Shown here: positions 1 through 57,480 of the stretch, one piece after another
Numbering within the stretch: the stretch's first letter is position 1
Layout of the letters: each line of letters opens with the position of its first letter
Source: a virus
IMG/VR virus record: IMGVR_UViG_3300046534_000186
Coordinates: 1 to 57,480 of that record
Length of the DNA stretch: 57,480 nt
Strand: one strand, 5' to 3'
Translations under genes and position numbers: made by a program
Notes under the pieces: generated by a model
The model's database searches: none
Told to the model about the DNA's origin: nothing
The model's input: the letters and a program-made list of their open reading frames with translations, nothing else

Positions 1-177
1 TTGCTATGGATTATAAGGAGAAAGTAGATATACATGGTGAGAAGATACAACAAGCTAAGCTAGCACCCGATGTCACTGTGGATATAGCAGGAGTTGGTAC
101 TCTGAAGTTTGAAAGGTTGAGTTTTAAGACAACTACTCCTAGTCTAGATAACCATGCTAGAACAGGGTTTGTCAACT
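1..177. repeat. Terminal overlap with the right end of the window
   Basis: Bases 1-177 match 57304-57480 one for one except at base 50 (A here, G at 57353), a silent change in a glutamine codon. The reading frame continues exactly across the joint. The simplest reading is a circular or circularly permuted genome whose assembly overlaps itself. A true short terminal repeat is possible, but these repeats usually do not fall inside an essential gene. Confidence 0.9.
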
Positions 178-551
178 TGATACAAGCAACAGATGCACTC
201 ATAGCTAGGCATATCCTAGTATCACTCGCAAGGCAGGGAGCACAACACGCAATATCAGTTCATGACTGTTTCAGAGTTAATATCAACGACTTCATAGATG
301 GTAAGCTGCATAAAGCAGTAAAGGATGCATACAAGGCTGTGTTTGTGAATATGGATGGTAGAGGTGATATACTCAAGAACTACTTCCAAGGTGTCAAGGA
401 TGCTGGAGGCACGTTCCCTAAGTCATCAATAGCCTATATGTTAGCTGATGGAGCCTTAAAGATGGATGATTGGGTTGAAGTAGAGGATATCATTGACTCT
501 TTAGAGAATAAGATAGATGGTGTGGAAGGTGCTTACTACTTCTCCAAGTAA
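1..551 (+). CDS. Single-subunit RNA polymerase A, C-terminal part (gene continues from 57303)
   Basis: This is the 3' end of the gene that begins at 55767; joined across the contig ends it encodes 695 residues. The ATG at base 6 is internal (residue 515), not a start. The segment holds palm motif C, VHDCF, with the second metal-binding aspartate at about residue 601 (T7 RNAP D812 equivalent). Before it lies a helix (residues about 573-598) like the one that leads into motif C in this family. The C terminus is a hydrophilic tail ending YYFSK. The gene is followed by a structured, gene-free stretch. Assignment to the single-subunit RNA polymerase family rests on motifs T/DxxGR, A, B and C all being present across the joined gene. 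Confidence 0.85.
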   Translation, partial: AMDYKEKVDIHGEKIQQAKLAPDVTVDIAGVGTLKFERLSFKTTTPSLDNHARTGFVNLIQATDALIARHILVSLARQGAQHAISVHDCFRVNINDFIDGKLHKAVKDAYKAVFVNMDGRGDILKNYFQGVKDAGGTFPKSSIAYMLADGALKMDDWVEVEDIIDSLENKIDGVEGAYYFSK

Positions 552-556
552 GTAAA

Positions 557-673
557 GCAGGCAAGGATGCTACTAACTAACTAGGTTGTGCGCTTGACAG
601 GATAAGAACAACTGTTTAGTACGAGTCTGGCTCGTCCCGTTAAATGCCTGCACAGTCTTCAGCACCAACCTAG
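557..673 (+). ncRNA. Structured RNA with possible pseudoknot, downstream of RNA polymerase A
   Basis: Three helices can be drawn: GCAGGCA (557-563) with TGCCTGC (645-651); CTAGGTTGTGC (581-591) with GCACCAACCTAG (662-673, one bulge); and the hairpin ACGAG-tctgg-CTCGT (621-635). The first two cross, so together they would form a pseudoknot. The sequence supports the pairings; function is unknown. It could be a processing site, a 3' stabiliser of the polymerase mRNA or a stand-alone RNA. TTGACA at 594-599 with TAGTAC 17 bases downstream is also a weak sigma70-like candidate. Confidence 0.45.
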
Positions 674-718
674 AGTCATAACAACGCTACAGGTTATCTA
701 GGTAGCATTTTAAAGCAC

Positions 719-760
719 AAGGTCAAGGTCAAGGTCAAAATCAAGATCAAGGTCAAGACC
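719..760. repeat. Imperfect GGTCAA hexamer array
   Basis: About seven consecutive imperfect copies of GGTCAA (variants AATCAA and GATCAA) run directly into the 39-40 bp tandem repeats, whose upstream half contains the same hexamer (GGTCAAGACC). Such arrays can bind an initiator or regulator; which applies here is unknown. Confidence 0.7.
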
Positions 761-868
761 TACCTAGAAATATAGGCAGAGTCTGATTAAGGTCAAGACC
801 AAGTAGAACTATAGGTAGAGTCTGATTAAGAGCAAGACCAAACAGAATTATAGGTAGAGTATCATCCC
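751..868 (+). promoter_or_regulatory. Three tandem 39-40 bp repeats, candidate phage RNA polymerase promoters
   Basis: Three diverged units (about 751-790, 791-829 and 830-868) each contain CAAGACC followed by a core close to AGAAnTATAGGTAGAGT. The TATAGG hexamers start at 771, 810 and 849, exactly 39 bases apart. The core resembles the 3' half of the T7 class III promoter (CACTATAGGGAGA), where transcription starts at the first G after TATA. A fourth core copy lies at 1760-1777. The genome encodes two phage RNA polymerases and all genes lie downstream on this strand. The repeat is directly visible; the promoter role is inferred. Confidence 0.5.
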
Positions 869-1364
869 TAGCCACAAGGAATGGCAAATCACTCATTAAA
901 CCATAGGTCATGTCACATAATGGCTGTGTAGACCTACGTAGACATCCTTAAACCCTTACTACGCCTATCCATTAGAGTGGCAAGTGCTGCGGTAGGTCTA
1001 TGGATGGCTGGGGAAATGCAGTTGAAGGAATGGGGAGCGCTGGGGCGGCAGCCACCAAGCCACTAATAAACCCTAACCACACAATAGCCAGCAAGCTAGA
1101 CCAGTGCTACCAAGGCTAGATAGACTATTTAGAGGCTTGGTAGCTAGTATATAACCTAGGCGCTCATCTGGGAGTGTACGGATAGAGCTTACTAAACCTC
1201 GTAGTGTCCTATGTATGTCCTAGTATGTATACAGAGTTTCATAGTTAGAGGCCAGAATTAGGCAAATAACATCTTAGAATAACCCTACCTATCACAGGTA
1301 GGTAGAACAAGTCAGCCCTGATTAGGGTTGTTACTTAAACTTAACTTAACTCAGGAGTATTACA

Positions 1365-1469
1365 ATGAACACTTATCTAAAGGTTATACTAGTTATAGGA
1401 TTATTCCTATTTATGGTAAAAGTAGTAATAGTACCAGCAGTCGTTGGTATAATGATGGTGATGGTGTAA
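1365..1469 (+). CDS. Small hydrophobic membrane peptide (34 aa)
   Basis: The ATG is placed eight bases after a good Shine-Dalgarno (CAGGAG), itself just after a TTAACTTAAC leader string. The product is nearly all hydrophobic (residues 7-34: Val, Ile, Leu, Met, Phe with only Lys19 and Pro24 breaking it), so it should insert in the membrane. The stop overlaps the next start (TAATG), implying translational coupling. A role as lysis regulator, superinfection-exclusion peptide or host-membrane effector is possible but there is no family evidence. It is read in a different frame from the longer downstream protein. Confidence 0.55.
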   Translation: MNTYLKVILVIGLFLFMVKVVIVPAVVGIMMVMV

Positions 1470-1762
1470 TGAGCAAGTCTATGCTAGAAATGTATAAGTT
1501 GTTTAAGAACGATCCCAATTGGAAGCAGCTTAGTTTAAAAGTACACAACCCAAAAGGATTTTACAGTGTTGCAATAGGAGAAACAGTAACAACACTAACG
1601 CAAGTAGACTTAAACTCAGACCAAGTAAGGGAAGTTAGATTAGTTAGTAGTAGTCGTGGAATGAGGCAATCTATTTGCGTGTCCTACAAGCTTGAACAAC
1701 CAGTACAGGATATAGCTCTAAAGTTTGTAGATAGTTCAACTGACCGAACAAATATCTTTTAG
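1469..1762 (+). CDS. Hypothetical protein (97 aa)
   Basis: I place the start at the ATG that overlaps the stop of the membrane peptide (TAATG). The frame stays open upstream to a TTG at 1328, but that stretch overlaps the peptide gene and lacks its own ribosome site. The product is soluble and mixed alpha/beta, beginning MSKSMLEMYKLFKNDP and ending in a polar tail. I recognise no family. The stop codon falls inside the fourth copy of the TATAGGTAGAGT repeat region, so a promoter for the following genes may overlap the end of this gene. Confidence 0.5.
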   Translation: MSKSMLEMYKLFKNDPNWKQLSLKVHNPKGFYSVAIGETVTTLTQVDLNSDQVREVRLVSSSRGMRQSICVSYKLEQPVQDIALKFVDSSTDRTNIF

Positions 1763-1777
1763 AAATATAGGTAGAGT
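1760..1777 (+). promoter_or_regulatory. Fourth copy of the TATAGGTAGAGT element
   Basis: TAGAAATATAGGTAGAGT repeats the core of the 751-868 array about 900 bases away, without the CAAGACC part. It lies at the head of a 500-base untranslated stretch preceding the gene at 2279. As with the array, a phage RNA polymerase promoter is inferred from resemblance to the T7 initiation region. Confidence 0.4.
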
Positions 1778-2278
1778 ATTACCTAAGCAAGCAAACGGTT
1801 CCCTAGGAAGGAGCCACTGGCACTCATAGCTTTACACGCTTGTGAGTTGGGTGCTATTACAAATTAGACTCACGAGATGACTGACTACGCAAGAAGTGTA
1901 GCAGGTAAGGTTCCGCCTATCTACACAAGGGAGCCAACAAATTTAGGGTTACAGGTTAACCTTACATCGGCACGACAGCCGTAACATTAGACAAGTTCCT
2001 ATTAACTTTGTGTAATGTGTCCATAGTAACGACAGCACCTTCATAGCTGTAAGTGAAGTAGCGCGTATAAAATCTCGAAAGGTAGCGCGAACATAAATGA
2101 GCCTTAGAGTTGAAAAGAAGATATAAGAAATCTTCACACAAGCAATAGAGGAGTAAGGGACCTAAAGAAGAGCCTTTGACAGCTAGGAATTAGACTAGCA
2201 GGTTCGGCTCTCACCTATATAAGTAGAGCCAATAACGCACAATGTGCATCTATCTTAACTTAATAAAGAGAAACTATT
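1763..2278. other. Gene-free region, probable long 5' leader
   Basis: About 500 bases with no convincing gene. Visible structure: CTCA/TGAG stem around 1829-1852, GGTTA/TAACC near 1951-1965, a direct repeat GTAGCGCG (about 2056 and 2085) and the nested hairpin at 2169-2211. The end has a ribosome site (AAAGAGAAACTATT) for the gene at 2279 that is nearly identical to the one before the gene at 9147. Confidence 0.5.
2169..2211 (+). ncRNA. Nested hairpin with conserved TTGACaGCTAG...CTAGCA core
   Basis: AGAGCC (2169-2174) pairs with GGCTCT (2206-2211); inside, GCTAG (2182-2186) pairs with CTAGC (2195-2199). The core TTGACA-GCTAG-GAAT-TAGACTAGCA recurs with two small changes at 9092-9115, in both cases about 30-90 bases upstream of a gene with the same ribosome site. 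It is probably a shared regulatory or processing element of the leader RNA. A sigma70 -35 box (TTGACA) is present but no good -10 follows. Confidence 0.45.
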
Positions 2279-2740
2279 ATGACTAACTCAATACTATCAA
2301 AGCTTTCAAAACTGACCGCTGTAACTTCTTCTACGCAAGTAGCCAAGCAAGAAATGACAGCACAGCAAGTAGCTGATTGTAAAGCTGCAATCAAAGCCAA
2401 GAACCGTGGCTACAACGTACAGCCGAACAAGTATGATCTTGCTCAACCTTACAGAGTAGCAATCAACTTTAATAACACTTGGCAGAATTACGGTGATTTC
2501 GCCAGTGCAGATGTTGCAGCAGCAGTAGGTACTATTGTATCAGCAGCCTTCTTCGGAGATAATGCTAGAATTGGCAGCTTCGATGAGAAAGTTGCAGAAG
2601 CAGATCCGAACTTTAGCACATGGATTGCAGATCCACGCAATGCTGATGTACTAGCTCGTGCTGAAGACTCTGAACTATGCTACTTCAAGACTGGAGAAGA
2701 GCCAACTAAGAGTCCAGCTCAAGAAAAATCACCATTCTAA
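2279..2740 (+). CDS. Hypothetical protein (153 aa)
   Basis: The start follows AAAGAGAAACTATT. The product begins with a Ser/Thr/Lys-rich stretch, has a central region rich in Asn, Ala and aromatic residues (YRVAINFNNTWQNYGDF, about residues 60-76) and an acidic, Pro/Ser-rich tail ending in KSPF. A terminal phenylalanine on an acidic tail recalls single-stranded DNA-binding proteins, but no OB-fold pattern is recognisable and a clearer candidate lies at 20889. A long leader and strong ribosome site suggest high expression. I recognise no family. Confidence 0.6.
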   Translation: MTNSILSKLSKLTAVTSSTQVAKQEMTAQQVADCKAAIKAKNRGYNVQPNKYDLAQPYRVAINFNNTWQNYGDFASADVAAAVGTIVSAAFFGDNARIGSFDEKVAEADPNFSTWIADPRNADVLARAEDSELCYFKTGEEPTKSPAQEKSPF

Positions 2741-2752
2741 GAAGTTGTTAAC

Positions 2753-2865
2753 ACACTCGATAGCTCAAATGCAGAGCCATAGACTGCCAAAGGTTCGACT
2801 CCCTTCTATATGGTATGGCTATATTAAATGTCGTGGGTATGCAGGTTCAAGTCCTGCCGAGTGTG
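2753..2865 (+). other. tRNA-like structure, oversized, with two T-arm sequences
   Basis: A 7-bp acceptor-like stem (ACACTCG 2753-2759 with CGAGTGT 2858-2864), a D-like stem (GCTC 2763-2766 / GAGC 2774-2777) and a perfect T arm (GCAGG-TTCAAGT-CCTGC, 2841-2857) are present. The span is 113 bases, too long even for a class II tRNA, and the D loop lacks GG. A second T-loop sequence, GGTTCGACTCC, lies at 2792-2802. No normal anticodon arm can be drawn. It could be two degenerate or fused tRNA genes, a tRNA with an insertion, or a tRNA mimic. No CCA is encoded. Confidence 0.35.
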
Positions 2866-2896
2866 ACTTTTATTCAGTTCTAAAGCAGTAGATATA

Positions 2897-2924
2897 TAGA
2901 TAGCCTTCAAATGAGGGCTATCTA
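2897..2924 (+). terminator. Hairpin, likely terminator or RNA 3' end
   Basis: A perfect 9-bp stem, TAGATAGCC (2897-2905) with GGCTATCTA (2916-2924), 10-base loop, follows the tRNA-like element. The downstream sequence is AT-rich (GTATAATTATT) but has no clean U run. Confidence 0.45.
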
Positions 2925-3002
2925 GTATAATTATTGATTAACATCAGCAAAGCTAGTGGTAAGCCCTGTAAAGTAATTAGTTACAACATATAGTGGAGTC
3001 AG

Positions 3003-3197
3003 ATGAAAGATATTAATTTACAAGAGGACGATTTTGAAATCATAGAAATCAAACGTACACTAAGTTTGGCCATGATTAAGATAGGTGGAAGGAAAAGGTT
3101 TGTACAAAGAAACCTAATACCTATCAAACGTAGGCGTGAATACTACGAGATGCGGAAAGCTGAAGATAAAGCCCAAGGATCTCAAGGACAATATTAA
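3003..3197 (+). CDS. Hypothetical basic protein (64 aa)
   Basis: The ATG follows GTGGAGTCAG. The product has an acidic first 17 residues, then a strongly basic stretch (KIGGRKRFVQRN and IKRRREYY), and a Gln/Gly/Ser tail. The charge pattern suggests binding to nucleic acid or to another phage protein, but no family is recognised. It sits alone between the tRNA-like region and the five-gene paralogue array and ends in a run of TTAACTTAAC. Confidence 0.55.
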   Translation: MKDINLQEDDFEIIEIKRTLSLAMIKIGGRKRFVQRNLIPIKRRREYYEMRKAEDKAQGSQGQY

Positions 3198-3230
3198 CTT
3201 AACTTAACTTAACTTTAGCAGGAGAAGAAA

Positions 3231-3287
3231 ATGAATACTCGTAGATACTATGTTGCAGAAGATGGAACAATCGTCTGGATCAACTAA
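3231..3287 (+). CDS. Possible 18-aa leader peptide
   Basis: A short frame, MNTRRYYVAEDGTIVWIN, has a strong ribosome site (GCAGGAGAAGAAA) directly before the ATG and comes after the repeated leader string TTAACTTAACTTAAC also seen before 1365. It precedes the paralogue array by 80 bases. Ribosome site and position support translation; size and absence of a family keep confidence low. Confidence 0.35.
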   Translation: MNTRRYYVAEDGTIVWIN

Positions 3288-3367
3288 ACACTAGCTCAAC
3301 CTTGACAATATCTTGGTTGGGCTTTAAAAGTTACACTCAACTAACTCATAACTATTTGGAGCTAACT

Positions 3368-3727
3368 ATGACCGAATTAACAAACCAAGAATATTTCGAT
3401 AAGACTGTCAAGCATATTATAGCTCAAGGTAGTGCTTGTAAGCTTTATAATGAGTCTGGTAGTCACTGCTTATTCAAATGTGGATCAAAAAGATGCGCAA
3501 TTGGCTACTGGATTCCTGAAGAACACCCAATACTACATTACACATATGGTGGTATGGATACATTAGCTAAACACTTTCCAGAGCTAGAAGGAGTTGCATG
3601 GCCTAATACAGAGCATGGGTATGATTTAGCATGTTCTTTACAGTTCTTACATGATCTTGATATAGTAGGACGTAAGATTTTTGAAGAAAGAGTAAATGGT
3701 ATAAAGGAAATGTACAACTTAAACTAA
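3368..3727 (+). CDS. Tandem paralogue 1, Cys-containing CxYR/CAxGYWIP family (119 aa)
   Basis: The start is the ATG after GGAGCTAACT; the frame is open further upstream, but all five copies begin MT(E/K)LT. The family pattern is an N-terminal helix (YFDKTVKHIIAQG), a cysteine near residue 28, a central C...C-A-(I/V)-G-Y-W-I-P motif, then LEGVAWP and LQ-x-LHD and a C-terminal helix. It matches a common uncharacterised phage family with a 'CAIGxLIP' core and LQ-x-HD end (from memory, not searched). This first copy is the most divergent: its central motif reads FKCGSKRCAIGYWIP and it has lost the YR pair. Function is unknown. Confidence 0.7.
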   Translation: MTELTNQEYFDKTVKHIIAQGSACKLYNESGSHCLFKCGSKRCAIGYWIPEEHPILHYTYGGMDTLAKHFPELEGVAWPNTEHGYDLACSLQFLHDLDIVGRKIFEERVNGIKEMYNLN

Positions 3728-3740
3728 CTGGGAGATAGCT

Positions 3741-4091
3741 ATGACCGAATTAACAAACCAAGAATATTTCGATAAGACTGTAAAGCATATAATAGCTCAA
3801 GGTGATGCTTGTATGAATAACAGCGGATGCGATTGTGTATACCGTAATGGAACAAAAAGTTGTGCGGTAGGTTACTGGATTCCTGAAGGATACGTAGCAG
3901 AAAATGAAACAGGTTGTATAGGAGCATTACTTTATAACTTCCCAGAACTAAAAGGAATTGCATGGCCTGATACAGAGGATGGGTATGATATAGCGTGTTC
4001 TTTGCAGAATTTGCATGATGAAGATATAGTAGGAACTGAGTATTTCGAAAAGGAAGTAAATAAAATAAAGTTTAGATTCACCTTAAACTAA
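3741..4091 (+). CDS. Tandem paralogue 2 of the CxYR/CAVGYWIP family (116 aa)
   Basis: The ATG follows GGGAGATAGCT, 13 bases after the previous stop. The central motif is CVYRNGTKSCAVGYWIP, followed by the conserved WP and LHDEDIVGTEYFEKEV segments. Compared with its neighbours it has an extra cysteine pair near residue 30 (SGCDC). The C-terminal 15 residues are almost identical to copy 3, suggesting recent duplication or gene conversion. Confidence 0.7.
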   Translation: MTELTNQEYFDKTVKHIIAQGDACMNNSGCDCVYRNGTKSCAVGYWIPEGYVAENETGCIGALLYNFPELKGIAWPDTEDGYDIACSLQNLHDEDIVGTEYFEKEVNKIKFRFTLN

Positions 4092-4104
4092 CTAGGAGCT
4101 AACT

Positions 4105-4449
4105 ATGACCGAATTAACAAACCAAGACTATTTCGATAAGACTATCAATCACATAGTGCAGCAAGGTGATGCTTGCATGATCGGTCCGCATTGTGCATAC
4201 CGTAATGGTACAAAAAGTTGCGCAGTAGGCTACTGGATTCCTGAAGGACACATGGCAAATATGTCAACAGGTGGTGTAGGCTCACTAGTTGGTAAATACC
4301 AAGACCTAAAAGGAGTTGCATGGCCTGATACAAAAAATGGAATACATTTAGCACGTGCTTTGCAGTGGTTGCATGATGAAAACATAGTAGGAACTGATCT
4401 TTTCGAGAAAGAAGTAAATAAGATAAAATTTAGATTCACCTTAAACTAA
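4105..4449 (+). CDS. Tandem paralogue 3 of the CxYR/CAVGYWIP family (114 aa)
   Basis: The start follows AGGAGCTAACT and the spacing to copy 2 is the same 13 bases. It carries CAYRNGTKSCAVGYWIP, GVAWPDT and LHDENIVGTDLFEKEV. The intergenic sequence and ends match copies 2 and 4, so the array is built from whole-gene units with their ribosome sites. Function unknown. Confidence 0.7.
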   Translation: MTELTNQDYFDKTINHIVQQGDACMIGPHCAYRNGTKSCAVGYWIPEGHMANMSTGGVGSLVGKYQDLKGVAWPDTKNGIHLARALQWLHDENIVGTDLFEKEVNKIKFRFTLN

Positions 4450-4462
4450 CTAGGAGATAACT

Positions 4463-4822
4463 ATGACCGAGTTAACAGACCAAGACTATTTCGATAAGAC
4501 TGTCAAGCATATTATAGCTCAAGGTGATGCTTGTAAAAATAAGAGTGGGTCCTGCGTATACCGTAATGGCTCAAAGAGTTGTGCAGTAGGTTACTGGATT
4601 CCTGAAGGACATCCAGCAGAAAGTGAAACAGGTAGTGTAGACTCATTAGTTGATACCTACCCAGACCTAAAAGGAGTTGCATGGCCTGATACAGAACATG
4701 GAGTTTATTTAGCTCTGGAGTTGCAGAGGTTGCATGATGATAACATAGTAGGAACTGAGGCTTTTGAAAAAGGAGTAGCTTGCATAAAGTCTGAATTTAA
4801 ACAGGTTGGGATTTTACTATGA
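4463..4822 (+). CDS. Tandem paralogue 4 of the CxYR/CAVGYWIP family (119 aa)
   Basis: The start follows AGGAGATAACT. Core motif CVYRNGSKSCAVGYWIP; GVAWPDTEHG and LHDDNIVGTEAFEKGV follow. The C terminus differs from copies 2 and 3 and carries a hydrophobic end (VGILL). Its stop overlaps the next start (ACTATGA), whereas the other copies are spaced by 13 bases. Function unknown. Confidence 0.7.
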   Translation: MTELTDQDYFDKTVKHIIAQGDACKNKSGSCVYRNGSKSCAVGYWIPEGHPAESETGSVDSLVDTYPDLKGVAWPDTEHGVYLALELQRLHDDNIVGTEAFEKGVACIKSEFKQVGILL

Positions 4823-5166
4823 CTAAATTAACAGAACAAGACTATTTCGATAAGACTGTCAATCACATGGTACAACAAGGTGACGCCTGTATGTTAAATG
4901 GGTTCTGCGTATACCGTGCTTACTCAAAAAGTTGTGCAGTAGGTTACTGGATTCCTGAAGGACACCCAGCAGAGGGCGAAGTAGGTGGTGTAGACTCACT
5001 AGTTAATGGCTACTCAGATCTAGAAGGAGTTGCATGGCCTGCTACAGAAAATGGAATTGCTTTAGCTGGAAGGTTGCAGAATTTGCATGATAAAGATGTA
5101 GTAGGAACTGAGGATTTTGTAGAAGAAGTCGATAATATAAGATCTAGATTTAAACTAACTAACTAG
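4819..5166 (+). CDS. Tandem paralogue 5 of the CxYR/CAVGYWIP family (115 aa)
   Basis: It begins MTKLTEQDYF and overlaps copy 4 by four bases, so translation is probably coupled. Core motif FCVYRAYSKSCAVGYWIP; then GVAWPATENG and LHDKDVVGTEDFVEEV. It is the most acidic copy at the C terminus and has lost the NG between YR and SC that the middle copies share. It is followed by 50 untranslated bases rich in CAATCAATCAACTAACTAACT before the helicase gene. Confidence 0.7.
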   Translation: MTKLTEQDYFDKTVNHMVQQGDACMLNGFCVYRAYSKSCAVGYWIPEGHPAEGEVGGVDSLVNGYSDLEGVAWPATENGIALAGRLQNLHDKDVVGTEDFVEEVDNIRSRFKLTN

Positions 5167-5214
5167 GTAGACCCTGTACTAACAATCAATCAATCAACTA
5201 ACTAGGAGACAGAC

Positions 5215-6543
5215 ATGAATCTGTATGATGACCAATTAAGAGCTGCCGCTCGCTTTGAGAAGTGGCTATCTACTTCTTCACAGACGTTTGCAGGTCTATG
5301 GGCTTCAGCAGGCTATGGAAAGTCTTTTACAGCAAAGTACTTGATAGAAGAAGTAATACTTAAGCATACCAACTACACGCCAATACTTACCAGTACTACT
5401 CACTCAGCAGTTGAAGTGATGGAGCAGTTTACTGGTAGACCTGCCACTACCCTACACTCATTAATGGGTTGGGTTCCACAGGTAGTAAAAGATACTGGCG
5501 AGGAATACCTAAGCACTCCAGAGATGCGAGGCAAAAAATCTAATCTTGTAAAGGACATGATAGTACTAGTAGATGAGGCTGGTACACTAGGCCATGAAGA
5601 AATGCGTTTACTTACTTTAGCATGTCAAGAAGCAGACGCTCGTGTATTGTTCATTGGAGATCACAAGCAATGCTTTCCAGTTATTAAGGAAGGCGAAGAA
5701 TTGTGCGTACCAGCTCATAGGGCCACAGAATGTATGCTTGAGTTAACAGAACCTAAGCGTACAGACAGGGCTAACAATATATTTAAACTAAGCGAGAAGT
5801 ACAGAGCCACTGTTGATGGTGGGCCACAACCTATCCTATCCACTAAATTAAATGTGGATGGTAAAACTGGTGTAAGGTATGTCGATGATATAGAGGAAAT
5901 GGCTTACAAAGCATTTGCCGCTGGCATACGAGATGGCAACACAGACAATATTAAGGTTCTAGCCTTTACAAATCTACGCTGCTTATCATTAAACCGTAAA
6001 ATCCGCAAGAATGTCTTAGGACATAAAAGCCAGATACCTACGGTGGGTGAAGTCATGATTGCTAACACATCTATAACTGATGTAGAAGGTAATGTGATGA
6101 TTAAGAATAACGAGCGAGTAGTAGTTACGTCAGTTGAGGAGACTGATAATCACGGTCTAAAGGGAGCTTTCATTACCTACGATAACTTAGACGGAGAAGG
6201 TATACCAGAATCGGTATTTGTTCCTGAGAGTCCAGGTAGGTTAGCGGATAGGCTCAAGAAATTGTCCAATGAAGCTAAAGGCTACGGAGCTAATGGCTTT
6301 AAAGACGAGTCAAGCGCACTATGGAGAACATTCTACAGCCTCAAGGAAGGTTGTGCAGATATTCGATTCACCTATGCAATGACTGTAAACAAAGCTCAGG
6401 GTATAACACTCAAACATGCTTTAATAGACATGTCTGATATAAACAAGGCAAGCTCCTTCAGTCGTGAAATGGCTGCTAGGCTTGCTTATACTGCTGTATC
6501 TCGTGGAACTACTTTTGTAACTATTGAAGGAGACCTAACATGA
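5215..6543 (+). CDS. SF1 helicase, Dda/RecD-like (442 aa)
   Basis: ATP-driven 5'-3' DNA helicase of the RecD/Dda (SF1B) group by motif order. Visible: Walker A ASAGYGKSF with Lys36; motif Ia STTHSA; Walker B VLVDEAG at about 117-123; motif III FIGDHKQCFPV at about 147-156; motif V/VI region AMTVNKAQGITLKHAL followed by AYTAVSRG near the C terminus. Its length matches T4 Dda (about 440). It overlaps the next gene by four bases. It is the only clear helicase I find, so it may act at the replication fork as well as in repair or recombination. Confidence 0.88.
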   Translation: MNLYDDQLRAAARFEKWLSTSSQTFAGLWASAGYGKSFTAKYLIEEVILKHTNYTPILTSTTHSAVEVMEQFTGRPATTLHSLMGWVPQVVKDTGEEYLSTPEMRGKKSNLVKDMIVLVDEAGTLGHEEMRLLTLACQEADARVLFIGDHKQCFPVIKEGEELCVPAHRATECMLELTEPKRTDRANNIFKLSEKYRATVDGGPQPILSTKLNVDGKTGVRYVDDIEEMAYKAFAAGIRDGNTDNIKVLAFTNLRCLSLNRKIRKNVLGHKSQIPTVGEVMIANTSITDVEGNVMIKNNERVVVTSVEETDNHGLKGAFITYDNLDGEGIPESVFVPESPGRLADRLKKLSNEAKGYGANGFKDESSALWRTFYSLKEGCADIRFTYAMTVNKAQGITLKHALIDMSDINKASSFSREMAARLAYTAVSRGTTFVTIEGDLT

Positions 6544-6977
6544 CTATAAGGGAAGATGCTAATAAACTGTGCAAACTACTATATCACGAATTATCTTTGA
6601 TAGGATTTTATCCTGCCTTAACTGGAGGTGTACTGTACAAAAAAGGTGTCAGGAAAGATATAGACATTATTGTATATAGGAATAGGCAGCTAGTAGAGGA
6701 CTTTGAACTTAAAGATATAGAGAGTACACTTGAAAAAGTTGGTATGATTGAATTCAAGCACTATGGATTTGTTACCAAGTGCCTATGGATGGGCTACTCA
6801 GTAGACCTACTTAACCCAGAAACAAGTGATAGTAAAGGTTACGATAACCCAATAAAGTTTAAAATAACAGGGCGGTTTAATGATGAAACTGTACTAGAGA
6901 TCAAGAAGGGTAGCAGAGGTGCTATGACAGACTTATTAAGAGTAATCGTAGAAAATGAACTACACAACGGTGGCTAA
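6540..6977 (+). CDS. Nucleotidyltransferase-fold protein (145 aa)
   Basis: The sequence shows the pol-beta-type nucleotidyltransferase signature: a Gly-Gly turn (LTGGVLYKKG, about residues 27-36), then the metal-binding pair in KDIDIIVY (about 38-45) and a third acidic residue in YSVDLLNP. The size fits a minimal (MNT-like) catalytic domain without partner domain. Substrate is unknown: relatives add NMP to proteins, tRNA or antibiotics. It is coupled to the helicase gene by a four-base overlap (ATGA). It could modify a host target or act in nucleic-acid repair; nothing here decides. Confidence 0.6.
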   Translation: MTIREDANKLCKLLYHELSLIGFYPALTGGVLYKKGVRKDIDIIVYRNRQLVEDFELKDIESTLEKVGMIEFKHYGFVTKCLWMGYSVDLLNPETSDSKGYDNPIKFKITGRFNDETVLEIKKGSRGAMTDLLRVIVENELHNGG

Positions 6978-6978
6978 C

Positions 6979-7284
6979 ATGAATATAGAAAAAGTAGTAG
7001 TAGACGGAGTTTTAAAAGATGTAACTCCAGAATTAGCGGCTGAGATGTTTGCAATAATGAACGCACACAAACAAGCCATATTTTTCAATAAATTAGCTGA
7101 GTTAATCTCTAAATGGGATAATGGAATGGGTAGTTTTGCAATGCAGTTACAGTACATAACTGATGAAGAAGAACTAACCACAGAAGGAAGAAGGGTTATG
7201 GAGCTGATTGGTGAGTACGCCAAAGAGCAAGAACCTTTATTTAACTTTAATTATTACAAAGAGCAAGACCCTTTCTTTGACTAG
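6979..7284 (+). CDS. Hypothetical protein (101 aa)
   Basis: I choose the ATG at 6979 (GGTGGCTAAC before it) rather than the ATG at 6955, which lies deeper inside the previous gene. The product is predicted mostly helical and acidic; a Glu-rich segment (TDEEELTTEG) precedes a C-terminal pair of similar stretches, KEQEPLFNF and KEQDPFFD. It ends in aromatic-acidic residues. No family recognised. Confidence 0.6.
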   Translation: MNIEKVVVDGVLKDVTPELAAEMFAIMNAHKQAIFFNKLAELISKWDNGMGSFAMQLQYITDEEELTTEGRRVMELIGEYAKEQEPLFNFNYYKEQDPFFD

Positions 7285-7302
7285 ATAACTTAGGAGAAAC
7301 AA

Positions 7303-7437
7303 ATGAGAACTTGGAAAGTAGTATCGTGGGAAGGAGCAACAAGTTTCTTCTCTTCTTACACAGAATCAGAAGCTAGACAAGATGCAGAAGATTTCTGTAG
7401 AGACTCTGGCGGGGTAAAGGATTGGGATGAGCAGTAG
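7303..7437 (+). CDS. Small hypothetical protein (44 aa)
   Basis: Too short for most gene callers but well supported: TAGGAGAAACAA precedes the ATG, spacing from the previous stop is 18 bases and the stop overlaps the next small frame. It begins MRTWKVVSWEG and has the look of a short beta-hairpin plus helix (YTESEARQDAEDFCRD). Such 40-50 residue WKV-type proteins are common and uncharacterised in phages. Confidence 0.55.
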   Translation: MRTWKVVSWEGATSFFSSYTESEARQDAEDFCRDSGGVKDWDEQ

Positions 7438-7528
7438 CTATTACCGTTCTTACAAAGCTCCAGACCCTAAATGGGACTGGGAAATCTTATTAATAATGGT
7501 TACTTTAATGGTACTTTTAGCATTATAG
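7427..7528 (+). CDS. Small membrane protein (33 aa)
   Basis: The ATG lies inside the end of the previous frame (GATGAGCAG), an 11-base overlap typical of coupled phage genes. The first 18 residues are polar and aromatic (MSSSYYRSYKAPDPKWDW), followed by a single membrane span (ILLIMVTLMVLLAL) to the C terminus, so probably a C-terminally anchored peptide. The stop overlaps TTATAGGCAGAA, which resembles the candidate promoter core. Function unknown. Confidence 0.45.
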   Translation: MSSSYYRSYKAPDPKWDWEILLIMVTLMVLLAL

Positions 7529-7549
7529 GCAGAATATAAGGAGAAATAA

Positions 7550-8275
7550 ATGAAACTAGGAGAACCTTTATTACCGCCTCCTCCTACACCAAAGGATGAT
7601 GGAGTGTTCGTATCACATGAAGAGTTAGTAAAATATAGTAAGCTTATATCAGGTGAAATGACCTCACCTGCCTATATAGGGGAGTTTATGGACTATAGAG
7701 AGAACTCTGCATCACTAGAAAGTTTAATAGAAGATATTATGTTAAATATGGGGAAGGTACTCCTATATGACAGATGTAGTACTAAGCAAAAAGGAGTGCT
7801 TATAGCTTTTATATTGCACAGAGCCAACAGCATAGTTGGTGGCCGAGTTGCAGACATACACCCTAGTCTAAGTGAGACAAATACCCTAATAATGAAGTTA
7901 GATTTCATGGATGACCTTGAGACCCCTAAAGCACTTGATGGAGATAAACTTGCTTGTGCTAGAGATAAACTTTATAATAATACTCATGGATTTTTCCACG
8001 GTCATCATATACTTTTCGACACCCCTATTAACCCTAAAGAGAATTTTATGAAAATTACAAGACCAATTATGGTAGGATCAGTAAATATCCTAGAAGCGTC
8101 TGACGATACATTAGTTAGCCTTATTAGGAAAGCTAAAAGTCAAATTGAAGCAGACAAGGATATGGCAAGTATATCCTCAAAGTTTAAAGATAAGAAGAAG
8201 GAACTCGACAAGGTAGTACGGCTATGCCTTAAACAGTTAGATGGGGAAGAAGAAAGTCCTTTTCCTGACGTTTAA
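7550..8275 (+). CDS. Hypothetical protein (241 aa)
   Basis: The start follows TATAAGGAGAAATAA. It has a proline-rich N terminus (LLPPPPTPK, residues 6-14), a helical centre, a His-containing segment (GFFHGHHILFDTP, about 149-161) and a charged C-terminal helix (KFKDKKKELDKVVR) with an acidic end. I see no nucleotide-binding or catalytic signature. It is well separated from the small genes upstream and followed by a 200-base structured gap. Confidence 0.6.
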   Translation: MKLGEPLLPPPPTPKDDGVFVSHEELVKYSKLISGEMTSPAYIGEFMDYRENSASLESLIEDIMLNMGKVLLYDRCSTKQKGVLIAFILHRANSIVGGRVADIHPSLSETNTLIMKLDFMDDLETPKALDGDKLACARDKLYNNTHGFFHGHHILFDTPINPKENFMKITRPIMVGSVNILEASDDTLVSLIRKAKSQIEADKDMASISSKFKDKKKELDKVVRLCLKQLDGEEESPFPDV

Positions 8276-8478
8276 TAACATTGACCTAATAGGTGAAGAC
8301 CTTTATACTATTCGTAGGCAGGATTATATCCGTCAGTCCTACGTGCTAGTCATAGTTGAAGAACTTTAACCTAGTCGTGGCTACACCTGAGATAGACTAT
8401 CCACTAGATTAGATGTGGATAGCCAGACTAAATGTAGATAGCCACGCACCCAATTATTAACAATGGAGGAGAGATCCT
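8276..8478. other. Structured intergenic region
   Basis: No gene. GTAGG (8314-8318)/CCTAC (8338-8342) encloses GGAT-tat-ATCC. Then CGTGGCTA (8376-8383) pairs with TAGCCACG (8439-8446) and encloses the perfect 8-bp hairpin CTATCCAC (8397-8404)/GTGGATAG (8415-8422). This could be a processing site or leader regulator for the small gene at 8479. Confidence 0.5.
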
Positions 8479-8610
8479 ATGAAGTCAAAGAAAGAAAAAC
8501 AAGAAGAAGCGCAAATTCGTGCTGCAAAGTATGACTTTGCCAGATCCAAAGCTAAACGTACTGGATCAGCAACTGAGTCCGAGTGGAATAAAGCTAGGAG
8601 TACTAAATAA
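8479..8610 (+). CDS. Small charged protein (43 aa)
   Basis: ATG after GGAGGAGAGATCCT; the stop overlaps the next start (TAATG). The product is Lys/Glu/Ala-rich and probably one helix, starting MKSKKEKQEEAQIRAA. The strong ribosome site, the leader and the coupling support it as real. No family recognised. Confidence 0.55.
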   Translation: MKSKKEKQEEAQIRAAKYDFARSKAKRTGSATESEWNKARSTK

Positions 8611-8903
8611 TGAATGGTAAAAAAGCAAAATTACTTAGAAGACTGGCTGGTGTAACTAGCAAAACACAAAAGTCCCGTAGTTACTCAGGAGTTGAAAGAA
8701 CAGCAAGGGTAAGAACCCACAAAGAGGTGAACCTTACTACAGGTAAGGAAGAGGTAGTATCAAAGATAACCACTCACACTTACCAGCTAAATCCCTCTAC
8801 TCGTAAGTTGTACAAAGCTATGAAGAAATCAGCCACTAAGAGGTTTGGTGGAATGGTCGCAGGAGCTTTTTATAAGAACAACGCAGTACAATACGACCTA
8901 TAG
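8610..8903 (+). CDS. Hypothetical basic protein (97 aa)
   Basis: It starts in the TAATG overlap with the previous gene. It is Lys/Arg-rich throughout (AKLLRRLAG, RTARVRTHKE, KKSATKRFGG), with a beta-like stretch in the middle and a Gly-Ala-rich end, and could bind nucleic acid. The last codons and stop form GACCTATAGGTGC, similar to the candidate promoter core, so a transcript may begin at the end of this gene. Confidence 0.6.
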   Translation: MNGKKAKLLRRLAGVTSKTQKSRSYSGVERTARVRTHKEVNLTTGKEEVVSKITTHTYQLNPSTRKLYKAMKKSATKRFGGMVAGAFYKNNAVQYDL

Positions 8904-9146
8904 GTGCTAGAAGCATCTGGCGTAAAGCCCGTCACTGTTAAGACGTAAACAAGCGTATAGTAGTGAGTCTACTAGACTGATGGAATAAGACATCTCGCAG
9001 GCAGAAATCAGCAACCTGCCGTGAATAAAGCTGTATATGGCGGTAAACCACCTTGCTTTGGAGTTAGTTGCCAAGCTTAAGCACTGAAAACTTGACTGCT
9101 AGGAATAGACTAGCAACCCCTTAACCATTACTTAAAGAGAAACTAT
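8904..9146 (+). ncRNA. Structured gap, probable leader or small RNA
   Basis: No gene. It has several local stems: GCAGG (8997-9001)/CCTGC (9015-9019), AAAGC (9027-9031)/GCTTT (9055-9059) enclosing GGCGGTAAACCACC, and TGCTAG (9097-9102)/CTAGCA (9110-9115). The last belongs to the element shared with 2176-2200. The region may be a stand-alone RNA or the 5' leader of the gene at 9147. I could not match it to a known class, including group I introns. Confidence 0.4.
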
Positions 9147-9464
9147 ATGACAATTGAAATCACAACCCTACCATCAGGCACATCTATTATTGAAGTTGAT
9201 GGTGAAGTAAAAACATTTGCAAATGAAGCACTCGCCAAAGCTGCAATCGCTGTTATCGAAAATGGTGCAGAGTACTTGCGTCTTGGTGAAGCTTATGCAG
9301 CTAGCAAAGGTCTCACTGGCAAGAACGCCAAAGGTAAAGTAAACGTAGTTTCTGACTACCTTGCTTGGGTAGACGCTGGTATGCCAGAAGCTGCTCCTGA
9401 AGATGAAGGTACTGAAGATACTGAAGATGATGCAGGTACGCCAGACTCTGCTACACAATTCTAG
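9147..9464 (+). CDS. Hypothetical acidic protein (105 aa)
   Basis: The ribosome site AAAGAGAAACTAT is nearly the same as that of the gene at 2279. The first 80 residues look like a small alpha/beta domain (TTLPSGTSIIEVDGEVKTF then Ala-rich helices); the last 25 are very acidic (EDEGTEDTEDDAG) and end in aromatic F. It is followed by a strong terminator, so it ends a transcription unit and is probably abundantly expressed. No family recognised. Confidence 0.65.
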   Translation: MTIEITTLPSGTSIIEVDGEVKTFANEALAKAAIAVIENGAEYLRLGEAYAASKGLTGKNAKGKVNVVSDYLAWVDAGMPEAAPEDEGTEDTEDDAGTPDSATQF

Positions 9465-9513
9465 AAAACGTTCGCCGGTGCAATATAGTCAGTTAATGCT
9501 GTCTATATGACTT

Positions 9514-9544
9514 ACAGGGCTGGTTAACATCAGCCCTGTTTTAG
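9514..9544 (+). terminator. Rho-independent terminator
   Basis: ACAGGGCTG (9514-9522) pairs perfectly with CAGCCCTGT (9531-9539), 8-base loop, followed by TTTTA. This ends the 8479-9464 unit. Confidence 0.85.
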
Positions 9545-9688
9545 TTTACTTAGCCCAACTTTAAAGGAAGGCCAGGTTTGTGAGGTACTAAGACCTATTT
9601 ATAGGGTATGATGTACCTATACTTAAAGTATGTGCTTGCCTTAGCATTGTCTAACCTGCTTTAGGGTTGGACTAAGTAAATTGATGAA
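9545..9688. other. Gap between two terminators
   Basis: No gene. It contains TTATAGGGTATG at 9599, a weak match to the candidate phage promoter core, preceded by AAGACC as in the 751-868 array but with shorter spacing, and a small palindrome CATACTTAAAGTATG-like around 9612. Confidence 0.3.
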
Positions 9689-9719
9689 AGCCCTAACCAA
9701 TTCTGGTTAGGGCTTTCTT
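9689..9719 (+). terminator. Rho-independent terminator
   Basis: AGCCCTAACCA (9689-9699) pairs perfectly with TGGTTAGGGCT (9704-9714), 4-base loop, followed by TTCTTGTTT. It insulates the next gene, which starts at 9759. Confidence 0.9.
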
Positions 9720-9758
9720 GTTTATCTTTATTAAAAATTGTTAGCTCTGGAGGATAAT

Positions 9759-10868
9759 ATGTTATTGCAGAGAAAAGATTTAAAAGGAAGTCTTCTATTA
9801 AGACCAATAGAGCTGCCTGAGTACCTAGAGCATATACTAAAAAAGCTACCAAGTGTCCCTGAAGGTATTATTGGAGTTGATTTAGAGTCTGGGTTAGTGC
9901 AAGTAAAACTAGACGAAGACAAAGTTACTTCAATGAAGTTTGGAAGATTCTTGCTAAAAACAAATAATACTGATGCAGACGTTAGAGAATGCTCTTCACT
10001 GCTTACGTCTGCCTTAGAGCAAATTAAAGGAACTGTGTTGAAGTTGACAGAGAGTGAAGGGCAATCTGAAAAGGTATACGAGGATGGGCCTACCTCTTGT
10101 ATGGCTGGTATGGAATGTACCAGAGTATATCACTCAGAAGATGTAGCAGTTGCCTATGCGGAAATTAATAACCGTATAGTTGCAAGGTCAGTAGTATGCA
10201 AAAATAGTTCTTTGGGTCTTAGGTATGTAAGAATATATGGTAATAAGGACTTACTACTCCCCCTACTCATAAAGAATGGGTATGAGTTAGGAGACTTAGA
10301 ATCATGCAAGTTACCTAGAATAGAAGATAGCGATGGCAGAATAATGATGCCATTTTTAGATTGTGGGTCACGTGTAAATGACTTAGGCACATACTTAGAG
10401 ATCTCCCAGTATGGAGAGTTTTCAACAGACTCAACTTCTGGATTTTTAGGTTCTTGGTGTGCAGGGTGCGGTGAACAAGTTTCCCACACAGAGGAATTGT
10501 ATTTTTCCGATCATGAAGAGCTTAACTTGTGTAGTACCTGCTTTGAGGATAACCACATTTATGTTGATGGTGAGTACTATCACAGAGATAGTGGTAATAT
10601 AGTAGCTACTTATGATGGGGATTGGATATTGTCTGAGGAAGCATCATACTCTACTCATGATGGGGAGACTTACCACTCAGATGATGTAGTATTTTGCGAA
10701 ATTTTAGATAGTTTCATACTAGAGTCTAAGTCAGTAATAGCAGTAACAGACATAGGGTTTACTGATGGTGAGGTATGCCTTAGGGAAGATTGTGAAGTTG
10801 TAAATAACATATGGGTTCACAGCGAGCTAGCAATTGAACTAAATAAACAAATGGAGATGGAAGTATGA
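9759..10868 (+). CDS. Phage protein with C-terminal zinc ribbon (369 aa)
   Basis: The start is the ATG after CTGGAGGATAAT. The N-terminal and middle part contains the segment DGPTSCMAG (about 105-113), then VAVAYAEINNRIVARSVV and a RIYG segment. From memory this resembles a widespread uncharacterised family in lytic phages. From about residue 233 a zinc ribbon is seen (CAGCGEQ ... CSTCFEDN), followed by acidic, His-rich sequence (DGEYYHRDSG, DGETYHSDD) that could hold further metal sites. Function unknown; a regulatory or host-interaction role is guesswork. It is coupled to the downstream holin gene by a four-base overlap. Confidence 0.6.
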   Translation: MLLQRKDLKGSLLLRPIELPEYLEHILKKLPSVPEGIIGVDLESGLVQVKLDEDKVTSMKFGRFLLKTNNTDADVRECSSLLTSALEQIKGTVLKLTESEGQSEKVYEDGPTSCMAGMECTRVYHSEDVAVAYAEINNRIVARSVVCKNSSLGLRYVRIYGNKDLLLPLLIKNGYELGDLESCKLPRIEDSDGRIMMPFLDCGSRVNDLGTYLEISQYGEFSTDSTSGFLGSWCAGCGEQVSHTEELYFSDHEELNLCSTCFEDNHIYVDGEYYHRDSGNIVATYDGDWILSEEASYSTHDGETYHSDDVVFCEILDSFILESKSVIAVTDIGFTDGEVCLREDCEVVNNIWVHSELAIELNKQMEMEV

Positions 10869-11260
10869 TTGATTTTGATTTTGGGTTCTTTAAAGCCCTA
10901 ATAAGCCCTATAACAGATTTTGTAAAAGGCAGGCAAGCTATTAAAAAAGCTGAAGTAGTGGCTAAAATTGAACAAATAGAAAGAGGTGAAGCATCAAACA
11001 TAACAATGGATCAAGGTGCAAGGCAGGCTGCTGGTTGGATGGACGATATATCCTTTTATGCGTTCTTATCACCTGCTTTTATGTGCTTTTATCCTCCAGC
11101 CTTGCCTCATATAAAAGCAGGCTTTGTGGCTTTGGCTACGATGCCTCTATGGTGGCAGTATGCTCTGGGGATGATGCTAATAAGCGTTTGGGGGTACAGG
11201 AAGATAATAGAACCAGTAATAGTATCCATAGCGAAAGTTTGGATAAACAAGTTAACTTAA
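10865..11260 (+). CDS. Holin-like membrane protein (131 aa)
   Basis: The N-terminal half is amphipathic and charged (KGRQAIKKAEVVAKIEQIER). From about residue 60 there are two to three membrane spans (ISFYAFLSPAFMCFYPPALP; GFVALATMPLWWQYALGMML; ISVWGYRKIIEPV). This layout matches the three-span holins of the gene-transfer-agent type (GTA_holin_3TM). It lies directly before the lysozyme gene, the usual holin-endolysin order. It would set lysis timing by permeabilising the inner membrane. Assignment is by topology and position, not by a conserved motif. Confidence 0.65.
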   Translation: MIDFDFGFFKALISPITDFVKGRQAIKKAEVVAKIEQIERGEASNITMDQGARQAAGWMDDISFYAFLSPAFMCFYPPALPHIKAGFVALATMPLWWQYALGMMLISVWGYRKIIEPVIVSIAKVWINKLT

Positions 11261-11283
11261 CAAAACATTTGGAAGTATTAACT

Positions 11284-11772
11284 ATGGACGTATATAAAAT
11301 TTTAGAATTTGAAGAAGGCTTGTCATTAGAGCCTTATCTGTGCTCACTAGGGTTTGTCACAATAGGGCTAGGAACTAAGCTACATAAATCAAAAGGATTA
11401 GACCCTAATGATTTTCCTATTAGAGTCTCTAGAGATATGGCTGTAGAGTGGTTGCACTCTGAGGTAGCTATTAAAGATAGAAGGCTAACCCAGAAATTCG
11501 GTAGTCTATACACAGGGCTTAGTAAGGATAGGAAAGCTATTATTATATCTATGGCCTATCAACTTGGGACTAACGGTGTTGGCTTATTTAAGAATATGTG
11601 GAGAAACCTAGCAGATGGTCACTACAACCTTGCTGCCCTGGAAATGCTAGACAGTGTATGGGCTAAACAAACCCCAGAAAGAGCTGACAGGCACCAAAGA
11701 GTTATGACTGGATCATCATTAGAATCTGTGTATAATGATTGGCTAGATAATATTTGGCTAAAAGATGACTGA
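11284..11772 (+). CDS. T4-type lysozyme, GH24 endolysin (162 aa)
   Basis: Muramidase that cleaves peptidoglycan at lysis. I place the start at 11284, where the protein aligns with the T4 lysozyme N terminus; the frame is open upstream over the holin gene. The catalytic layout E-8-(D/C)-5-T is present as Glu11, Cys20, Thr26, so T4 Asp20 is replaced by Cys, a natural family variant. TIGLGT and the C-terminal RADRHQRVM segment support GH24. No signal peptide or membrane anchor is seen, so export would depend on the holin. It overlaps the next gene by eight bases. Confidence 0.88.
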   Translation: MDVYKILEFEEGLSLEPYLCSLGFVTIGLGTKLHKSKGLDPNDFPIRVSRDMAVEWLHSEVAIKDRRLTQKFGSLYTGLSKDRKAIIISMAYQLGTNGVGLFKNMWRNLADGHYNLAALEMLDSVWAKQTPERADRHQRVMTGSSLESVYNDWLDNIWLKDD

Positions 11773-12403
11773 GCTTATAGATGTATGTGTAAGCTACATC
11801 GAAAATAAAAACGCTAATTACTTGGCTAAGGAGGGCCAAGTAGTCTACTACACATCTTTAACAGGGAGGAAGTCTGACCAAGTATGGATAAAGCATAGTA
11901 TGTCAGAGACAATAAGGATTATAAAGTCCACTAAGCTGGCAGCGTTTAAAGATCTAAAAGAATTTCATGTTCTATCTGCATTTCAAGAGCTAGATAGGGT
12001 GTATGAGTTTGCTGCCAAGTCAAGACATGAAGTTTCTGTAGGAGTATTCAATTACTACGAGCATTCAAATAGGGATATGACTACTCAAATAGCAATAGCA
12101 TTAACAGATGCATTTATTATGAGAGGCTTCCCAGCGTTATTAGGTAATGATGTACTAAGACTCTACCATGAAGTATTGAAGAAGCTTGACAGCTATAATA
12201 ACACTTTGGCAGAAAGAGATACACTAATTCATACTTTAGATGTAGCAGGTTATGACTTTCGTTCAAAATCAAAAAGAGTACTAGTTGGAGGCACTAAAGT
12301 TAGCGCCTTTATGACGCTATACTCTACACCATCCCAGATTATGCACATAACAAGTGATATTTCTAAACAGATAGTTCAACAGATATACGGAGAATTAAAA
12401 TGA
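11765..12403 (+). CDS. Hypothetical protein (212 aa)
   Basis: It starts inside the end of the lysozyme gene and overlaps the next by four bases, so it belongs to the same translationally coupled group. It is soluble and mostly helical, with several Lys/Tyr-rich segments and a Ser/Thr-rich beta region at 165-185. No membrane span or lipobox argues against a spanin. I recognise no family. Confidence 0.6.
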   Translation: MTELIDVCVSYIENKNANYLAKEGQVVYYTSLTGRKSDQVWIKHSMSETIRIIKSTKLAAFKDLKEFHVLSAFQELDRVYEFAAKSRHEVSVGVFNYYEHSNRDMTTQIAIALTDAFIMRGFPALLGNDVLRLYHEVLKKLDSYNNTLAERDTLIHTLDVAGYDFRSKSKRVLVGGTKVSAFMTLYSTPSQIMHITSDISKQIVQQIYGELK

Positions 12404-13065
12404 GTACTAGGAAATCTCTACCAAAATTACACATGGCATTGGCAAACCACTATGGACATAAACTAGCAGAAAGTATGATACTATCAACAGGGCTGGATTA
12501 TATTAAAGACGATGTTGATGTAGCTTCTGCTTTCAGATTTAGAGCTACAGACCAGGGAAGTGATTTCTGGTATAAGATAAGATATGAGTTAATGAATGTA
12601 CCAGTTGCAGAATATTGGGAAAGAGTCTGCCCAAAGCTATTTAATTCTATGTCTAATCACTTTGGAAAAGATAGAACTGTAGAGTTATTAGGAGGGTTAG
12701 TACCTTTTAATGATGAAGGTGATAGAGTATCAAATGATAAAAAGTACCCTATAAGTTGTTTTAACTTTGTGAGATCAGTACAAGGAAGTGAATTTTGGAT
12801 GGATATAAACAAGGAGATGTTTGATGCTTCTAGCGACCTTATTAGATCAAAATTTCCTATGCTACTTAATACTTTAAGAATAGTGTACGGTGAAAGGCTT
12901 GCCTTGACTATGATCGATGATATAGGAGATGAAGTTTTTATGGAAGACTACCCAACACCAAGTGGAAGTTTTGTTTGGGAGTCCTCATCGCAAGGTGTTA
13001 GTTATTGGGATCAGGTACAAGAAGAAATTGAATCTAGATATCCAGAAGTCTTAATAGAAAGCTAA
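12400..13065 (+). CDS. Protein of three tandem ~70-residue repeats ending in QGSxFW (221 aa)
   Basis: Three homologous units are visible (about 7-66, 77-142 and 153-212). Each begins with (C/F)PxL followed by HYG/HFG/VYG and ends with an F-x-F...QG-x-x-(F/Y)W core: FRATDQGSDFW, VRSVQGSEFW, ESSSQGVSYW. The QG..FW core occurs singly in many small phage proteins of unknown role (from memory). A triplicated form suggests a repeat-binding adaptor. It has four-base and one-base overlaps with its neighbours and precedes the primase gene. Confidence 0.6.
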   Translation: MSTRKSLPKLHMALANHYGHKLAESMILSTGLDYIKDDVDVASAFRFRATDQGSDFWYKIRYELMNVPVAEYWERVCPKLFNSMSNHFGKDRTVELLGGLVPFNDEGDRVSNDKKYPISCFNFVRSVQGSEFWMDINKEMFDASSDLIRSKFPMLLNTLRIVYGERLALTMIDDIGDEVFMEDYPTPSGSFVWESSSQGVSYWDQVQEEIESRYPEVLIES

Positions 13066-13889
13066 TGGCTACTTGCATCGAGAAGCTACCCTGCCTCGAC
13101 TGTAATAGTATACAATCAATACAAACTTACCTAAACATTGATGATGCCCTTGGCATAGAATGGTATACATCATTTTGCCACGGAGCATGTTGGGAGAACA
13201 AGGGAGACCCTTACTCAGGATCTCCCCCGAAAGTAACAGTAAAGACTGAAGCAGATATTAAGGCTGAAGTTGAAATTGTTAGGTCATGCAGACTGTTTAA
13301 AACTAGTAAACCATACCGAGGCATCCCTACTGAACTTTATCAGCGATGGGGTGTAAGGTTGCTTCTTAGTGAGTTTGATGGCAAGACTCCTTACTCTATA
13401 GGTTTTCCTATGGAAGATTATGGTGAGTTGGTAGGCTGGAAATGTAGACCACTGCTTAAGAAAGACTTTTATGGAGTAGGTAGGTCTGCAAATGTTGACC
13501 CTTATGGATTAGCCAGAGCGCTAAATATAAGTAAGGAAGTAATATGGGTCACTGAAGGCGAGTTTGATGCTATTGCGTTAGAGTATGCTATGATGATGGC
13601 TGGGAAAAGTAAAAGATATCCTGTAATCTCCTTAACACATGGAGGAGGTAGCATAGATAAGAATTTTAAGTATATCGAGGACAGGCTAGCACATCACAAA
13701 TGGATTGTGCTAGTACTCGATGATGATATTGTAGGTAAGAAAGCAGAAAAGACAGCCATAAGTATGTGGCCTGATAGAGTTGTGGTAGTGTCAAAGCCCA
13801 AAGGCTCAAAAGATGCTAACGATGCTGTTAAGTCTGGCTTAGCTACAGAAATGGGCAAACTTGCCCTCAACTTTAAGAGTAGTATATGA
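13065..13889 (+). CDS. Stand-alone DNA primase, zinc-binding plus TOPRIM (274 aa)
   Basis: Makes RNA primers for lagging-strand synthesis. Seen: N-terminal CLDC and a later CHGAC that may form a zinc site (first 45 residues), a linker, then a TOPRIM domain with VTEGEFDAIAL (catalytic Glu, about 164-174), VLDDDIVGKKA (DxD, about 215-225) and SKDANDAV. This is the primase half of a T7 gp4-like protein; the C-terminal RecA-type helicase half is missing and is not found elsewhere. It overlaps the following gene by four bases. Confidence 0.85.
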   Translation: MATCIEKLPCLDCNSIQSIQTYLNIDDALGIEWYTSFCHGACWENKGDPYSGSPPKVTVKTEADIKAEVEIVRSCRLFKTSKPYRGIPTELYQRWGVRLLLSEFDGKTPYSIGFPMEDYGELVGWKCRPLLKKDFYGVGRSANVDPYGLARALNISKEVIWVTEGEFDAIALEYAMMMAGKSKRYPVISLTHGGGSIDKNFKYIEDRLAHHKWIVLVLDDDIVGKKAEKTAISMWPDRVVVVSKPKGSKDANDAVKSGLATEMGKLALNFKSSI

Positions 13890-14068
13890 ATGATAAAGTA
13901 AAACGACCACAAGAAATTCCAGATGAAGTAGAAGTGCTAGATGAAGACTTCGATGATGATACATCTAGAATACTACACCTAGAACCCAAAGTAGTCCACA
14001 CAGGAAGCTGTGAAGAACTAAACATGTTGGGCCTATATTCTCCAAACAACGAGGATTTCAAACAATAA
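13886..14068 (+). CDS. Small acidic protein (60 aa)
   Basis: Starts in a four-base overlap with the primase. Residues 9-27 are extremely acidic (EIPDEVEVLDEDFDDD), suggesting a disordered tail or DNA mimic. No family recognised. Its position between primase and DNA polymerase may indicate an accessory role in replication. Confidence 0.55.
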   Translation: MNDKVKRPQEIPDEVEVLDEDFDDDTSRILHLEPKVVHTGSCEELNMLGLYSPNNEDFKQ

Positions 14069-14080
14069 TAAGGAGGTTAC

Positions 14081-14278
14081 ATGAAAGTATATGAACTAGT
14101 ATTAAGAGGCTTTAATGGTAGTACCGACCTGACAGACCACCTAATTAAGTGGGTAGCCTCCCCAAATAAAAAATCTGTTATAAACTATGCTCAGTCTCAG
14201 TCTTGGGATTACACTAGCATAGTGCTAACAGAACTAAGCCACCTAGATGTTGGCGTAGACTATATAGTGGAATATTAA
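14081..14278 (+). CDS. Small hypothetical protein (65 aa), paralogue of the next gene
   Basis: ATG after AAGGAGGTTAC. It begins MKVYELVLRGFNGS; the gene at 14298 has KVYKVILQGYTKD at the same place, followed in both by a helix and a second beta pair ending in a hydrophobic strand (SIVLTEL / WVVLHV). Probably a duplicated small alpha/beta fold. Function unknown. Confidence 0.6.
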   Translation: MKVYELVLRGFNGSTDLTDHLIKWVASPNKKSVINYAQSQSWDYTSIVLTELSHLDVGVDYIVEY

Positions 14279-14297
14279 ATGTCCAACAGGAGGCTAC

Positions 14298-14576
14298 ATG
14301 CTTAAAAGCAAAATGGTTAAAGTTTACAAAGTAATTTTGCAAGGCTACACAAAAGATTTACCTGAGGATGAAGAGTTTGTTAAGTATGTAGCCGCAAGTT
14401 GCAGTAGTACAGCACTTAAGAAAGGGTTAAGATATGGGTGGGTAGTACTACATGTAAGATACTCCCACGAAGTAAGTCTTAAATACGCAATAGGCATGTT
14501 AAAACTCACCAGTACAAAAAGACTTCTTAAAAGAGATGAAGATTTAAAACTAAAGAGGAGTACTCTAGATGAGTAA
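14298..14576 (+). CDS. Small hypothetical protein (92 aa), paralogue of the previous gene
   Basis: The ATG at 14298 follows a full AGGAGG at good spacing, so I keep it although MVKVYK at 14316 aligns with the paralogue start. Compared with its neighbour it has a basic C-terminal extension (KRLLKRDEDLKLKRS). It overlaps the DNA polymerase gene by eight bases. Confidence 0.6.
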   Translation: MLKSKMVKVYKVILQGYTKDLPEDEEFVKYVAASCSSTALKKGLRYGWVVLHVRYSHEVSLKYAIGMLKLTSTKRLLKRDEDLKLKRSTLDE

Positions 14577-16512
14577 AAGATTATTTTGTGCAGACATTGA
14601 AGCAGATGGACTGCTAGGTGACATAACAAAGTTATGGTGCGCCACAGTAGATCAATTTAGTAATAGGATGGAACCAACTGGAAATCACAGTTATGTAGAA
14701 ATGGCTGACATAGATGAACTATTTACCAACCCCAATAATATTTTAATTATGCACAATGGATTGTCCTATGATGGGCCAGCCATGACAAAAGTAAGAGGTA
14801 TAAAAGTTGAAGCAGAGATTATAGATACTCTATTTCTGTCATGGTACTTGTACCCATTAAGGCAGTTGCATGGATTGAAAGCTTGGGGAGAAGATCTTGG
14901 TATTATAAAGCCTACTGTAGATGATTGGACGACACAGCCGCTAGAAGTCTATGTAGAACGCTGTGAAGAGGACGTAAAAATACAGACAGCTCTTTGGAAA
15001 CAGATGTGGAAACATCTAATGTTAATGTACAAAACTCCTGCGGCATGTTGGCACATTATTAGGCACATAACATTTAAAGCCAAGTGTGCTGCTTTACAAG
15101 AAAAAGATCGCTGGAAGTTAGATGTGGATGGTACTATAGCCGCTGAAGCTATGTTCGTAGAAAAGTATGAACTAGCAAAAGCAGCCTTAACTGAGCGCTT
15201 ACCTGACGTACCAGAGTACTCTGTAAGGAAGAGGCCAAAGAAGTGCTTTAACGCTAATGGTTCTATATCAAAACTTGGAGAAAGGTGGAGAGCACTTGTC
15301 GAGGAGGAAGTTGACCCTGAGGAGTACTACCACGGAGACCCTTTAGATCACCAAGAGAATGTAAGAGTTATCATAGGGTACAAAGAGCCTAACGCAGGGT
15401 CTAGCCAGCAGATTAAGAATTGGCTTACTAACTTAGGGTGGGTTCCAGAATCCTTTAAATACATTAGGGATAAAGAAACAAACAAAGTTAGATCTATTCC
15501 TCAAATCAAAAATCAAGAGACTGAGGAATTATGCGAAAGCATAGCAAGGCTTATAGGTCAAGAGCCAGCTATTGAGCATTTGAGAGAGATGTCTATAGTC
15601 AAGCATCGTATAACAGTAGTCCAAGGATTCTTAAAGAACGTGGATGACGATGGATATGTCTATGCAGCCGTACAAGGACTTACTAACACTCTAAGGTTTA
15701 AGCACAAGATTTGTTGTAATATACCATCTAATCGAAAGTTATACGGAGAATTAATCCGTGGCTTACTACAGGCAAGATCCCCTGAGATGGAATTATGTGG
15801 ATCTGACCTAGATAGCTTAGAAGATAGAACAAAGCAGCATTATATGTGGAAGCATGACCCTGAATATGTAATGGAAATGATGAAGCCTGACTTTGATCCT
15901 CATTGTGATATGGCTATAGCTGCAAATCTAATGACCCCTATGGATGCAGTTAAGTATAAGTCGTTTGATAAAACGTCAGCCTCACCTGAAGAATTTACTA
16001 CTCACTCGGCTTTAGCACTGGTACGCCACGCAGGTAAAAGCACTAACTATGCGGCAACCTATGGTGCAACAGGGCCAACTATAGCCCGCAGTGCTGGTGT
16101 TGAAGAGGAAGTTGGAGATGTATTGCACGAAGCTTACTGGAAACGTAACTGGTCATTAATAGCTATAGCTGATGAATGTATAACTATGAAGTCAAGAAAC
16201 ATGGAGTGGCTGTGGAACCCTGTTGCAAATATATGGATATACCTTAAGGCAAAGAAAGATCGCTTCAGTACGTTGAACCAGAGTACAGCTACCTACGCGT
16301 TTGATCGTTGGGTGTTTCATATATTGGAGATGCGTACACAGATGACAGGGCAGTTTCATGATGAAGTTGTGCTAGAGCTTAAGAAGGGTCACAGAGATGA
16401 TATGACAGATTTACTAAACAAAGCAATGGACAAGGTAAATGATGAACTACAACTTAACAGGAAACTTAGTTGTGGTACTGAATTTGGAAATAGCTATGCA
16501 GAAGTCCACTAG
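14569..16512 (+). CDS. T7-type family A DNA polymerase with 3'-5' exonuclease (647 aa)
   Basis: Replicative polymerase. Exonuclease motifs: ADIEADGL near residue 10 (Exo I, DxE), HNGLSYDGP near 62 (Exo II) and CEEDVKIQ near 138 (Exo III), so proofreading should be active. Polymerase motifs: A, CGSDLDSLEDR (near 410); B, R-HAG-K-STN-Y-AAT-YG (O-helix, Tyr at the T7 Y526 position); C, FHDEVVLEL (near 600). The length is slightly below T7 gp5 (704). A thioredoxin-binding insertion cannot be judged by eye. It overlaps a small zinc-ribbon gene at its end. Confidence 0.93.
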   Translation: MSKRLFCADIEADGLLGDITKLWCATVDQFSNRMEPTGNHSYVEMADIDELFTNPNNILIMHNGLSYDGPAMTKVRGIKVEAEIIDTLFLSWYLYPLRQLHGLKAWGEDLGIIKPTVDDWTTQPLEVYVERCEEDVKIQTALWKQMWKHLMLMYKTPAACWHIIRHITFKAKCAALQEKDRWKLDVDGTIAAEAMFVEKYELAKAALTERLPDVPEYSVRKRPKKCFNANGSISKLGERWRALVEEEVDPEEYYHGDPLDHQENVRVIIGYKEPNAGSSQQIKNWLTNLGWVPESFKYIRDKETNKVRSIPQIKNQETEELCESIARLIGQEPAIEHLREMSIVKHRITVVQGFLKNVDDDGYVYAAVQGLTNTLRFKHKICCNIPSNRKLYGELIRGLLQARSPEMELCGSDLDSLEDRTKQHYMWKHDPEYVMEMMKPDFDPHCDMAIAANLMTPMDAVKYKSFDKTSASPEEFTTHSALALVRHAGKSTNYAATYGATGPTIARSAGVEEEVGDVLHEAYWKRNWSLIAIADECITMKSRNMEWLWNPVANIWIYLKAKKDRFSTLNQSTATYAFDRWVFHILEMRTQMTGQFHDEVVLELKKGHRDDMTDLLNKAMDKVNDELQLNRKLSCGTEFGNSYAEVH

Positions 16513-16672
16513 CGTTATTCATAGGTGTGTAAAGTGCAATACAGTTAACAAACTACATGATCTTAGGAAATGTAATAAGATTAAAAATTGCACTCTAGAT
16601 TTTAGTCGTAAGTTTAAAAGATGTTCTAACTGTGATAGTAGAGTATTTTACAACACAATTGGAGATAGTTAA
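16496..16672 (+). CDS. Small zinc-ribbon protein (58 aa)
   Basis: The chosen ATG lies inside the end of the DNA polymerase gene, preceded by GGAAATAGCT; the frame also extends further upstream. Two Cys pairs are visible, CVKC and CSNC, with extra Cys between, fitting a zinc ribbon, and the protein is Lys/Arg-rich. It may bind nucleic acid. The stop is directly followed by the next ATG. Confidence 0.5.
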   Translation: MQKSTSVIHRCVKCNTVNKLHDLRKCNKIKNCTLDFSRKFKRCSNCDSRVFYNTIGDS

Positions 16673-16930
16673 ATGTTGATGGGACTACTAGTATGTATAG
16701 CTTCCTTTGCTACAGTATTCTTACTAGGGCTAAATAGTAAACTACTCAGGGATGATAAGATAATGGCAGGTGCTTTGATAAGTTGGTTATTAACTTGTGC
16801 TCAGTATGCCATGACTTGGGCAGTTATTCACGCTGGGCTAGGCACAATAGAATACATATTGTGGGCTGGCGTGGGTGGCTGTGTAGGTATAACTTTAAGT
16901 CAGTATTGTTACAAATGGTGGCAACTTTAG
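16673..16930 (+). CDS. Small integral membrane protein, three spans (85 aa)
   Basis: Three hydrophobic segments: residues 2-20, 30-53 and 59-78, joined by short loops; Lys/Asp residues (KLLRDDKIM) fall in the first loop. Proteins of this layout occur next to replication genes in several lytic phages without known role. Not near the lysis genes, so a holin is less likely. Immediate juxtaposition with the zinc-ribbon gene suggests co-translation. Confidence 0.6.
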   Translation: MLMGLLVCIASFATVFLLGLNSKLLRDDKIMAGALISWLLTCAQYAMTWAVIHAGLGTIEYILWAGVGGCVGITLSQYCYKWWQL

Positions 16931-16939
16931 GAGAGATTA

Positions 16940-17641
16940 ATGTTTGATTTCGGCAATAACAAGGCGGGTATAATGAATAATATGAAACTGATATACTGGT
17001 GCGGTGATGCCATTAGAGACCAAGTTACATTAGGTAAGACGTACTCTATATCTAATAAAGGAAACTTCTGTGCAGATGACGGAGGATTAAGGGATTTCGA
17101 GCAAGGACAATGGGAATATATAAATGATGAATTCATTGTTACCAATGAGGTACTAGGTTACTTTGGGAAAAAGTGTGAGGTTAGTATTGGTAATGAAGAA
17201 AATGTAGATAACCCAGATGGATTAGCAGATCAGGAGTATGAAGATAATTCTAATATCAAGTACGATGATATTCCTAACCAAACTACTGCTCAAGCAATTA
17301 AGTGGCGTTTAGCCCACCCAGAGGAAGACCAAGCATTACGCTACAATACTGGGAAGAGTCAGCTTAGTTACATGCTAGAAGCTGACGTAGCTATGAAGGG
17401 TATGTGTTCAGTGTTTGAGTTTGGTGCTAAAAAGTATGCTCGTAGCAACTGGAAGAAAGGTTTATCAGTTAATGAGATTATGGATAGTTTGCTTAGGCAC
17501 ATGACAGCCCTCGCTAACGGTGAAGTAATAGATCCAGAGTCAAGGCTGCCCCATGTAGATCACATTACTTGTAATGCTGTGTTCTTAGCAACCTTTGGTG
17601 AGCGTGTTAATAAAGGCCCAGATACAAGAGACATGCTATGA
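16940..17641 (+). CDS. dATP/dGTP diphosphohydrolase-like (DUF5664) with N-terminal extension (233 aa)
   Basis: The C-terminal half (about 130-230) matches the family by RYNTGKSQLSYM, FEFGAKKYARSNWKKG, LLRHMTALANGE and the acidic PHVDHITCNAVFL segment. These proteins are all-alpha NTP pyrophosphohydrolase relatives thought to act on purine dNTPs. The N-terminal half is a separate module (small beta domain with WCGDAIRDQVTLGKTYSI, then an acidic linker), which I do not recognise. It is encoded with NrdB and NrdA, so a role in nucleotide pool control is likely. No PurZ is present, so base Z synthesis is not indicated. Confidence 0.7.
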   Translation: MFDFGNNKAGIMNNMKLIYWCGDAIRDQVTLGKTYSISNKGNFCADDGGLRDFEQGQWEYINDEFIVTNEVLGYFGKKCEVSIGNEENVDNPDGLADQEYEDNSNIKYDDIPNQTTAQAIKWRLAHPEEDQALRYNTGKSQLSYMLEADVAMKGMCSVFEFGAKKYARSNWKKGLSVNEIMDSLLRHMTALANGEVIDPESRLPHVDHITCNAVFLATFGERVNKGPDTRDML

Positions 17642-18726
17642 GTAGTTGGAGAGATAAGAGTTATGAGGAGTCTCCAGCAGGACAGCTAGAAATGGAAAAG
17701 AAGCAGGCAAATGAACTAGTACAGTGCCAGACACCAAAGAGCACTCCTACTTATGACTACCCCGCACCTGTTCAAGCAGCAGAGGCTCAAGCAAACATAT
17801 TCTGGTTGCCCACTGAGCCGAAGGTAGAGAAAGACTTGCATTGCATCAAGACAGAGCTTGCTCCTTCTGAGTTGCATGGGGTTATGACAACTCTAAAGCT
17901 ATTTACTTTATACGAGCAAGTAGCTGGAAATGAGTATTGGGGAGGGCGCTTTAAGCGTATGTTCCCTAGGCCAGACTTTAGAAGAATGGCAATGGCTTTT
18001 GCTAATGTAGAGATAAATGTACACGCACCCTTCTACCAGCGAGTGGATGAACTATTAGGTTTGAATACTGACGAGTTCTATACTTCGTTTACTGATGATC
18101 CGGTGCTATCATCTCGTATGCAATTCCTTAGCGATATCATTTCACGAGATGATGACCTACTATCAGTAGCATCATTCTCTATGGTAGAGGGAGCTATCTT
18201 GTATAGCAGCTTTGCATTCCTTATGAGTTTTCAAGCTAATGGCAAGAATAAGATACAAAACATACACGCAGGTTTAGCATTTTCAGTTAAGGATGAAAAC
18301 CTACACAGTGAAGGTGGTGCTTGGGCATACCGTACATTATTGCAAGAAAGAGAAGCCCAAGGCTACTCAGACCATCTTAACCTTTATGACAGGATTAATA
18401 AAGCTGCTAAAATGATCTATGAACACGAAGAAAAGATCATTGATATGATATTTTCAGAAGGCTCTATAAGTGGTGTTAGTGCATCCGACTTAAGGTTATT
18501 TGTTAAGCACAGGATAAACTTGTGCCTAAAGCAGCTTGGTATGCTTCCAATATTTGTCGAGGCTAGATCACCTATTCAAGACTGGTTCTATGATATGATT
18601 GGAGGAGATACTCAACATGATTTCTTTGCCAAGATAGGTTCTAGTTACAACAGAAACTGGTCACGCGCCTCATTTAGGTGGATTGTAGGTGGCCTAAACG
18701 CGAGGAACTACAATGAGCTTGTTTGA
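17638..18726 (+). CDS. nrdB: Ribonucleotide reductase, class I small subunit (362 aa)
   Basis: Provides the diiron-tyrosyl radical for dNTP synthesis. Visible ligands: Glu and His in NVEINVHAPFY with Tyr four residues after His (the E. coli Y122 position), Glu in MVEGAILYSS and ExxH in KDENLHSEG. The first carboxylate ligand is probably in the LYEQVAGNEYW segment. The N-terminal ~60 residues are low in conservation and proline-rich. Its stop overlaps the NrdA start by 14 bases, so the two are coupled. No glutaredoxin gene is seen. Confidence 0.9.
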   Translation: MSSWRDKSYEESPAGQLEMEKKQANELVQCQTPKSTPTYDYPAPVQAAEAQANIFWLPTEPKVEKDLHCIKTELAPSELHGVMTTLKLFTLYEQVAGNEYWGGRFKRMFPRPDFRRMAMAFANVEINVHAPFYQRVDELLGLNTDEFYTSFTDDPVLSSRMQFLSDIISRDDDLLSVASFSMVEGAILYSSFAFLMSFQANGKNKIQNIHAGLAFSVKDENLHSEGGAWAYRTLLQEREAQGYSDHLNLYDRINKAAKMIYEHEEKIIDMIFSEGSISGVSASDLRLFVKHRINLCLKQLGMLPIFVEARSPIQDWFYDMIGGDTQHDFFAKIGSSYNRNWSRASFRWIVGGLNARNYNELV

Positions 18727-20404
18727 AGAATTGTCTGCTGAAAGAAAACAGCTACAGCAGGAGGACGACTTACCTAATTGGTTTACTACACTAGGATGGC
18801 AAGCTTTCAAAGGTAAGTACCTGTATGAAGCAGATACTTATGAAGAGCAAATAGATAGAATTGTAGATGCAGTATCTAAGTTTTGCCCAACACATAGTAA
18901 TTACTTTTCCATACGCTGGAAGCAGATGTTAATGGATAACCATGCTTACCTAGCCACTCCTGTACTTGCCAACACAGGCACTAGCCGAGGCTTATCAGTA
19001 TCTTGCTCTGGTAGTAAGGTAGGTGATAGTGTGTATGATTTTGGTATGGCACGACTAGAGGGATCAATACTCTCTCAAGAAGGTTTTGGCACTAGCTCAT
19101 ACTTAGGAGACATTAGGCCAAGAGGGTCAGTCATATCTCGTGGCGGGACTGCTGATGGCATACTACCCGTATTTAAAGATATGGTAACTATGGCAGACAA
19201 TGTTAGTCAAGGGTCTACACGAAGAGGAGCATGGGCGGGTTACTTACCTATGAGTAGCGGGGACTTCTGGGAAATAGCTAACGAAGTCAAGAATAACCCA
19301 GATGGAAGCAACCTTGGTTGGAATATCTATGATGACAATTTAAAAAGACTGAACACTGGAGACCTAGAAGATATAAAAAGGTTTCAAGAAACACAGTATT
19401 TAAAGTGCGTAACAGGAAAAGGATATTACTACTTCCCTGATAAAGTGGAGAGAGCACAACCTCAGATGTATAAAGACCTAGGACTTAAAAGCCTAGCTAG
19501 CAATTTGTGTACGGAAATAACACTACATGCTGATGAAGACCACAGCTACACTTGTGTTTTGTCTGGTATGGTTGCTACAACTTGGGATGAATGGAAAGAT
19601 ACAGATGCAGTGTATTGCATGACAGTATTTCTAGATTGCCTACTAGAGGAATTCTTATCACTAGCTAGAGAAATTCCAGGACTTGAAAAGATAGTTGCAG
19701 GTACTGAAAAGGGCCGAGCTATTGGTCTAGGGATTACGGGCTACCATTCAGCCTTACAGCAAAAGGAATATACATGGGGAGGATTTGATGCTCACATGTT
19801 TAATATGGAACTGTTTAGGCACTTAGAGTCAGAGAGCTTGAAAGCTAGCCACTGGATGGCTATGAGATGGGGAGAGCCTGAATGGTGTGAGGGCTATGGT
19901 GTAAGAAATACACATAGGACAGCATTAGCACCTAATGTAAGCTCATCCCTTATATTTGGGAGTGAGTCGCAAGGCTGCACACCTTGGTATGGTAATGTCT
20001 ATTACGAAGGATCAGCTTCTGGCGAGATGTATAGAGTAAACCCAGTGTTTATAAAGATACTTAAGAAGCATGGAGAATATAAAGATAGCGTACTAAAAGA
20101 TGTCTTGAGTGACAACGGTAGTGTGCAGAAATTAAACTTCTTAACAGATCATGAGAAAGAAATTTTACTAACAGCGTTTGAGATAAATCAGATCTCAATC
20201 ATCGATACTGTCTCTCGTAGGCAGAAATTTATTTGTCAAGGCCAAAGTTGTAACCTTTTCTTCGCAGCAGATGAAGAAGAAGAATACATATCTTATGTGC
20301 ATCAGTATGCTTTCGAGGACGAAAATATAAAATCTTTGTATTACCTTCGTAGCAAGTCAGGTGTCACGGCCAGTAGAGGAGGGTGTGAATCCTGTGAAAG
20401 CTAG
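18713..20404 (+). CDS. nrdA: Ribonucleotide reductase, class I large subunit, compact (563 aa)
   Basis: Catalytic subunit reducing NDPs. Seen: active-site Cys98 (SVSCSGSKV), NLCTEI with Asn264, Cys266 and Glu268, partner Cys281, the radical-transfer Tyr pair at about 543-544 (SLYYLR) and the C-terminal swinging-arm CESCES. At 563 residues it is about 200 shorter than E. coli NrdA because the N-terminal ATP cone and more are missing, so dATP overall inhibition is not expected. Compact forms like this are typical of phages. Confidence 0.92.
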   Translation: MSLFEELSAERKQLQQEDDLPNWFTTLGWQAFKGKYLYEADTYEEQIDRIVDAVSKFCPTHSNYFSIRWKQMLMDNHAYLATPVLANTGTSRGLSVSCSGSKVGDSVYDFGMARLEGSILSQEGFGTSSYLGDIRPRGSVISRGGTADGILPVFKDMVTMADNVSQGSTRRGAWAGYLPMSSGDFWEIANEVKNNPDGSNLGWNIYDDNLKRLNTGDLEDIKRFQETQYLKCVTGKGYYYFPDKVERAQPQMYKDLGLKSLASNLCTEITLHADEDHSYTCVLSGMVATTWDEWKDTDAVYCMTVFLDCLLEEFLSLAREIPGLEKIVAGTEKGRAIGLGITGYHSALQQKEYTWGGFDAHMFNMELFRHLESESLKASHWMAMRWGEPEWCEGYGVRNTHRTALAPNVSSSLIFGSESQGCTPWYGNVYYEGSASGEMYRVNPVFIKILKKHGEYKDSVLKDVLSDNGSVQKLNFLTDHEKEILLTAFEINQISIIDTVSRRQKFICQGQSCNLFFAADEEEEYISYVHQYAFEDENIKSLYYLRSKSGVTASRGGCESCES

Positions 20405-20771
20405 AAGAAGACACAACACGCAAGAAACCAATGATAATGTAATGAACTTAATTACAGACATAACCAATTGGCACTATGATCGCAACCTTATTGATGGGTC
20501 TACTAACAAAGACCAGTTCTTGAAACTCATTCAAGAGTGTGGTGAGCTGTCAGATAATATCTGTAGAGGATTTAATATTTCTGATGATATCGGGGATATT
20601 ATTGTAGTGCTAATCAATATTGCTGAACGCAGTAATCTGTCTATACACGGATGCTTAGAAATGGCCTACGATGATATCAAAGACCGTAAAGGTCAGATGG
20701 TAGATGGGGTGTTTGTTAAGGAAGCTGATGATATATATTTAGGTACACCGGAGCCAGTTGATCTCATATAA
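20394..20771 (+). CDS. MazG-like NTP pyrophosphohydrolase (125 aa)
   Basis: The GTG at 20394 has AGAGGAGGG at good spacing and overlaps NrdA; an in-frame ATG at 20442 is an alternative and is where the family's typical N terminus begins. Motifs: ECGEL (ExxE) and DDIGDIIVV, where the usual second ExxD is DxxD. The fold would be an all-alpha dimer that hydrolyses (d)NTPs or alarmones. With NrdA/B and the DUF5664 protein it forms a nucleotide metabolism cluster. Confidence 0.75.
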   Translation: MKARRRHNTQETNDNVMNLITDITNWHYDRNLIDGSTNKDQFLKLIQECGELSDNICRGFNISDDIGDIIVVLINIAERSNLSIHGCLEMAYDDIKDRKGQMVDGVFVKEADDIYLGTPEPVDLI

Positions 20772-20888
20772 GTTTCTATGAAATAGAGTCCGTAAGTCCG
20801 TTAGAAGTAGGTAGGACAGCCTAGTACAAAACAGCCCGCTGGCAACGTACTGCCAACCTATATATATAACCTAACCAAGAGAATAATT
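20772..20888. other. Short structured leader of the ssDNA-binding protein gene
   Basis: No gene. Small stems: GTCC/GGAC around 20796-20817, TAGG-acag-CCTA (about 20812-20823) and GGCA-acgtac-TGCC (about 20841-20854), followed by TATATATATAA. A dedicated leader fits a highly expressed gene downstream. Confidence 0.35.
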
Positions 20889-21656
20889 ATGGCAACAGCA
20901 GAGAAGAAAGAAACAAACATTAAAACTATGCGTGATGTTATCTTCATGTACTCCTCAGTAAATCGTGCTGTCGAGCAGTTAAACACAGATAAGAAGCCTC
21001 CAATCAGTGCTCCTACATCTCCTACCTTTAACCTTGAGTTTCATTCATTTGAAATCAAGATACTTATTTCTGAAGCTAGATTTAAGAAAGAGCTTAAGAA
21101 GGAGTTCAAGGCCGCCAAGAACTTGCCACATGTCAAGGAAATGGAGAAAGATGATCTACTAGAAAAGTATGATTGCTTAAAAGCTGAAGACCTAGAAGAT
21201 GAAATGATCCTAGTTAAGTTTAGCCAGACTGCGTTAGTAGGTAAAGCTAATGCTGAAGGAGTTCGTAAGCAATCGTTTCCTATCAAGCAGATTGGTATTA
21301 AAGGTAAAGTTCAAGACCTAAACGGCTTACCTATTGACCAAGACACATCCCTTGGTAATGGCACAAAGGGTCACTTTCAATTTCGCCCTGTAGATGGCCC
21401 AAACGGTCAATACCTATACCCGCAGACAGTATGTGTTACTGAGCTGATTGAGTATGTTGGTGGTGGGGCAGAAGAAGATCTCGACTCGTTAGGTCTAGAA
21501 GACCTTGACGAAGCTGACATGGAAGCTGAAGCTTTTGACCAAGAAGCTGAAGCACAAGGAATTAAGGCACAAGAAGCTGAAGATGAACGATTAGCTGACC
21601 GAATAGCAAAAGAAGAAGCTGCACCAATGGACGATGATACAGGATCAATGTTCTAG
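20889..21656 (+). CDS. Single-stranded DNA-binding protein, gp2.5-like (255 aa)
   Basis: Called from overall design and place: N-terminal beta-rich domain (MRDVIFMYSSVNRAVEQL, FNLEFHSFEIKILIS), a basic helical segment (KKELKKEFKAAK), a second beta part and a long acidic C-terminal tail from about 195 ending DDDTGSMF. An acidic tail with terminal Phe is the hallmark of T7 gp2.5 and is how such proteins dock polymerase and helicase. It has its own leader and is followed by a terminator, consistent with high expression. Confidence 0.7.
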   Translation: MATAEKKETNIKTMRDVIFMYSSVNRAVEQLNTDKKPPISAPTSPTFNLEFHSFEIKILISEARFKKELKKEFKAAKNLPHVKEMEKDDLLEKYDCLKAEDLEDEMILVKFSQTALVGKANAEGVRKQSFPIKQIGIKGKVQDLNGLPIDQDTSLGNGTKGHFQFRPVDGPNGQYLYPQTVCVTELIEYVGGGAEEDLDSLGLEDLDEADMEAEAFDQEAEAQGIKAQEAEDERLADRIAKEEAAPMDDDTGSMF

Positions 21657-21671
21657 GAACGTAGTAGCTTG

Positions 21672-21703
21672 GCCCTAACCTACAGTTAGGGCTTTCTTGT
21701 TTT
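21672..21703 (+). terminator. Rho-independent terminator
   Basis: GCCCTAAC (21672-21679) pairs with GTTAGGGC (21685-21692), 5-base loop, followed by TTTCTTGTTTT. It nearly repeats the stem of the 9689-9719 terminator. Confidence 0.88.
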
Positions 21704-21718
21704 AATTTGGAGAAGTTT

Positions 21719-22624
21719 ATGTCTTTAGAAGACTTGGGGTTAATTGACTACGAGATAGTTGATAAGACCCTACACATAGATGGCGATATAGTCATCTACC
21801 AACCTTGTTGCGTATTTAACGAAGACGATGACCAGTCTCGTAGAATGATTGCTAAGTATGTAAACAAGAAAATCGACGACTTGATGACTGCTGCTGGGTG
21901 CAACTCCTACATTATGTTTGTTACTACTAACTTTAACTTCCGTAACCATTTAGTTGACGACTACAAAGCAAACAGAAGTGATAAAGATAAGCCTGTTAAT
22001 CTGGCATGGGCAAAGCAGTGGGGTGTTAAGAACTTAAACACTCACTATGTAAAGTGGCTAGAGGCTGATGATTTGCTTGGTATTTACCAAACAGAAGAGA
22101 CAGTTCTATGGAGTCTTGACAAAGACCTCAGACAAGTCAAGGGCTACCATTTAGATGATGCTACACAGAAAATTGTTAGTATCTCTGATAATGGGTCTCT
22201 TAAAAAGGAAGTTATATACAAGCCAGATGGAAGAATTAAGAAAACTAAGTATCATTTCACAGGCACAATTGGCCTATACTTCCAAATGCTATCTGGAGAC
22301 TCAACCGACTGGATTGTAGGTTGTGGTAAGAGAAACCCAAGGCCAGAAGGTAAGACTGTAAGAGCAGGAATAGGACAAGGCAAAGCCTACGACATCTTAA
22401 TGAAAGCTGGCAGCATAGAAGCAGGTCTGTTGGCAGTAGCTGACGAATATTGTAAATTACATAAGGGCAACTGGCAGAAAGAGTTAGAAACTCAAGCCAA
22501 CCTACTATTTATGGTTCGAGAAATCGATGGCAATATTATTAAAAGATGGACATTCGACAAGCGTGACGAGTATATGAACATTGTCACAGGAGAAATTACT
22601 GATGGCAATAGTAAGACTACTTAA
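21719..22624 (+). CDS. 5'-3' exonuclease, T7 gp6/FEN-type (301 aa)
   Basis: Removes RNA primers and resects DNA. The ATG at 21719 follows TTGGAGAAGTTT. Metal-binding residues lie in HIDGDIVIY (about 19-27), RNHLVDDYKANR, KWLEADDLLGIY and SLDKDLRQV; the helix-hairpin-helix-like region GIGQGKAYDIL lies near 230, after QMLSGDSTDWIVG. The length matches T7 gp6 (300). It overlaps the endonuclease gene. Confidence 0.88.
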   Translation: MSLEDLGLIDYEIVDKTLHIDGDIVIYQPCCVFNEDDDQSRRMIAKYVNKKIDDLMTAAGCNSYIMFVTTNFNFRNHLVDDYKANRSDKDKPVNLAWAKQWGVKNLNTHYVKWLEADDLLGIYQTEETVLWSLDKDLRQVKGYHLDDATQKIVSISDNGSLKKEVIYKPDGRIKKTKYHFTGTIGLYFQMLSGDSTDWIVGCGKRNPRPEGKTVRAGIGQGKAYDILMKAGSIEAGLLAVADEYCKLHKGNWQKELETQANLLFMVREIDGNIIKRWTFDKRDEYMNIVTGEITDGNSKTT

Positions 22625-22979
22625 AACTGCGGATGACATAAGTACCTATAGGAAAAGCAAGTCAGCACAGCAAAAGTTTAAGTGTCCAATTTGCAATGGC
22701 CCACTACAAACAGGTATAGCGTCAGCTCTAGACCACTCTCACAAGAATGGGAATTGCAGGTCAGTACTTTGTAGGTCTTGTAACGTAGGTGAAGGAAAAG
22801 TTTTAGCAGGGATGTTGTTTAGAACTACCAAGGCTAACTTAGCCTATAGAGATCCCGTAAAATGGCTAAGGAACTTAGCAAACTATATTGAGTATCATGA
22901 GTTAAACCCTAGCGGAGTAATTCACCCGACATTTGATATAAAAACTGGTAAGCAAAAGCCAGTCAAGCGGAGGAAGTAA
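22602..22979 (+). CDS. Recombination endonuclease VII-like HNH nuclease (125 aa)
   Basis: Resolves branched DNA before packaging. The chosen ATG has ACAGGAGAAATTACT before it. Zinc site CPIC ... CRSC and the HNH core LDHSHKNGNCRSVLCRSCN are complete (about residues 24-56), as in T4 gp49 and T7-group endonuclease VII proteins. The C-terminal part is basic and ends KPVKRRK. Gene order exonuclease-endonuclease is common in T7-like replication modules. Confidence 0.85.
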   Translation: MAIVRLLKTADDISTYRKSKSAQQKFKCPICNGPLQTGIASALDHSHKNGNCRSVLCRSCNVGEGKVLAGMLFRTTKANLAYRDPVKWLRNLANYIEYHELNPSGVIHPTFDIKTGKQKPVKRRK

Positions 22980-23750
22980 ATGAATAGTGACATCATAATA
23001 ATAGCTGATACCCAGGTAGATAGCACATCTCCTACAGATCACTTAAAAGCCTTGTCACACTATATCTGGAAGCACAAACCCAAGCATATTATACACATAG
23101 GAGATCATTGGGATTTCCCTAGCCTTAGTCACTTTGCCTCTAAGTTAGAAAGAGAAAACAGTCGGCTATCTGATGATATGTCTGGAGGTAAGGAAGCTTT
23201 CAAACTAATCATGGAGGAAACAGTTAGACACAACAAGGCTGATAAGAAAAAGGTAATATATGTACCAACCTTAAACTTTACAATGGGGAACCATGAGTAC
23301 AGGTTAAATAGGTACATTGATGAAAATCCTATACTTGAGGGATGCTTTGATATAGAAGGGTTTATAAAATCTGAGGGGTGGGATGTACATCCTTATCTTG
23401 TGCCTTTTTGGATAGAAGGAATATGCTTTATGCACTTCATGCCTAATGCGGCATCTGGTAAGGCAGTAGGAGGAGGTATCGAGAATAAACTTAATAAGTT
23501 TCCTCATAGCTTTGTCCACGGTCATCAACAACAATACCAGTTTGGACGCAGGCAGAACTTAGAAGGAAGGCCACACTTTGGAATATGTGCAGGCTCTTTT
23601 TATATGCATGACGAGGAATACAGAGGGGCTTGCAACACTGAGATACGTGGGTTTGTACACTTAAAGTCTTTTGAAAATAGATATGGGTTTGCTGACCACG
23701 ATGCTGAGTTTGTATCGCTTGAGCGTTTACTAATAGATTACGGGAAGTAA
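22980..23750 (+). CDS. Calcineurin-like metallophosphoesterase (256 aa)
   Basis: Two-metal phosphoesterase fold: IADTQVD (DxQ in place of DxH, near residue 9), HIGDHWD (GDxxD, near 40), MGNHEYR (GNH, near 101), an isolated His in MHFMPN and VHGHQQQ (GHxH-like, near 180). The first motif has Gln where His is usual, which is seen in related phage proteins. Substrate is unknown; nucleic acid or cyclic/linear nucleotides are possible. It sits between endonuclease VII and the ligase, suggesting a DNA-end or nucleotide role. Confidence 0.8.
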   Translation: MNSDIIIIADTQVDSTSPTDHLKALSHYIWKHKPKHIIHIGDHWDFPSLSHFASKLERENSRLSDDMSGGKEAFKLIMEETVRHNKADKKKVIYVPTLNFTMGNHEYRLNRYIDENPILEGCFDIEGFIKSEGWDVHPYLVPFWIEGICFMHFMPNAASGKAVGGGIENKLNKFPHSFVHGHQQQYQFGRRQNLEGRPHFGICAGSFYMHDEEYRGACNTEIRGFVHLKSFENRYGFADHDAEFVSLERLLIDYGK

Positions 23751-23752
23751 GA

Positions 23753-23953
23753 ATGATCTTAACAGAACAACAAGTTCTGTCCGATGCGGCAGAGTTGATA
23801 ACCGATTTGGTTACTTCTCTGGACGCGGAGGGTCTGAGCTACGAAGAAAAATCAGAAGCATTGGAAGACGCTAGACGTATATTTGAAAGGACAGAGCGAG
23901 TTCTAAGAATAATGCTTGAACCAGCATCAATAGAAGGTAAACCAATTCATTAG
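23753..23953 (+). CDS. Small hypothetical helical protein (66 aa)
   Basis: The start lies two bases after the previous stop with GGGAAGTAAG as ribosome site. It is acidic and entirely helical by composition (TEQQVLSDAAELITDL, YEEKSEALEDARRIFER). No family recognised. Confidence 0.55.
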   Translation: MILTEQQVLSDAAELITDLVTSLDAEGLSYEEKSEALEDARRIFERTERVLRIMLEPASIEGKPIH

Positions 23954-23962
23954 GAGAAACTA

Positions 23963-24154
23963 ATGTACGCGCTATATAAGGTGAGATCAGATTGGCACAA
24001 GTTCTACGAAGTGTTGTTTGTATCAGAATACACTCATAGGCTTATTGTCAGATCAAGGTTATACAAAGAGAATTTGTTAACTGAAGATGAACTTGAAGAT
24101 TTGGATAACGACTGTGAAGATTTTCTAGTTATATTAAAGGTAGAGTTATTATGA
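23963..24154 (+). CDS. Small hypothetical protein (63 aa)
   Basis: The ATG follows TAGGAGAAACTA. It begins with a beta-like aromatic stretch (MYALYKVRSDWHKFYEVLF) and ends with an acidic helix (EDELEDLDNDCEDF). It overlaps the ligase start by four bases. No family recognised. Confidence 0.55.
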   Translation: MYALYKVRSDWHKFYEVLFVSEYTHRLIVRSRLYKENLLTEDELEDLDNDCEDFLVILKVELL

Positions 24155-25113
24155 ACATATTTCAATTTTTAGGATTACCCAAGGATTATCGTAAGGAAAA
24201 TAAAGTCACACAGCTAGTCAAGCACTGGGACGAGGTAATAGATAAACACAAAGAAGGAAAAAAGTTTGTTACACAAATTAAACGTGATGGAGTATGCTCA
24301 TTAACAGTAGTTAAAGGCTCTAAGATTGCTATATTCTCTAGGACAGGTAAGCAATTTACTAACACAAGTGACTTGATAGAGAAAGTAGATGAACTACGAC
24401 TTCCAGATGGTGTGTATATGGGTGAAATATGGCTACCTAAGGAAGTGTGTTCACTTGAAAAGCTATCTGGTATGGTTAATCCTAACAGGGTAAACTTTCT
24501 TGATATAGATGGAGTGCTACTAACTTCACGACTAAAGTTAAGCTTCTTTGATCTACTTAGCATTGAGTCTTTTATAAGAGGCTCTAACTACTATAAGTTT
24601 AAGGCTCGGCACAGTTCTTTGTCCTATTCAGTAAGACTTAACCCTTCAATAGATGTTCTAGGTGCTACGATAGCAGAAAATGAAGAAGTAATAAATTCTT
24701 ACTTTAAATCTGCTACTGATGTCGGGGAAGAAGGTATAGTAATTAGAGATCCTGACGCAAGTTGGGAAGCTGGTCACAAGGGCTGGAGAGTCATGAAGAT
24801 GGTTCGTGGAATTGATTACGATCTCAAGTGCATTGGTTGGGAAGAAGGTACTGGAAAGTATGCTGGTAAGGTGGCTAACCTGATCTTTGAATGGAAAGAT
24901 GGTAAGACTGTAAAGGCTATGCTTGGTAAAGGATGGACTCATAATATGGCTGAGCAAATGTTCCGTGATATCATAGTTGGATCTACTGAGGATGAGAGCT
25001 ATCCTCTGGGTAATATCTTCCAAGTGTATGCGCTAGAAGAGAGCAGCAAAGGTAAGCTTCGCCTCCCTAAAGTAGGTGAGCGAAGGTTTGATAAAGGAGA
25101 GCCAGATGTTTAA
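24151..25113 (+). CDS. ATP-dependent DNA ligase (320 aa)
   Basis: Seals nicks during replication. Adenylation motif K-x-D-G is in QIKRDGVCSL with nucleophile Lys44; motif III-like region GVYMGEIWLP; motif IV EGIVIRD and motif V WRVMKM are present (about 191-215), followed by an OB-fold part ending in ERRFDKGEPDV. The length is near T7 gp1.3 (359), with a minimal two-domain layout. The end overlaps the next small gene. Confidence 0.9.
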   Translation: MNIFQFLGLPKDYRKENKVTQLVKHWDEVIDKHKEGKKFVTQIKRDGVCSLTVVKGSKIAIFSRTGKQFTNTSDLIEKVDELRLPDGVYMGEIWLPKEVCSLEKLSGMVNPNRVNFLDIDGVLLTSRLKLSFFDLLSIESFIRGSNYYKFKARHSSLSYSVRLNPSIDVLGATIAENEEVINSYFKSATDVGEEGIVIRDPDASWEAGHKGWRVMKMVRGIDYDLKCIGWEEGTGKYAGKVANLIFEWKDGKTVKAMLGKGWTHNMAEQMFRDIIVGSTEDESYPLGNIFQVYALEESSKGKLRLPKVGERRFDKGEPDV

Positions 25114-25369
25114 AGTAGAAGAAGCATTAGCAAAGTTGACTAATCGCTTTTACGATGTTGACATGTCAATAACCTTTGACATAGAGTCTAGCAGCATAGT
25201 TACTCTTTTTAGGGGAAAAGACAAAGCAACTGGGTTAAGTATGATATCTAGAAGACTTACACACACTACTGACGCTTATAAGCTAAGCATGGATATGGAG
25301 AAAGCAGCAAGAGATATGCTGGATATAGAGTCCCCAATAAAAGTAGACAAGGGCTTAGTGTATGTTTAA
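25106..25369 (+). CDS. Small hypothetical protein (87 aa)
   Basis: The ATG at 25106 has AAGGAGAGCCAG before it and lies inside the end of the ligase gene. The product has a helix, then a beta-rich centre (VDMSITFDIESSSIVTLF) and a helical end. It overlaps the next frame by eight bases. No family recognised. Confidence 0.55.
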   Translation: MFKVEEALAKLTNRFYDVDMSITFDIESSSIVTLFRGKDKATGLSMISRRLTHTTDAYKLSMDMEKAARDMLDIESPIKVDKGLVYV

Positions 25370-25556
25370 TAACATGATAAGGGCATTTGCAATCAATGCT
25401 AGGATAAAGGGTATGGAGACATGCAACCAAGAAAGGGTGTTAAATGGAAGCTCTATTGCTTACGAAAGTGAACATTTCTTTCAAGCGGAAGACGAACTTG
25501 TAGGATTGGCAGAGGCGGAAGAGAACAAAGATAATAGACTTAGACCTTATTACTAA
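25362..25556 (+). CDS. Small hypothetical protein (64 aa)
   Basis: It begins MFNNMIRAFAINARIKG and ends in an acidic helix with RPYY. The start overlaps the previous gene; the stop is followed by TAAGGAGGCAGT, the ribosome site of the RNA polymerase gene. No family recognised. Confidence 0.5.
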   Translation: MFNNMIRAFAINARIKGMETCNQERVLNGSSIAYESEHFFQAEDELVGLAEAEENKDNRLRPYY

Positions 25557-25575
25557 ACTAAACTAAGGAGGCAGT

Positions 25576-27417
25576 ATGATTCAACTTGATGGCGGCGTTA
25601 TATTGCCTGATGGAAAAGGTAAAGGGTTTGCCAAACCTGATGGGATTAGTCCTAACAAGTGGCAAACCATGAAACCTGAGATGTGGGAGAGGGCGTACTT
25701 ACATTGCCTGTATTCTCTACCAATACATTTCGACCTACCACTACACTCAGTAGTACCTCGGCTAGCCAAGAAAATGCTAGAAGCATCAGACCCTTTCAAT
25801 GTAGCCTTAAGGTTTATGGGAGAGATGGAGATAGCTGGCTATGTAGAGTTTGAGAGAGGTATGGATGAGAGAATAGTCCAACCAACTAAAAAGTTTCTAA
25901 GTCTGGATCTAGATTGTGAAAGAGCGCCTACCTCGGCCATAACCTTTCCTAAGATGATCGGGGAAGGAATACCTAGGTCGCCAATTAGAGGTGGGGTAAG
26001 GAGTGCTAAGAATGATGAGGTTGCTGACATAACTTCAGAGATTGCTAGCCAAGAGTTTGAAGTAAACCAGCACATGCTCGACCTAACAACTGAGTTCCCT
26101 CCTCAGTTTGATAAAACTTCTTCAGCTTATATGTATAAGAGAGCTATGAAGTCTTCTAAAACCTTAGGAAGCAGGAGGTTTAGATTTCCTTATTTCCTAG
26201 ATAGTAGATCAAGGACTTACACTGATACTACTTGCGGAATAACTCCTCAGGGAGCTGACCATGAGAAGGCTTTGGTAATACCTACCTACGCTGAGAAGCT
26301 TACACCTTCAGGATTGATAGCACTAATAGAAGCTGCTAATGGCTACTCCGAACTAGACTTTACTCAAGAAGACATGTGTAGGCATATCAATGATCCCAAA
26401 GGCTACCACCATGAATGGTCTAAGTCTGATAAGCCATACTCGTACCTTGCATGTGCAGCCCTCGTATACAGACACTCAAAAGATCCTAATGAGCCATTGC
26501 CAGCATTCAAACCTTTAGATGGTCGATGCTCAGGGCTACAACATTGGTCTGCTGTAGTTCGCTCAAACGCGATTACACGCCATCTGGGGATGCATATAGA
26601 TGAGGCTGACTTGGACATCTATGAGAAGGTTGCGGCTGACTGGAGAGAAACGCTTGAACCTGAGTGGCAGTATTTGGCTACTAGAAAAGCGGCCAAGATT
26701 CCTGTTATGACATGGGGATATAATGCTACTATGATGACTTCGATGGAGCATATAGGAAAACTATATGGGGCAAAGTCTAAATGGGATGATAATATCCAAG
26801 CGTATGTCACTGATGGTAAGGGACTAGAGAGGGGTGTCACGAGCAAGTTCGGGGCTCAGATATACAGACAGTTGCAAGATACTTTAGGCCCACTGCAAGG
26901 CGCTGTGAGCTGGGTGAGTGATTGTGCAGTACTAATATCTAAGATAGGTAATGTAGAAATACGATGGCCTACTCCTGATGGTTTTACCTGTATGCAACGT
27001 AAGGTCAAAGGAGAGACTAAAGATCTTGCTTGCACTCTATCAGATGACAGCAGGTTTCAATTAGACATACTAGACTTCTCCAAAGATACTCCCAACACTG
27101 GTAAGCACAGGTCAGCAATAGCACCTAACATAATCCATTCGCTAGACGCTACACATCTAAGGATGGTGGCTAGAAGGTTGAAGGAGTTAGGTTTGCCTAT
27201 GATATTTATACATGACTCATTCGCTACACATTGTAATCATGAACAAGCATTGTATGATATTATTGTTGATACCTTTATAGAACTGTACAGCATGGATTAC
27301 TTGCAAGACCTTAAGAAGTATTGGGAAGAACTATATGGGGTCGAGTTGGATGATCCTCCAGAGCTGGGCGAATGGAAGCCCGAATCTATAAGAGGTCTTA
27401 AGCGATTCTTTCTATGA
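25576..27417 (+). CDS. T7-like single-subunit RNA polymerase B (613 aa)
   Basis: Phage transcription enzyme. Motifs in order: T/DxxGR as DSRSRTY (Asp209, Arg213); A as LDGRCSGLQHW (catalytic Asp315); B as R370-KAA-K374-IPV-M378-TWG-Y382-N383; C as HDSF (Asp547). APNIIHSLDATHL precedes motif C as in T7. It is about 270 residues shorter than T7 RNAP, mostly before the T/DxxGR motif, so much of the N-terminal promoter-binding domain is missing. The usual Gly after the motif B tyrosine is Asn. It lies at the end of the replication block, followed by a terminator, and probably drives late genes (inference). Confidence 0.92.
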   Translation: MIQLDGGVILPDGKGKGFAKPDGISPNKWQTMKPEMWERAYLHCLYSLPIHFDLPLHSVVPRLAKKMLEASDPFNVALRFMGEMEIAGYVEFERGMDERIVQPTKKFLSLDLDCERAPTSAITFPKMIGEGIPRSPIRGGVRSAKNDEVADITSEIASQEFEVNQHMLDLTTEFPPQFDKTSSAYMYKRAMKSSKTLGSRRFRFPYFLDSRSRTYTDTTCGITPQGADHEKALVIPTYAEKLTPSGLIALIEAANGYSELDFTQEDMCRHINDPKGYHHEWSKSDKPYSYLACAALVYRHSKDPNEPLPAFKPLDGRCSGLQHWSAVVRSNAITRHLGMHIDEADLDIYEKVAADWRETLEPEWQYLATRKAAKIPVMTWGYNATMMTSMEHIGKLYGAKSKWDDNIQAYVTDGKGLERGVTSKFGAQIYRQLQDTLGPLQGAVSWVSDCAVLISKIGNVEIRWPTPDGFTCMQRKVKGETKDLACTLSDDSRFQLDILDFSKDTPNTGKHRSAIAPNIIHSLDATHLRMVARRLKELGLPMIFIHDSFATHCNHEQALYDIIVDTFIELYSMDYLQDLKKYWEELYGVELDDPPELGEWKPESIRGLKRFFL

Positions 27418-27440
27418 TATAAAAATACCCGCTAATGGTA

Positions 27441-27499
27441 AGGCTCTTTCTACTCCCGTTACTACCCCGCCTGATTAGGGAGAGGGAGTGGTAGAGCCT
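27441..27499 (+). terminator. Long-stem terminator after RNA polymerase B
   Basis: AGGCTCT...CTACTCCC pairs with GGGAGTGG-TAGAGCCT across 27441-27499, with a loop of about 27 bases and a TATTTAT tail. It separates the replication block from the packaging genes. Confidence 0.75.
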
Positions 27500-27520
27500 A
27501 TTTATAACTAGGAGAACCTA

Positions 27521-27982
27521 ATGAATGATGTATTAGAAATATCAAATGAATTCGAGCTTATAGCTCATGCTATGGTTCAAACTCGTGGTGATCTTTCTAA
27601 GGCATCTAGGTTTGACAGTGTAGATTATAATGCTATGAGCTTAAGGGCTGTAGTAAAGAACAACCCTGAGATACGTGGACGTTATCATGAGTTACTTGCC
27701 GAAGAGATGCAAGAGAAAGGTCTACATATAGCAGAAAGAATACTAAATATGGCTACTCTACAAGAGCAAGCTATGGGTGGTAAGATTATGGTTACTAATG
27801 AAGCTGGTGAACAGGAAGAGATGGACATACCAGCAGATATTAAAACAGTAATAGAGTTATCAAAAGAGATATCTAGGCTCATAGCAGAGGGTAGAGGACA
27901 GCCGATGTCTGCCAAATCCACTATAGTATTAGCAAGCAAGGAAGACGCAAAAGATTTACTGGAGTCTTTCTTAAACTCATGA
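27521..27982 (+). CDS. terS: Terminase small subunit (153 aa)
   Basis: Called mainly from position: it precedes and overlaps the large terminase gene by four bases. The sequence is helical and acidic, with a helix-turn-helix-like N-terminal half (LIAHAMVQTRGDLSKASR, then MSLRAVVKNNPEIRGRY) that would recognise DNA and a C-terminal helical region for oligomerisation. The ATG follows TAGGAGAACCTA. Confidence 0.75.
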   Translation: MNDVLEISNEFELIAHAMVQTRGDLSKASRFDSVDYNAMSLRAVVKNNPEIRGRYHELLAEEMQEKGLHIAERILNMATLQEQAMGGKIMVTNEAGEQEEMDIPADIKTVIELSKEISRLIAEGRGQPMSAKSTIVLASKEDAKDLLESFLNS

Positions 27983-29571
27983 GTAACATCAGTAAGATGA
28001 GTGACTATGAAGTTAATGCACTTAGAGATTACCTAAGTGGAGACTTTGAAGCTTTTAGTAAGTTCTGTTTTAAAATAATGACAGGACAGAAACTAATACA
28101 CGTAGATTACTACGTTGTACTTTTTGAAGCTATCCAGCAATTGATAGATCAAGAAACTACAAGAATGATTATTAACATACCACCCAGAGCTGGCAAGACA
28201 CTTTTAATAAGTATCTTCTTGCCGCTCTTTGCTTGGGTGAGAAACCCCTCAGGACAAACCATCCTGACTGGTTTTAACTCAGACGTACTAGCGGAATGCT
28301 CAGGTTACATAAGAACAATAATGAGTGATGATGATTTCCGCAAAGTCTTTCCAGATGTTGTAATTGATAACAATAAGAAATCTGTTGAGAGACTTGGTAC
28401 AATGAGTGCAGGAGTGCTTCACGCTATACCTACTACTGGTAAAATGACTGGTAAAGGGTGTGGAGCACTTGTGGAAGGGTTTGCGGGTATTATGGCTATT
28501 GATGATGTTATTAAGCCTGATGATGCTAACTCTCCAACTGAAAGGGATAAGATCAATAACCGTTTTAGTAACACACTGTTATCTAGGTTAGCTACAGAAA
28601 CTACGCCACTGGCTATTATAATGCAAAGATTGCATAACAATGACCTATGCGGATTTCTTATGAGGGGTGGAAGCTCTGATACTTATAAATGGCTTAACAT
28701 ACCTGGCATAGTCACTAAGGAGACAGGTAGTAAAGAATGGTATGACAAACAGGTAAAGGACTATGGGTACACTAATGTAGAACCTATGTTGTACTCACTA
28801 CCTGAGTCAGAGACTAGGGAGTATGTAGAGCGAGAGTTTGAAGGTAAGATGCAGAGTGTATCAAGCTTTTGGAGCATTCGTAAAACAGTAGACACTTTAC
28901 TAGGATTGTGTGAGAAAGATTCATACACCTTCTATTCTCAATACATGGGAAGACCTGTTGGCAAAGGCAAATCTCCAATGAGTTCTGAGTATATAAGAAC
29001 CTATGAAGATATAGATGAATTCCGTATTCGCTACACTTTCATGACTGCTGACACAGCATCAACAAAACAATCATACTCTGACCCGACTGTAGCTTGTCTA
29101 TGGGGCATGACTAGGTGTAGTAAGTTAGTACTAATGGATGTAGTTATAGATAAGTGGGAGACTCCTGAGTTAGTAATAGCAATGCGTAAGTTCTGGGTTG
29201 ACCATAATGTGTTTAATCCAAACAGACCAACATGGAAGCCAAGAGGCTTCTACATGGAAGATAAGTCAAGTGGCTTATTTTTAAACCAACAGTTCTTAAA
29301 AGATGGTACTGTCAGAGTTAAGCCTGTGCCTAGAGATGGTACTCCTAATAATGACAAGTTCTCTCGGTTCTTAAACTCAGTTCCTTACTTTAAAGCAGGA
29401 AGAATTGTGCTACCTAAGAATCATGAACATACACCTTACATGACTAGAGAACTTCTAGGCCAATCAGAATTAGGGTCATCCACTGGACATGACGATGTAG
29501 CTGACAATGTAGCTGATGCGGTAGTAGTAGCATTTTCTCACGGCTCTATGCCCTATGAAGACTGGTCTTAA
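27979..29571 (+). CDS. terL: Terminase large subunit (530 aa)
   Basis: Packaging ATPase and nuclease. Walker A is PPRAGKT (residues 68-74), Walker B MAIDDVI with Asp175-Asp176, followed by the coupling region. The C-terminal RNase H-like nuclease shows FMTADTAS (first Asp near 353) and a late GHDDVADNVADA. The length fits the family. It is the first gene of the virion block. Confidence 0.93.
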   Translation: MSNISKMSDYEVNALRDYLSGDFEAFSKFCFKIMTGQKLIHVDYYVVLFEAIQQLIDQETTRMIINIPPRAGKTLLISIFLPLFAWVRNPSGQTILTGFNSDVLAECSGYIRTIMSDDDFRKVFPDVVIDNNKKSVERLGTMSAGVLHAIPTTGKMTGKGCGALVEGFAGIMAIDDVIKPDDANSPTERDKINNRFSNTLLSRLATETTPLAIIMQRLHNNDLCGFLMRGGSSDTYKWLNIPGIVTKETGSKEWYDKQVKDYGYTNVEPMLYSLPESETREYVEREFEGKMQSVSSFWSIRKTVDTLLGLCEKDSYTFYSQYMGRPVGKGKSPMSSEYIRTYEDIDEFRIRYTFMTADTASTKQSYSDPTVACLWGMTRCSKLVLMDVVIDKWETPELVIAMRKFWVDHNVFNPNRPTWKPRGFYMEDKSSGLFLNQQFLKDGTVRVKPVPRDGTPNNDKFSRFLNSVPYFKAGRIVLPKNHEHTPYMTRELLGQSELGSSTGHDDVADNVADAVVVAFSHGSMPYEDWS

Positions 29572-29586
29572 TTCGGGAGATATATA

Positions 29587-29766
29587 ATGAGTTTGAAAAC
29601 TCGGTTAGATGGTCGGTCAGAAGGTAATGATCGATTTGAAATAATAGATGAAGAGGGTAATGTTCTAGCTGAAATTAAGTTACTTAACCCTTTTGGTGTA
29701 ACACTAGACATATCTACTGGGGATGGATTATGCATCAAAAAGCCTAGTGGATGGAGTTCTAAGTAG
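29587..29766 (+). CDS. Small conserved phage protein (59 aa)
   Basis: Short and easily missed. ATG after GGGAGATATATA. It starts MSLKTRLDGRSEGNDRFEI and ends KPSGWSSK, with an all-beta look (VLAEIKLLNP, VTLDISTGDGL, IKKP). From memory, proteins of this pattern sit next to terminase genes in other marine phages; the role is unknown. Its stop overlaps the next start (TAGTG). Confidence 0.65.
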   Translation: MSLKTRLDGRSEGNDRFEIIDEEGNVLAEIKLLNPFGVTLDISTGDGLCIKKPSGWSSK

Positions 29767-30311
29767 TGGCACAAGAAGTTTTTAACTTAGGTACTTTAGA
29801 TGCTGTAACAAATACTATTATTCCAGGGTCAGGAGATAACGCTCCTACACTTGGAGCAAAGCTTAATGCAAACTTTGATGAGTTGTATGGAATATCTTTT
29901 TCAGTAGCCTTATCAATAGGCTCTTTAGATTTAGAGTCAGGTACTAATTCAAGTAGTATAGCTAACTTAAATAGTTCAGTATCTTCTTTGGAAGTGGCTG
30001 TAAGTACTAACGCTACTAACTTAGGTAGCTTAACCACTTTAGTAGAACTACTAGAGGTAAGCTCTAGCACTAACGCTACTAACTTAGGTAGTTTAACTAC
30101 TTTAGTAGGATCATTAGGAATAGACTCTAGCACTAACACTACTAACTTAAGTAATTTAACTACTTCAGTAGGTGCTATAGGCGAAGAAGTTAGTGAAAAC
30201 TCTACTAGTATATTAAGTCTTGCCTCCTCAGTAAGTATTATAAATACAGCCGCACGACTAATTCAAACCCAAGCAACTATGGGTAAGATAATAAAAAGAG
30301 GATATACATAA
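29766..30311 (+). CDS. Fibre-like coiled-coil repeat protein (181 aa)
   Basis: GTG start in the TAGTG overlap. The N-terminal 40 residues (GDNAPTLGAKLNANFDELYG) match the conserved N-terminal pattern of many phage fibre or appendage proteins. Residues about 65-140 contain three 21-residue repeats (TNATNLGSLTTLV-type; DNA period 63 bases at 30006, 30069 and 30132), a multiple of the heptad, so a trimeric coiled coil is likely. It probably forms a head or neck appendage given its place between terminase and portal. Confidence 0.6.
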   Translation: MAQEVFNLGTLDAVTNTIIPGSGDNAPTLGAKLNANFDELYGISFSVALSIGSLDLESGTNSSSIANLNSSVSSLEVAVSTNATNLGSLTTLVELLEVSSSTNATNLGSLTTLVGSLGIDSSTNTTNLSNLTTSVGAIGEEVSENSTSILSLASSVSIINTAARLIQTQATMGKIIKRGYT

Positions 30312-30533
30312 ATGACAGCAGTTTTAGAGGGTGCAGTTAATGATCTAACTACGCAAACCACAAACTTAATTGAGGTGTGTTCTACTATAAAAAATGACGT
30401 TGCAGCAGACATAGCTAGTGCTGTTGTTGCGTCTGAAAATGCAGCGCTAATACCTCTGGCAAATTCAGTCACCAATTCAATTACAATTGGGACTATACTT
30501 ATTAACGTACTAAGCACTATGGTAGATAACTAA
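30312..30533 (+). CDS. Small Thr/Ala-rich protein of the fibre cassette (73 aa)
   Basis: The start is directly after the previous stop. It is composed of Thr, Ala, Val, Ile and Asn with a polar N terminus and a hydrophobic end (ITIGTILINVLSTMV). The composition is like the coiled-coil protein upstream, so probably a partner or a split-off piece of the same fibre. No independent family evidence. Confidence 0.5.
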   Translation: MTAVLEGAVNDLTTQTTNLIEVCSTIKNDVAADIASAVVASENAALIPLANSVTNSITIGTILINVLSTMVDN

Positions 30534-30534
30534 T

Positions 30535-31167
30535 ATGTCCCTAGAAACAGATGCCTTAGATTCGGCAGCAACAGCAGCGACTAACCAAACAGTTGCTGCA
30601 AATAATTTAAAAAATGCGATAGACTTATTAGTTACTGCCTACGCAAGTACAAAAAGCATAGTAGATAATAACCTAAACAATGTAAATAACACTACAGATG
30701 CTAACAAAGAGCTAAGTCTTGCATCAATAGCAGCACTACTACAAAAGCAAGCAATATTGGTCTCTGGTGATAACATAAGTACAGTAAATGGGTTGTCGTT
30801 ATTAAGTGGAGATGCTTTAGTTATAGCTAGAGGTCAGGTAGAGATACCGATGTTAAGTTACGATAACAGGGCAGACTTAAGGACTCCAGTGCTCCCTGAA
30901 CCTCTCACAGGAGATGTTGTAAATATTCCAGGCTTAGGGCTTTTCCAATACTCAGAGACTTTTGATTACAGGGAAGATGACGAAACAGTATTTGAAGCAG
31001 TAAGTCAGTCAGATGGTATTACACCAATAGGACAGTGGGTTATGTCGGTGCCATCCTACGAGTTTAGTAAAATTCAGGATATGTTTGAAATGGCTGTTTT
31101 GGATGAGTTCATAGAAGATCAACTGGAAGAGCATAAAGAGCATGGCCACGACCACTACAACTTGTAA
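30535..31167 (+). CDS. Fibre cassette protein (210 aa)
   Basis: The N-terminal half (about 1-90) is Ala/Asn/Thr-rich helical coiled coil (AATAATNQTVAANNLKNAI); the middle has a compact beta segment (GDVVNIPGLGLFQYSETFDY) typical of fibre-associated modules; the C terminus is acidic and ends in a His-rich EHKEHGHDHYNL, which could bind metal. Virion appendage is the best guess from composition and neighbours. Confidence 0.55.
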   Translation: MSLETDALDSAATAATNQTVAANNLKNAIDLLVTAYASTKSIVDNNLNNVNNTTDANKELSLASIAALLQKQAILVSGDNISTVNGLSLLSGDALVIARGQVEIPMLSYDNRADLRTPVLPEPLTGDVVNIPGLGLFQYSETFDYREDDETVFEAVSQSDGITPIGQWVMSVPSYEFSKIQDMFEMAVLDEFIEDQLEEHKEHGHDHYNL

Positions 31168-31210
31168 TCTTAGCCTTGAGCCAAACTACAAGTAAATTAA
31201 AGGAAATATT

Positions 31211-32662
31211 ATGGGATTATTTAGGGCAGTAAATTTATTACAATCAGTTGAAGGTGGGTATACTACAGGAAGCCAATTAGAGTCTATACTAAGCTCATCA
31301 CCAGCAAGAGAGGCTGAGTTTGGTACTCTGTTAAGTACTAGGCATAACTCAAGAAGAATGGCAGGTAATAGCCTTACTATGAATGCTGTTAGTGAAAGTG
31401 CTATAGCTATTAAAGTAGTCTTTGAAAAGACAACTTCATTTAATTACAGACCAATTGAAGCAATTGCAAAACACCAAGTAGCAATGATAAGCACTAGTAC
31501 ACACTTAGAATCACTAGAGAAAGTAATAGATAATGACGTAGCTTGGTCTTTGTACAATAGCTCTAGCTACTACGAGACCAACCAGATAAATGTTCTGTGT
31601 ACGTTGATAGGGCTAGACCCTATTAACTATGCAACTATAGCTTCCTTGATTCAGGATTCATCAGCTATGGGAGACATATCTACTAATGTAAGAGCAATGA
31701 AGGCATTAGTAGTGAGTAGTACAGCTATGAGTGTTGTAGTGATAACGTCAGCGGCTATGAATGATATTGCTTCCGACATAAATGCTATGAATATTGTTGC
31801 AAACAATGATGATGCTGTAAAGCTAATTGCAAACTCTCAAACAGCTTTAAATGCTATTACACCAGAAGCAAGGACAATAGTGTTAGGAATCCCGTCTGCT
31901 TTAGCTATACTGGCTAATAATAGTGGTGCTTGGGAATTTATACTAAGCACCTCTACCACACTAGATACTACTATCTACCCACTACTAATATCTCTTGCTT
32001 CACTTGACTCAGATACTTACCCAACTGTGCATGATATATTTGCTGATACTACTGCTAGTTTTGCAGTTGCAAACAGTAAGCCTGCTATGATGGCGATAGT
32101 TTCAGAAGCTGATTCAGTAAAATATACTGGTCAGTCAGTAATGGATAAAATAATCTTAAGTGATAACCTATCCACTGTGTTAGGATCATTGGTAGCTATA
32201 ACAGAACTAATACCTGACGAGGGTATTATGGGATCTTTGATAACCAATACTCAAGCCTTTCCAATACTACTAACTAGCTCAGACGCGAAAGCAGCTATAT
32301 TTACGTCACCGACATTATTTGGTGTTATGATGGGTGATAGTGCTAGTCTTGCGTCTATACAGTCTACTTCACAGTCTGCAACAGTAGTTAATGATGCGCT
32401 TCAGGGTGTGTACAAGACAGTAGGAGTGCCAGGAAATATTATCATCTTGACAGCAGTTATGGGATCAATTGTTGCAACCACTTTGGTTAACAGATTTCAA
32501 GGTGACACACAAGCTATTTCTGAGTTTGATATTCCGGGTACAAGCTTATCGTCAGGCCCAATAGATGTAAACCTACCGTTTACAAATGCTACATGGGATA
32601 TCCTTTCTATAGCAGCTACAGCAGCAGGAAATGTAACCATCACTTACGTAGACTTTAATTAG
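31211..32662 (+). CDS. Large solenoid-like repeat protein of the fibre cassette (483 aa)
   Basis: From about residue 140 the sequence is built of repeating S-x-x-A-M / N-x-x-A units of 10-20 residues (SSTAMSVVVITSAAMNDIAS, INAMNIVANNDDAVKLIANS), a degenerate pattern I have seen in phage and virophage structural proteins. The last 80 residues look beta-rich (FDIPGTSLSSGPIDVNLPF) and may be a tip or capsid anchor. It is the largest product of the cassette and a candidate receptor-binding or head-decorating fibre. Confidence 0.5.
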   Translation: MGLFRAVNLLQSVEGGYTTGSQLESILSSSPAREAEFGTLLSTRHNSRRMAGNSLTMNAVSESAIAIKVVFEKTTSFNYRPIEAIAKHQVAMISTSTHLESLEKVIDNDVAWSLYNSSSYYETNQINVLCTLIGLDPINYATIASLIQDSSAMGDISTNVRAMKALVVSSTAMSVVVITSAAMNDIASDINAMNIVANNDDAVKLIANSQTALNAITPEARTIVLGIPSALAILANNSGAWEFILSTSTTLDTTIYPLLISLASLDSDTYPTVHDIFADTTASFAVANSKPAMMAIVSEADSVKYTGQSVMDKIILSDNLSTVLGSLVAITELIPDEGIMGSLITNTQAFPILLTSSDAKAAIFTSPTLFGVMMGDSASLASIQSTSQSATVVNDALQGVYKTVGVPGNIIILTAVMGSIVATTLVNRFQGDTQAISEFDIPGTSLSSGPIDVNLPFTNATWDILSIAATAAGNVTITYVDFN

Positions 32663-32701
32663 TACTAAATAGGTGTAGGGACATAGCTAGAGGTAACTTA
32701 C

Positions 32702-33049
32702 ATGCATACATGTACACCTATTACGCTAGACAACGTCGATATTACGCTAGACAACCCAATATTTACATTAGATTTAATAGGATGTTGGGAAGACTATATA
32801 GAAGTAGAAGAAAGGTTAGTAACTGATGTAGTCTGCAACTTACATGTTGCAGACTCAACTTACGGAATAACTATAGTTATGGATAAGAATGTAAACTATT
32901 GCTTACTTATGGATGATAGCTTTAACTTGGCATTACCTATGGAGGTTATACCAAAGTACTCACTAGAGTTTAGTGACATACTTTATGGTATTACTATGAT
33001 CGTAGAGGACACGTTTAACTATCCTGTAATACTACTTGAGTGTGGTTAG
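32702..33049 (+). CDS. Hypothetical beta-rich protein of the fibre cassette (115 aa)
   Basis: ATG after AGAGGTAACTTAC. It has internal similarity: LDNVDITLDNPIFTLDL at the start, and YGITIVMDKNVNYC versus YGITMIVEDTFNYP later, so it is probably two or more beta repeats. Cys residues at 4, 28, 45, 67 and 114. Function unknown. Confidence 0.5.
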   Translation: MHTCTPITLDNVDITLDNPIFTLDLIGCWEDYIEVEERLVTDVVCNLHVADSTYGITIVMDKNVNYCLLMDDSFNLALPMEVIPKYSLEFSDILYGITMIVEDTFNYPVILLECG

Positions 33050-33073
33050 GCAACTAAAATTATAGGAAAAATA

Positions 33074-33457
33074 ATGAACTGGATTTTTGATAATAGCTAT
33101 GATAGTTTTTCCTTAGACATAGGAAGCTACATAGTAAACAGGGGCATCTTGCTAGATGACATAACTGAAGCAGTTTTTATGGTAAAAGTAAACGAAGCAG
33201 ATGCAGACGCAGATGCTAGAGCGACCTTGACACTAGGCTTAGGACTTACCAAGGTAGCAGGTGCAACAGGCTTCGAAGAAGCTGGAGCTAAGATAGTTGC
33301 TGGATTTTATGCAACACATTTTGACCATGACCATATGGAAGTAGGCGTTAAATACTATATGGGTCTAGGAATTAAGACTGCTTCAATGACAAAGTTTTTA
33401 GAGATAAAGCCTGTAAACAATAGGCTTATGATCCTAAATGATTTCATACACGATTAA
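33074..33457 (+). CDS. Hypothetical structural protein of the fibre cassette (127 aa)
   Basis: ATG after TAGGAAAAATA. It begins MNWIFDNSYDSFSLDIGSY; in the middle is an acidic Ala/Asp run (EADADADARATLTLGLG), later a His/Asp segment (THFDHDHMEVGVKYYMG) and a beta-like C terminus. The pattern recalls small proteins of phage baseplates or decoration, but I cannot assign it. Last gene before the portal. Confidence 0.5.
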   Translation: MNWIFDNSYDSFSLDIGSYIVNRGILLDDITEAVFMVKVNEADADADARATLTLGLGLTKVAGATGFEEAGAKIVAGFYATHFDHDHMEVGVKYYMGLGIKTASMTKFLEIKPVNNRLMILNDFIHD

Positions 33458-33473
33458 CTAAAGAGAGGCAAAG

Positions 33474-34808
33474 ATGGCAGATGATAATAGCCAATCCGTG
33501 ACTAGAATTAAAAAGTCTCGGAACAACCCTCATAGTCTTTACGATGGTCTATCCAACCTAGCTACAGGACTAGGAGGTGCTAAAGATAAATCAACATTTA
33601 ATAGGTGGGATCATTCAGGTGCCAACTATGACCATGTTGCTTTGTCTGTACGGTATAGGGAAGATTGGTTGAGCCAAAAGGTCTGCCAGATTGTACCTCA
33701 AGATATGACAAGAGAGTGGAGAAACTTTGAATCAGATGAGGCTAAAGAAGCTGATGAGGATTTTGAAGTTGCAAAACTGTTTCGTGAAGCCTACAAATGG
33801 GCAAGGTTGTATGGTACATCATTTATTATATTAGATATTGATGATGGACGTACAACAGACAAGCCAGTAAATTGGAAAAACCTAAAGCTAGGATGTATAC
33901 GATCAATGCATGTAGTTGATAGGACTCGTATAGTAGCTACAGGTGACATTGACCAAAAACCAATGAGTGTTACTTTTGGGATGCCTGACCACTATCAATT
34001 TGTACAAAGCCCAACTCCTATTCATAAAGATAGGCTTATACGTTTTGAAGGTACAGAGCTACCTGTGTATGAAAGACAAAGAAATTTGTGGTATAGTGAT
34101 AGTATACTTATACCTTTACTAAAACAGATCGACAACTTTCATACTACTAGTTTTGCTGCGGCCCAGATGGTGCAGGAAGCTAATATTGACATTATTAAAG
34201 TAGATGGTTTAGCTAACATACTTGAGTCTGACCAAGGCACTTCGGCCATGATCCAAAGGTTTTCTGATTGGAAGTCTATCAAGTCAGTGTTCGGTGTATC
34301 TATACTTGATAGTACTGAAGAGTACGACCAAAAGACTGTTCAGCTCTCTGGAGTTAAAGACCTTATTTGGGAGTACTTAAAGATGGTGTCTGCTTCTGTC
34401 TCAATACCTGCTACTCGTTTTCTTAGTGCATCACCTGACGGTATGAACGCTACTGGAGAATCTGACCTAGTAAACTACATTGAGACATTACAGGGACTAC
34501 ATAAGGATATATTTGTACCAAGGCTTAAGATTATAGATACCTTACTAGCTGCACATTATGGGTTAGAAGAAGAGAAACTTAAGTATAGTTGGGGATGTAT
34601 CTTTCCAGAGTCTGCTGGACAAAAAGCTGTTCGTGAGAAAGATCATGGAGAGTTTATATGTAGGCTAGTTGAATCAGGTGTCTTAGACACTGAATCTGCC
34701 CTAGCTGAAATGCAAACTAAGGGAGGCATAAGTAAAGATGCTAAAACTGGGATTAACCCAAATGAAGTCAAATTAAAATCAGGAGACAAGAATGTTAAAA
34801 GCACATAA
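33474..34808 (+). CDS. Portal protein, DUF1073-type (444 aa)
   Basis: Forms the dodecameric DNA gate of the head. Signs: an N-terminal basic stretch followed by DGLSNLATGLGG, the family segment QKVCQIVPQDMTREWRNF near 65-82, KWARLYGTSFIILDI, the helix QIDNFHTTSFAAAQM and a C-terminal ATRFLSASPDGMNATGESD segment close to the DUF1073 clip/stem region. The size fits. It overlaps the protease gene by 17 bases. Confidence 0.85.
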   Translation: MADDNSQSVTRIKKSRNNPHSLYDGLSNLATGLGGAKDKSTFNRWDHSGANYDHVALSVRYREDWLSQKVCQIVPQDMTREWRNFESDEAKEADEDFEVAKLFREAYKWARLYGTSFIILDIDDGRTTDKPVNWKNLKLGCIRSMHVVDRTRIVATGDIDQKPMSVTFGMPDHYQFVQSPTPIHKDRLIRFEGTELPVYERQRNLWYSDSILIPLLKQIDNFHTTSFAAAQMVQEANIDIIKVDGLANILESDQGTSAMIQRFSDWKSIKSVFGVSILDSTEEYDQKTVQLSGVKDLIWEYLKMVSASVSIPATRFLSASPDGMNATGESDLVNYIETLQGLHKDIFVPRLKIIDTLLAAHYGLEEEKLKYSWGCIFPESAGQKAVREKDHGEFICRLVESGVLDTESALAEMQTKGGISKDAKTGINPNEVKLKSGDKNVKST

Positions 34809-35859
34809 ATGTCTACTAGTTGATGAAGCCTTAATAGGTGTACAACTAGAAGATAGAATAAGTGTACCTACAAAGCGAACCATGACTGATGCAGGACAAA
34901 TGCTCGTACCATGTAAGTTTGCCCGTACAGGAGCACAGCTATACACTGCTAAACAGTTAGGTCTAGTAGATGTAGACCCAAGTAAAATTATAACAGTAAT
35001 GCGCGAAGCTTCTGATGTGTTTGATACAGCATCTATTGAGAGCTTTCGTAGTTCGCCTGTAACTGTAGGACATCCATTAAATGACGATGGAACTCCCAAA
35101 GCTGTCTCTGCTGAAAATGCAAAAGATTTACAAATGGGTATGCTTGAAGGAATGCCTGTTGTTGATGAAGACACCCTTGGTGGTGTTCTAGTTATCACAG
35201 CTCAACAAGCTATTGATGCAATCGAAGAAGGCACACAAGAGTTGTCAGCAGGTTACACTTGCGACATAGAAATGATTGGTGATAAATACTTCCAACGAAA
35301 CATTCGTGCCAACCATATTGCAATTGTGTCTAAAGGACGAGCTGGTGCTTCGTGCAGAATCTCTGATGAAGCGGGTTTGCTTATTGAAGATCAATTCCAA
35401 ACTAACCAAGCAGAACTAGCTAGCACCTTACTATTGGTGGCAGACGCTGAAGCTAGAGTATCAGCCTCTGAAAAAGTTGTAGCTGAGATGCTAGTGGATA
35501 TAGGTAAGCTTGAAAATAGTTTGGCAGATGCACAGCTAGCCGCTACTCAAGGTGTAGTAGAACGGTGCAGTGCTATAGAAAACGCTAGGTTAATTGCAGA
35601 TATGCGTGACCTAGGGGACAAATCTGTTGCAGAGATTGAGCGTATGGTTGTTGAAGACCAAATGCAAGATAAGGATCTTAGCAGCAAAAGTGAAGCTTAT
35701 ATTTCAGCTATGTTTGAAATCTTAGTGGATGCCTCTAAGGGGGAAACACCCATGAGCAAATTACTTAAAACAGTGGCAGTAGCTGATACAGTTGTCATAC
35801 CTAAAGCTGTAGATAAAGTAGAACAAGCTCGACAAGCTTCTATTAAACGTAACAAATAG
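34792..35859 (+). CDS. Head maturation protease fused to scaffold, DUF2213-type (355 aa)
   Basis: The N-terminal part (1-200) resembles DUF2213 prohead proteins: RTMTDAGQMLVPCKFARTG, VTVGHPLND (candidate catalytic His), QELSAGYTCDIE (candidate Ser) and ANHIAIVSKGRAG. The part after 215 is long-helical and charged (AEARVSASEKVVAEMLVD), as expected of a scaffold tail. So one chain probably supplies scaffold and protease and is cut during maturation. Confidence 0.78.
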   Translation: MLKAHKCLLVDEALIGVQLEDRISVPTKRTMTDAGQMLVPCKFARTGAQLYTAKQLGLVDVDPSKIITVMREASDVFDTASIESFRSSPVTVGHPLNDDGTPKAVSAENAKDLQMGMLEGMPVVDEDTLGGVLVITAQQAIDAIEEGTQELSAGYTCDIEMIGDKYFQRNIRANHIAIVSKGRAGASCRISDEAGLLIEDQFQTNQAELASTLLLVADAEARVSASEKVVAEMLVDIGKLENSLADAQLAATQGVVERCSAIENARLIADMRDLGDKSVAEIERMVVEDQMQDKDLSSKSEAYISAMFEILVDASKGETPMSKLLKTVAVADTVVIPKAVDKVEQARQASIKRNK

Positions 35860-35888
35860 AATAACACAACTTTAATTAGGAATATTAA

Positions 35889-36362
35889 ATGACCACTCAA
35901 GCTTTTAACTTATACACTGCAAACGGGTATGCTGGCGACCTTGTAGACTCAGGCCCACGCGTTATCCAAACTGGTATCTTAACCTCTGCTGAAGCTGGCT
36001 TTGGAGTCGCAATGAAACGCGATACATCTGTTGCTCGTGGAGTAGCACTTGGAGGCACAGCTAACGTCTATGCTATTGCTCAACGTGAATACAACCATGA
36101 AGCAGGCACTCGCCCTTCTCCTGGAAACGACACTGTATACAAGCAGACTGAATCAGTATCTTTGATTCGACAAGGCTACTTGTACGCTCTGCTATCTGGA
36201 GCTGTTGCTGTCACTGAAGGTGAGCTACTACACGTAGACCAAGTTACTGGTCTGTTTAGCAAAGATGCTGTTGCTGGTGATGTAGTCGCTACAACTAATG
36301 TATACGCTGATGAGTCTGCCCTAGCTGGTGAAGTCTTCAAGATTCGTATCGACATTAAGTAA
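35889..36362 (+). CDS. Capsid cement/decoration-like protein (157 aa)
   Basis: Beta-rich and Gly/Ala/Val-rich without membrane segments; lies between protease and major capsid protein, the usual place of a structural cement protein in this head type. It begins MTTQAFNLYTANGYAGDLV and contains GYLYALLSGAVAVTEGELLHV, which resembles DUF2190-type cement proteins. Assignment is by position plus fold impression. Confidence 0.65.
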   Translation: MTTQAFNLYTANGYAGDLVDSGPRVIQTGILTSAEAGFGVAMKRDTSVARGVALGGTANVYAIAQREYNHEAGTRPSPGNDTVYKQTESVSLIRQGYLYALLSGAVAVTEGELLHVDQVTGLFSKDAVAGDVVATTNVYADESALAGEVFKIRIDIK

Positions 36363-36371
36363 GTTTTACTT

Positions 36372-36377
36372 TATAGG
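36372..36377 (+). promoter_or_regulatory. Weak candidate phage promoter core before the capsid gene
   Basis: TTATAGGCTATTAA lies in the 52-base gap before the major capsid gene. It matches only the TATAGG part of the 751-868 repeats, which can occur by chance; noted because of its place. Confidence 0.2.
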
Positions 36378-36414
36378 CTATTAAACAGCCTTAAACCAAT
36401 TCTAAGGAAATTAA

Positions 36415-37503
36415 ATGAAGACAGTAAAAGCATATGCTATTAACGATTCCAACCAGCCCTTGGTAGACCAAGAGTTAGTTGATTTCGTGATTAACGACGC
36501 AGTACACCACCTGATCACTGTAGGTCAGTTGAACGATGACGAAGGTGTGTTCTTTCAGCGCCAACTTGAATACATCCAAGCACAAAGCTATGATGTCCTA
36601 TACCCTGAGTTGAAGGGTCGAACCTTGTTCGTAAACAACACAGAAGGCGGCGAAGGTATTGAAACTATTACTTACCGTAGCTATGACAAGCGTGGCGAGA
36701 CTGCCATTATTGCAGGCAAGGCAACTGACCTTCCTCGTGGTGACATCTCAGGTAAAGAGTATAGCATCTCTGTTCGTACTCTAGGTAATGCATTCGGTTA
36801 CTCTCGTCAAGAGATGGCTGCTGCAAGGGTTACTGGTATGCCTTTGGATGCACGTAAAGCTGAAGCTACTCGTAAGTCTTATGAAGAGAAAGTTAATCAG
36901 CTTATCTTCTTTGGATCTCCTGATAACAACCTCCAAGGTTTCTTCCACGGGCCAGTAGGTTCTCCTGCATTGACAGCTTCTCGTACTGCTGTTGCTGGTT
37001 CTGCTGCTTCTGGAGCAACAGCTTGGCGTACAGATAAGACTCCTGATGAAATCATCGCTGACCTTACCACTGCTTTGACAGCAATGTATGCAGATACCTT
37101 GCAGATCTTTAGCCCTGATATGATAATCATGTCTGTAGCTGATAAGAAGCTATTGCAGAATACTCCAAGATCTATTCACTCAGATGTAAGCATCTTAAAT
37201 TGGTTCGTAGCTAACAACGACTTTATTACTTCTGCTGACCAGATTAAAGATGTAAACGAAGTTGCTGGTATCTACCCAACTGTAGCTAACATTGCAAATG
37301 AGATTAAGCCTGGAAATGGTAGTGCTGGTTTTACAGTAGTAGCATCTGGACAAGATAACATGCGTATTCGTGAGCCTTTCCCTTACATCCATTTACCTGT
37401 ACAGCTTAAAGGTTTGGAATTTGAGATTAACTGCTACGGCCGATTCGCTGGCGTAGAGATGATCCGACCTGCTGCTGTTGCTCATTGGCTTGGCATTGGC
37501 TAA
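36415..37503 (+). CDS. Major capsid protein, DUF2184-type (362 aa)
   Basis: HK97-fold shell protein by family resemblance and position. N-terminal LNDDEGVFFQRQLEYIQA, RTLFVNN and GDISGKEYSISVRTLG with SRQEMAAARVTG; Ala/Thr-rich centre; C-terminal EPFPYIHLPVQLKGLEFEI and FAGVEMIRPAAVAHWLGIG match the pattern of DUF2184 capsid proteins. The codons appear more uniform than those of neighbours, as expected for the most expressed gene. A strong hairpin follows. Confidence 0.85.
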   Translation: MKTVKAYAINDSNQPLVDQELVDFVINDAVHHLITVGQLNDDEGVFFQRQLEYIQAQSYDVLYPELKGRTLFVNNTEGGEGIETITYRSYDKRGETAIIAGKATDLPRGDISGKEYSISVRTLGNAFGYSRQEMAAARVTGMPLDARKAEATRKSYEEKVNQLIFFGSPDNNLQGFFHGPVGSPALTASRTAVAGSAASGATAWRTDKTPDEIIADLTTALTAMYADTLQIFSPDMIIMSVADKKLLQNTPRSIHSDVSILNWFVANNDFITSADQIKDVNEVAGIYPTVANIANEIKPGNGSAGFTVVASGQDNMRIREPFPYIHLPVQLKGLEFEINCYGRFAGVEMIRPAAVAHWLGIG

Positions 37504-37520
37504 TTAGAAGTTAGTTAATT

Positions 37521-37549
37521 AGAGTCCAGTACTAATGTGCTGGACTCTT
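37521..37549 (+). terminator. Hairpin after the major capsid gene
   Basis: AGAGTCCAGTAC (37521-37532) pairs with GTGCTGGACTCT (37537-37548), one wobble, 4-base loop, followed by TATA. It is a likely partial terminator limiting read-through after the capsid gene. Confidence 0.75.
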
Positions 37550-37562
37550 ATACGGAGAGATT

Positions 37563-37877
37563 ATGATGGAAACCAGATCACCACGCAAGCTATTTAGTAT
37601 GGATGCCATAGTAATGGGGACATTTTTGTCACTCATTGGATGGGGTAGCCTTGAGATTATATCTAACAATGAAGTGTTAGCATCTCTAGTAGAAAAGCAT
37701 GTAGTCATAGATAGAAGTCTCCTAACCATAGCTGAAACTAGTTCAACACTATTAAGGATGGAAGTAAGTCAAGAGTACTTTAGTTCTTCCATAAAGAAAG
37801 ATATTGTTGAAATAAAGAGATCCCTTTCCCTCTTAAATGAAAGGGTACATTTAACATATGATAGAGAACAAAAATGA
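37563..37877 (+). CDS. Membrane-anchored coiled-coil protein (104 aa)
   Basis: One N-terminal membrane span (about 12-33, AIVMGTFLSLIGWGSLEII) followed by a helical, charged region with heptad-like spacing (IVEIKRSLSLLNERVHL). The topology is like an inner-membrane spanin or a small holin/antiholin, but it lies among head genes. Its stop overlaps the next start. Role undecided. Confidence 0.5.
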   Translation: MMETRSPRKLFSMDAIVMGTFLSLIGWGSLEIISNNEVLASLVEKHVVIDRSLLTIAETSSTLLRMEVSQEYFSSSIKKDIVEIKRSLSLLNERVHLTYDREQK

Positions 37878-38236
37878 AAATTAAATCAAACCTAGTATTT
37901 AACACATCACTTCTAGCACGACACATTAAGCAAGGTAACAACGGTGACAAAGTAGTTATCGGTGGATCTCAGCCTGAATACATGATTATTCCTGCTGGAT
38001 CTACCATTGAGCTGTCTGACGAAGCATGGAAGAAGTTTGCCAAAGCAGGTGAGCCATTACTAAAGTCAGGTGGTTTAACTATCACTAAAGCTCCTAAGTT
38101 GTCTGATGATGAACAAGCTGATGCTGATGCTAAAGAATTGGCTGAAGCTAAAGTTAATCTTGCTAAACTATCTGAAGCTGCTAAGGCTGCTGAAGTTGCT
38201 AAGGCTGTTGAAGCTGATTCTAAGAAAAGTAAGTAA
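37874..38236 (+). CDS. Hypothetical head-region protein (120 aa)
   Basis: The first 75 residues form a small beta domain (VVIGGSQPEYMIIPAGSTIEL then a short helix). The remainder is an Ala/Lys/Glu helix (ADAKELAEAKVNLAKLSEAAK) ending KKSK. It is located where head completion or minor capsid proteins are coded. No family recognised. Confidence 0.55.
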   Translation: MKIKSNLVFNTSLLARHIKQGNNGDKVVIGGSQPEYMIIPAGSTIELSDEAWKKFAKAGEPLLKSGGLTITKAPKLSDDEQADADAKELAEAKVNLAKLSEAAKAAEVAKAVEADSKKSK

Positions 38237-38259
38237 CAACTAACAAACAGGAGTAATTA

Positions 38260-38619
38260 ATGGCTAGTGTAGCAGATTTTAAAGACAGGTTCCCAGAGTT
38301 TGATGATGAAGATGAATTAAGAGTAAAGCTGTTCTTAGATGATGCTGCACTAATTATGTCATCTCCTGCCAAGTGGTTGGACTTTTATGACGTAGCCCAA
38401 ATGTATAGCGCAGCCCACATACTTGTGGTAAGCATACATAGTGAAAGTGGGGACAGTGGGACTTTATCACCTATAAAGCAACAGGAGGTTGATGACGTAG
38501 TTATTAAAAGTGCTATAAGTGATGTGTCACCAACCTTTGATGATATGTACTCTACCTCTTATGGTAAAAGGTATATATCATATAGGCGTAGGTGTTTCTT
38601 AGGGGTAATAGGAGTATAG
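38260..38619 (+). CDS. Head-tail adaptor, DUF4054-like (119 aa)
   Basis: The pattern FKDRFPEFDDEDELRVKLFLDDA near the start and YDVAQMYSAAHILVVS in the middle match DUF4054 head completion proteins, which sit under the portal. The length (119) fits. Ribosome site AGGAGTAATTA. Confidence 0.75.
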   Translation: MASVADFKDRFPEFDDEDELRVKLFLDDAALIMSSPAKWLDFYDVAQMYSAAHILVVSIHSESGDSGTLSPIKQQEVDDVVIKSAISDVSPTFDDMYSTSYGKRYISYRRRCFLGVIGV

Positions 38620-38620
38620 T

Positions 38621-38995
38621 ATGGCAATGCAAATGCAAAGAGCCTTTAATGCTAGGATGCTTACTAGGATTACAAAGTACACTCAAGCTGCTGGTAGTTA
38701 TGATGAAAATAACAAGTGGATTGATGGAGCAATAGAGACATTAAAAATATGGGGAGTAGTAAAGTCAGGCAATAGGTTTTCTAAATTCGAGGAAGGCATA
38801 GCTCTTCATAACGAAGATGGAGGAGCACGTTACTCTGACTATAAGACTTTGCATATTACCAATAAATATAGCATAGAGCTTAATGATAAGGTACTCTATA
38901 AAGGAAGTTATTACAGCGTACTACAGCAATCCGATGAATCAATATACGGGTTTACTTCATACATAATAGAGGTATCGGAGAACTGGAAACCATGA
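38621..38995 (+). CDS. Head closure (stopper)-like protein (124 aa)
   Basis: Called from order (adaptor, stopper, terminator) and from its small beta-barrel look: IETLKIWGVVKSGNRF, then YKTLHITNKYSIELNDKVLY and a C-terminal strand FTSYIIEVSENW. No direct motif. It overlaps the next gene by four bases. Confidence 0.6.
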   Translation: MAMQMQRAFNARMLTRITKYTQAAGSYDENNKWIDGAIETLKIWGVVKSGNRFSKFEEGIALHNEDGGARYSDYKTLHITNKYSIELNDKVLYKGSYYSVLQQSDESIYGFTSYIIEVSENWKP

Positions 38996-39543
38996 GTACT
39001 AACAACGTAATACTTCATGAGTCTGATGTACAAATAATACAGACTTTCATAGATACTATGGTAGGTATACCTAAATACTCCTACCCTGCGCGGCAGAACA
39101 GTGCGCCTAAACCTAAAGGGGACTTTGCGCATATTAGACTGTTAGAAGAGTACCAAGTAGGAATACCTCACACAAAAGTTTTTGCTTCAGATGAAAATAC
39201 TACCACTTACAGGATCTACAGCCCAACAAGGTTGAGGTTCCGTATAGGTCTTGTTGATACTAATGGTCTAGCTTCTGCAAAAATAATGCATAGCTGGACT
39301 ACTGAAGTCATGAGAACTCTAATGATTTCCTCTAAGGTTGGATTTATTAAGTGTGATCCTCTATCAAATGAAAGTGCAAAACTAGAAAAAGAATGGGAGA
39401 CTCGTCAAGGGTTCTCCTTAGAAGTATATAAGACACGCGTATTCGAGGAAGTAGTGAACAACATTACATCTTTATCAATATCAGGAAGTTTTATTTCTGG
39501 TGATAGTACTTACCTTCTCGACTTCGACATTAACAATATCTAA
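38992..39543 (+). CDS. Tail terminator/neck protein (183 aa)
   Basis: Resembles the 'neck terminator protein gp12-like' family of BcepMu/Bcep781-type phages: SDVQIIQTFIDTMVG at the start, YSYPARQNSAPKPKGDFAHI, a strand-rich middle and VGFIKCDPLSNESAKLEKEW. It would cap the tail tube and join it to the head. The end of its frame overlaps only untranslated bases before the sheath gene. Confidence 0.7.
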   Translation: MSTNNVILHESDVQIIQTFIDTMVGIPKYSYPARQNSAPKPKGDFAHIRLLEEYQVGIPHTKVFASDENTTTYRIYSPTRLRFRIGLVDTNGLASAKIMHSWTTEVMRTLMISSKVGFIKCDPLSNESAKLEKEWETRQGFSLEVYKTRVFEEVVNNITSLSISGSFISGDSTYLLDFDINNI

Positions 39544-39556
39544 CAAAGGAACAATT

Positions 39557-41041
39557 ATGGCGATTGAAATTACTGAATTCACCAATGTCTCTATATCAGT
39601 CTCGCCTGTTGGTGTAGCTGGTGGAAACTTTGGCATCTTAGGATTCCTTACTGTAAACACAGACCTAGCGGTTGCTGGTAAAAGTATTACTCCTGCTGAA
39701 CGAGCTAGGTCTTACACAAGTCTAGCTACTGTAGGTGGCGACTGGCAAGCTGGCTCTGAAGTGTATAAAGCTGCAAATGCTTTCTACGCGCAAACCCCTA
39801 CACCAACAGACTTTACTGTACTTATGTCTTTCGAGACTGCACAGAAAGCTAGCCTGATTGGTGGTGGTACTCTTACTGCTATTGAAATGATAGCTGCCGA
39901 AGGTGCTTGGAGCGATCAAGATTTTACTATGACTATTGATGGAGTAGATGTAATTATCAATGATCTAGCAATATCTGGTGGAGATGCTACTTTTGATGGC
40001 ATTGCTACTGAGCTACAGAGTGCTATCGTAGCAGCAGGCGCGACAGCAACAGTCACGCACAATGGTTATCAGTTTATAGTTACTGGAAACACCTCAGGTT
40101 CTTCTGGGGCAATTACCTTTGCATCAAGTACTGACGCAGCACTAGCCCTTGGCTTAACTGCTTCTTCAGCTAAACTAAGCCAAGGCTTAGACGTTGAGAC
40201 TGCTGTTGAAGGTTTGGCTGCTAATTTAACAGCAGGCAAGGAATGGATTGGATTGGTAACACACCGTAAATTCCGTGACTACACAGGCGGGGCATTTGGC
40301 TCTGGCCAATCTGCGGAAGACATTGGTGTGTGGGCTGAAGGTGCTAAGAAGATATTTTGCAACACCACCAACGACTTAACTACCCTTACCTCTGGTGCGA
40401 CAAACACAGCCAGCGCTATGAAAGGTAGAACTTTGAGATTTTCTCTTACTACCTTTAGCCGTGACGTATTATCTTATCCAAGTGCATCTATCTTTGGTAG
40501 AGCAGCTTCTGTAAACTTTTCAGCTATTGGTAGCACCATTACCCTTAACTTGAAGCAGATGCCTACCGTTGCTTCTGAAGATTTGACTCCTTCTGAATAT
40601 GCTAACATGAAGTCTTACTTCTGTTCAGCCGTAGTACAGATAGGTAAGTCTGTCAATGCCTTTACTGACTCTCGCATGGCCTCCGGTTCATGGCTTGATA
40701 CTACTCATGGTTTGATGTGGTTAGAGAATCGTGCTGAAGTTGATATGTTTAACTTGCTTTATGTGAACAACACTAAGGTTCCTTATACTCAGGTTGGACT
40801 GAATACTGCTATTGGCACTCTTAGACGTAGCTTAGAGGCTGCCGTTCGTAATGGACTGGCAGGCCCAGGCTACCTACCCGATGGTACGTACCTTGCCGAT
40901 GGCTTCTCTATTTCGGCTGTATCTTTAGCGGACACTCCGTCTAGTGATAAAGGTAATCGACTGTACGCTGGCCTTTCTTTTAAGATGGTTGGTGCTGGTG
41001 CATTGCATGAAATTACCGTTTCTGGTAGCTTCTCCGAGTAA
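39557..41041 (+). CDS. Tail sheath protein, DUF3383-type (494 aa)
   Basis: Contractile sheath. I use the ATG at 39557 (AAAGGAACAATT before it); the frame continues upstream over the previous gene. It begins MAIEITEFTNVSISVSPVG, typical of DUF3383. The middle holds an Ig-like or inserted beta region (about 120-220, TIDGVDVIINDLAISGGDAT). The C-terminal domain has LGTLRRSLEAA-type sequence (AIGTLRRSLEAAVRNGLAGP) and PDGTYLADGF. It confirms myovirus morphology. Confidence 0.85.
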   Translation: MAIEITEFTNVSISVSPVGVAGGNFGILGFLTVNTDLAVAGKSITPAERARSYTSLATVGGDWQAGSEVYKAANAFYAQTPTPTDFTVLMSFETAQKASLIGGGTLTAIEMIAAEGAWSDQDFTMTIDGVDVIINDLAISGGDATFDGIATELQSAIVAAGATATVTHNGYQFIVTGNTSGSSGAITFASSTDAALALGLTASSAKLSQGLDVETAVEGLAANLTAGKEWIGLVTHRKFRDYTGGAFGSGQSAEDIGVWAEGAKKIFCNTTNDLTTLTSGATNTASAMKGRTLRFSLTTFSRDVLSYPSASIFGRAASVNFSAIGSTITLNLKQMPTVASEDLTPSEYANMKSYFCSAVVQIGKSVNAFTDSRMASGSWLDTTHGLMWLENRAEVDMFNLLYVNNTKVPYTQVGLNTAIGTLRRSLEAAVRNGLAGPGYLPDGTYLADGFSISAVSLADTPSSDKGNRLYAGLSFKMVGAGALHEITVSGSFSE

Positions 41042-41050
41042 TATAACAAA

Positions 41051-41066
41051 AGCCCCTTCGGGGGCT
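41051..41066. other. GC-rich UUCG hairpin between sheath and tube genes
   Basis: AGCCCC-TTCG-GGGGCT is a very stable tetraloop hairpin. It lacks a downstream U run on this strand (AACAAGG follows), so it is more likely an mRNA stabiliser or processing point than a terminator. Confidence 0.6.
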
Positions 41067-41080
41067 AACAAGGATAAATT

Positions 41081-41572
41081 ATGTATCAATATAGTTTTGC
41101 TAACGTAGACCTGATTTTAGAAGCAGACTACCCAGGCCGAGATCCTGCTTACCCTGACACGTTCAAGGTTACTGGATTCACAACAGGTGAGAACCTAATT
41201 ACTGCTGTACGTAGAGCGCCTATTGCTACCACCACTTTTGGTGCGTATGGTGATATGGTAGTTAACATGCAACGCATCAGAGCTGGTGACTTATCGTTTC
41301 CAGTCCTAATGAACTCTCCTGAAAATGCCTACCTACAGGATTGGGCTAACTACTTTCAACAGCAAGCTGACGCTGATGGGCAGCTCATTACTCCTATTCA
41401 AGCTTCGCTAGTTGATAACATGGGTAATGATACTGTTAGTATGAAGAATGGTGTAATCCTAGCTATGCCTGCTATGACTCGTGGTCAAACTATGAGCACC
41501 AATACATGGGTAGTTACATTTGAAACCATGAAGATTGATAGAAAACCTGGTGGTGACATCGAAGAACTATAA
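41081..41572 (+). CDS. Tail tube protein, DUF3277-type (163 aa)
   Basis: Inner tube of the contractile tail. It follows the sheath gene, and the pattern YSFANVDLILEADYPG, AVRRAPIATTTFGAYGDMV and a C-terminal TWVVTFETMKIDRKPGGDI fits the DUF3277 tube family. The length is as expected. A strong terminator follows, consistent with high expression. Confidence 0.8.
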   Translation: MYQYSFANVDLILEADYPGRDPAYPDTFKVTGFTTGENLITAVRRAPIATTTFGAYGDMVVNMQRIRAGDLSFPVLMNSPENAYLQDWANYFQQQADADGQLITPIQASLVDNMGNDTVSMKNGVILAMPAMTRGQTMSTNTWVVTFETMKIDRKPGGDIEEL

Positions 41573-41601
41573 GTACTAAAGTACTAGTAGTTGACAATGT
41601 A

Positions 41602-41630
41602 GTCCCAACCTTATTGGTTGGGGCTTCTTT
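41602..41630 (+). terminator. Rho-independent terminator after the tube gene
   Basis: GTCCCAACC (41602-41610) pairs with GGTTGGGGC (41616-41624, one wobble), 5-base loop, followed by TTCTTTAAT. Confidence 0.8.
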
Positions 41631-41648
41631 AATATATGGAGAACTAAG

Positions 41649-42023
41649 TTGAAAGAAAGCTACAAAGGAAACCTGTCCGATGGACGACCAATTTATATTC
41701 CAAGCTGGCCTGCTACAGTTCAGTTTGAAAACTTAACCCAAGTATGTAAATACCTTGGACAAGATAACGTAGTTGAAATATCAGCCCTAAATGTACCAGC
41801 CGCTATGGTTGCCGTCATGGGTTCTGATGATTATAAGGCTAGCACAGACCTAATGATGCACTTCATTAAGCAAGCTAGGTTAGACGGTGAGAAGCTCACT
41901 GAAAAGAATATAGAAGATATGGAAATGGATATCTTAATAGAACTATTTACTCATGTTATGTACTCGCAGTTCAACTCTTTTTTCGTATTAGGTTTAGCAA
42001 AGGTTCCTTACCAGCCCAAGTAG
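41649..42023 (+). CDS. Tail assembly chaperone, unshifted product (124 aa)
   Basis: TTG start after GGAGAACTAAG. Position between tube and tape measure and the two-frame arrangement identify it as the G-type chaperone. The N-terminal part carries DGRPIYIPSWPATVQFENL and LIELFTHVMYSQF. Near its end lies the slippery heptamer T-TTT-TTC at 41978-41984. Confidence 0.75.
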   Translation: MKESYKGNLSDGRPIYIPSWPATVQFENLTQVCKYLGQDNVVEISALNVPAAMVAVMGSDDYKASTDLMMHFIKQARLDGEKLTEKNIEDMEMDILIELFTHVMYSQFNSFFVLGLAKVPYQPK

Positions 42024-42241
42024 GCTCAGGTGACTCAAGTATACCTTTAGACTACAGTGCTATATACCCAGAGCTAAATGGTTACTTGATAAAACCCTTG
42101 CTTGTAAGTCCTCCCATGTGCGTTTTGAGAGAAATACAAGATGGTACATACAGCCTATATGACATAGAGATGATGCACCAGATAATTGAAATTAGACACC
42201 ACCAAGAGAGGCCACCACCTCAACCACCCACCCCACACTAA
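41649..42241 (+). CDS. Tail assembly chaperone, -1 frameshifted GT-type product (about 197 aa)
   Basis: Slippage by one base back at T-TTT-TTC (41978-41984) joins the first 112 codons to a frame that is open to a TAA at 42239-42241 and adds about 85 residues (FRIRFSKGSLPAQVGSGD near the joint, a His/Pro-rich end). The -1 frame has no start with a ribosome site, yet is protein-like and fills the gap before the tape measure gene. The layout is the same as lambda G/GT and other tailed phages; GT binds the tape measure and tube proteins. Confidence 0.75.
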
Positions 42242-42255
42242 GCCTAGGAGTTCCT

Positions 42256-45200
42256 ATGGATGACGATGTAGCAGATCAGACAGAGAGAGAATACTCTGGT
42301 GAAAACGTAGAACAAGACTACACTGGAGGAACTCAAGCTTCATGGAATGAAAGAGGTCTAAGTAATGAAGACTTTGATAACTCTATATCTGGTCAAATGG
42401 ATCTTAGGGAAGAAGGAGATGATCTTGCCGATGCCATTCTTGGTTTAAGTAATGTAGAAGCTAAAGATTCCTTTATAGGAAATGCTGACCTAATAACCTC
42501 AGAGACTAATGAGTTAGAAAGATTCTCTCACATGAGCGAGAGTGTGAAGAAGGCAGCAGTTGAAGTTTTAGAAGCACAAACACAACACTTGTCAGGAAAG
42601 GCTTTGGTAGTTGCTAAAGCATCCTATGAGGCTGCCTTGGGCAAGAGTTCTGACCAATTTATTAAGGGACTAAATGTACAAGCAACCTCCCCTGTAACAA
42701 CATTAGACCCTACATCTTTCTCTATGAAGGCTGTGATGAAAGATGGCAAGATAGTATACAGGGCCGAGCAAAATAGGATTAAGCCATACAGAGACTCCTT
42801 CATAGCACAATCATTAAGTATTGGTTATGATACTGAAGGAAAATTTGACCCAATAGAGTTGGATAGTGGTTATAGTATTACAGGTAATGTAGAGCAAGAT
42901 ATAGGGGAAAACGAAAAGGAAGAACTTATAGAGGTCTTTAACCAAACAAAGTTAATAAACCAACCAAACATAATAGGATCTTTTGAGCCAAAAGCAAGTA
43001 AGCAAGATGTAATGGTTGCTAGGTCTATGCTAGAATCAGTAGAGTCCTACGAGGCTAGGGGGCCAGGATCTCAAGTATCAGGTAACTATGACTCAAATAT
43101 AAAAGTTGGAGTCGGTGGCAGCATAGAAGGGTTTTATGATGATGCTTTCGATAAGAATAGTGAGGAAGACAAGAAACTTAATAGAGGCTCTAAAGATAAA
43201 AGAGTAAAAGCTGATCTAGATTTTGCTTTAGCTATGGCTAACATTAGTGACCTTGCCGAACTGTATATAGACCCTAGAGCAAAAGGTGGGGAGATGTATG
43301 GTAAGCAGAAGGCAGCAGTAGAACTTGCGCTAATAAAAAGGTTTATTGATGGTCAAATGTCTGACGAAGCTAAGTCTATTCTACCACTTCCAAATGAGAC
43401 TGGAGTAACTGGACTAAGAGTCACTAGAGGATCTATAGGAGGACAACAAGGAACACCATTTACTCGGCTGGAGTTTGGCTTAGAAGCAAATAAAAGAGGT
43501 TGGACTCCTGAAGGTAAGTACCTAAAAGAAGGTGAAGAGAATCCTTATTGGAGATACTTAGGTACTGTTGGACAAAGCCTATTTCCTAAGAAGTTTGTTA
43601 AAGATGAATTTGGTGAAGAAGATGTTGAGGCTAATGCACTTAACACCAGAACCAGAAAGTATGAAGAGCAAGTGGCTTTAGACAAAGCTAGGGCTACTCG
43701 TAAGATACTTCTTGAGCAAATGCCAACCTTAAGAGATGAAACTGCTGGACAGTCCAGAACTCCAGGGTTTGATAAACCTTATGGAGATCAAGAAAATATT
43801 CAGCACATACTAGATAAAGTATTTGGTTCAGGTGAAGACTTAAAAGAGTTTACAGGTGACAATGGTTCAGAAATAAAAGAAGCCATTGAAGCAGGTAATG
43901 AAGCAATAGAGAGAGAACTTAACCTACCTATGAAAGATTTTGTAGGTCCAAGCAATTTGGAAGGTATAGAACAACGTACACCTGCATGGTACAAGGCTAG
44001 GGAAAACTTAATCACAGCATCAAAACTTACTAGTACTAGTGGTCAGTTACTAGACGCCGAAGGTATGGCTGCTCAGTTAGCTTTAGAAAAGTATGCTAAG
44101 ACCGACCCAGAATTAGCCAAAGAAATAGAGTTCATTGGTAACTCCCATGTAATAGATGGACAAAAGGGTGAGAAGCTAGCCCTTAAAGAATTCTTAATGA
44201 TGCAGAAGACTGAGGGAGATGAGCTTACTCATACTGAAGTAGGTTTGTTGCAGGCTGAAGAGATGCCAGGATTTGGTGCTTCTCCAGATGGTAGGCTTAG
44301 AGATCTTGAAGGTAATAACAGGGGCTTACTAGAACTAAAGTACTTAACTTCTGGCTCTATGAAAGGTGCCTTAAAGAAGTATACTCCACAGATGCAATTG
44401 CAGATGGCTGTTACTGGAGAAAAAGAAACAAACTTCTTTGCTCTTGATAAGTATACAGGAGAGTCTATACATGAAGTAGTGAAAGCTGACCCAGATATGC
44501 AAGCTGAAATACTTGAAGTAGGAAAACAAGCTTTAGAGATGTCAAAAACCTTAACTAAAGAGGAGGCTATAGAAATGAAGAAACAAACAAAAGCACAAAG
44601 AAGAAAGTCTAACCTTGAAGAAAGGAATGAGACAGGTAAAGGTCAAGAAAGTTCCTACGAAGCTAAAGATTATACAGACAATGAAGCCACTTCTTTTAAT
44701 GCAAATGAAGTAAACGAATCAAAAGAAAAGACTTTTAAGCGAGATAAGGCTAAGGCTTTAAATAGAGATTTTGAATCTATAGCTGCTATGAAAGAATTTG
44801 ATCAGTCTATTACCGAAGCTTCGGAAGCTGCTAAGAAGGAAGCTGCTAATAATAAAGCAGCAGCTAGAGCAACCAAGGACAGAGAAAATGCAGACAGGGA
44901 CGCAGCCAAAGCTACCCAGAAACTAAGGGATGCAGCAATAGGCGCAGCTAAGAGCCTGTTAGGTATAGTACTAAGTGCTAAAGATTCTGCTATGGACACT
45001 ATAAACTTAGCTCGTAGAAATGGATTTGATGAGGATGCAGTAAGAGGTCAAGAGTTTGCTATGGTTGCTGAAGGTGGAATACCTTTAAACGTAGCTAAAA
45101 GCGCAATAGATAATGCTGGGTCAACTCTAAGAAAGCTAAGGACTGGATCTACAGCAGGAGCTGAGCTGAGAAGGATGAACACTCAGTATGGGTCTACTCC

Positions 45201-46137
45201 AGAGATTTTAGATACTCTTGGCCCAATGAAATCTAGAAATGAGATTATTGCTATGGGGCAAGATTTCCTTCCCTTTGTGCAGGGAGAAATTAATAAGTTT
45301 CCTGTGGGAGATACGAACAGGGCTATTGTAGCAGAAGTCTATGGACAAAATTCTCAGTTAGCTGCTAGCACAGCCACTATGGAAGAAATGCTTATACCTA
45401 GAGCTATGAATGTTAAAGGAAATGAAGAGTCTAACCAAGGATACCAAAGTGTTAAGATGTATCTACAGGGTAAGGAAGAGAATCTAGTGGGGGAAGGTGG
45501 TAAAGCAGGAGGTGCAACCACTTACACTGCGGAGTACGCTAGGGATAGAGCCGACTTACTAGTGTGGATAAAGGAGAATCCTGTGATAGCCGCTTCCGCT
45601 GTTGTAGGGGGTGGACTAACTTTAGCTGCATACAACTTAGCTATGGGTAACAGCCCCGCAAAACCGCTACCTGAAGGTGGGGCGGGTGAGATGTTATCAA
45701 ACCGTGCCAAACTTAACTCAGTAGATGGACCTGTCTATGCTCCTGATCATGACATAAGCCAAGTAGGTGCAGTCACAGGATCGATGGCTAACTTCAATAT
45801 AGGTAAGTCTGGAGTCAAGTTACCCGAAAATAAAAACTCAGGAACTGGAGGTGAAGTGTCAGGAGTAAATAGCTTCTGGAATTCTGAAAATAATAACAGT
45901 AAGTTGCCTAGTGGTTTAAACTCTCCTCAGGATGGTAGTATTCCACTGTCTGACCTCGTGACACCTACAGCATTGCCTAACACTAACATTATTAAAGATA
46001 AGCAACCAATATCTATATCTACTGTAAATGAAAATAATGTTGATATACAGATCTTTAATGACAAAGATAGTACTGAAGTTAGAGCTACAGTTGGTGAAGA
46101 TGAATATGTAAATAGGGAGAACGGTAATTCAACTTAA
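42256..46137 (+). CDS. Probable tape measure protein with embedded lambda-exo/YqaJ-type nuclease domain (1293 aa)
   Basis: It is the only long gene between the chaperone and baseplate genes, so should be the tape measure. Residues 1-560 are charged and helical. Residues about 570-790 form a PD-(D/E)XK exonuclease domain with all motifs: QRTPAWYKAR...ITAS (573-590), GxxxE-like Glu639, SPDG with Asp678, ELK with Glu693 and Lys695 and QMQLQ (Gln712-Gln716). Then a Lys/Gln-rich segment, an Ala/Lys/Glu coiled coil (about 850-905), and a hydrophobic segment (about 1109-1130, IAASAVVGGGLTLAAYNLAMG-like) before a Ser/Asn-rich tail. Tail-tube passage into the host could deliver the nuclease; alternatively it acts in tail assembly or DNA ejection. 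ATG after TAGGAGTTCCT. Confidence 0.8.
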   Translation: MDDDVADQTEREYSGENVEQDYTGGTQASWNERGLSNEDFDNSISGQMDLREEGDDLADAILGLSNVEAKDSFIGNADLITSETNELERFSHMSESVKKAAVEVLEAQTQHLSGKALVVAKASYEAALGKSSDQFIKGLNVQATSPVTTLDPTSFSMKAVMKDGKIVYRAEQNRIKPYRDSFIAQSLSIGYDTEGKFDPIELDSGYSITGNVEQDIGENEKEELIEVFNQTKLINQPNIIGSFEPKASKQDVMVARSMLESVESYEARGPGSQVSGNYDSNIKVGVGGSIEGFYDDAFDKNSEEDKKLNRGSKDKRVKADLDFALAMANISDLAELYIDPRAKGGEMYGKQKAAVELALIKRFIDGQMSDEAKSILPLPNETGVTGLRVTRGSIGGQQGTPFTRLEFGLEANKRGWTPEGKYLKEGEENPYWRYLGTVGQSLFPKKFVKDEFGEEDVEANALNTRTRKYEEQVALDKARATRKILLEQMPTLRDETAGQSRTPGFDKPYGDQENIQHILDKVFGSGEDLKEFTGDNGSEIKEAIEAGNEAIERELNLPMKDFVGPSNLEGIEQRTPAWYKARENLITASKLTSTSGQLLDAEGMAAQLALEKYAKTDPELAKEIEFIGNSHVIDGQKGEKLALKEFLMMQKTEGDELTHTEVGLLQAEEMPGFGASPDGRLRDLEGNNRGLLELKYLTSGSMKGALKKYTPQMQLQMAVTGEKETNFFALDKYTGESIHEVVKADPDMQAEILEVGKQALEMSKTLTKEEAIEMKKQTKAQRRKSNLEERNETGKGQESSYEAKDYTDNEATSFNANEVNESKEKTFKRDKAKALNRDFESIAAMKEFDQSITEASEAAKKEAANNKAAARATKDRENADRDAAKATQKLRDAAIGAAKSLLGIVLSAKDSAMDTINLARRNGFDEDAVRGQEFAMVAEGGIPLNVAKSAIDNAGSTLRKLRTGSTAGAELRRMNTQYGSTPEILDTLGPMKSRNEIIAMGQDFLPFVQGEINKFPVGDTNRAIVAEVYGQNSQLAASTATMEEMLIPRAMNVKGNEESNQGYQSVKMYLQGKEENLVGEGGKAGGATTYTAEYARDRADLLVWIKENPVIAASAVVGGGLTLAAYNLAMGNSPAKPLPEGGAGEMLSNRAKLNSVDGPVYAPDHDISQVGAVTGSMANFNIGKSGVKLPENKNSGTGGEVSGVNSFWNSENNNSKLPSGLNSPQDGSIPLSDLVTPTALPNTNIIKDKQPISISTVNENNVDIQIFNDKDSTEVRATVGEDEYVNRENGNST

Positions 46138-47086
46138 ACAAAAAGTATTTCTGGAAGTTTGGGATGCTCAAGAAGGAGGCAATCTAATACTAGATGCCTC
46201 TGGATTGCGTGTTGACTTTGATGTGAGGCATATACCTGATTTTAGCAGGGCTGCCTTTACTATCTATAACCTTAACAATGAAACTATAACAAGCCTTATG
46301 AGTGAAGGACTATACGTTACTCTAAAGGTTCAATTGCATGATGGAAATATTCAGCTATTAGCTAATAAGTTTTATATAAACAATGCAGTAGATGAGCTTG
46401 TTCTACCTAACCGTATTACAACTCTTTACTGTTTTGACAGGCTACGCTCTACATTTCTTGAAAGACAAGTGTCTATACCAGTAGGGAACTACCCTAACCT
46501 TAAAGACATGATTGACTCTCTGCTAGTCAGGGCTGGGTATAACTCTTCTAGGGATGATGAATTTATAAGCTTTCCTGCTGGTAGGGTATACCAACCCTCT
46601 AAGAGGTCAACTAGATTGCTAAATGGTAGTGTGCAGCAGTGCCTTAGGAGGCTTGAGAAAGAATATAAATTCTACACATACACTAATAATGGTAGGCTTT
46701 TATTTAAGCACTTTCCTGATTTAGATACTGTTAGTAAAACTTCTCTACCTGACTCTCCTATAATAAAGCTTAGTACTCGCTCAATGAGGTCTACTCCTAA
46801 GATAGGTATAGCCTCTTGCACAATACATAGCAATCTAAATGGAGATATAACCACATCGTCAGTATTAGACTTATCTCAACTATTAACTATAGGTGTAGAT
46901 GAAAGTAAAGAAACTCTACTAGTAGTCGAGAACTACTTAAAGAACTTTTCTAATAATACTATATACCAAGCTTTTGCTATTACTCACACAGGGAGTAACT
47001 ATACAGCAGACTGGTCAACCCGTATAACAGGTCTATCACCAACACGAGGTAAGAGAATGCCTACGGGTGTTAGGTGGATGAACTAA
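46127..47086 (+). CDS. Baseplate hub protein, probable ATT start (319 aa)
   Basis: Hub protein of the gp27/Mu gp44-like type by order and by beta-rich sequence: LRVDFDVRHIPDFSRAAFTI with IYNL follows the usual 'hub N terminus' pattern. Clearly coding residues (IQLKQKVFLEVWDAQEGG) extend 26 codons upstream of the first standard start (TTG 46205), which has no ribosome site. The frame is closed by a stop at 46109-46111. The only good start is ATT at 46127, with AGGGAGA seven bases before it. It overlaps the tape measure gene by 11 bases. A +1 shift from the upstream gene or a sequence error are alternatives. Confidence 0.65.
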   Translation: MQLKQKVFLEVWDAQEGGNLILDASGLRVDFDVRHIPDFSRAAFTIYNLNNETITSLMSEGLYVTLKVQLHDGNIQLLANKFYINNAVDELVLPNRITTLYCFDRLRSTFLERQVSIPVGNYPNLKDMIDSLLVRAGYNSSRDDEFISFPAGRVYQPSKRSTRLLNGSVQQCLRRLEKEYKFYTYTNNGRLLFKHFPDLDTVSKTSLPDSPIIKLSTRSMRSTPKIGIASCTIHSNLNGDITTSSVLDLSQLLTIGVDESKETLLVVENYLKNFSNNTIYQAFAITHTGSNYTADWSTRITGLSPTRGKRMPTGVRWMN

Positions 47087-47098
47087 CTAGGAGGTACA

Positions 47099-48292
47099 AT
47101 GCCAACTGTAACACCAGCCTATATAATATATACACCTTTTGAAGGTGCAGAACAAGAAATACATTTTGACGCTGTTATCTCAGAAGACCATAAAACTCTA
47201 GCTGAAGTAACTAAGTTCCCTGTACAGACAGGCTTTCATGTAAGTAACCATTCAATAAGGAAGAATAGGCCAGTATCTTTAACAGGAATTATATCTAATG
47301 TAAAAATGGATCTTGGTGACTTTGAGCCTAAGACAAGGTATGGATCAGATCCTGCTTCGTACATTAAAGCTACTTTAGATTCAATAATACTATCTGGGCT
47401 AGTATGTAAAGTAGTAACTAACCTAGGAGACTACGACCCAGTAGTGTTTACCTCCTTTAGCACTAAGCAGAAATCTGGAATGGTTGACTCTATGGAGTTT
47501 ACTATATCTGGTGAAGAGATTGTGATAGACACTACAATAGGCTTCACAGCTCCTACACCCATCACTTTTACTAAGTTACAAGGTGATGAGAGGACTGCTT
47601 GGGTAGAGAGGTTAGAAGAGTCAGAAGTGTACATAGGTGTATGTGATGGGATATCAAAAGGTACATACAATAAAGGTCAAGACTTTGTAATATATGATGA
47701 GAATTCAGCAGGAGTTCCTGTTGAGACTAAGTATATATTTATAGGTATAGATCCTAGCTCTGGAGCAGAGATGTACGAAGTCCACATCAGTGAAAACTCT
47801 TGTGCTGTAGTGGGTGCTAGCTCATCTAGTGAAGTAAGTGTAGACTCTTGTTCCGAAGAAGGATTTAAGGGATCATTAATTGGTGGTATAAAGCAGATTG
47901 GTGGTTGCCTACTTGGGGAAGCCACTTCTATAGTACTAGATTCTGTAGAGAATACTATAGACACAGCTATGGGTAAGTTAGTTAAGAGTACACGAGGACT
48001 ATTCTATGATACTATAGAGTTTGCTGGTGGGCCTGACTCTATAGGTGGCATGATTACTAGCGCAGGTATTAGTTGTATAGTAAGAGGAGCCACTGGAAAT
48101 ACAGACCCAGGAACTTACAACCCAGGAGAATCCTTACCAACCACTGAACAAATCATGACAGGAGCAAGTGAAGGGCTAGGCTTTACTGAGCCACCACAGG
48201 AAGTAGTAACATTGATTCAAATAAGATGCGACTGCGGGGGTGAATCACAAACTGAAGAAATACCTACCTTGTTCCCTAATATTATAGGATAG
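47099..48292 (+). CDS. Baseplate protein with Dit-like N-terminal domain (397 aa)
   Basis: The N-terminal 190 residues, with IIYTPFEGAEQEIHFDAVI, TKFPVQTGFHVSNHSIRKN and LTGIIS, match the Dit-like tail protein pattern of Mu-group phages. The remaining half is Gly/Ser-rich with many cysteines (SENSCAVVGASSSSEVSVDS, later IRCDCGGES), perhaps holding disulfides or a metal. It lies between hub and spike genes. Ribosome site TAGGAGGTACA. Confidence 0.7.
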   Translation: MPTVTPAYIIYTPFEGAEQEIHFDAVISEDHKTLAEVTKFPVQTGFHVSNHSIRKNRPVSLTGIISNVKMDLGDFEPKTRYGSDPASYIKATLDSIILSGLVCKVVTNLGDYDPVVFTSFSTKQKSGMVDSMEFTISGEEIVIDTTIGFTAPTPITFTKLQGDERTAWVERLEESEVYIGVCDGISKGTYNKGQDFVIYDENSAGVPVETKYIFIGIDPSSGAEMYEVHISENSCAVVGASSSSEVSVDSCSEEGFKGSLIGGIKQIGGCLLGEATSIVLDSVENTIDTAMGKLVKSTRGLFYDTIEFAGGPDSIGGMITSAGISCIVRGATGNTDPGTYNPGESLPTTEQIMTGASEGLGFTEPPQEVVTLIQIRCDCGGESQTEEIPTLFPNIIG

Positions 48293-48295
48293 CAT

Positions 48296-49072
48296 ATGAA
48301 TTTAGACGACTATGAATTTCAAAAACCCGGACGTATAATTGAGTATTTTCCAACTACACAAACAGCTACAGTAAAGATTAGTAACTCTAGGACTTACGAT
48401 ACTTCTGGGATAGATGATGAGCAGGTAGAGCCAGTACTACTATACGAAGTACCAGTGTTTACTGCTGGAGGAGGAGGCTGGCATATGACCTTCCCTATTA
48501 AGGGTGGTGATCCATGCTTACTAAGCTTTAGTGAGTTTGGGTATGACCATTGGTTAGTAGATAATGAAGACTCAGCAGGCATTCTTAGTGATGGAGATCC
48601 CCAACATTGGACTGAACGTAGGTTTAGTTTAGATGATGGGTTTGCGCAAGTAGGGTGGAACAATCTACCTACAGCTATACAGGACTACCACGCTACACAC
48701 TCCCAATGGAGGAACAATGTAGCTGACCAAGTTATTAGCTTAAATGATGATACATCTATAACTGTAACCAGCCCTATCAAGTTGACTGTTAATGCACCTG
48801 AAGTTATTGTAAATGGATCTACTGTAGACTTAAATACCAGTACCAAGGTTACTATGACTTGTCCAGAAGTAGAAATAACGGGCAATTTATTAGTGGGTGG
48901 AAATATTACGGGTCTAGGGTCGGCATATATCTCTGCGGCTATCACAGCAGCATCGTCAGCCGTTGCGGGAGCGATGGTGTCACTTAGTGCGGCTATTGGT
49001 GGAATATCAATGACAGGGCACACACACAACGAGAATGGGACTACTGGTGGAGTTACTAGCCCACCTAACTAG
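48296..49072 (+). CDS. Baseplate spike, gpV/Mu gp45-like (258 aa)
   Basis: Membrane-puncturing device. An OB-like N-terminal domain (PGRIIEYFPTTQTATVKI ... VPVFTAGGGGWHMTFPIKGG) resembles Gp138/gp45 N-terminal domains. A beta-helix stem (SITVTSPIKLTVNAPEVIVN) follows and the end carries GHTHNENGTTGGVTSPP, the H-x-H tip that binds iron in P2/phi92-type spikes. The length fits a trimeric spike. Confidence 0.85.
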   Translation: MNLDDYEFQKPGRIIEYFPTTQTATVKISNSRTYDTSGIDDEQVEPVLLYEVPVFTAGGGGWHMTFPIKGGDPCLLSFSEFGYDHWLVDNEDSAGILSDGDPQHWTERRFSLDDGFAQVGWNNLPTAIQDYHATHSQWRNNVADQVISLNDDTSITVTSPIKLTVNAPEVIVNGSTVDLNTSTKVTMTCPEVEITGNLLVGGNITGLGSAYISAAITAASSAVAGAMVSLSAAIGGISMTGHTHNENGTTGGVTSPPN

Positions 49073-49081
49073 GACAAACAA

Positions 49082-49435
49082 ATGTACTTAGCACTAGATA
49101 AAGATTCCTTCGATCTAATACTGAAAGAAGGCGGCGGTGTTGAGCGTGTTACTGATGGAAGGTTCGTAGTACAGCAAGTCCAGTCCAAGCTTAGAGCTTG
49201 GCTGGGTGAGTGGCTATTAGATCCTAGCATTGGTTGGCTCAACGAAGAAGACTTCAAAAAGAACTTCAACCAAGCAAACATCGAGAGGAGAGCCAGAGTT
49301 ATAATTCTTGGCACTCAAGGTGTCTTATCAATAATATCTATGGACTCTTCATACAGTAAGCGAAAGCTAACACTAGAGTTTAGAGCCAACACTATATATG
49401 GTAACATAGATATAACTATTCCGTGGGGGATATAA
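49082..49435 (+). CDS. Baseplate wedge, gp25/GPW-like (117 aa)
   Basis: Lysozyme-like fold without activity; joins sheath to baseplate. The pattern QQVQSKLRAWLGEWLLDPSIG and ANIERRARVIILGTQGVLSI is close to Mu gp46/T4 gp25. Size fits. The next start lies directly behind. Confidence 0.82.
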   Translation: MYLALDKDSFDLILKEGGGVERVTDGRFVVQQVQSKLRAWLGEWLLDPSIGWLNEEDFKKNFNQANIERRARVIILGTQGVLSIISMDSSYSKRKLTLEFRANTIYGNIDITIPWGI

Positions 49436-49437
49436 AA

Positions 49438-50586
49438 ATGGCAGGCTTAACTAGCGGAGGTTTCATACCAGAGACTTATGATGCAATTAAAGCTAGGATA
49501 GAGGGAAAACTAGAAATCCTTAATCCTGGCTTCGACTTCAGCCCAGAGTCTCCTGATGGACAAATTATAGGAGTAATGTCTTATGAGTTGTTTCAGGCTT
49601 GGTCTGAGCTTAATAAAGTATACAACAGTTACAACCCATCAGTAGCTACAGGAGCGGCGCTTAAAAACCTAGGTTTGATTACAGGGTTACTCTATGGTGC
49701 AGCAACCAAGTCTTCTGCTACGTTGGAAACACAAGGTACGGCAGGGACTATTATACCTGCACAATCCCTAGTAACAGACAATGATGGTAACGACTTCTAC
49801 ACTAGCTTCAATACAGCTATACCTAGTAACTTGCAGGTAGTGGCAGTGGTCGCTGGGATTATCCCAGTAGGTATAGGTTCTATATTAACTATTAAGACTC
49901 CCGTTTCTGGTTGGACAGGTGTTACACAAACTCAATCAGGTATTGAGGGAGTTTTGGCGCAAACTGAGCAACAGTATAGGAACACCAGACAAAGGACAGT
50001 TATGCGTAACCATTCCTCTATAGCTAGTAATATGCAAGCTAGACTCATAGAGCTTGGAGTGGATCAAGCTAATGTATTAAACAACACTAGCTCTGTTAAC
50101 CCGTTAGCAGATGGTACACCACCAAACACTGTTCACGTGACTGTGGGAGAGCTTGGAGCAGTTAGTCCTACTGATGTAGCCAATACCATACTAGCTTCAA
50201 ACTCAATGGGCTGCCCTACTTATGGCAATACCTCAGAGATTATTTTAGATAATGAAGGAGTTAGCCATGAAATATTCTTCTCTGTAGCAAGTGCTGTTCA
50301 AGTTCGTATTGAGGTTGATGTAACATACCTTAGCGAGAACACTCCTGGGGCAAGTCAGAGTATAGAAGATTCACTCTTTGACCACATTAATAGCCTTATT
50401 AGTGGAGATGATGTAATATGGTCTCGCTTGTTTGGCTACATTACACCTTTTGCTAAAGCACAAGTTAACAACTTAACAGTAGGTATTGTAGGAGGAGCGC
50501 AAGGAACTTCCAATGTAGTAATAAGCCCTAACGAGTTTGCTAACATAGATTCAGCTGAAATTGTGCTAACTGTGGATGGTGTCTAA
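49438..50586 (+). CDS. Baseplate J-like protein, Mu gp47-type (382 aa)
   Basis: I take ATG at 49438 over the upstream GTG at 49423, which overlaps the wedge gene. Signs: FIPETYDAIKARIEGKLEIL, SPDGQIIGVMSYELFQAWSE, AALKNLGLITGL and the central conserved NTVHVTVGE-like stretch; the C terminus includes ITPFAKAQVNNLTVGI. It is the wedge component that carries the fibres. One-base overlap with the next gene. Confidence 0.85.
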   Translation: MAGLTSGGFIPETYDAIKARIEGKLEILNPGFDFSPESPDGQIIGVMSYELFQAWSELNKVYNSYNPSVATGAALKNLGLITGLLYGAATKSSATLETQGTAGTIIPAQSLVTDNDGNDFYTSFNTAIPSNLQVVAVVAGIIPVGIGSILTIKTPVSGWTGVTQTQSGIEGVLAQTEQQYRNTRQRTVMRNHSSIASNMQARLIELGVDQANVLNNTSSVNPLADGTPPNTVHVTVGELGAVSPTDVANTILASNSMGCPTYGNTSEIILDNEGVSHEIFFSVASAVQVRIEVDVTYLSENTPGASQSIEDSLFDHINSLISGDDVIWSRLFGYITPFAKAQVNNLTVGIVGGAQGTSNVVISPNEFANIDSAEIVLTVDGV

Positions 50587-51209
50587 TGGTGAACATAGTA
50601 AAAGGTACTGAGATAGCTGAAAGGCTTTTACTACGAGAGTACCAGAACAGTCCAATATTTAAACAGTATATGGCAGCTTTTGTGGAAGAGATGGACTTAC
50701 TGTTTGAGCATACTGAAAGGGTATACCTAGGTAGGTTTATAGAAACTGCTGTAAGTAGACAGTTAGACATTATTGGCATAATACTTAATGAGAACCGTAA
50801 CGTAGTTCTACCTCAGCAATTCTTTGGATTTAGTGACAATGGCACACCTCCTATTAATGTAGCTCCACTGGCTGACGAAGCAGACCCCGAAGATGGTGGA
50901 CTGTTTAGGGATGAGTCACAAGGGGACACGCTTAATCTTGTACTAAGTGATGTTAACTACAGGAGACTTTTACTAGCCAAAGCTTACCTAAGTACTCAGG
51001 AAGTATGCTCTTTTAATATTGCGTACCACGCCCTGTCACTACTACTAGGCAAGGTGCCAAGGAAGTTTGAGCTAGACACTGTGGCAAATAGGCAGGTAGA
51101 ACTTACACTAGATACAGTAGATACAACCTTAGACGATGTATCTTTAATAACTTACTTTTCCAAGTACTTAATACCCATTGGTACTAGTTTCACAATAACG
51201 AGGATCTAA
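50586..51209 (+). CDS. Baseplate/tail protein, DUF2612-like (207 aa)
   Basis: Follows the J-like gene as gpI/Mu gp48-type proteins do. Motifs: EYQNSPIFKQYMAAFVEEMD, RQLDIIGIILNENRNVV, a NYRRLLLAKAYLSTQ segment and a C-terminal strand (LIPIGTSFTITRI). The family is DUF2612 by the RQLDxIGxIxG-type pattern. Confidence 0.78.
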   Translation: MVNIVKGTEIAERLLLREYQNSPIFKQYMAAFVEEMDLLFEHTERVYLGRFIETAVSRQLDIIGIILNENRNVVLPQQFFGFSDNGTPPINVAPLADEADPEDGGLFRDESQGDTLNLVLSDVNYRRLLLAKAYLSTQEVCSFNIAYHALSLLLGKVPRKFELDTVANRQVELTLDTVDTTLDDVSLITYFSKYLIPIGTSFTITRI

Positions 51210-51210
51210 T

Positions 51211-52092
51211 ATGACTGATCAGATTAACTTACACTTACTATGGGCTAGTGATGGTGGAACGACACCTGTGACTAGCACTAAGTACGAGGGAGGTTGGATA
51301 TCAGAGATACCAACATTCCAAAACTTCAACTACATGATTCAGGGACTAGACCAAAACATCCTGCACTTTGCAGAGTCCAGCTCATTTGAATGGCAAACAG
51401 AAATATCTTATAAAGTAGGTGCTAAGGTAGTAAGCTTACTAGGTATTGAATTTACTGCTAGAGTAGCAAGTACAGGCACTGATCCAGATACTGATGTATC
51501 AAACTCAACTTGGGTTCATGGTTGGATAATCGGGGACAGTGCAAGTACGATCTTTGAGTCTGATGGATTCAAGGTATCTTTACCTGTTAGGGACAGCTCA
51601 CTATACACTGGAGTTGACCAAACTATACTAAACAAAAACCCTATGTTAGAGCTAAGAACTACTGGAGCTACTAATAACTGGGCAGTGGGGAACACAGATG
51701 GAGAGGTTGTTGTACATAACCTAGGCCAAGATGGTGTAGACAGCCGTACCTTAGTAAAGGGAGGTGGTAATACACATAGATTGTTTCATGAGGGACACTT
51801 ACCAACAGCAGCAGAAGTAGTTGGGTCACTTGTAGATGCTCCTTCAGATGGTTCATCCTATGGGCGAGAATCAGGTAATTGGGTCAAGGTAGCAACAGCA
51901 GTAGTTAGCGATTCCCCGCCTCCAGTAAGCACTGGTGAAGGGTTATGGTTCAACCTAGCAGATGGGCAACTTTACATAGATATTAACGATGGAGATAGTA
52001 CTCAATGGGTTATAGCTAACCCTCCTCTTGTGCTAGAGCCACCTGAGGCTGCTGCCATAACACAAGCATCCATTTTAGCTTACATAGATTAG
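51211..52092 (+). CDS. Tail fibre protein (293 aa)
   Basis: The first 110 residues (LHLLWASDGGTTPV, KYEGGWISEIPTFQNFNYMI, FEWQTEISYKVGAKVV) match the baseplate-proximal domain of many phage tail fibres. Residues 110-200 look like a beta shaft; the end has Pro/Ala-rich sequence (LEPPEAAAITQASILAYID). It is short for a whole fibre, so receptor binding is probably by a downstream protein. Confidence 0.7.
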   Translation: MTDQINLHLLWASDGGTTPVTSTKYEGGWISEIPTFQNFNYMIQGLDQNILHFAESSSFEWQTEISYKVGAKVVSLLGIEFTARVASTGTDPDTDVSNSTWVHGWIIGDSASTIFESDGFKVSLPVRDSSLYTGVDQTILNKNPMLELRTTGATNNWAVGNTDGEVVVHNLGQDGVDSRTLVKGGGNTHRLFHEGHLPTAAEVVGSLVDAPSDGSSYGRESGNWVKVATAVVSDSPPPVSTGEGLWFNLADGQLYIDINDGDSTQWVIANPPLVLEPPEAAAITQASILAYID

Positions 52093-52101
52093 GAATTAAT
52101 T

Positions 52102-53373
52102 ATGACAATAGAAAGATTAAAAGTGTTCAACAACGTAGTTGACGCGTCAAGCACAGATGTAGTAACAAACGTAGCTATTGTAACAACAGCAGCTACCGAA
52201 CAAGCAGTAATTAATACTCTTAGTTTTACTGCGGCTGACCCAGTGTATGCAGTGACTGTGAATGTCAAACAAGATGATAGGACTCTAATTACAAGTTCAT
52301 CTGGTTTAGGAGGCTCCATAAGTGATGAATTTGCTGGGAAACAAATAGTAGACGTAAACTCTACCTTTAAACTAGAGCTAGACACAGGCGCTGATAAGTT
52401 TCCTCCTGAGAAATCTGTTAGTATGCTTTTTAATGGGTCTAACAATACTTACGTGATAAGAGATACTTTTACCGAGCAACGTGACTCAAGTGAAATGACC
52501 TATGAAGGTGTTGTTGATGACCTAGCAATTGATGAAATATCTATCCAACTTAGTGCTACCAGTGCTTTTGGTTGGTTAGATGGGACAAACGAAAGGTTCT
52601 CTCGATGTAATAACAACACTGTCTATACTTATGATGCAGAAGGAACTCTACTACAAACTGCATCTGCGTTTGGCTCAAGTACTTACGGAGCCTGTAAGGA
52701 TGAAACTTACTTTTATGGTAAGGGAACAAGCGATAACTTAATTTTAGAGAGGAGGTTTGTAAGTGATGGAACTGCGGCATCTGATTTAGCACTAGATACT
52801 CTTACTCAAGGTCAAGCCCAAAATTCAGGCTCGTTTATGTTATACTACGGTGGCTTTATTTATATAAGAAATGTTAGTTCAGTAACAGTTATTAGTAAGA
52901 TTAATGTTACAACCGGCGCGGTTACTGAGATCAGTGTGAACTCTTCAGGCTCATACTCTGCGGGAGCACTAATCACAGTGGCTAGAAATGGCGTAGCGTA
53001 TCTAATGGAGTGTGGAAACGGCGCTAACACAGGTTTTATAATGAACTTGTCAACAGACGGTATCAGCTACCCAACGCATGTTGACCTAACTTTATCAACC
53101 GAATATGGAAACCTAGCTTTAGAGGTTGCACCTGGAGTTGCATTATTCTTTGATGGCAATGACTATATATGGCTTGATGCTAATACAATGACAGGTGCTA
53201 GCTCCGTATATGCTATCTCCGTAATAGATGCTTCCTTCCCTGTAATTTCTGATGGCTCACCGTCCTCTTCAATAGGTAGCATACCCATACACCTTAGACC
53301 TGCCAGTGCAATAGATCGAGCAGTCACTTACTCACTTTACGTCGATGGCGTAGATATCACAGGAGTTGTGTAA
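52102..53373 (+). CDS. Fibre-associated, receptor-binding candidate (423 aa)
   Basis: The N-terminal 130 residues look like a beta sandwich (NVAIVTTAATEQAVINTLSF, VYAVTVNVKQDDRTLITSS). From about 150 to 380 it has propeller-like strands (RCNNNTVYTYDAEGTLLQTA, KDETYFYGKGTSD, GYFIYIRN-type). No catalytic residues evident. Located between fibre and small C-terminal fibre genes, so a receptor-binding role is plausible. Overlaps nothing; ribosome site AGGAATTAATT. Confidence 0.55.
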   Translation: MTIERLKVFNNVVDASSTDVVTNVAIVTTAATEQAVINTLSFTAADPVYAVTVNVKQDDRTLITSSSGLGGSISDEFAGKQIVDVNSTFKLELDTGADKFPPEKSVSMLFNGSNNTYVIRDTFTEQRDSSEMTYEGVVDDLAIDEISIQLSATSAFGWLDGTNERFSRCNNNTVYTYDAEGTLLQTASAFGSSTYGACKDETYFYGKGTSDNLILERRFVSDGTAASDLALDTLTQGQAQNSGSFMLYYGGFIYIRNVSSVTVISKINVTTGAVTEISVNSSGSYSAGALITVARNGVAYLMECGNGANTGFIMNLSTDGISYPTHVDLTLSTEYGNLALEVAPGVALFFDGNDYIWLDANTMTGASSVYAISVIDASFPVISDGSPSSSIGSIPIHLRPASAIDRAVTYSLYVDGVDITGVV

Positions 53374-53374
53374 C

Positions 53375-53878
53375 ATGACCCTAAAAACAACAAAATCCGA
53401 AGTAATAGCCTCAAGTGTAGTGTACGACTCTAATTTTAGATTAGTAAGCGGTACTGGAGCTAACACAACTATTGAATCATTTACCTATGACGTAGATGTA
53501 AACTTCCATGTCTACTTAATAGGCCAGGAAAATACTGAAGCTGGCGATTGGCAGTTTGGTCTACCTTGGTCTAATGGGGGAGTACCTGAGTTTGAGTACA
53601 CAATGCTTTGGCGTTCTTTAGAAGATCCAGACGCTACCGCATACAGTAGCACTCAATTACTAGATCACGGCCTTATGTATAAATTAAATACACAGTCCGG
53701 TGCTAACTCTAGTGGAGATACCCAACGTATGGCCTCAAGAACAAACTTCATCTTAATGGCGGGAGATACTGCTGAGTTTAGGTCAATTACTTCAGCTAGT
53801 GCAGCCCAAAGTGCGGTATACAGAGTTATTGCGGAAAAAGCTGATTCGGCCCTAATGCTAACTAGATTTTATATCTAA
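53375..53878 (+). CDS. Fibre-region structural protein (167 aa)
   Basis: ATG at 53375, AGGAG before it. Beta-rich: VVYDSNFRLVSGTGANTTIE, FTYDVDVNFHVYLIGQENTE, EFRSITSASAAQSAVYRVI. It overlaps the next start by one base. Reads like a jelly-roll-type appendage protein; no named family recognised. Confidence 0.5.
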   Translation: MTLKTTKSEVIASSVVYDSNFRLVSGTGANTTIESFTYDVDVNFHVYLIGQENTEAGDWQFGLPWSNGGVPEFEYTMLWRSLEDPDATAYSSTQLLDHGLMYKLNTQSGANSSGDTQRMASRTNFILMAGDTAEFRSITSASAAQSAVYRVIAEKADSALMLTRFYI

Positions 53879-54339
53879 TGGCTATTGGTATTCGCATAGT
53901 TGATGGCGAGATAGCATCAGCATCCCGTGTGTCGGCACTTGATTTTGAAGTGCCTGACAACTTTTTCAACACTCACCCAGCTTATTGCTTTGAGTACAAC
54001 GGCACAGAGTTAGTGTTCAAAGCTGATGCAGATAGCTTACGAGATGTAGCCGCGCAAGCTAGAGCCAATGTGCATACAGCAAAAGCCTTAGCAAGTGCAG
54101 TTAGTGCCAAAGTGAAGGCAATCGATAAGCAGACTGGAATCGACATAGTTATTCTGGTAGGTGACTCTACAAAGCAGAGGAACATCTTAGCAACCTATTT
54201 GAAAGCAGCTAAAGCTGGGGAAGATGTTTCTGGATATATAACACTTTGGGACCAAGTAGAGGGGCTTAGGCTTGAAGGTAATACTCGTGAAGCTGGGTGC
54301 AAAAGTGCATTGACATTAACTGAGCTAGAAACTATATAG
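53878..54339 (+). CDS. Fibre-region hypothetical protein (153 aa)
   Basis: N-terminal part beta (IRIVDGEIASASRVSALDF), C-terminal part helical and charged (AKALASAVSAKVKAIDKQTG, RNILATYLKAAKAGEDV). A helix-rich end after a beta start is typical of fibre assembly proteins, but no DUF pattern is certain. It is followed by an 80-base gap with a partial TAGCCT/AGGCTA stem. Confidence 0.5.
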   Translation: MAIGIRIVDGEIASASRVSALDFEVPDNFFNTHPAYCFEYNGTELVFKADADSLRDVAAQARANVHTAKALASAVSAKVKAIDKQTGIDIVILVGDSTKQRNILATYLKAAKAGEDVSGYITLWDQVEGLRLEGNTREAGCKSALTLTELETI

Positions 54340-54419
54340 CTTACGGACTGTTAGCCTAAGTTACTAATTGGTAATTCAGGCTACAAGTAGACCATAACAA
54401 ACTACTTAAGGAGGCTTAA

Positions 54420-54767
54420 ATGCCTATAGATTTTACAAACAGCCCAGCGAGTGGGAGTACTTACACATACCTAGGTGTAACGTATACATTTATAAAGGAT
54501 GGAGCTAACCCAGGTTATTGGGCAGTATCTACCCCAGGAAGTATAGGCCCAGCATCAGTAGCAGAGATAAATGCTGGCACTGAAGCAACAAAGTACATTA
54601 CTTCTTCCATGTTGTATGCCAGTAATTACCTTAATACTGGAAATATTGGTACATCTGTTTTAGCACCTACAGGTGATGGCTCAAGCTTAACAGGAGTTTC
54701 TGCCAGCACTAAGCAAGCAATTGCATCCGCATTACAATTTGAAAAATCCTTATTCGGAGGAAATTAA
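54420..54767 (+). CDS. Small fibre-associated protein (115 aa)
   Basis: It begins IDFTNSPASGSTYTYLGVTYTF, the 'F-x-N-x-P-x-x-G-x-x-Y' pattern of small fibre-attached or decoration proteins, then a Gly/Ser region (LAPTGDGSSLTGVSASTKQ) also common in fibre C-terminal domains. Ribosome site AAGGAGGCTTAA. Confidence 0.6.
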   Translation: MPIDFTNSPASGSTYTYLGVTYTFIKDGANPGYWAVSTPGSIGPASVAEINAGTEATKYITSSMLYASNYLNTGNIGTSVLAPTGDGSSLTGVSASTKQAIASALQFEKSLFGGN

Positions 54768-55148
54768 ATGTCATTAGTAGTAAGTACAATTCAAGTAACA
54801 GGTATAGCAACGGCATACACTGTTCCACCAAGTAAAATTGCAAAGGTTAGGCTAATTAATATAGATAGCTTTGATAGTGGTAGCTACATGTATATAGGAA
54901 ACTACACAGCATACAATGGGACTTTAGCCAATAATCTTAAGTCTAGCAACCAAGGAACAGGTAGCGCAGGAGGTGTAGGACTATCACCACCTATAATTGG
55001 TTTTATTAGACTAGGTGCTCATGCTAATGAAATGGGTGTGGACTATATGTACATTAAGGAAGACCATATCCTTGTGGCTGGAGAAACAGTAAATTGTTCA
55101 GACGCAGGTACAACTGTCTCTTACCTTATATTTGAAGAAGACGCATAA
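54768..55148 (+). CDS. Small fibre-tip-like beta protein (126 aa)
   Basis: Starts at the base after the previous stop. All beta with Ser/Gly/Asn/Tyr (TAYTVPPSKIAKVRLINIDS, SGSYMYIGNYTAYNGTL), resembling small head-fibre or fibre-tip proteins. It is the last virion gene; a hairpin follows. Confidence 0.55.
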   Translation: MSLVVSTIQVTGIATAYTVPPSKIAKVRLINIDSFDSGSYMYIGNYTAYNGTLANNLKSSNQGTGSAGGVGLSPPIIGFIRLGAHANEMGVDYMYIKEDHILVAGETVNCSDAGTTVSYLIFEEDA

Positions 55149-55167
55149 AATAAAGGAGTAACAACAC

Positions 55168-55203
55168 TAGCTAGGGCTGACTATTTATGGTTAACCCTAG
55201 CTA
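55168..55203 (+). terminator. Hairpin at the end of the virion genes
   Basis: TAGCTAGGG (55168-55176) pairs perfectly with CCCTAGCTA (55195-55203) around an 18-base loop. There is no U run behind it, so termination may be factor-dependent or partial, or the hairpin may protect the mRNA end. Confidence 0.6.
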
Positions 55204-55562
55204 CCTTAAAGTGTTATTTGCCATAACTAAGAAGCTTTAGTCTTGTTTCAGTAACCCAAGACCTACCTACACCATTAGAAGCTAACATCAGCTCTATCCC
55301 CTCGTTTAAAGACCAGCTTAAAGCTTCGGTCGGACCTAACCCTAGGCTTAGTCCGGACTTGTATGTTAGAGATAGATGCTAGGTAAGTACAGAAATTATA
55401 AAATATATATAGAAGCTTGCTATGTTAGGCAAAATTAAATAATATATTGAGATTGCTCGTGATGCTTGGGTGTGTGTGTTATAAGGAGTCTCTTTGCCTT
55501 TTTGACTATTCTATTTGGCTCTTTGTATCACATGTATTACTAACTTAACTAAGGTATCAACT
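55204..55562. other. Gene-free upstream region of RNA polymerase A
   Basis: No convincing gene. Contains inverted GACC/GGTC segments around 55311-55337, an AT-rich run (ATTATAAAATATATATAGAAG) near 55397 and two sigma70-like candidates further down. It ends with the ACTAACTTAACTAAGG leader string before 55563. Confidence 0.5.
55454..55531 (+). promoter_or_regulatory. Candidate host sigma70 promoters for the early polymerase gene
   Basis: An extended -10 (TGTTATAAG, 55477-55485) is preceded by a weak TTGCTC; then TTGACT (55502-55507) with TATCAC (55526-55531) at 18 bases spacing. Both point at the polymerase gene. A host-read promoter is expected for a gene whose product starts phage transcription. 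Confidence 0.4.
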
Positions 55563-55682
55563 ATGAACAAGCAATTGATCACAAGCACAGCATTACGAAC
55601 TATTAAGCTAAAGCAGAAGAAGGATTTGATGGCTTTGTATTATGGAGCAAGAAGCACAACAAACGTATCAACAACTAACTAA
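55563..55682 (+). CDS. Small basic protein (39 aa)
   Basis: The frame starts after CTAAGGTATCAACT and ends 12 bases before the first possible start of the polymerase frame (55695). It begins MNKQLITSTALRTIKLKQKK and is basic with a Thr/Ser-rich end. It could be a leader or a small host-acting early protein. Support is limited to ribosome site and position. Confidence 0.4.
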   Translation: MNKQLITSTALRTIKLKQKKDLMALYYGARSTTNVSTTN

Positions 55683-55766
55683 GAGAACTAACTAATGACT
55701 AACTCAACTAACTCAACTAACCTAACTAACTCATCTACTAACACTAACACTAACGAGGAAGCAATC

Positions 55767-57480
55767 ATGACCGAAGCAAACAGAGAAGCATTCACAATCG
55801 AATCCAATCGCAGATCAGAATTCGTGAGCAAACTAACAAGCACACTTTACAAGAACGGACAAAGCACTATGGATAGCCTTGTCATAGCCACAGCGATGCT
55901 AGGGAGTATCGACAAGCTTGGCTTAGTAAGCATTGACAAGTGGGTTAAGAACGTGAATAAGTTCATACACAGGACAGGAGAGCAAGGGACTAGTATCATA
56001 GCATCCTCAGTGGATGGTACAACAACCCATAGAGACTTCGTGATACCCACATGGTTCGATACTGTGGTACATGCTGAGTTGATCACTAGGGATGGTGAGG
56101 TAGGTGAGAAGCTAATGAAGATGATTCAGAAGCCTGATAAGGCATATCCAGCACTAGCTGTGGATGGTGTGACTAGAAAGCATCCAATGATACCTAGCAA
56201 CTCAACGTACAAGTTAGGTAGTAGAGCATCAAACTTAGCAAAAGCTGGATTAGAGGTGCAGGAAGATACACCTTACACATCGAACAACTTCATGGTATCT
56301 TTAGCAGAAGGTGTTGGTAAGCATATAGAGTTAGATGATAGATATGTCATTGATGGCTCTAGGTTAATGATTAGCGAAGGCAACTTACCTAGAGTTAGTG
56401 AGCACAAGGCAGATCACAGGATCAGGACATATCAAAGTGATTGTCATGGTCCACAGTTTGCAGCTTCAGACATGAGTAGGTCATTCATGGACTTGTATGG
56501 GGTAAGCACAGACTATAGTGCAAAGAAAGTGGTAGCTGTCCTACGAGATGAGATGCTAGACATGATAACTGGCAAGACCATGAAAGATCTTGACCATGCT
56601 ATACAGATGCTTAGGAACTCAGGTGGCTTAGTTATGTTTATAGTTGAGCAACTAACCTTGAAGGGTCACGACAATGCAGACACATTGCCTGAAGAGTGTG
56701 TTGATGACTACATAGTAAGTAAAGTATGGAGCTTTGTCAAGGCTAACAGGTATCTGATGGCTATAGAGGCTGGTAAGAAGCCTTACATAGGTATGGCCTT
56801 TGGTGTAGATGCCAAGTGCTCAGGCCCACAGTTAGGCTCTATCATGACTGGAGACATTAAGTTAGCTGAAGCGTGTGGATTTGGTAGCAAGAGAGCTGAA
56901 CGTGATGCTTATGAGCTAGCAATTGAGATATGTGAGAAACGTGGAATATCTGGACTATCTAGGAAGGTTATTAAAACAGCATACATGGGTATATTCTACG
57001 GTCAAGCTTACATGACCTTCTGTGATATTAGCAGTTACGGAGCAAAGCCTGGACAACATAACCCTAGGCTCTTGAAGGTGCTAAAAGGTATCAAGGTAGA
57101 TGGAGTGAGTGATGCGCAAAAGCTTGAGGAACAAGCTAAGATCTTCCACGCAGCTATCGAATCCTCATTCGGTAACATGTCTGCTCTAAGGAAAGAGATT
57201 AAGCTGGCTCATTACCACTACGAGCAATCTGACAGTGGTATGCCGATCAAGGTATTTGATACTACAAAGCCTACTATGTACAGTATGCCTGATGGATCAT
57301 TCGTTGCTATGGATTATAAGGAGAAAGTAGATATACATGGTGAGAAGATACAGCAAGCTAAGCTAGCACCCGATGTCACTGTGGATATAGCAGGAGTTGG
57401 TACTCTGAAGTTTGAAAGGTTGAGTTTTAAGACAACTACTCCTAGTCTAGATAACCATGCTAGAACAGGGTTTGTCAACT
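55767..57480 (+). CDS. Single-subunit RNA polymerase A, N-terminal part (gene continues at base 1)
   Basis: Joined with 1-551 it encodes 695 residues. I choose the ATG at 55767 (CGAGGAAGCAATC before it); ATG 55695 would add 24 Asn/Thr/Ser residues. Motifs: T/DxxGR-like DHRIRTY (Asp216, Arg220) with CHGPQ behind it; A, FGVDAKCSGPQ (catalytic Asp348); B, R399-KVI-K403-TAY-M407-GIF-Y411-G412, an exact RxxxKxxxMxxxYG; C at residue 600 across the joint. It is clearly different from the polymerase at 25576. The length is close to the sum of the two N4 RNA polymerase II subunits (about 270 and 400 residues), so it may be a single-chain relative of that enzyme (inference). Confidence 0.85.
   Translation, partial: MTEANREAFTIESNRRSEFVSKLTSTLYKNGQSTMDSLVIATAMLGSIDKLGLVSIDKWVKNVNKFIHRTGEQGTSIIASSVDGTTTHRDFVIPTWFDTVVHAELITRDGEVGEKLMKMIQKPDKAYPALAVDGVTRKHPMIPSNSTYKLGSRASNLAKAGLEVQEDTPYTSNNFMVSLAEGVGKHIELDDRYVIDGSRLMISEGNLPRVSEHKADHRIRTYQSDCHGPQFAASDMSRSFMDLYGVSTDYSAKKVVAVLRDEMLDMITGKTMKDLDHAIQMLRNSGGLVMFIVEQLTLKGHDNADTLPEECVDDYIVSKVWSFVKANRYLMAIEAGKKPYIGMAFGVDAKCSGPQLGSIMTGDIKLAEACGFGSKRAERDAYELAIEICEKRGISGLSRKVIKTAYMGIFYGQAYMTFCDISSYGAKPGQHNPRLLKVLKGIKVDGVSDAQKLEEQAKIFHAAIESSFGNMSALRKEIKLAHYHYEQSDSGMPIKVFDTTKPTMYSMPDGSFVAMDYKEKVDIHGEKIQQAKLAPDVTVDIAGVGTLKFERLSFKTTTPSLDNHARTGFVN

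Follow-up and report, generated by a model that had tools for sequence, protein, structure and literature searches.

A predicted lambda-exonuclease/YqaJ nuclease domain embedded in the putative tape measure protein of Chaseviridae and their uncultured relatives

The protein encoded in the tape measure slot of the window (the whole stretch of DNA analysed, 57,480 nucleotides of IMG/VR record IMGVR_UViG_3300046534_000186) contains, in the middle of its chain, a complete lambda-exonuclease/YqaJ domain, predicted from its sequence and modelled structure to be active. We consider it possible, with a probability of roughly 0.45, that this nuclease is brought into the cell by the tape and there attacks double-stranded DNA ends, those of the phage itself being the closest at hand. 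If this is true, the tape doubles as an enzyme that is injected and acts while the genome enters, raising the questions of what keeps the virion from cutting its own DNA, by what means a globular enzyme gets through the tail tube and what gets cut. Phages of E. coli K-12 (e.g. 'flopper', host MG1655) make the role of the nuclease directly testable.

The 1293-aa protein (42256-46137, plus strand), delimited by its ORF and by synteny, matched the Pfam YqaJ family (PF09588) over residues 578-722 (43987-44421, plus strand), with a score of 39.2 bits against a curated cut-off of 22 (E 1.1e-9). This was the sole YqaJ match in the Pfam scan of the genome. On the basis of Pfam, profile comparison and structure prediction, the whole PD-(D/E)XK domain extends over residues ~571-770 (43966-44565, plus strand). 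A profile of 27 relatives matched LHK-Exo (E 1.6e-27) and lambda exonuclease (E 1.2e-11). The AlphaFold model of residues 533-813 (mean pLDDT 85; 90-98 in the core, with low-confidence linkers on either side) contained the PD-(D/E)XK core, and its best PDB matches in Foldseek were lambda exonuclease and LHK-Exo (3sm4, 3sz4, 3slp and 1avq; probability 1.00). Viral YqaJ/exonuclease models, including two unnamed proteins of ~1230 aa, were recovered from BFVD.

The predicted catalytic residues Glu639 (44170-44172), Asp678 in the SPDG motif (44287-44289) and Glu693-x-Lys695 in the ELK motif (44332-44340), together with Gln712 and Gln714 of the QMQLQ motif (Gln712-Gln716, 44389-44403), all on the plus strand, were invariant in 71 fused copies (50 from IMG/VR and 21 from Chaseviridae) and in 27 stand-alone exonucleases; these residues and Gln716 were also invariant in 27/27 relatives. 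A sequence-only reading of this DNA had placed a lambda-exonuclease/YqaJ domain within the tape-slot protein and suggested comparing a predicted structure with lambda exonuclease. Pfam, profile, fold and conservation bear it out, and its residue numbers (E639, D678, E693, K695 and Q712-716) were exact. A chance motif match was ruled out by the profile, the fold and family-wide conservation, as every relative examined carries the domain, with the same residues, in the corresponding position. A decayed or purely structural domain was ruled out by the invariant catalytic residues and low dN/dS values, and a fusion created during sequence assembly by the recurrence of the fusion in dozens of independent contigs and in cultured genomes.

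The fusion is not a peculiarity of one genome, and the sequence-only reading, which had proposed a search for it elsewhere, was incomplete in this respect: it is an architecture shared by Chaseviridae and uncultured relatives. A search of IMG/VR with the sheath yielded 59 related loci, and the nuclease domain was found wherever a contig covered the tape slot. It was present in 35/35 distinct full-length tape-slot proteins (1131-1723 aa), in the same slot and with the same architecture as in the window, and always mid-chain, with its centre at 0.42-0.64 of the length. The domain search was bimodal, with fused proteins, either long or truncated by the end of a contig, in one group and stand-alone enzymes of 202-246 aa in the other, and no intermediates. 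Among cultured phages, sheath similarity led to Chaseviridae, and the domain was detected in 21/21 of the members examined, from both subfamilies. It scored above the Pfam cut-off in phiEcoM-GJ1 gp62 (E 4e-11), 4HA13, PP101, SppYZU05 and PAGF2, and slightly under it, with intact motifs, in VPs20 and PVN03. Queries with the domain retrieved Chaseviridae tape genes first, followed by a sharp drop to separate exonucleases; among the matches listed, no fusion was found outside Chaseviridae and their relatives. Prokaryote genomes gave one weak match to the domain. At one locus (L023), an apparent split of the nuclease from the N-terminal half was due to a frameshift near a homopolymer joining two ORFs. 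The domain was absent from two long ORFs (L067 and L075), but these lie just after the terminase and not in the tape slot; a domain-bearing tape gene (L097) is present on the same contig as L067.

Profile comparison showed the nuclease and C-terminal half to be colinear between the window lineage and the SppYZU05 group, and the SppYZU05 group to be colinear in turn with the GJ1 group. These colinear alignments suggest that a single ancient fusion is likely. A tree of fused and stand-alone domains was compatible with one origin, with weak support.

The domain shares its fold, its E-D-ExK-Q motifs and its whole length with lambda exonuclease, LHK-Exo and YqaJ (PF09588), but those enzymes are separate recombination proteins of ~200-245 aa, whereas here the domain occupies the middle of a tail protein whose length is 1131-1723 aa. 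Nucleases of the lambda-exonuclease type are usually encoded by separate genes paired with an annealing protein, an arrangement from which the window nuclease, fused within a tail gene, departs. Enzymes are likewise built into other tapes, such as the SLT transglycosylase of phiEcoM-GJ1 gp62 and muralytic domains elsewhere; to our knowledge, the enzymes known from tapes cut the cell wall, not DNA. The GJ1, 4HA13 and PP101 tapes carry both an SLT domain, near the C-terminus, and a YqaJ domain, whereas the window lineage lacks SLT, with no Pfam match to it in the window tape protein. The Chaseviridae tapes (phiEcoM-GJ1 gp62, PHROG 19855; SppYZU05 gp09, PHROG 149) share slot, size and embedded nuclease with the window protein, although the flanks have strongly diverged. 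Database labels for the fused gene vary, from exonuclease, yqaJ and putative endonuclease to, elsewhere, tail fiber and tape measure, and the name exonuclease is also given to PHROG 149, to which the SppYZU05 tape protein belongs. No paper describing a tape measure protein with an embedded nuclease was found in the open-access literature. Thus, enzymatic domains in tapes are known, but a family-wide DNA exonuclease in the tape is, as far as we have checked, new.

In the window lineage, the tape protein evolves fast and is best conserved in the nuclease, with a mean pairwise identity of 41%, versus 24% for the flanks (595 pairs). Values of dN/dS in the cassette ranged from 0.01 to 0.22. In the coliphages, the tape genes of MLP1 and TH28 were ~90-100% identical at the DNA level, except in codons ~410-690 (39-77%), whereas MLP1 and GJ1 shared 93-100% identity over codons 410-680 and 41-82% beyond; the remaining comparable tail and structural genes of MLP1 side with TH28. 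Judged from these alignments, the coliphage nuclease is exchanged as a cassette. Such exchange implies that the domain can function autonomously, as a module, and that substituting one allele for another is tolerated or favoured. The more diverged IMG/VR relatives showed no cassette swaps. No immunity or partner gene tracking the nuclease allele was found among MLP1, TH28, GJ1 and Bp7 (TH28 up to base 50000). The hallmarks of a polymorphic toxin, a variable C-terminal toxin domain and a cognate immunity gene, were not found: the domain is mid-chain, and no gene co-segregates with it in these four genomes. Two other regions of MLP1 differ sharply from the otherwise near-identical TH28: a 301-aa gene of no assigned function beside the SSB gene (L177:30750-31655) and the genes in the antirestriction position (33471-34248). 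Neither follows the nuclease allele.

The contig ends (1-177 and 57304-57480) overlap by 177 bp, with one mismatch, and the record, although classed as linear, is essentially a complete permuted genome of ~57.3 kb. The statement that the genome contains no other YqaJ nuclease is meaningful because of this completeness. The sequence-only reading had claimed that there was neither another such nuclease nor an annealing protein; the first part stood, as there is no second YqaJ, but a candidate gp2.5-like single-stranded DNA-binding/annealing protein (20889-21656, plus strand) gave a weak match to PHROG 112 (E 1e-5), with no Pfam match. This candidate, ~23 kb from the tape nuclease, adjoins a T7 gp6-like 5'-3' exonuclease (21707-22624, plus strand; PHROG 107, and 5_3_exonuc_N in the genome scan) and an endonuclease VII (22581-22979). 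The presence of the T7-like exonuclease and the gp2.5-like candidate makes a purely replicative role of the tape nuclease less likely.

During ejection, tape proteins precede the DNA out of the tail; double-stranded ends are what lambda-type exonucleases require. We infer delivery, refolding, activity and target as follows. Each virion would hold the nuclease within its tail tube, built into the tape, and the nuclease would pass into the cell directly ahead of the genome. It would then leave the tube, refold and act on double-stranded DNA ends. The nearest ends would be those of the phage itself, and resection of its terminal repeats would expose complementary single strands, which might be used for circularisation or annealing. 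The tape protein of 4HA13 (AC4HA13_0067, QEM43042), which carries the nuclease domain, was second among the top virion proteins listed by LC-MS/MS (PMC9699118), making delivery ahead of the DNA plausible. The DNA of Chaseviridae is linear and terminally redundant, with repeats of ~3 kb (PMC12842549). Against this reading, end resection may need no second enzyme, given the T7-like exonuclease already encoded in the genome. A tail tube of ~4 nm would, moreover, leave little room for a folded domain of 20-25 kDa, so the nuclease would have to be unfolded, staggered or at an end.

Exchange of the coliphage cassette is more in keeping with a target that diversifies than with fixed processing of the phage's own ends, and it is better explained if the nuclease is a delivered weapon, an injected effector directed against host DNA breaks or forks, plasmids, a defence element or a rival phage genome, with allele exchange reflecting an arms race over the target or its inhibitor. 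The replacement is precise, the other comparable structural genes of MLP1 follow TH28, and the active site is kept in each exchanged allele. We nevertheless regard such a weapon, which the sequence-only reading had proposed against host or competitor DNA, as rather unlikely, since intact circles and chromosomes would be poor substrates for an enzyme needing double-stranded ends, no immunity or partner gene co-segregated with the nuclease among the four genomes compared, and the more diverged IMG/VR relatives showed no swaps of this kind. Somewhat more doubtful still is the broader proposal that the tape is a vehicle for exchangeable DNA-active effectors, in which the nuclease would be injected first and swapped by recombination as its target, be it a host defence, a resident element or a rival phage, varies.

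The nuclease might instead act late within the infected cell, before assembly, in recombination, concatemer processing or host DNA degradation, and later be merely stored in the tail. Its gene is late and its product is made in the infected cell, and the nearest stand-alone relatives are recombination exonucleases encoded beside Erf or other recombination genes. Family-wide tethering of a replication enzyme to the tape would, however, be an odd choice, particularly as the replication block already contains the T7-like exonuclease and the gp2.5-like candidate. Furthermore, the nuclease is never terminal and never a separate gene, the apparent split at L023 being a frameshift. A late role before assembly thus seems distinctly unlikely to us.

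Action on the phage's own ends during entry must also be weighed against a DNA-holding function, in which the domain, inside the tail or as the DNA enters, would grip its leading end for packing, end protection or threading, with nuclease activity secondary. The ring of lambda exonuclease binds DNA ends, tapes are oligomeric and the domain occupies a constant central place in the chain. The strictly conserved metal-binding Asp, Glu and Lys residues nonetheless predict catalysis rather than just binding, rendering a primarily DNA-holding role improbable.

All these readings take the 1293-aa protein to be the tape measure, a positional call based on its place, size and helical content. The tail genes of this myovirus genome, all on the plus strand, are arranged in the order tail sheath (DUF3383; 39500-41041), KPP10 ORF10-like structural protein, the probable tail tube (41081-41572), tail assembly chaperone (41649-42023), 1293-aa protein, baseplate hub (46205-47086) and Dit-like tail protein (47099-48292). 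The gene order around the sheath, chaperone, tape and baseplate is shared with the related myoviruses KPP10 and Felix O1, but the tapes of these phages (Pfam TMP_3; 778 and 742 aa, respectively) have no nuclease and no detectable homology to the window protein, even in profile comparison; the nuclease is thus an addition to, not a requirement of, tape function. In the AlphaFold model of residues 806-1293, a helix of ~100 residues is followed by an all-alpha, tape-like region with pLDDT values of up to 98 (residues ~823-1081; 44722-45498, plus strand) and by C-terminal beta strands (residues ~1262-1289; 46039-46122, plus strand); no lytic domain was detected in the C-terminus by Pfam or as a PDB fold match. 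A stretch in the N-terminal half (residues ~150-240; 42703-42975) is present in only ~9-15% of relatives and constitutes a lineage-specific insertion. That the protein is another virion component, for instance one associated with the hub or an internal protein that is ejected, is very unlikely: it matches no Pfam tape family and older records call it tail fiber, but no other gene lies between chaperone and hub, the tail block holds no other tape candidate, its C-terminal half is predicted to be helical and several records say tape measure.

At the usual tape ratio of 0.15 nm per residue, 1239 residues correspond to 186 nm, or to ~140 nm without the nuclease and SLT. The tails of Chaseviridae measure 116-166 nm (PMC12842549). 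This arithmetic would fit a nuclease that does not itself serve as tape, and no more can be read from it. In MLP1, a 73-aa protein (gp58, L177:39216-39437) is annotated as 'tail length tape-measure protein'; the real slot is that of gp13, and the label of gp58 is very likely a misannotation.

The window displays the myovirus gene order, DUF3383 sheath, single-subunit RNA polymerase and genome size (near 52-57 kb) of Chaseviridae. The closest cultured phage is VPs20, with a sheath 39% identical to that of the window, and the window phage is treated here as a relative of Chaseviridae that perhaps lies outside the family. The recorded host of one member, Staphylococcus phage Pel53 (L166, PP952070), is Staphylococcus hyicus. 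This host label is doubtful, because the Pel53 tape protein shares 88% identity with its counterpart in Escherichia phage phiEcoM-GJ1 and the hosts of the family are Gammaproteobacteria. A second, divergent single-subunit RNA polymerase-like gene (719 aa) spans the contig junction (55695-57480, continuing at 1-551). It matches PHROG 414/2051 (E 2e-8 and 3e-10), with no Pfam match, and is barely similar to the main RNA polymerase (25576-27417). The Chaseviridae family profile lists one polymerase, versus two polymerase-like genes in the window.

Follow-up and report, generated by a model that had tools for sequence, protein, structure and literature searches.

The window, by which we mean the whole 57,480-nucleotide stretch of DNA analyzed here, is a virus record from IMG/VR whose ends share a 177-base repeat with one mismatch (1-177 and 57304-57480) and join into a circle of 57,303 bases. 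It contains genes for two single-subunit RNA polymerases (ssRNAPs), both on the + strand. RNAP1 is a chasevirus-type ssRNAP whose first 571 codons lie at 55767..57480 and whose remainder, which includes motif C, is read through the repeat and across the contig ends at 1..551; the joined protein has 695 amino acids (aa), or 719 aa if an in-frame ATG upstream at 55695 is taken as the start. RNAP2 (25576..27417) is a T7-related ssRNAP of 613 aa with a short N-terminal part. A sequence-only reading of this DNA had reported the DxxGR-type, A, B and C motifs in both proteins, and we find them as DHRIR, DAKCSG, RKVIKTAYMGIFYG and VHDCF in RNAP1 and as DSRSR, DGRCSG, RKAAKIPVMTWGYN and IHDSF in RNAP2; together with the catalytic Asp, Arg/Lys, Tyr and Asp they place both enzymes in the ssRNAP superfamily. 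The same reading had stressed a strict motif B ending in Tyr-Gly. This is correct for RNAP1, in which Gly follows the motif B Tyr in 22 of 22 aligned rows, as in the T7-like and N4 enzymes of the comparison, but it does not extend to RNAP2, where the corresponding residue (383 in the window) is Asn in 17 and Ser in 6 of the 23 aligned rows instead of Gly.

RNAP1 was assigned from its open reading frame, its motifs, its relatives and the PHROG families. A Pfam search matched no family to it as a polymerase, but among the PHROGs it has hits to 'RNA polymerase' families (3e-10 and 1.7e-8). When RNAP1 was compared with 50,697 phage records, 103 matched, the best being Chaseviridae RNA polymerases at 22-24% identity; a search with the complete relative encoded at another locus, L018, matched 101 records, and the 60 matches listed are chasevirus-sized genomes of the same groups. 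The same kinds of evidence identify RNAP2, which has a Pfam match (PF00940, E 2e-46) and whose best-matching named relatives, at 27-30% identity, are enzymes of podoviruses (ParKuw1, Quill_5.2 and others). An RNAP2 scan of genome contigs gave four pattern matches, none of which is a relative. Structural modelling had been suggested as a check, and AlphaFold models of the window RNAP2 (mean pLDDT 88.9) and of the L018 relative of RNAP1, used in place of the window protein (mean pLDDT 88.5), both align best to T7 RNA polymerase, the former with Z 38.7 over 456 residues at 3.6 Å and the latter with Z 29.6 over 459 residues at 4.7 Å. The models thus predict a T7-like fold for RNAP2 directly and for RNAP1 by way of its relative.

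The families of the two enzymes share about 16% identity in a profile alignment, and in profile comparisons RNAP2 matches the T7-like enzymes at E 6e-63, RNAP1 matches the T7-like enzymes at 9e-22 and RNAP1 matches RNAP2 at 1.6e-19. Our ssRNAP tree has 58 rows, including 24 RNAP2, 26 RNAP1, six T7-like podovirus enzymes and the N4 enzymes. All 24 RNAP2 rows form one clade (SH-aLRT 100) that is sister to the six T7-like enzymes (99) and falls outside the T7-like podovirus clade itself (RNAP2 100, T7-like 95, the latter represented by only six podovirus rows). The 26 RNAP1 rows stand on one side of a branch whose support is 60 with the N4 virion RNA polymerase (vRNAP) and 99 without it; they form two deep clades, window-type (12 rows, 100) and chase-type (14 rows, 99), and group with the Chaseviridae gp1 enzymes. 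The claim that one genome carries two distinct ssRNAPs is upheld by this tree, which puts RNAP1 and RNAP2 in separate clades, and recent duplication, the outcome against which a phylogeny had been proposed, is not what it returns. As judged from their sequences, both genes are intact and are not recent duplicates.

The sequence-only reading had also taken RNAP1 for a one-chain N4-type enzyme, equal in size to the two subunits of N4 RNA polymerase II (RNAPII) together. The accessible part of PMC4496689 gives 673 aa for gp15 plus gp16, which is near 695 aa but not equal to it. RNAP1 does have small features in common with N4 gp16, namely VHDCF(R) and T-G-D after motif A, its N-terminal part is short as in N4 RNAPII, and a 595-aa fragment of it has the gp16 family, phrog_2051, as its best PHROG match, although the general family phrog_414 fits the complete relative in L018 better than phrog_2051. 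Against this, the closest named relatives are the Chaseviridae gp1 enzymes, an RNAP1 profile compared with the PDB scores T7 RNA polymerase (8e-11) above N4 RNAPII gp16 (6e-7), and the tree has N4 RNAPII on a long branch that falls between the RNAP1 side and the T7/RNAP2 side, outside the RNAP1 clade. By relatives, PDB profile scores and tree alike, other ssRNAPs are at least as close to RNAP1 as gp15/gp16 are, and we consider it very unlikely to be a one-chain enzyme of the N4 RNAPII type.

The genes around the two polymerases are those of a myovirus, as had been proposed, with a tail sheath gene at 39500..41041. The window genes tested by tblastn follow the order of phiEcoM-GJ1: primase/helicase, polymerase, exonuclease, ligase, terminase, portal, protease, head protein, sheath and baseplate. 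The left neighbor of RNAP2 is an ATP-dependent DNA ligase (24151..25113, phrog_114). Downstream of RNAP2 are a 153-aa protein (27521..27982), which matched no family and is a possible small terminase, the terminase large subunit (TerL, 27979..29571, 44-47% identical to several members of the Chaseviridae), the portal (33474..34808, 53% to phiEcoM-GJ1) and the major head protein (36415..37503, 45% to phiEcoM-GJ1); all of these genes are on the + strand. RNAP1 heads the early end, and RNAP2 lies between the replication genes and the terminase and structural operon, as an extra gene inserted into the Chaseviridae order between the DNA ligase and the terminase. Its place between replication genes and terminase is kept in 8 of 8 aligned relatives, and GJ1 lacks the gene. 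In the window and each of the eight relatives, nine genomes altogether, RNAP2 heads the late operon.

The Chaseviridae (phiEcoM-GJ1, PM1, 4HA13 and others) resemble the window in having the same myovirus gene set and order, with RNAP1 as the first gene. Their genomes are 52-56 kb with one ssRNAP (PMC12842549), and one RNA polymerase is given for 4HA13 in the accessible part of PMC9699118; the window, with 57.3 kb and two ssRNAPs, falls outside the Chaseviridae profile. It also differs in having separate 153-aa and 530-aa genes instead of a single longer TerL and in its promoter motif. The Chaseviridae have terminal repeats of about 3 kb; the repeat observed here is the 177-base one at the ends of the contig, which may not be the true ends of the genome. 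The window phage is an uncultured myovirus, a distant cousin of the Chaseviridae, with two different ssRNAPs. The terminase region at 27521-29571 corresponds to one open reading frame of about 670 aa in the Chaseviridae and in the genomes G017-19, a possible gene fusion. Where the full frame is present, the TerL of the Chaseviridae has 675-711 aa (584-588 aa in three cut loci), and G017-19, which have the long terminase in common with the Chaseviridae, have frames of 670-671 aa.

Profile scans of 2.9 million viral contigs found 41 RNAP1 loci and 44 RNAP2 loci; a scan of the viral contigs with the RNAP1 sequence alone found nothing, whereas the RNAP1 profile did find loci. We examined the 34 records behind selected loci of both profile scans, 22 of which (G012-G033) are longer than 50 kb. 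Eight of these 22 carry both enzymes and 14 carry RNAP1 only. Every RNAP2-bearing record above 50 kb besides the window (8/8) therefore also has RNAP1, and all 14 Chaseviridae-type records have RNAP1 only, the weak RNAP2-profile signals in them falling on the RNAP1 gene. The fragments G037 and G005 also carry both enzymes. In the set of records that includes G005, 11 fragments of 5 to 36 kb, only one has RNAP1. One RNAP gene of the window spans the contig ends, as might be expected if two genomes had been joined in one contig or one of the enzymes were dead, but the same pair occurs in other records from several metagenomes, so that neither a chimeric contig nor a chance reading can explain it, and conservation extends to the catalytic motifs. 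We regard an artefact of this kind as having next to no probability.

These records also bear on the origin of RNAP2. In a TerL tree rooted on three other terminases, the window type (6) is sister to the Chaseviridae plus G017-19 (97/96). The two-enzyme viruses are thus paraphyletic, and a single two-enzyme clade is rejected (p-AU 0.024). It follows from this rooted tree that the common ancestor probably had RNAP2 and that the Chaseviridae then lost it, with loss once or twice as the simplest reading. RNAP2 might instead have been gained twice or passed sideways, for which one can cite that the TerL tree includes just nine two-enzyme genomes and that the fork splitting the Chaseviridae around G017-19 is supported at 83/83. 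However, RNAP2 is one clade and occupies the same genomic place throughout, and its deep split between the G017-19 type and the window type agrees with the TerL tree. We find repeated gain unlikely and retain an ancestral RNAP2, probably lost in the Chaseviridae.

Downstream of RNAP1 we found a promoter-like motif on the + strand. Three 39-bp tandem copies of AGANNTATAGGYRGAGTM at 766..861 (766-783, 805-822 and 844-861) are proposed RNAP1 promoters; a fourth, perfect copy is at 1761..1778 and a fifth, with 2 mismatches, at 7519..7536. Allowing up to 2 mismatches, the window has 6 copies (5 on the + strand, 1 on the - strand) compared with 0.47 expected on both strands, and 0 of 100 shuffles had as many, with 3 of the 5 + strand copies belonging to one 39-bp tandem repeat. 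Among other genomes, G012 has 2 and G013 has 3 on the + strand and none on the - strand, G019 has one on the + strand, and six have none. A shorter 12-mer with up to 2 mismatches was no commoner than chance (21 versus 17.2). Position weight matrix counts trained on the + strand sites are circular and were excluded as evidence.

The motif has two forms downstream of RNAP1, AGANNTATAGGYRGAGTM (A-form) and TCTAGGTAGRGTA (C-form). The C-form, searched as TCTAGGYAGRGTA with at most 1 mismatch, is found 200-950 bases behind RNAP1 on the + strand in 6 of 14 loci: L021, L022, L027 (six copies), L028, L029 (one copy, with a mismatch) and L030. The A-form follows RNAP1 in L016 and L018, with a weak occurrence in L017. 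The remaining loci of the 14, L019, L020, L023, L024 and L026, showed neither form behind RNAP1, and of these L026, L023 and L020 carry just 15 to about 270 bases downstream of RNAP1; the RNAP1 ends of L020, L024 and L027 are approximate (rounded). At the level of genomes, searches of G014 and G017 gave no class-1 motif, and G015 has one C-form copy with a mismatch. The RNAP1 enzymes of the A-form viruses make up one group (98/98), and an alternative tree that unites the window with G014 and G015 can be rejected (p 3e-7). In the RNAP2 tree the RNAP1-like grouping is not significantly rejected (p 0.076), so that the motif might equally follow RNAP2. Given that its form follows the RNAP1 subclade, the motif is likely tied to RNAP1.

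The Chaseviridae have a different motif, CATTAGTTGGATGTGA (up to 4 mismatches), with a strand bias in most of the loci tested: 13 sites on the + strand versus 2 on the - strand in GJ1 (including the sites 26984 and 41983), 5 versus 1 in Mangalitsa, and 1 versus 1 in Y2. Sites of this motif also stand before late genes. A candidate late promoter motif in G017 and G018 was dropped, since it was weak and mostly genic, with 13 + versus 11 - sites in G017 and 17 versus 6 in G018. Upstream of RNAP1 the window has a single-copy 10-mer, AAGGAGTCTC (55483..55492, + strand), that is strictly conserved in relatives; the window and 15 of 17 loci each have one copy, about 50-970 bases before RNAP1. The eleven other chase-type loci tested have no exact copy upstream of RNAP1, but among them G017 and G018 have one with a single mismatch at -134. 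This 10-mer may be a promoter, a packaging site or a processing site. A search of the region before RNAP1 gave no sigma-70-like site.

Directly downstream of RNAP2 and before the late operon is a conserved hairpin element (27443..27505, + strand), recognized by covariation and consisting of a stem, an internal loop GYUACYA(C)/RGA, a 3-bp stem and a loop. Across 14 sequences, 92% of the cells pair versus 65% in shuffles, the covariation score is 0.73 versus 0.22, and 9 of 10 pairs covary with changes on both sides, figures that come from hand-picked rows (the core matches plus L057) from which the structure was itself derived. With a covariance model, 75 sources (1.10 Mb) yielded 20 matches, each immediately 3' of an RNAP2 gene; these represent 17 of the 36 RNAP2 loci given, the remaining three coming from second copies of records already counted. 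Among 2.9 million viral contigs, 8 contain the strict core, and all 8 bear RNAP2. The element was not found in the G017-19 type or in several window-type viruses and so cannot be essential to every RNAP2. We rejected a known RNA, as there was no Rfam 15 match at E up to 1, and an intrinsic terminator, as the window has no run of T after the stem. A T7-like promoter starts with GGGAGA; a plain T7-like duplex promoter is disfavored here because the stems covary. A conserved CTAATG box lies upstream of the hairpin and is also present in some RNAP2 loci without the hairpin.

The sequence-only reading had envisaged an early/late division of labor between the two polymerases. The gene layout fits such a division, and it is from this layout that we infer one between RNAP1 and RNAP2. 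We think it reasonably probable that this uncultured Chaseviridae-like lineage of myoviruses runs its transcription with two ssRNAPs, from host RNA polymerase to RNAP1 (early/middle) to RNAP2 (late), and that RNAP2 is ancestral and was lost in the Chaseviridae. Host RNA polymerase would first make RNAP1; RNAP1 would then read the early and replication genes, RNAP2 included, from tandem promoters of the form T(A/C)TAGGTAGRGTA just downstream of its own gene; and RNAP2 would then take charge of the late operon immediately downstream of it, in the region of the structured element. In the Chaseviridae, having lost RNAP2, RNAP1 promoters of the CATTAGTTGGATGTGA type would also serve before late genes. 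Motif searches found no RNAP2 late promoter motif, which counts against this model, as do the missing sigma-70-like site before RNAP1, the patchy spread of the class-1 motif among genomes, the chance-level frequency of the 12-mer and the concentration of three motif copies in one tandem repeat. The failure to find an RNAP2 late promoter also speaks for a rival arrangement in which RNAP2 also reads early or middle genes, or both enzymes share promoters, with no clean early/late split. The class-1 motif contains CTATAGG, which we take to resemble the T7 promoter core, and its spread shows no significant conflict with the RNAP2 tree. On the other hand, the motif forms track the RNAP1 subclades with strong support and RNAP2 is at the head of the late operon throughout the genomes compared, and we consider this rival arrangement fairly unlikely. 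Within the model of successive polymerases, a more tentative and rather doubtful extension is that RNAP2 and the hairpin form a late-transcription switch, RNAP2 starting or being licensed there on RNA or extruded DNA, with the structure replacing a linear duplex promoter; the Chaseviridae would then have lost both, and their late genes would have moved to RNAP1 promoters.

Phage N4 uses two ssRNAPs, vRNAP and the heterodimeric RNAPII, and then host RNA polymerase for its late genes, as described in the accessible part of PMC4496689. N4 and other Schitoviridae are like the window in having two phage ssRNAPs, minimal enzymes, in one virus (same part of PMC4496689), but RNAP1 is a single chain of another clade, and neither window enzyme is a giant virion RNA polymerase. 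The Autographiviridae, the kin of RNAP2, in several cases have their polymerase in a phiKMV-like place, after an endonuclease or ligase and before a head-tail connector or collar gene; they differ in being podoviruses with enzymes of 796-821 aa (883 aa in T7) versus 613 aa. In the accessible part of PMC8541194, the siphoviruses KASIA and Colwellia phage 9A have a T7-like RNA polymerase at the start of the structural region, with transcription of late genes proposed in KASIA; these belong to another virus group, and one RNA polymerase is mentioned there. No report of a pair of phage ssRNAPs such as this was found in the open-access literature searched. If our model is right, the N4 group is not alone in using two distinct ssRNAPs in a cascade, and the Chaseviridae, with their one polymerase, are the reduced form. 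The ICTV profile of the Chaseviridae describes their promoters as not identified (PMC12842549); the present comparison yields candidate RNAP1 promoters for the window type as well as the Chaseviridae, together with a new structured element linked to RNAP2.

Three further observations concern other parts of the window. Adjoining genes at 3302-5166 contain repeated DNA and are probably tandem copies of one small gene. At 2754-2864 there is an Rfam tRNA match barely above the gathering score and with large insertions, in which ARAGORN found no tRNA; in GJ1 a tRNA-Arg is annotated with the remark that it 'may contain an intron'. A 1293-aa protein (42256-46137) stands at the place of the largest virion protein of phiEcoM-GJ1 and has a YqaJ-like viral recombinase domain (E 1e-9).
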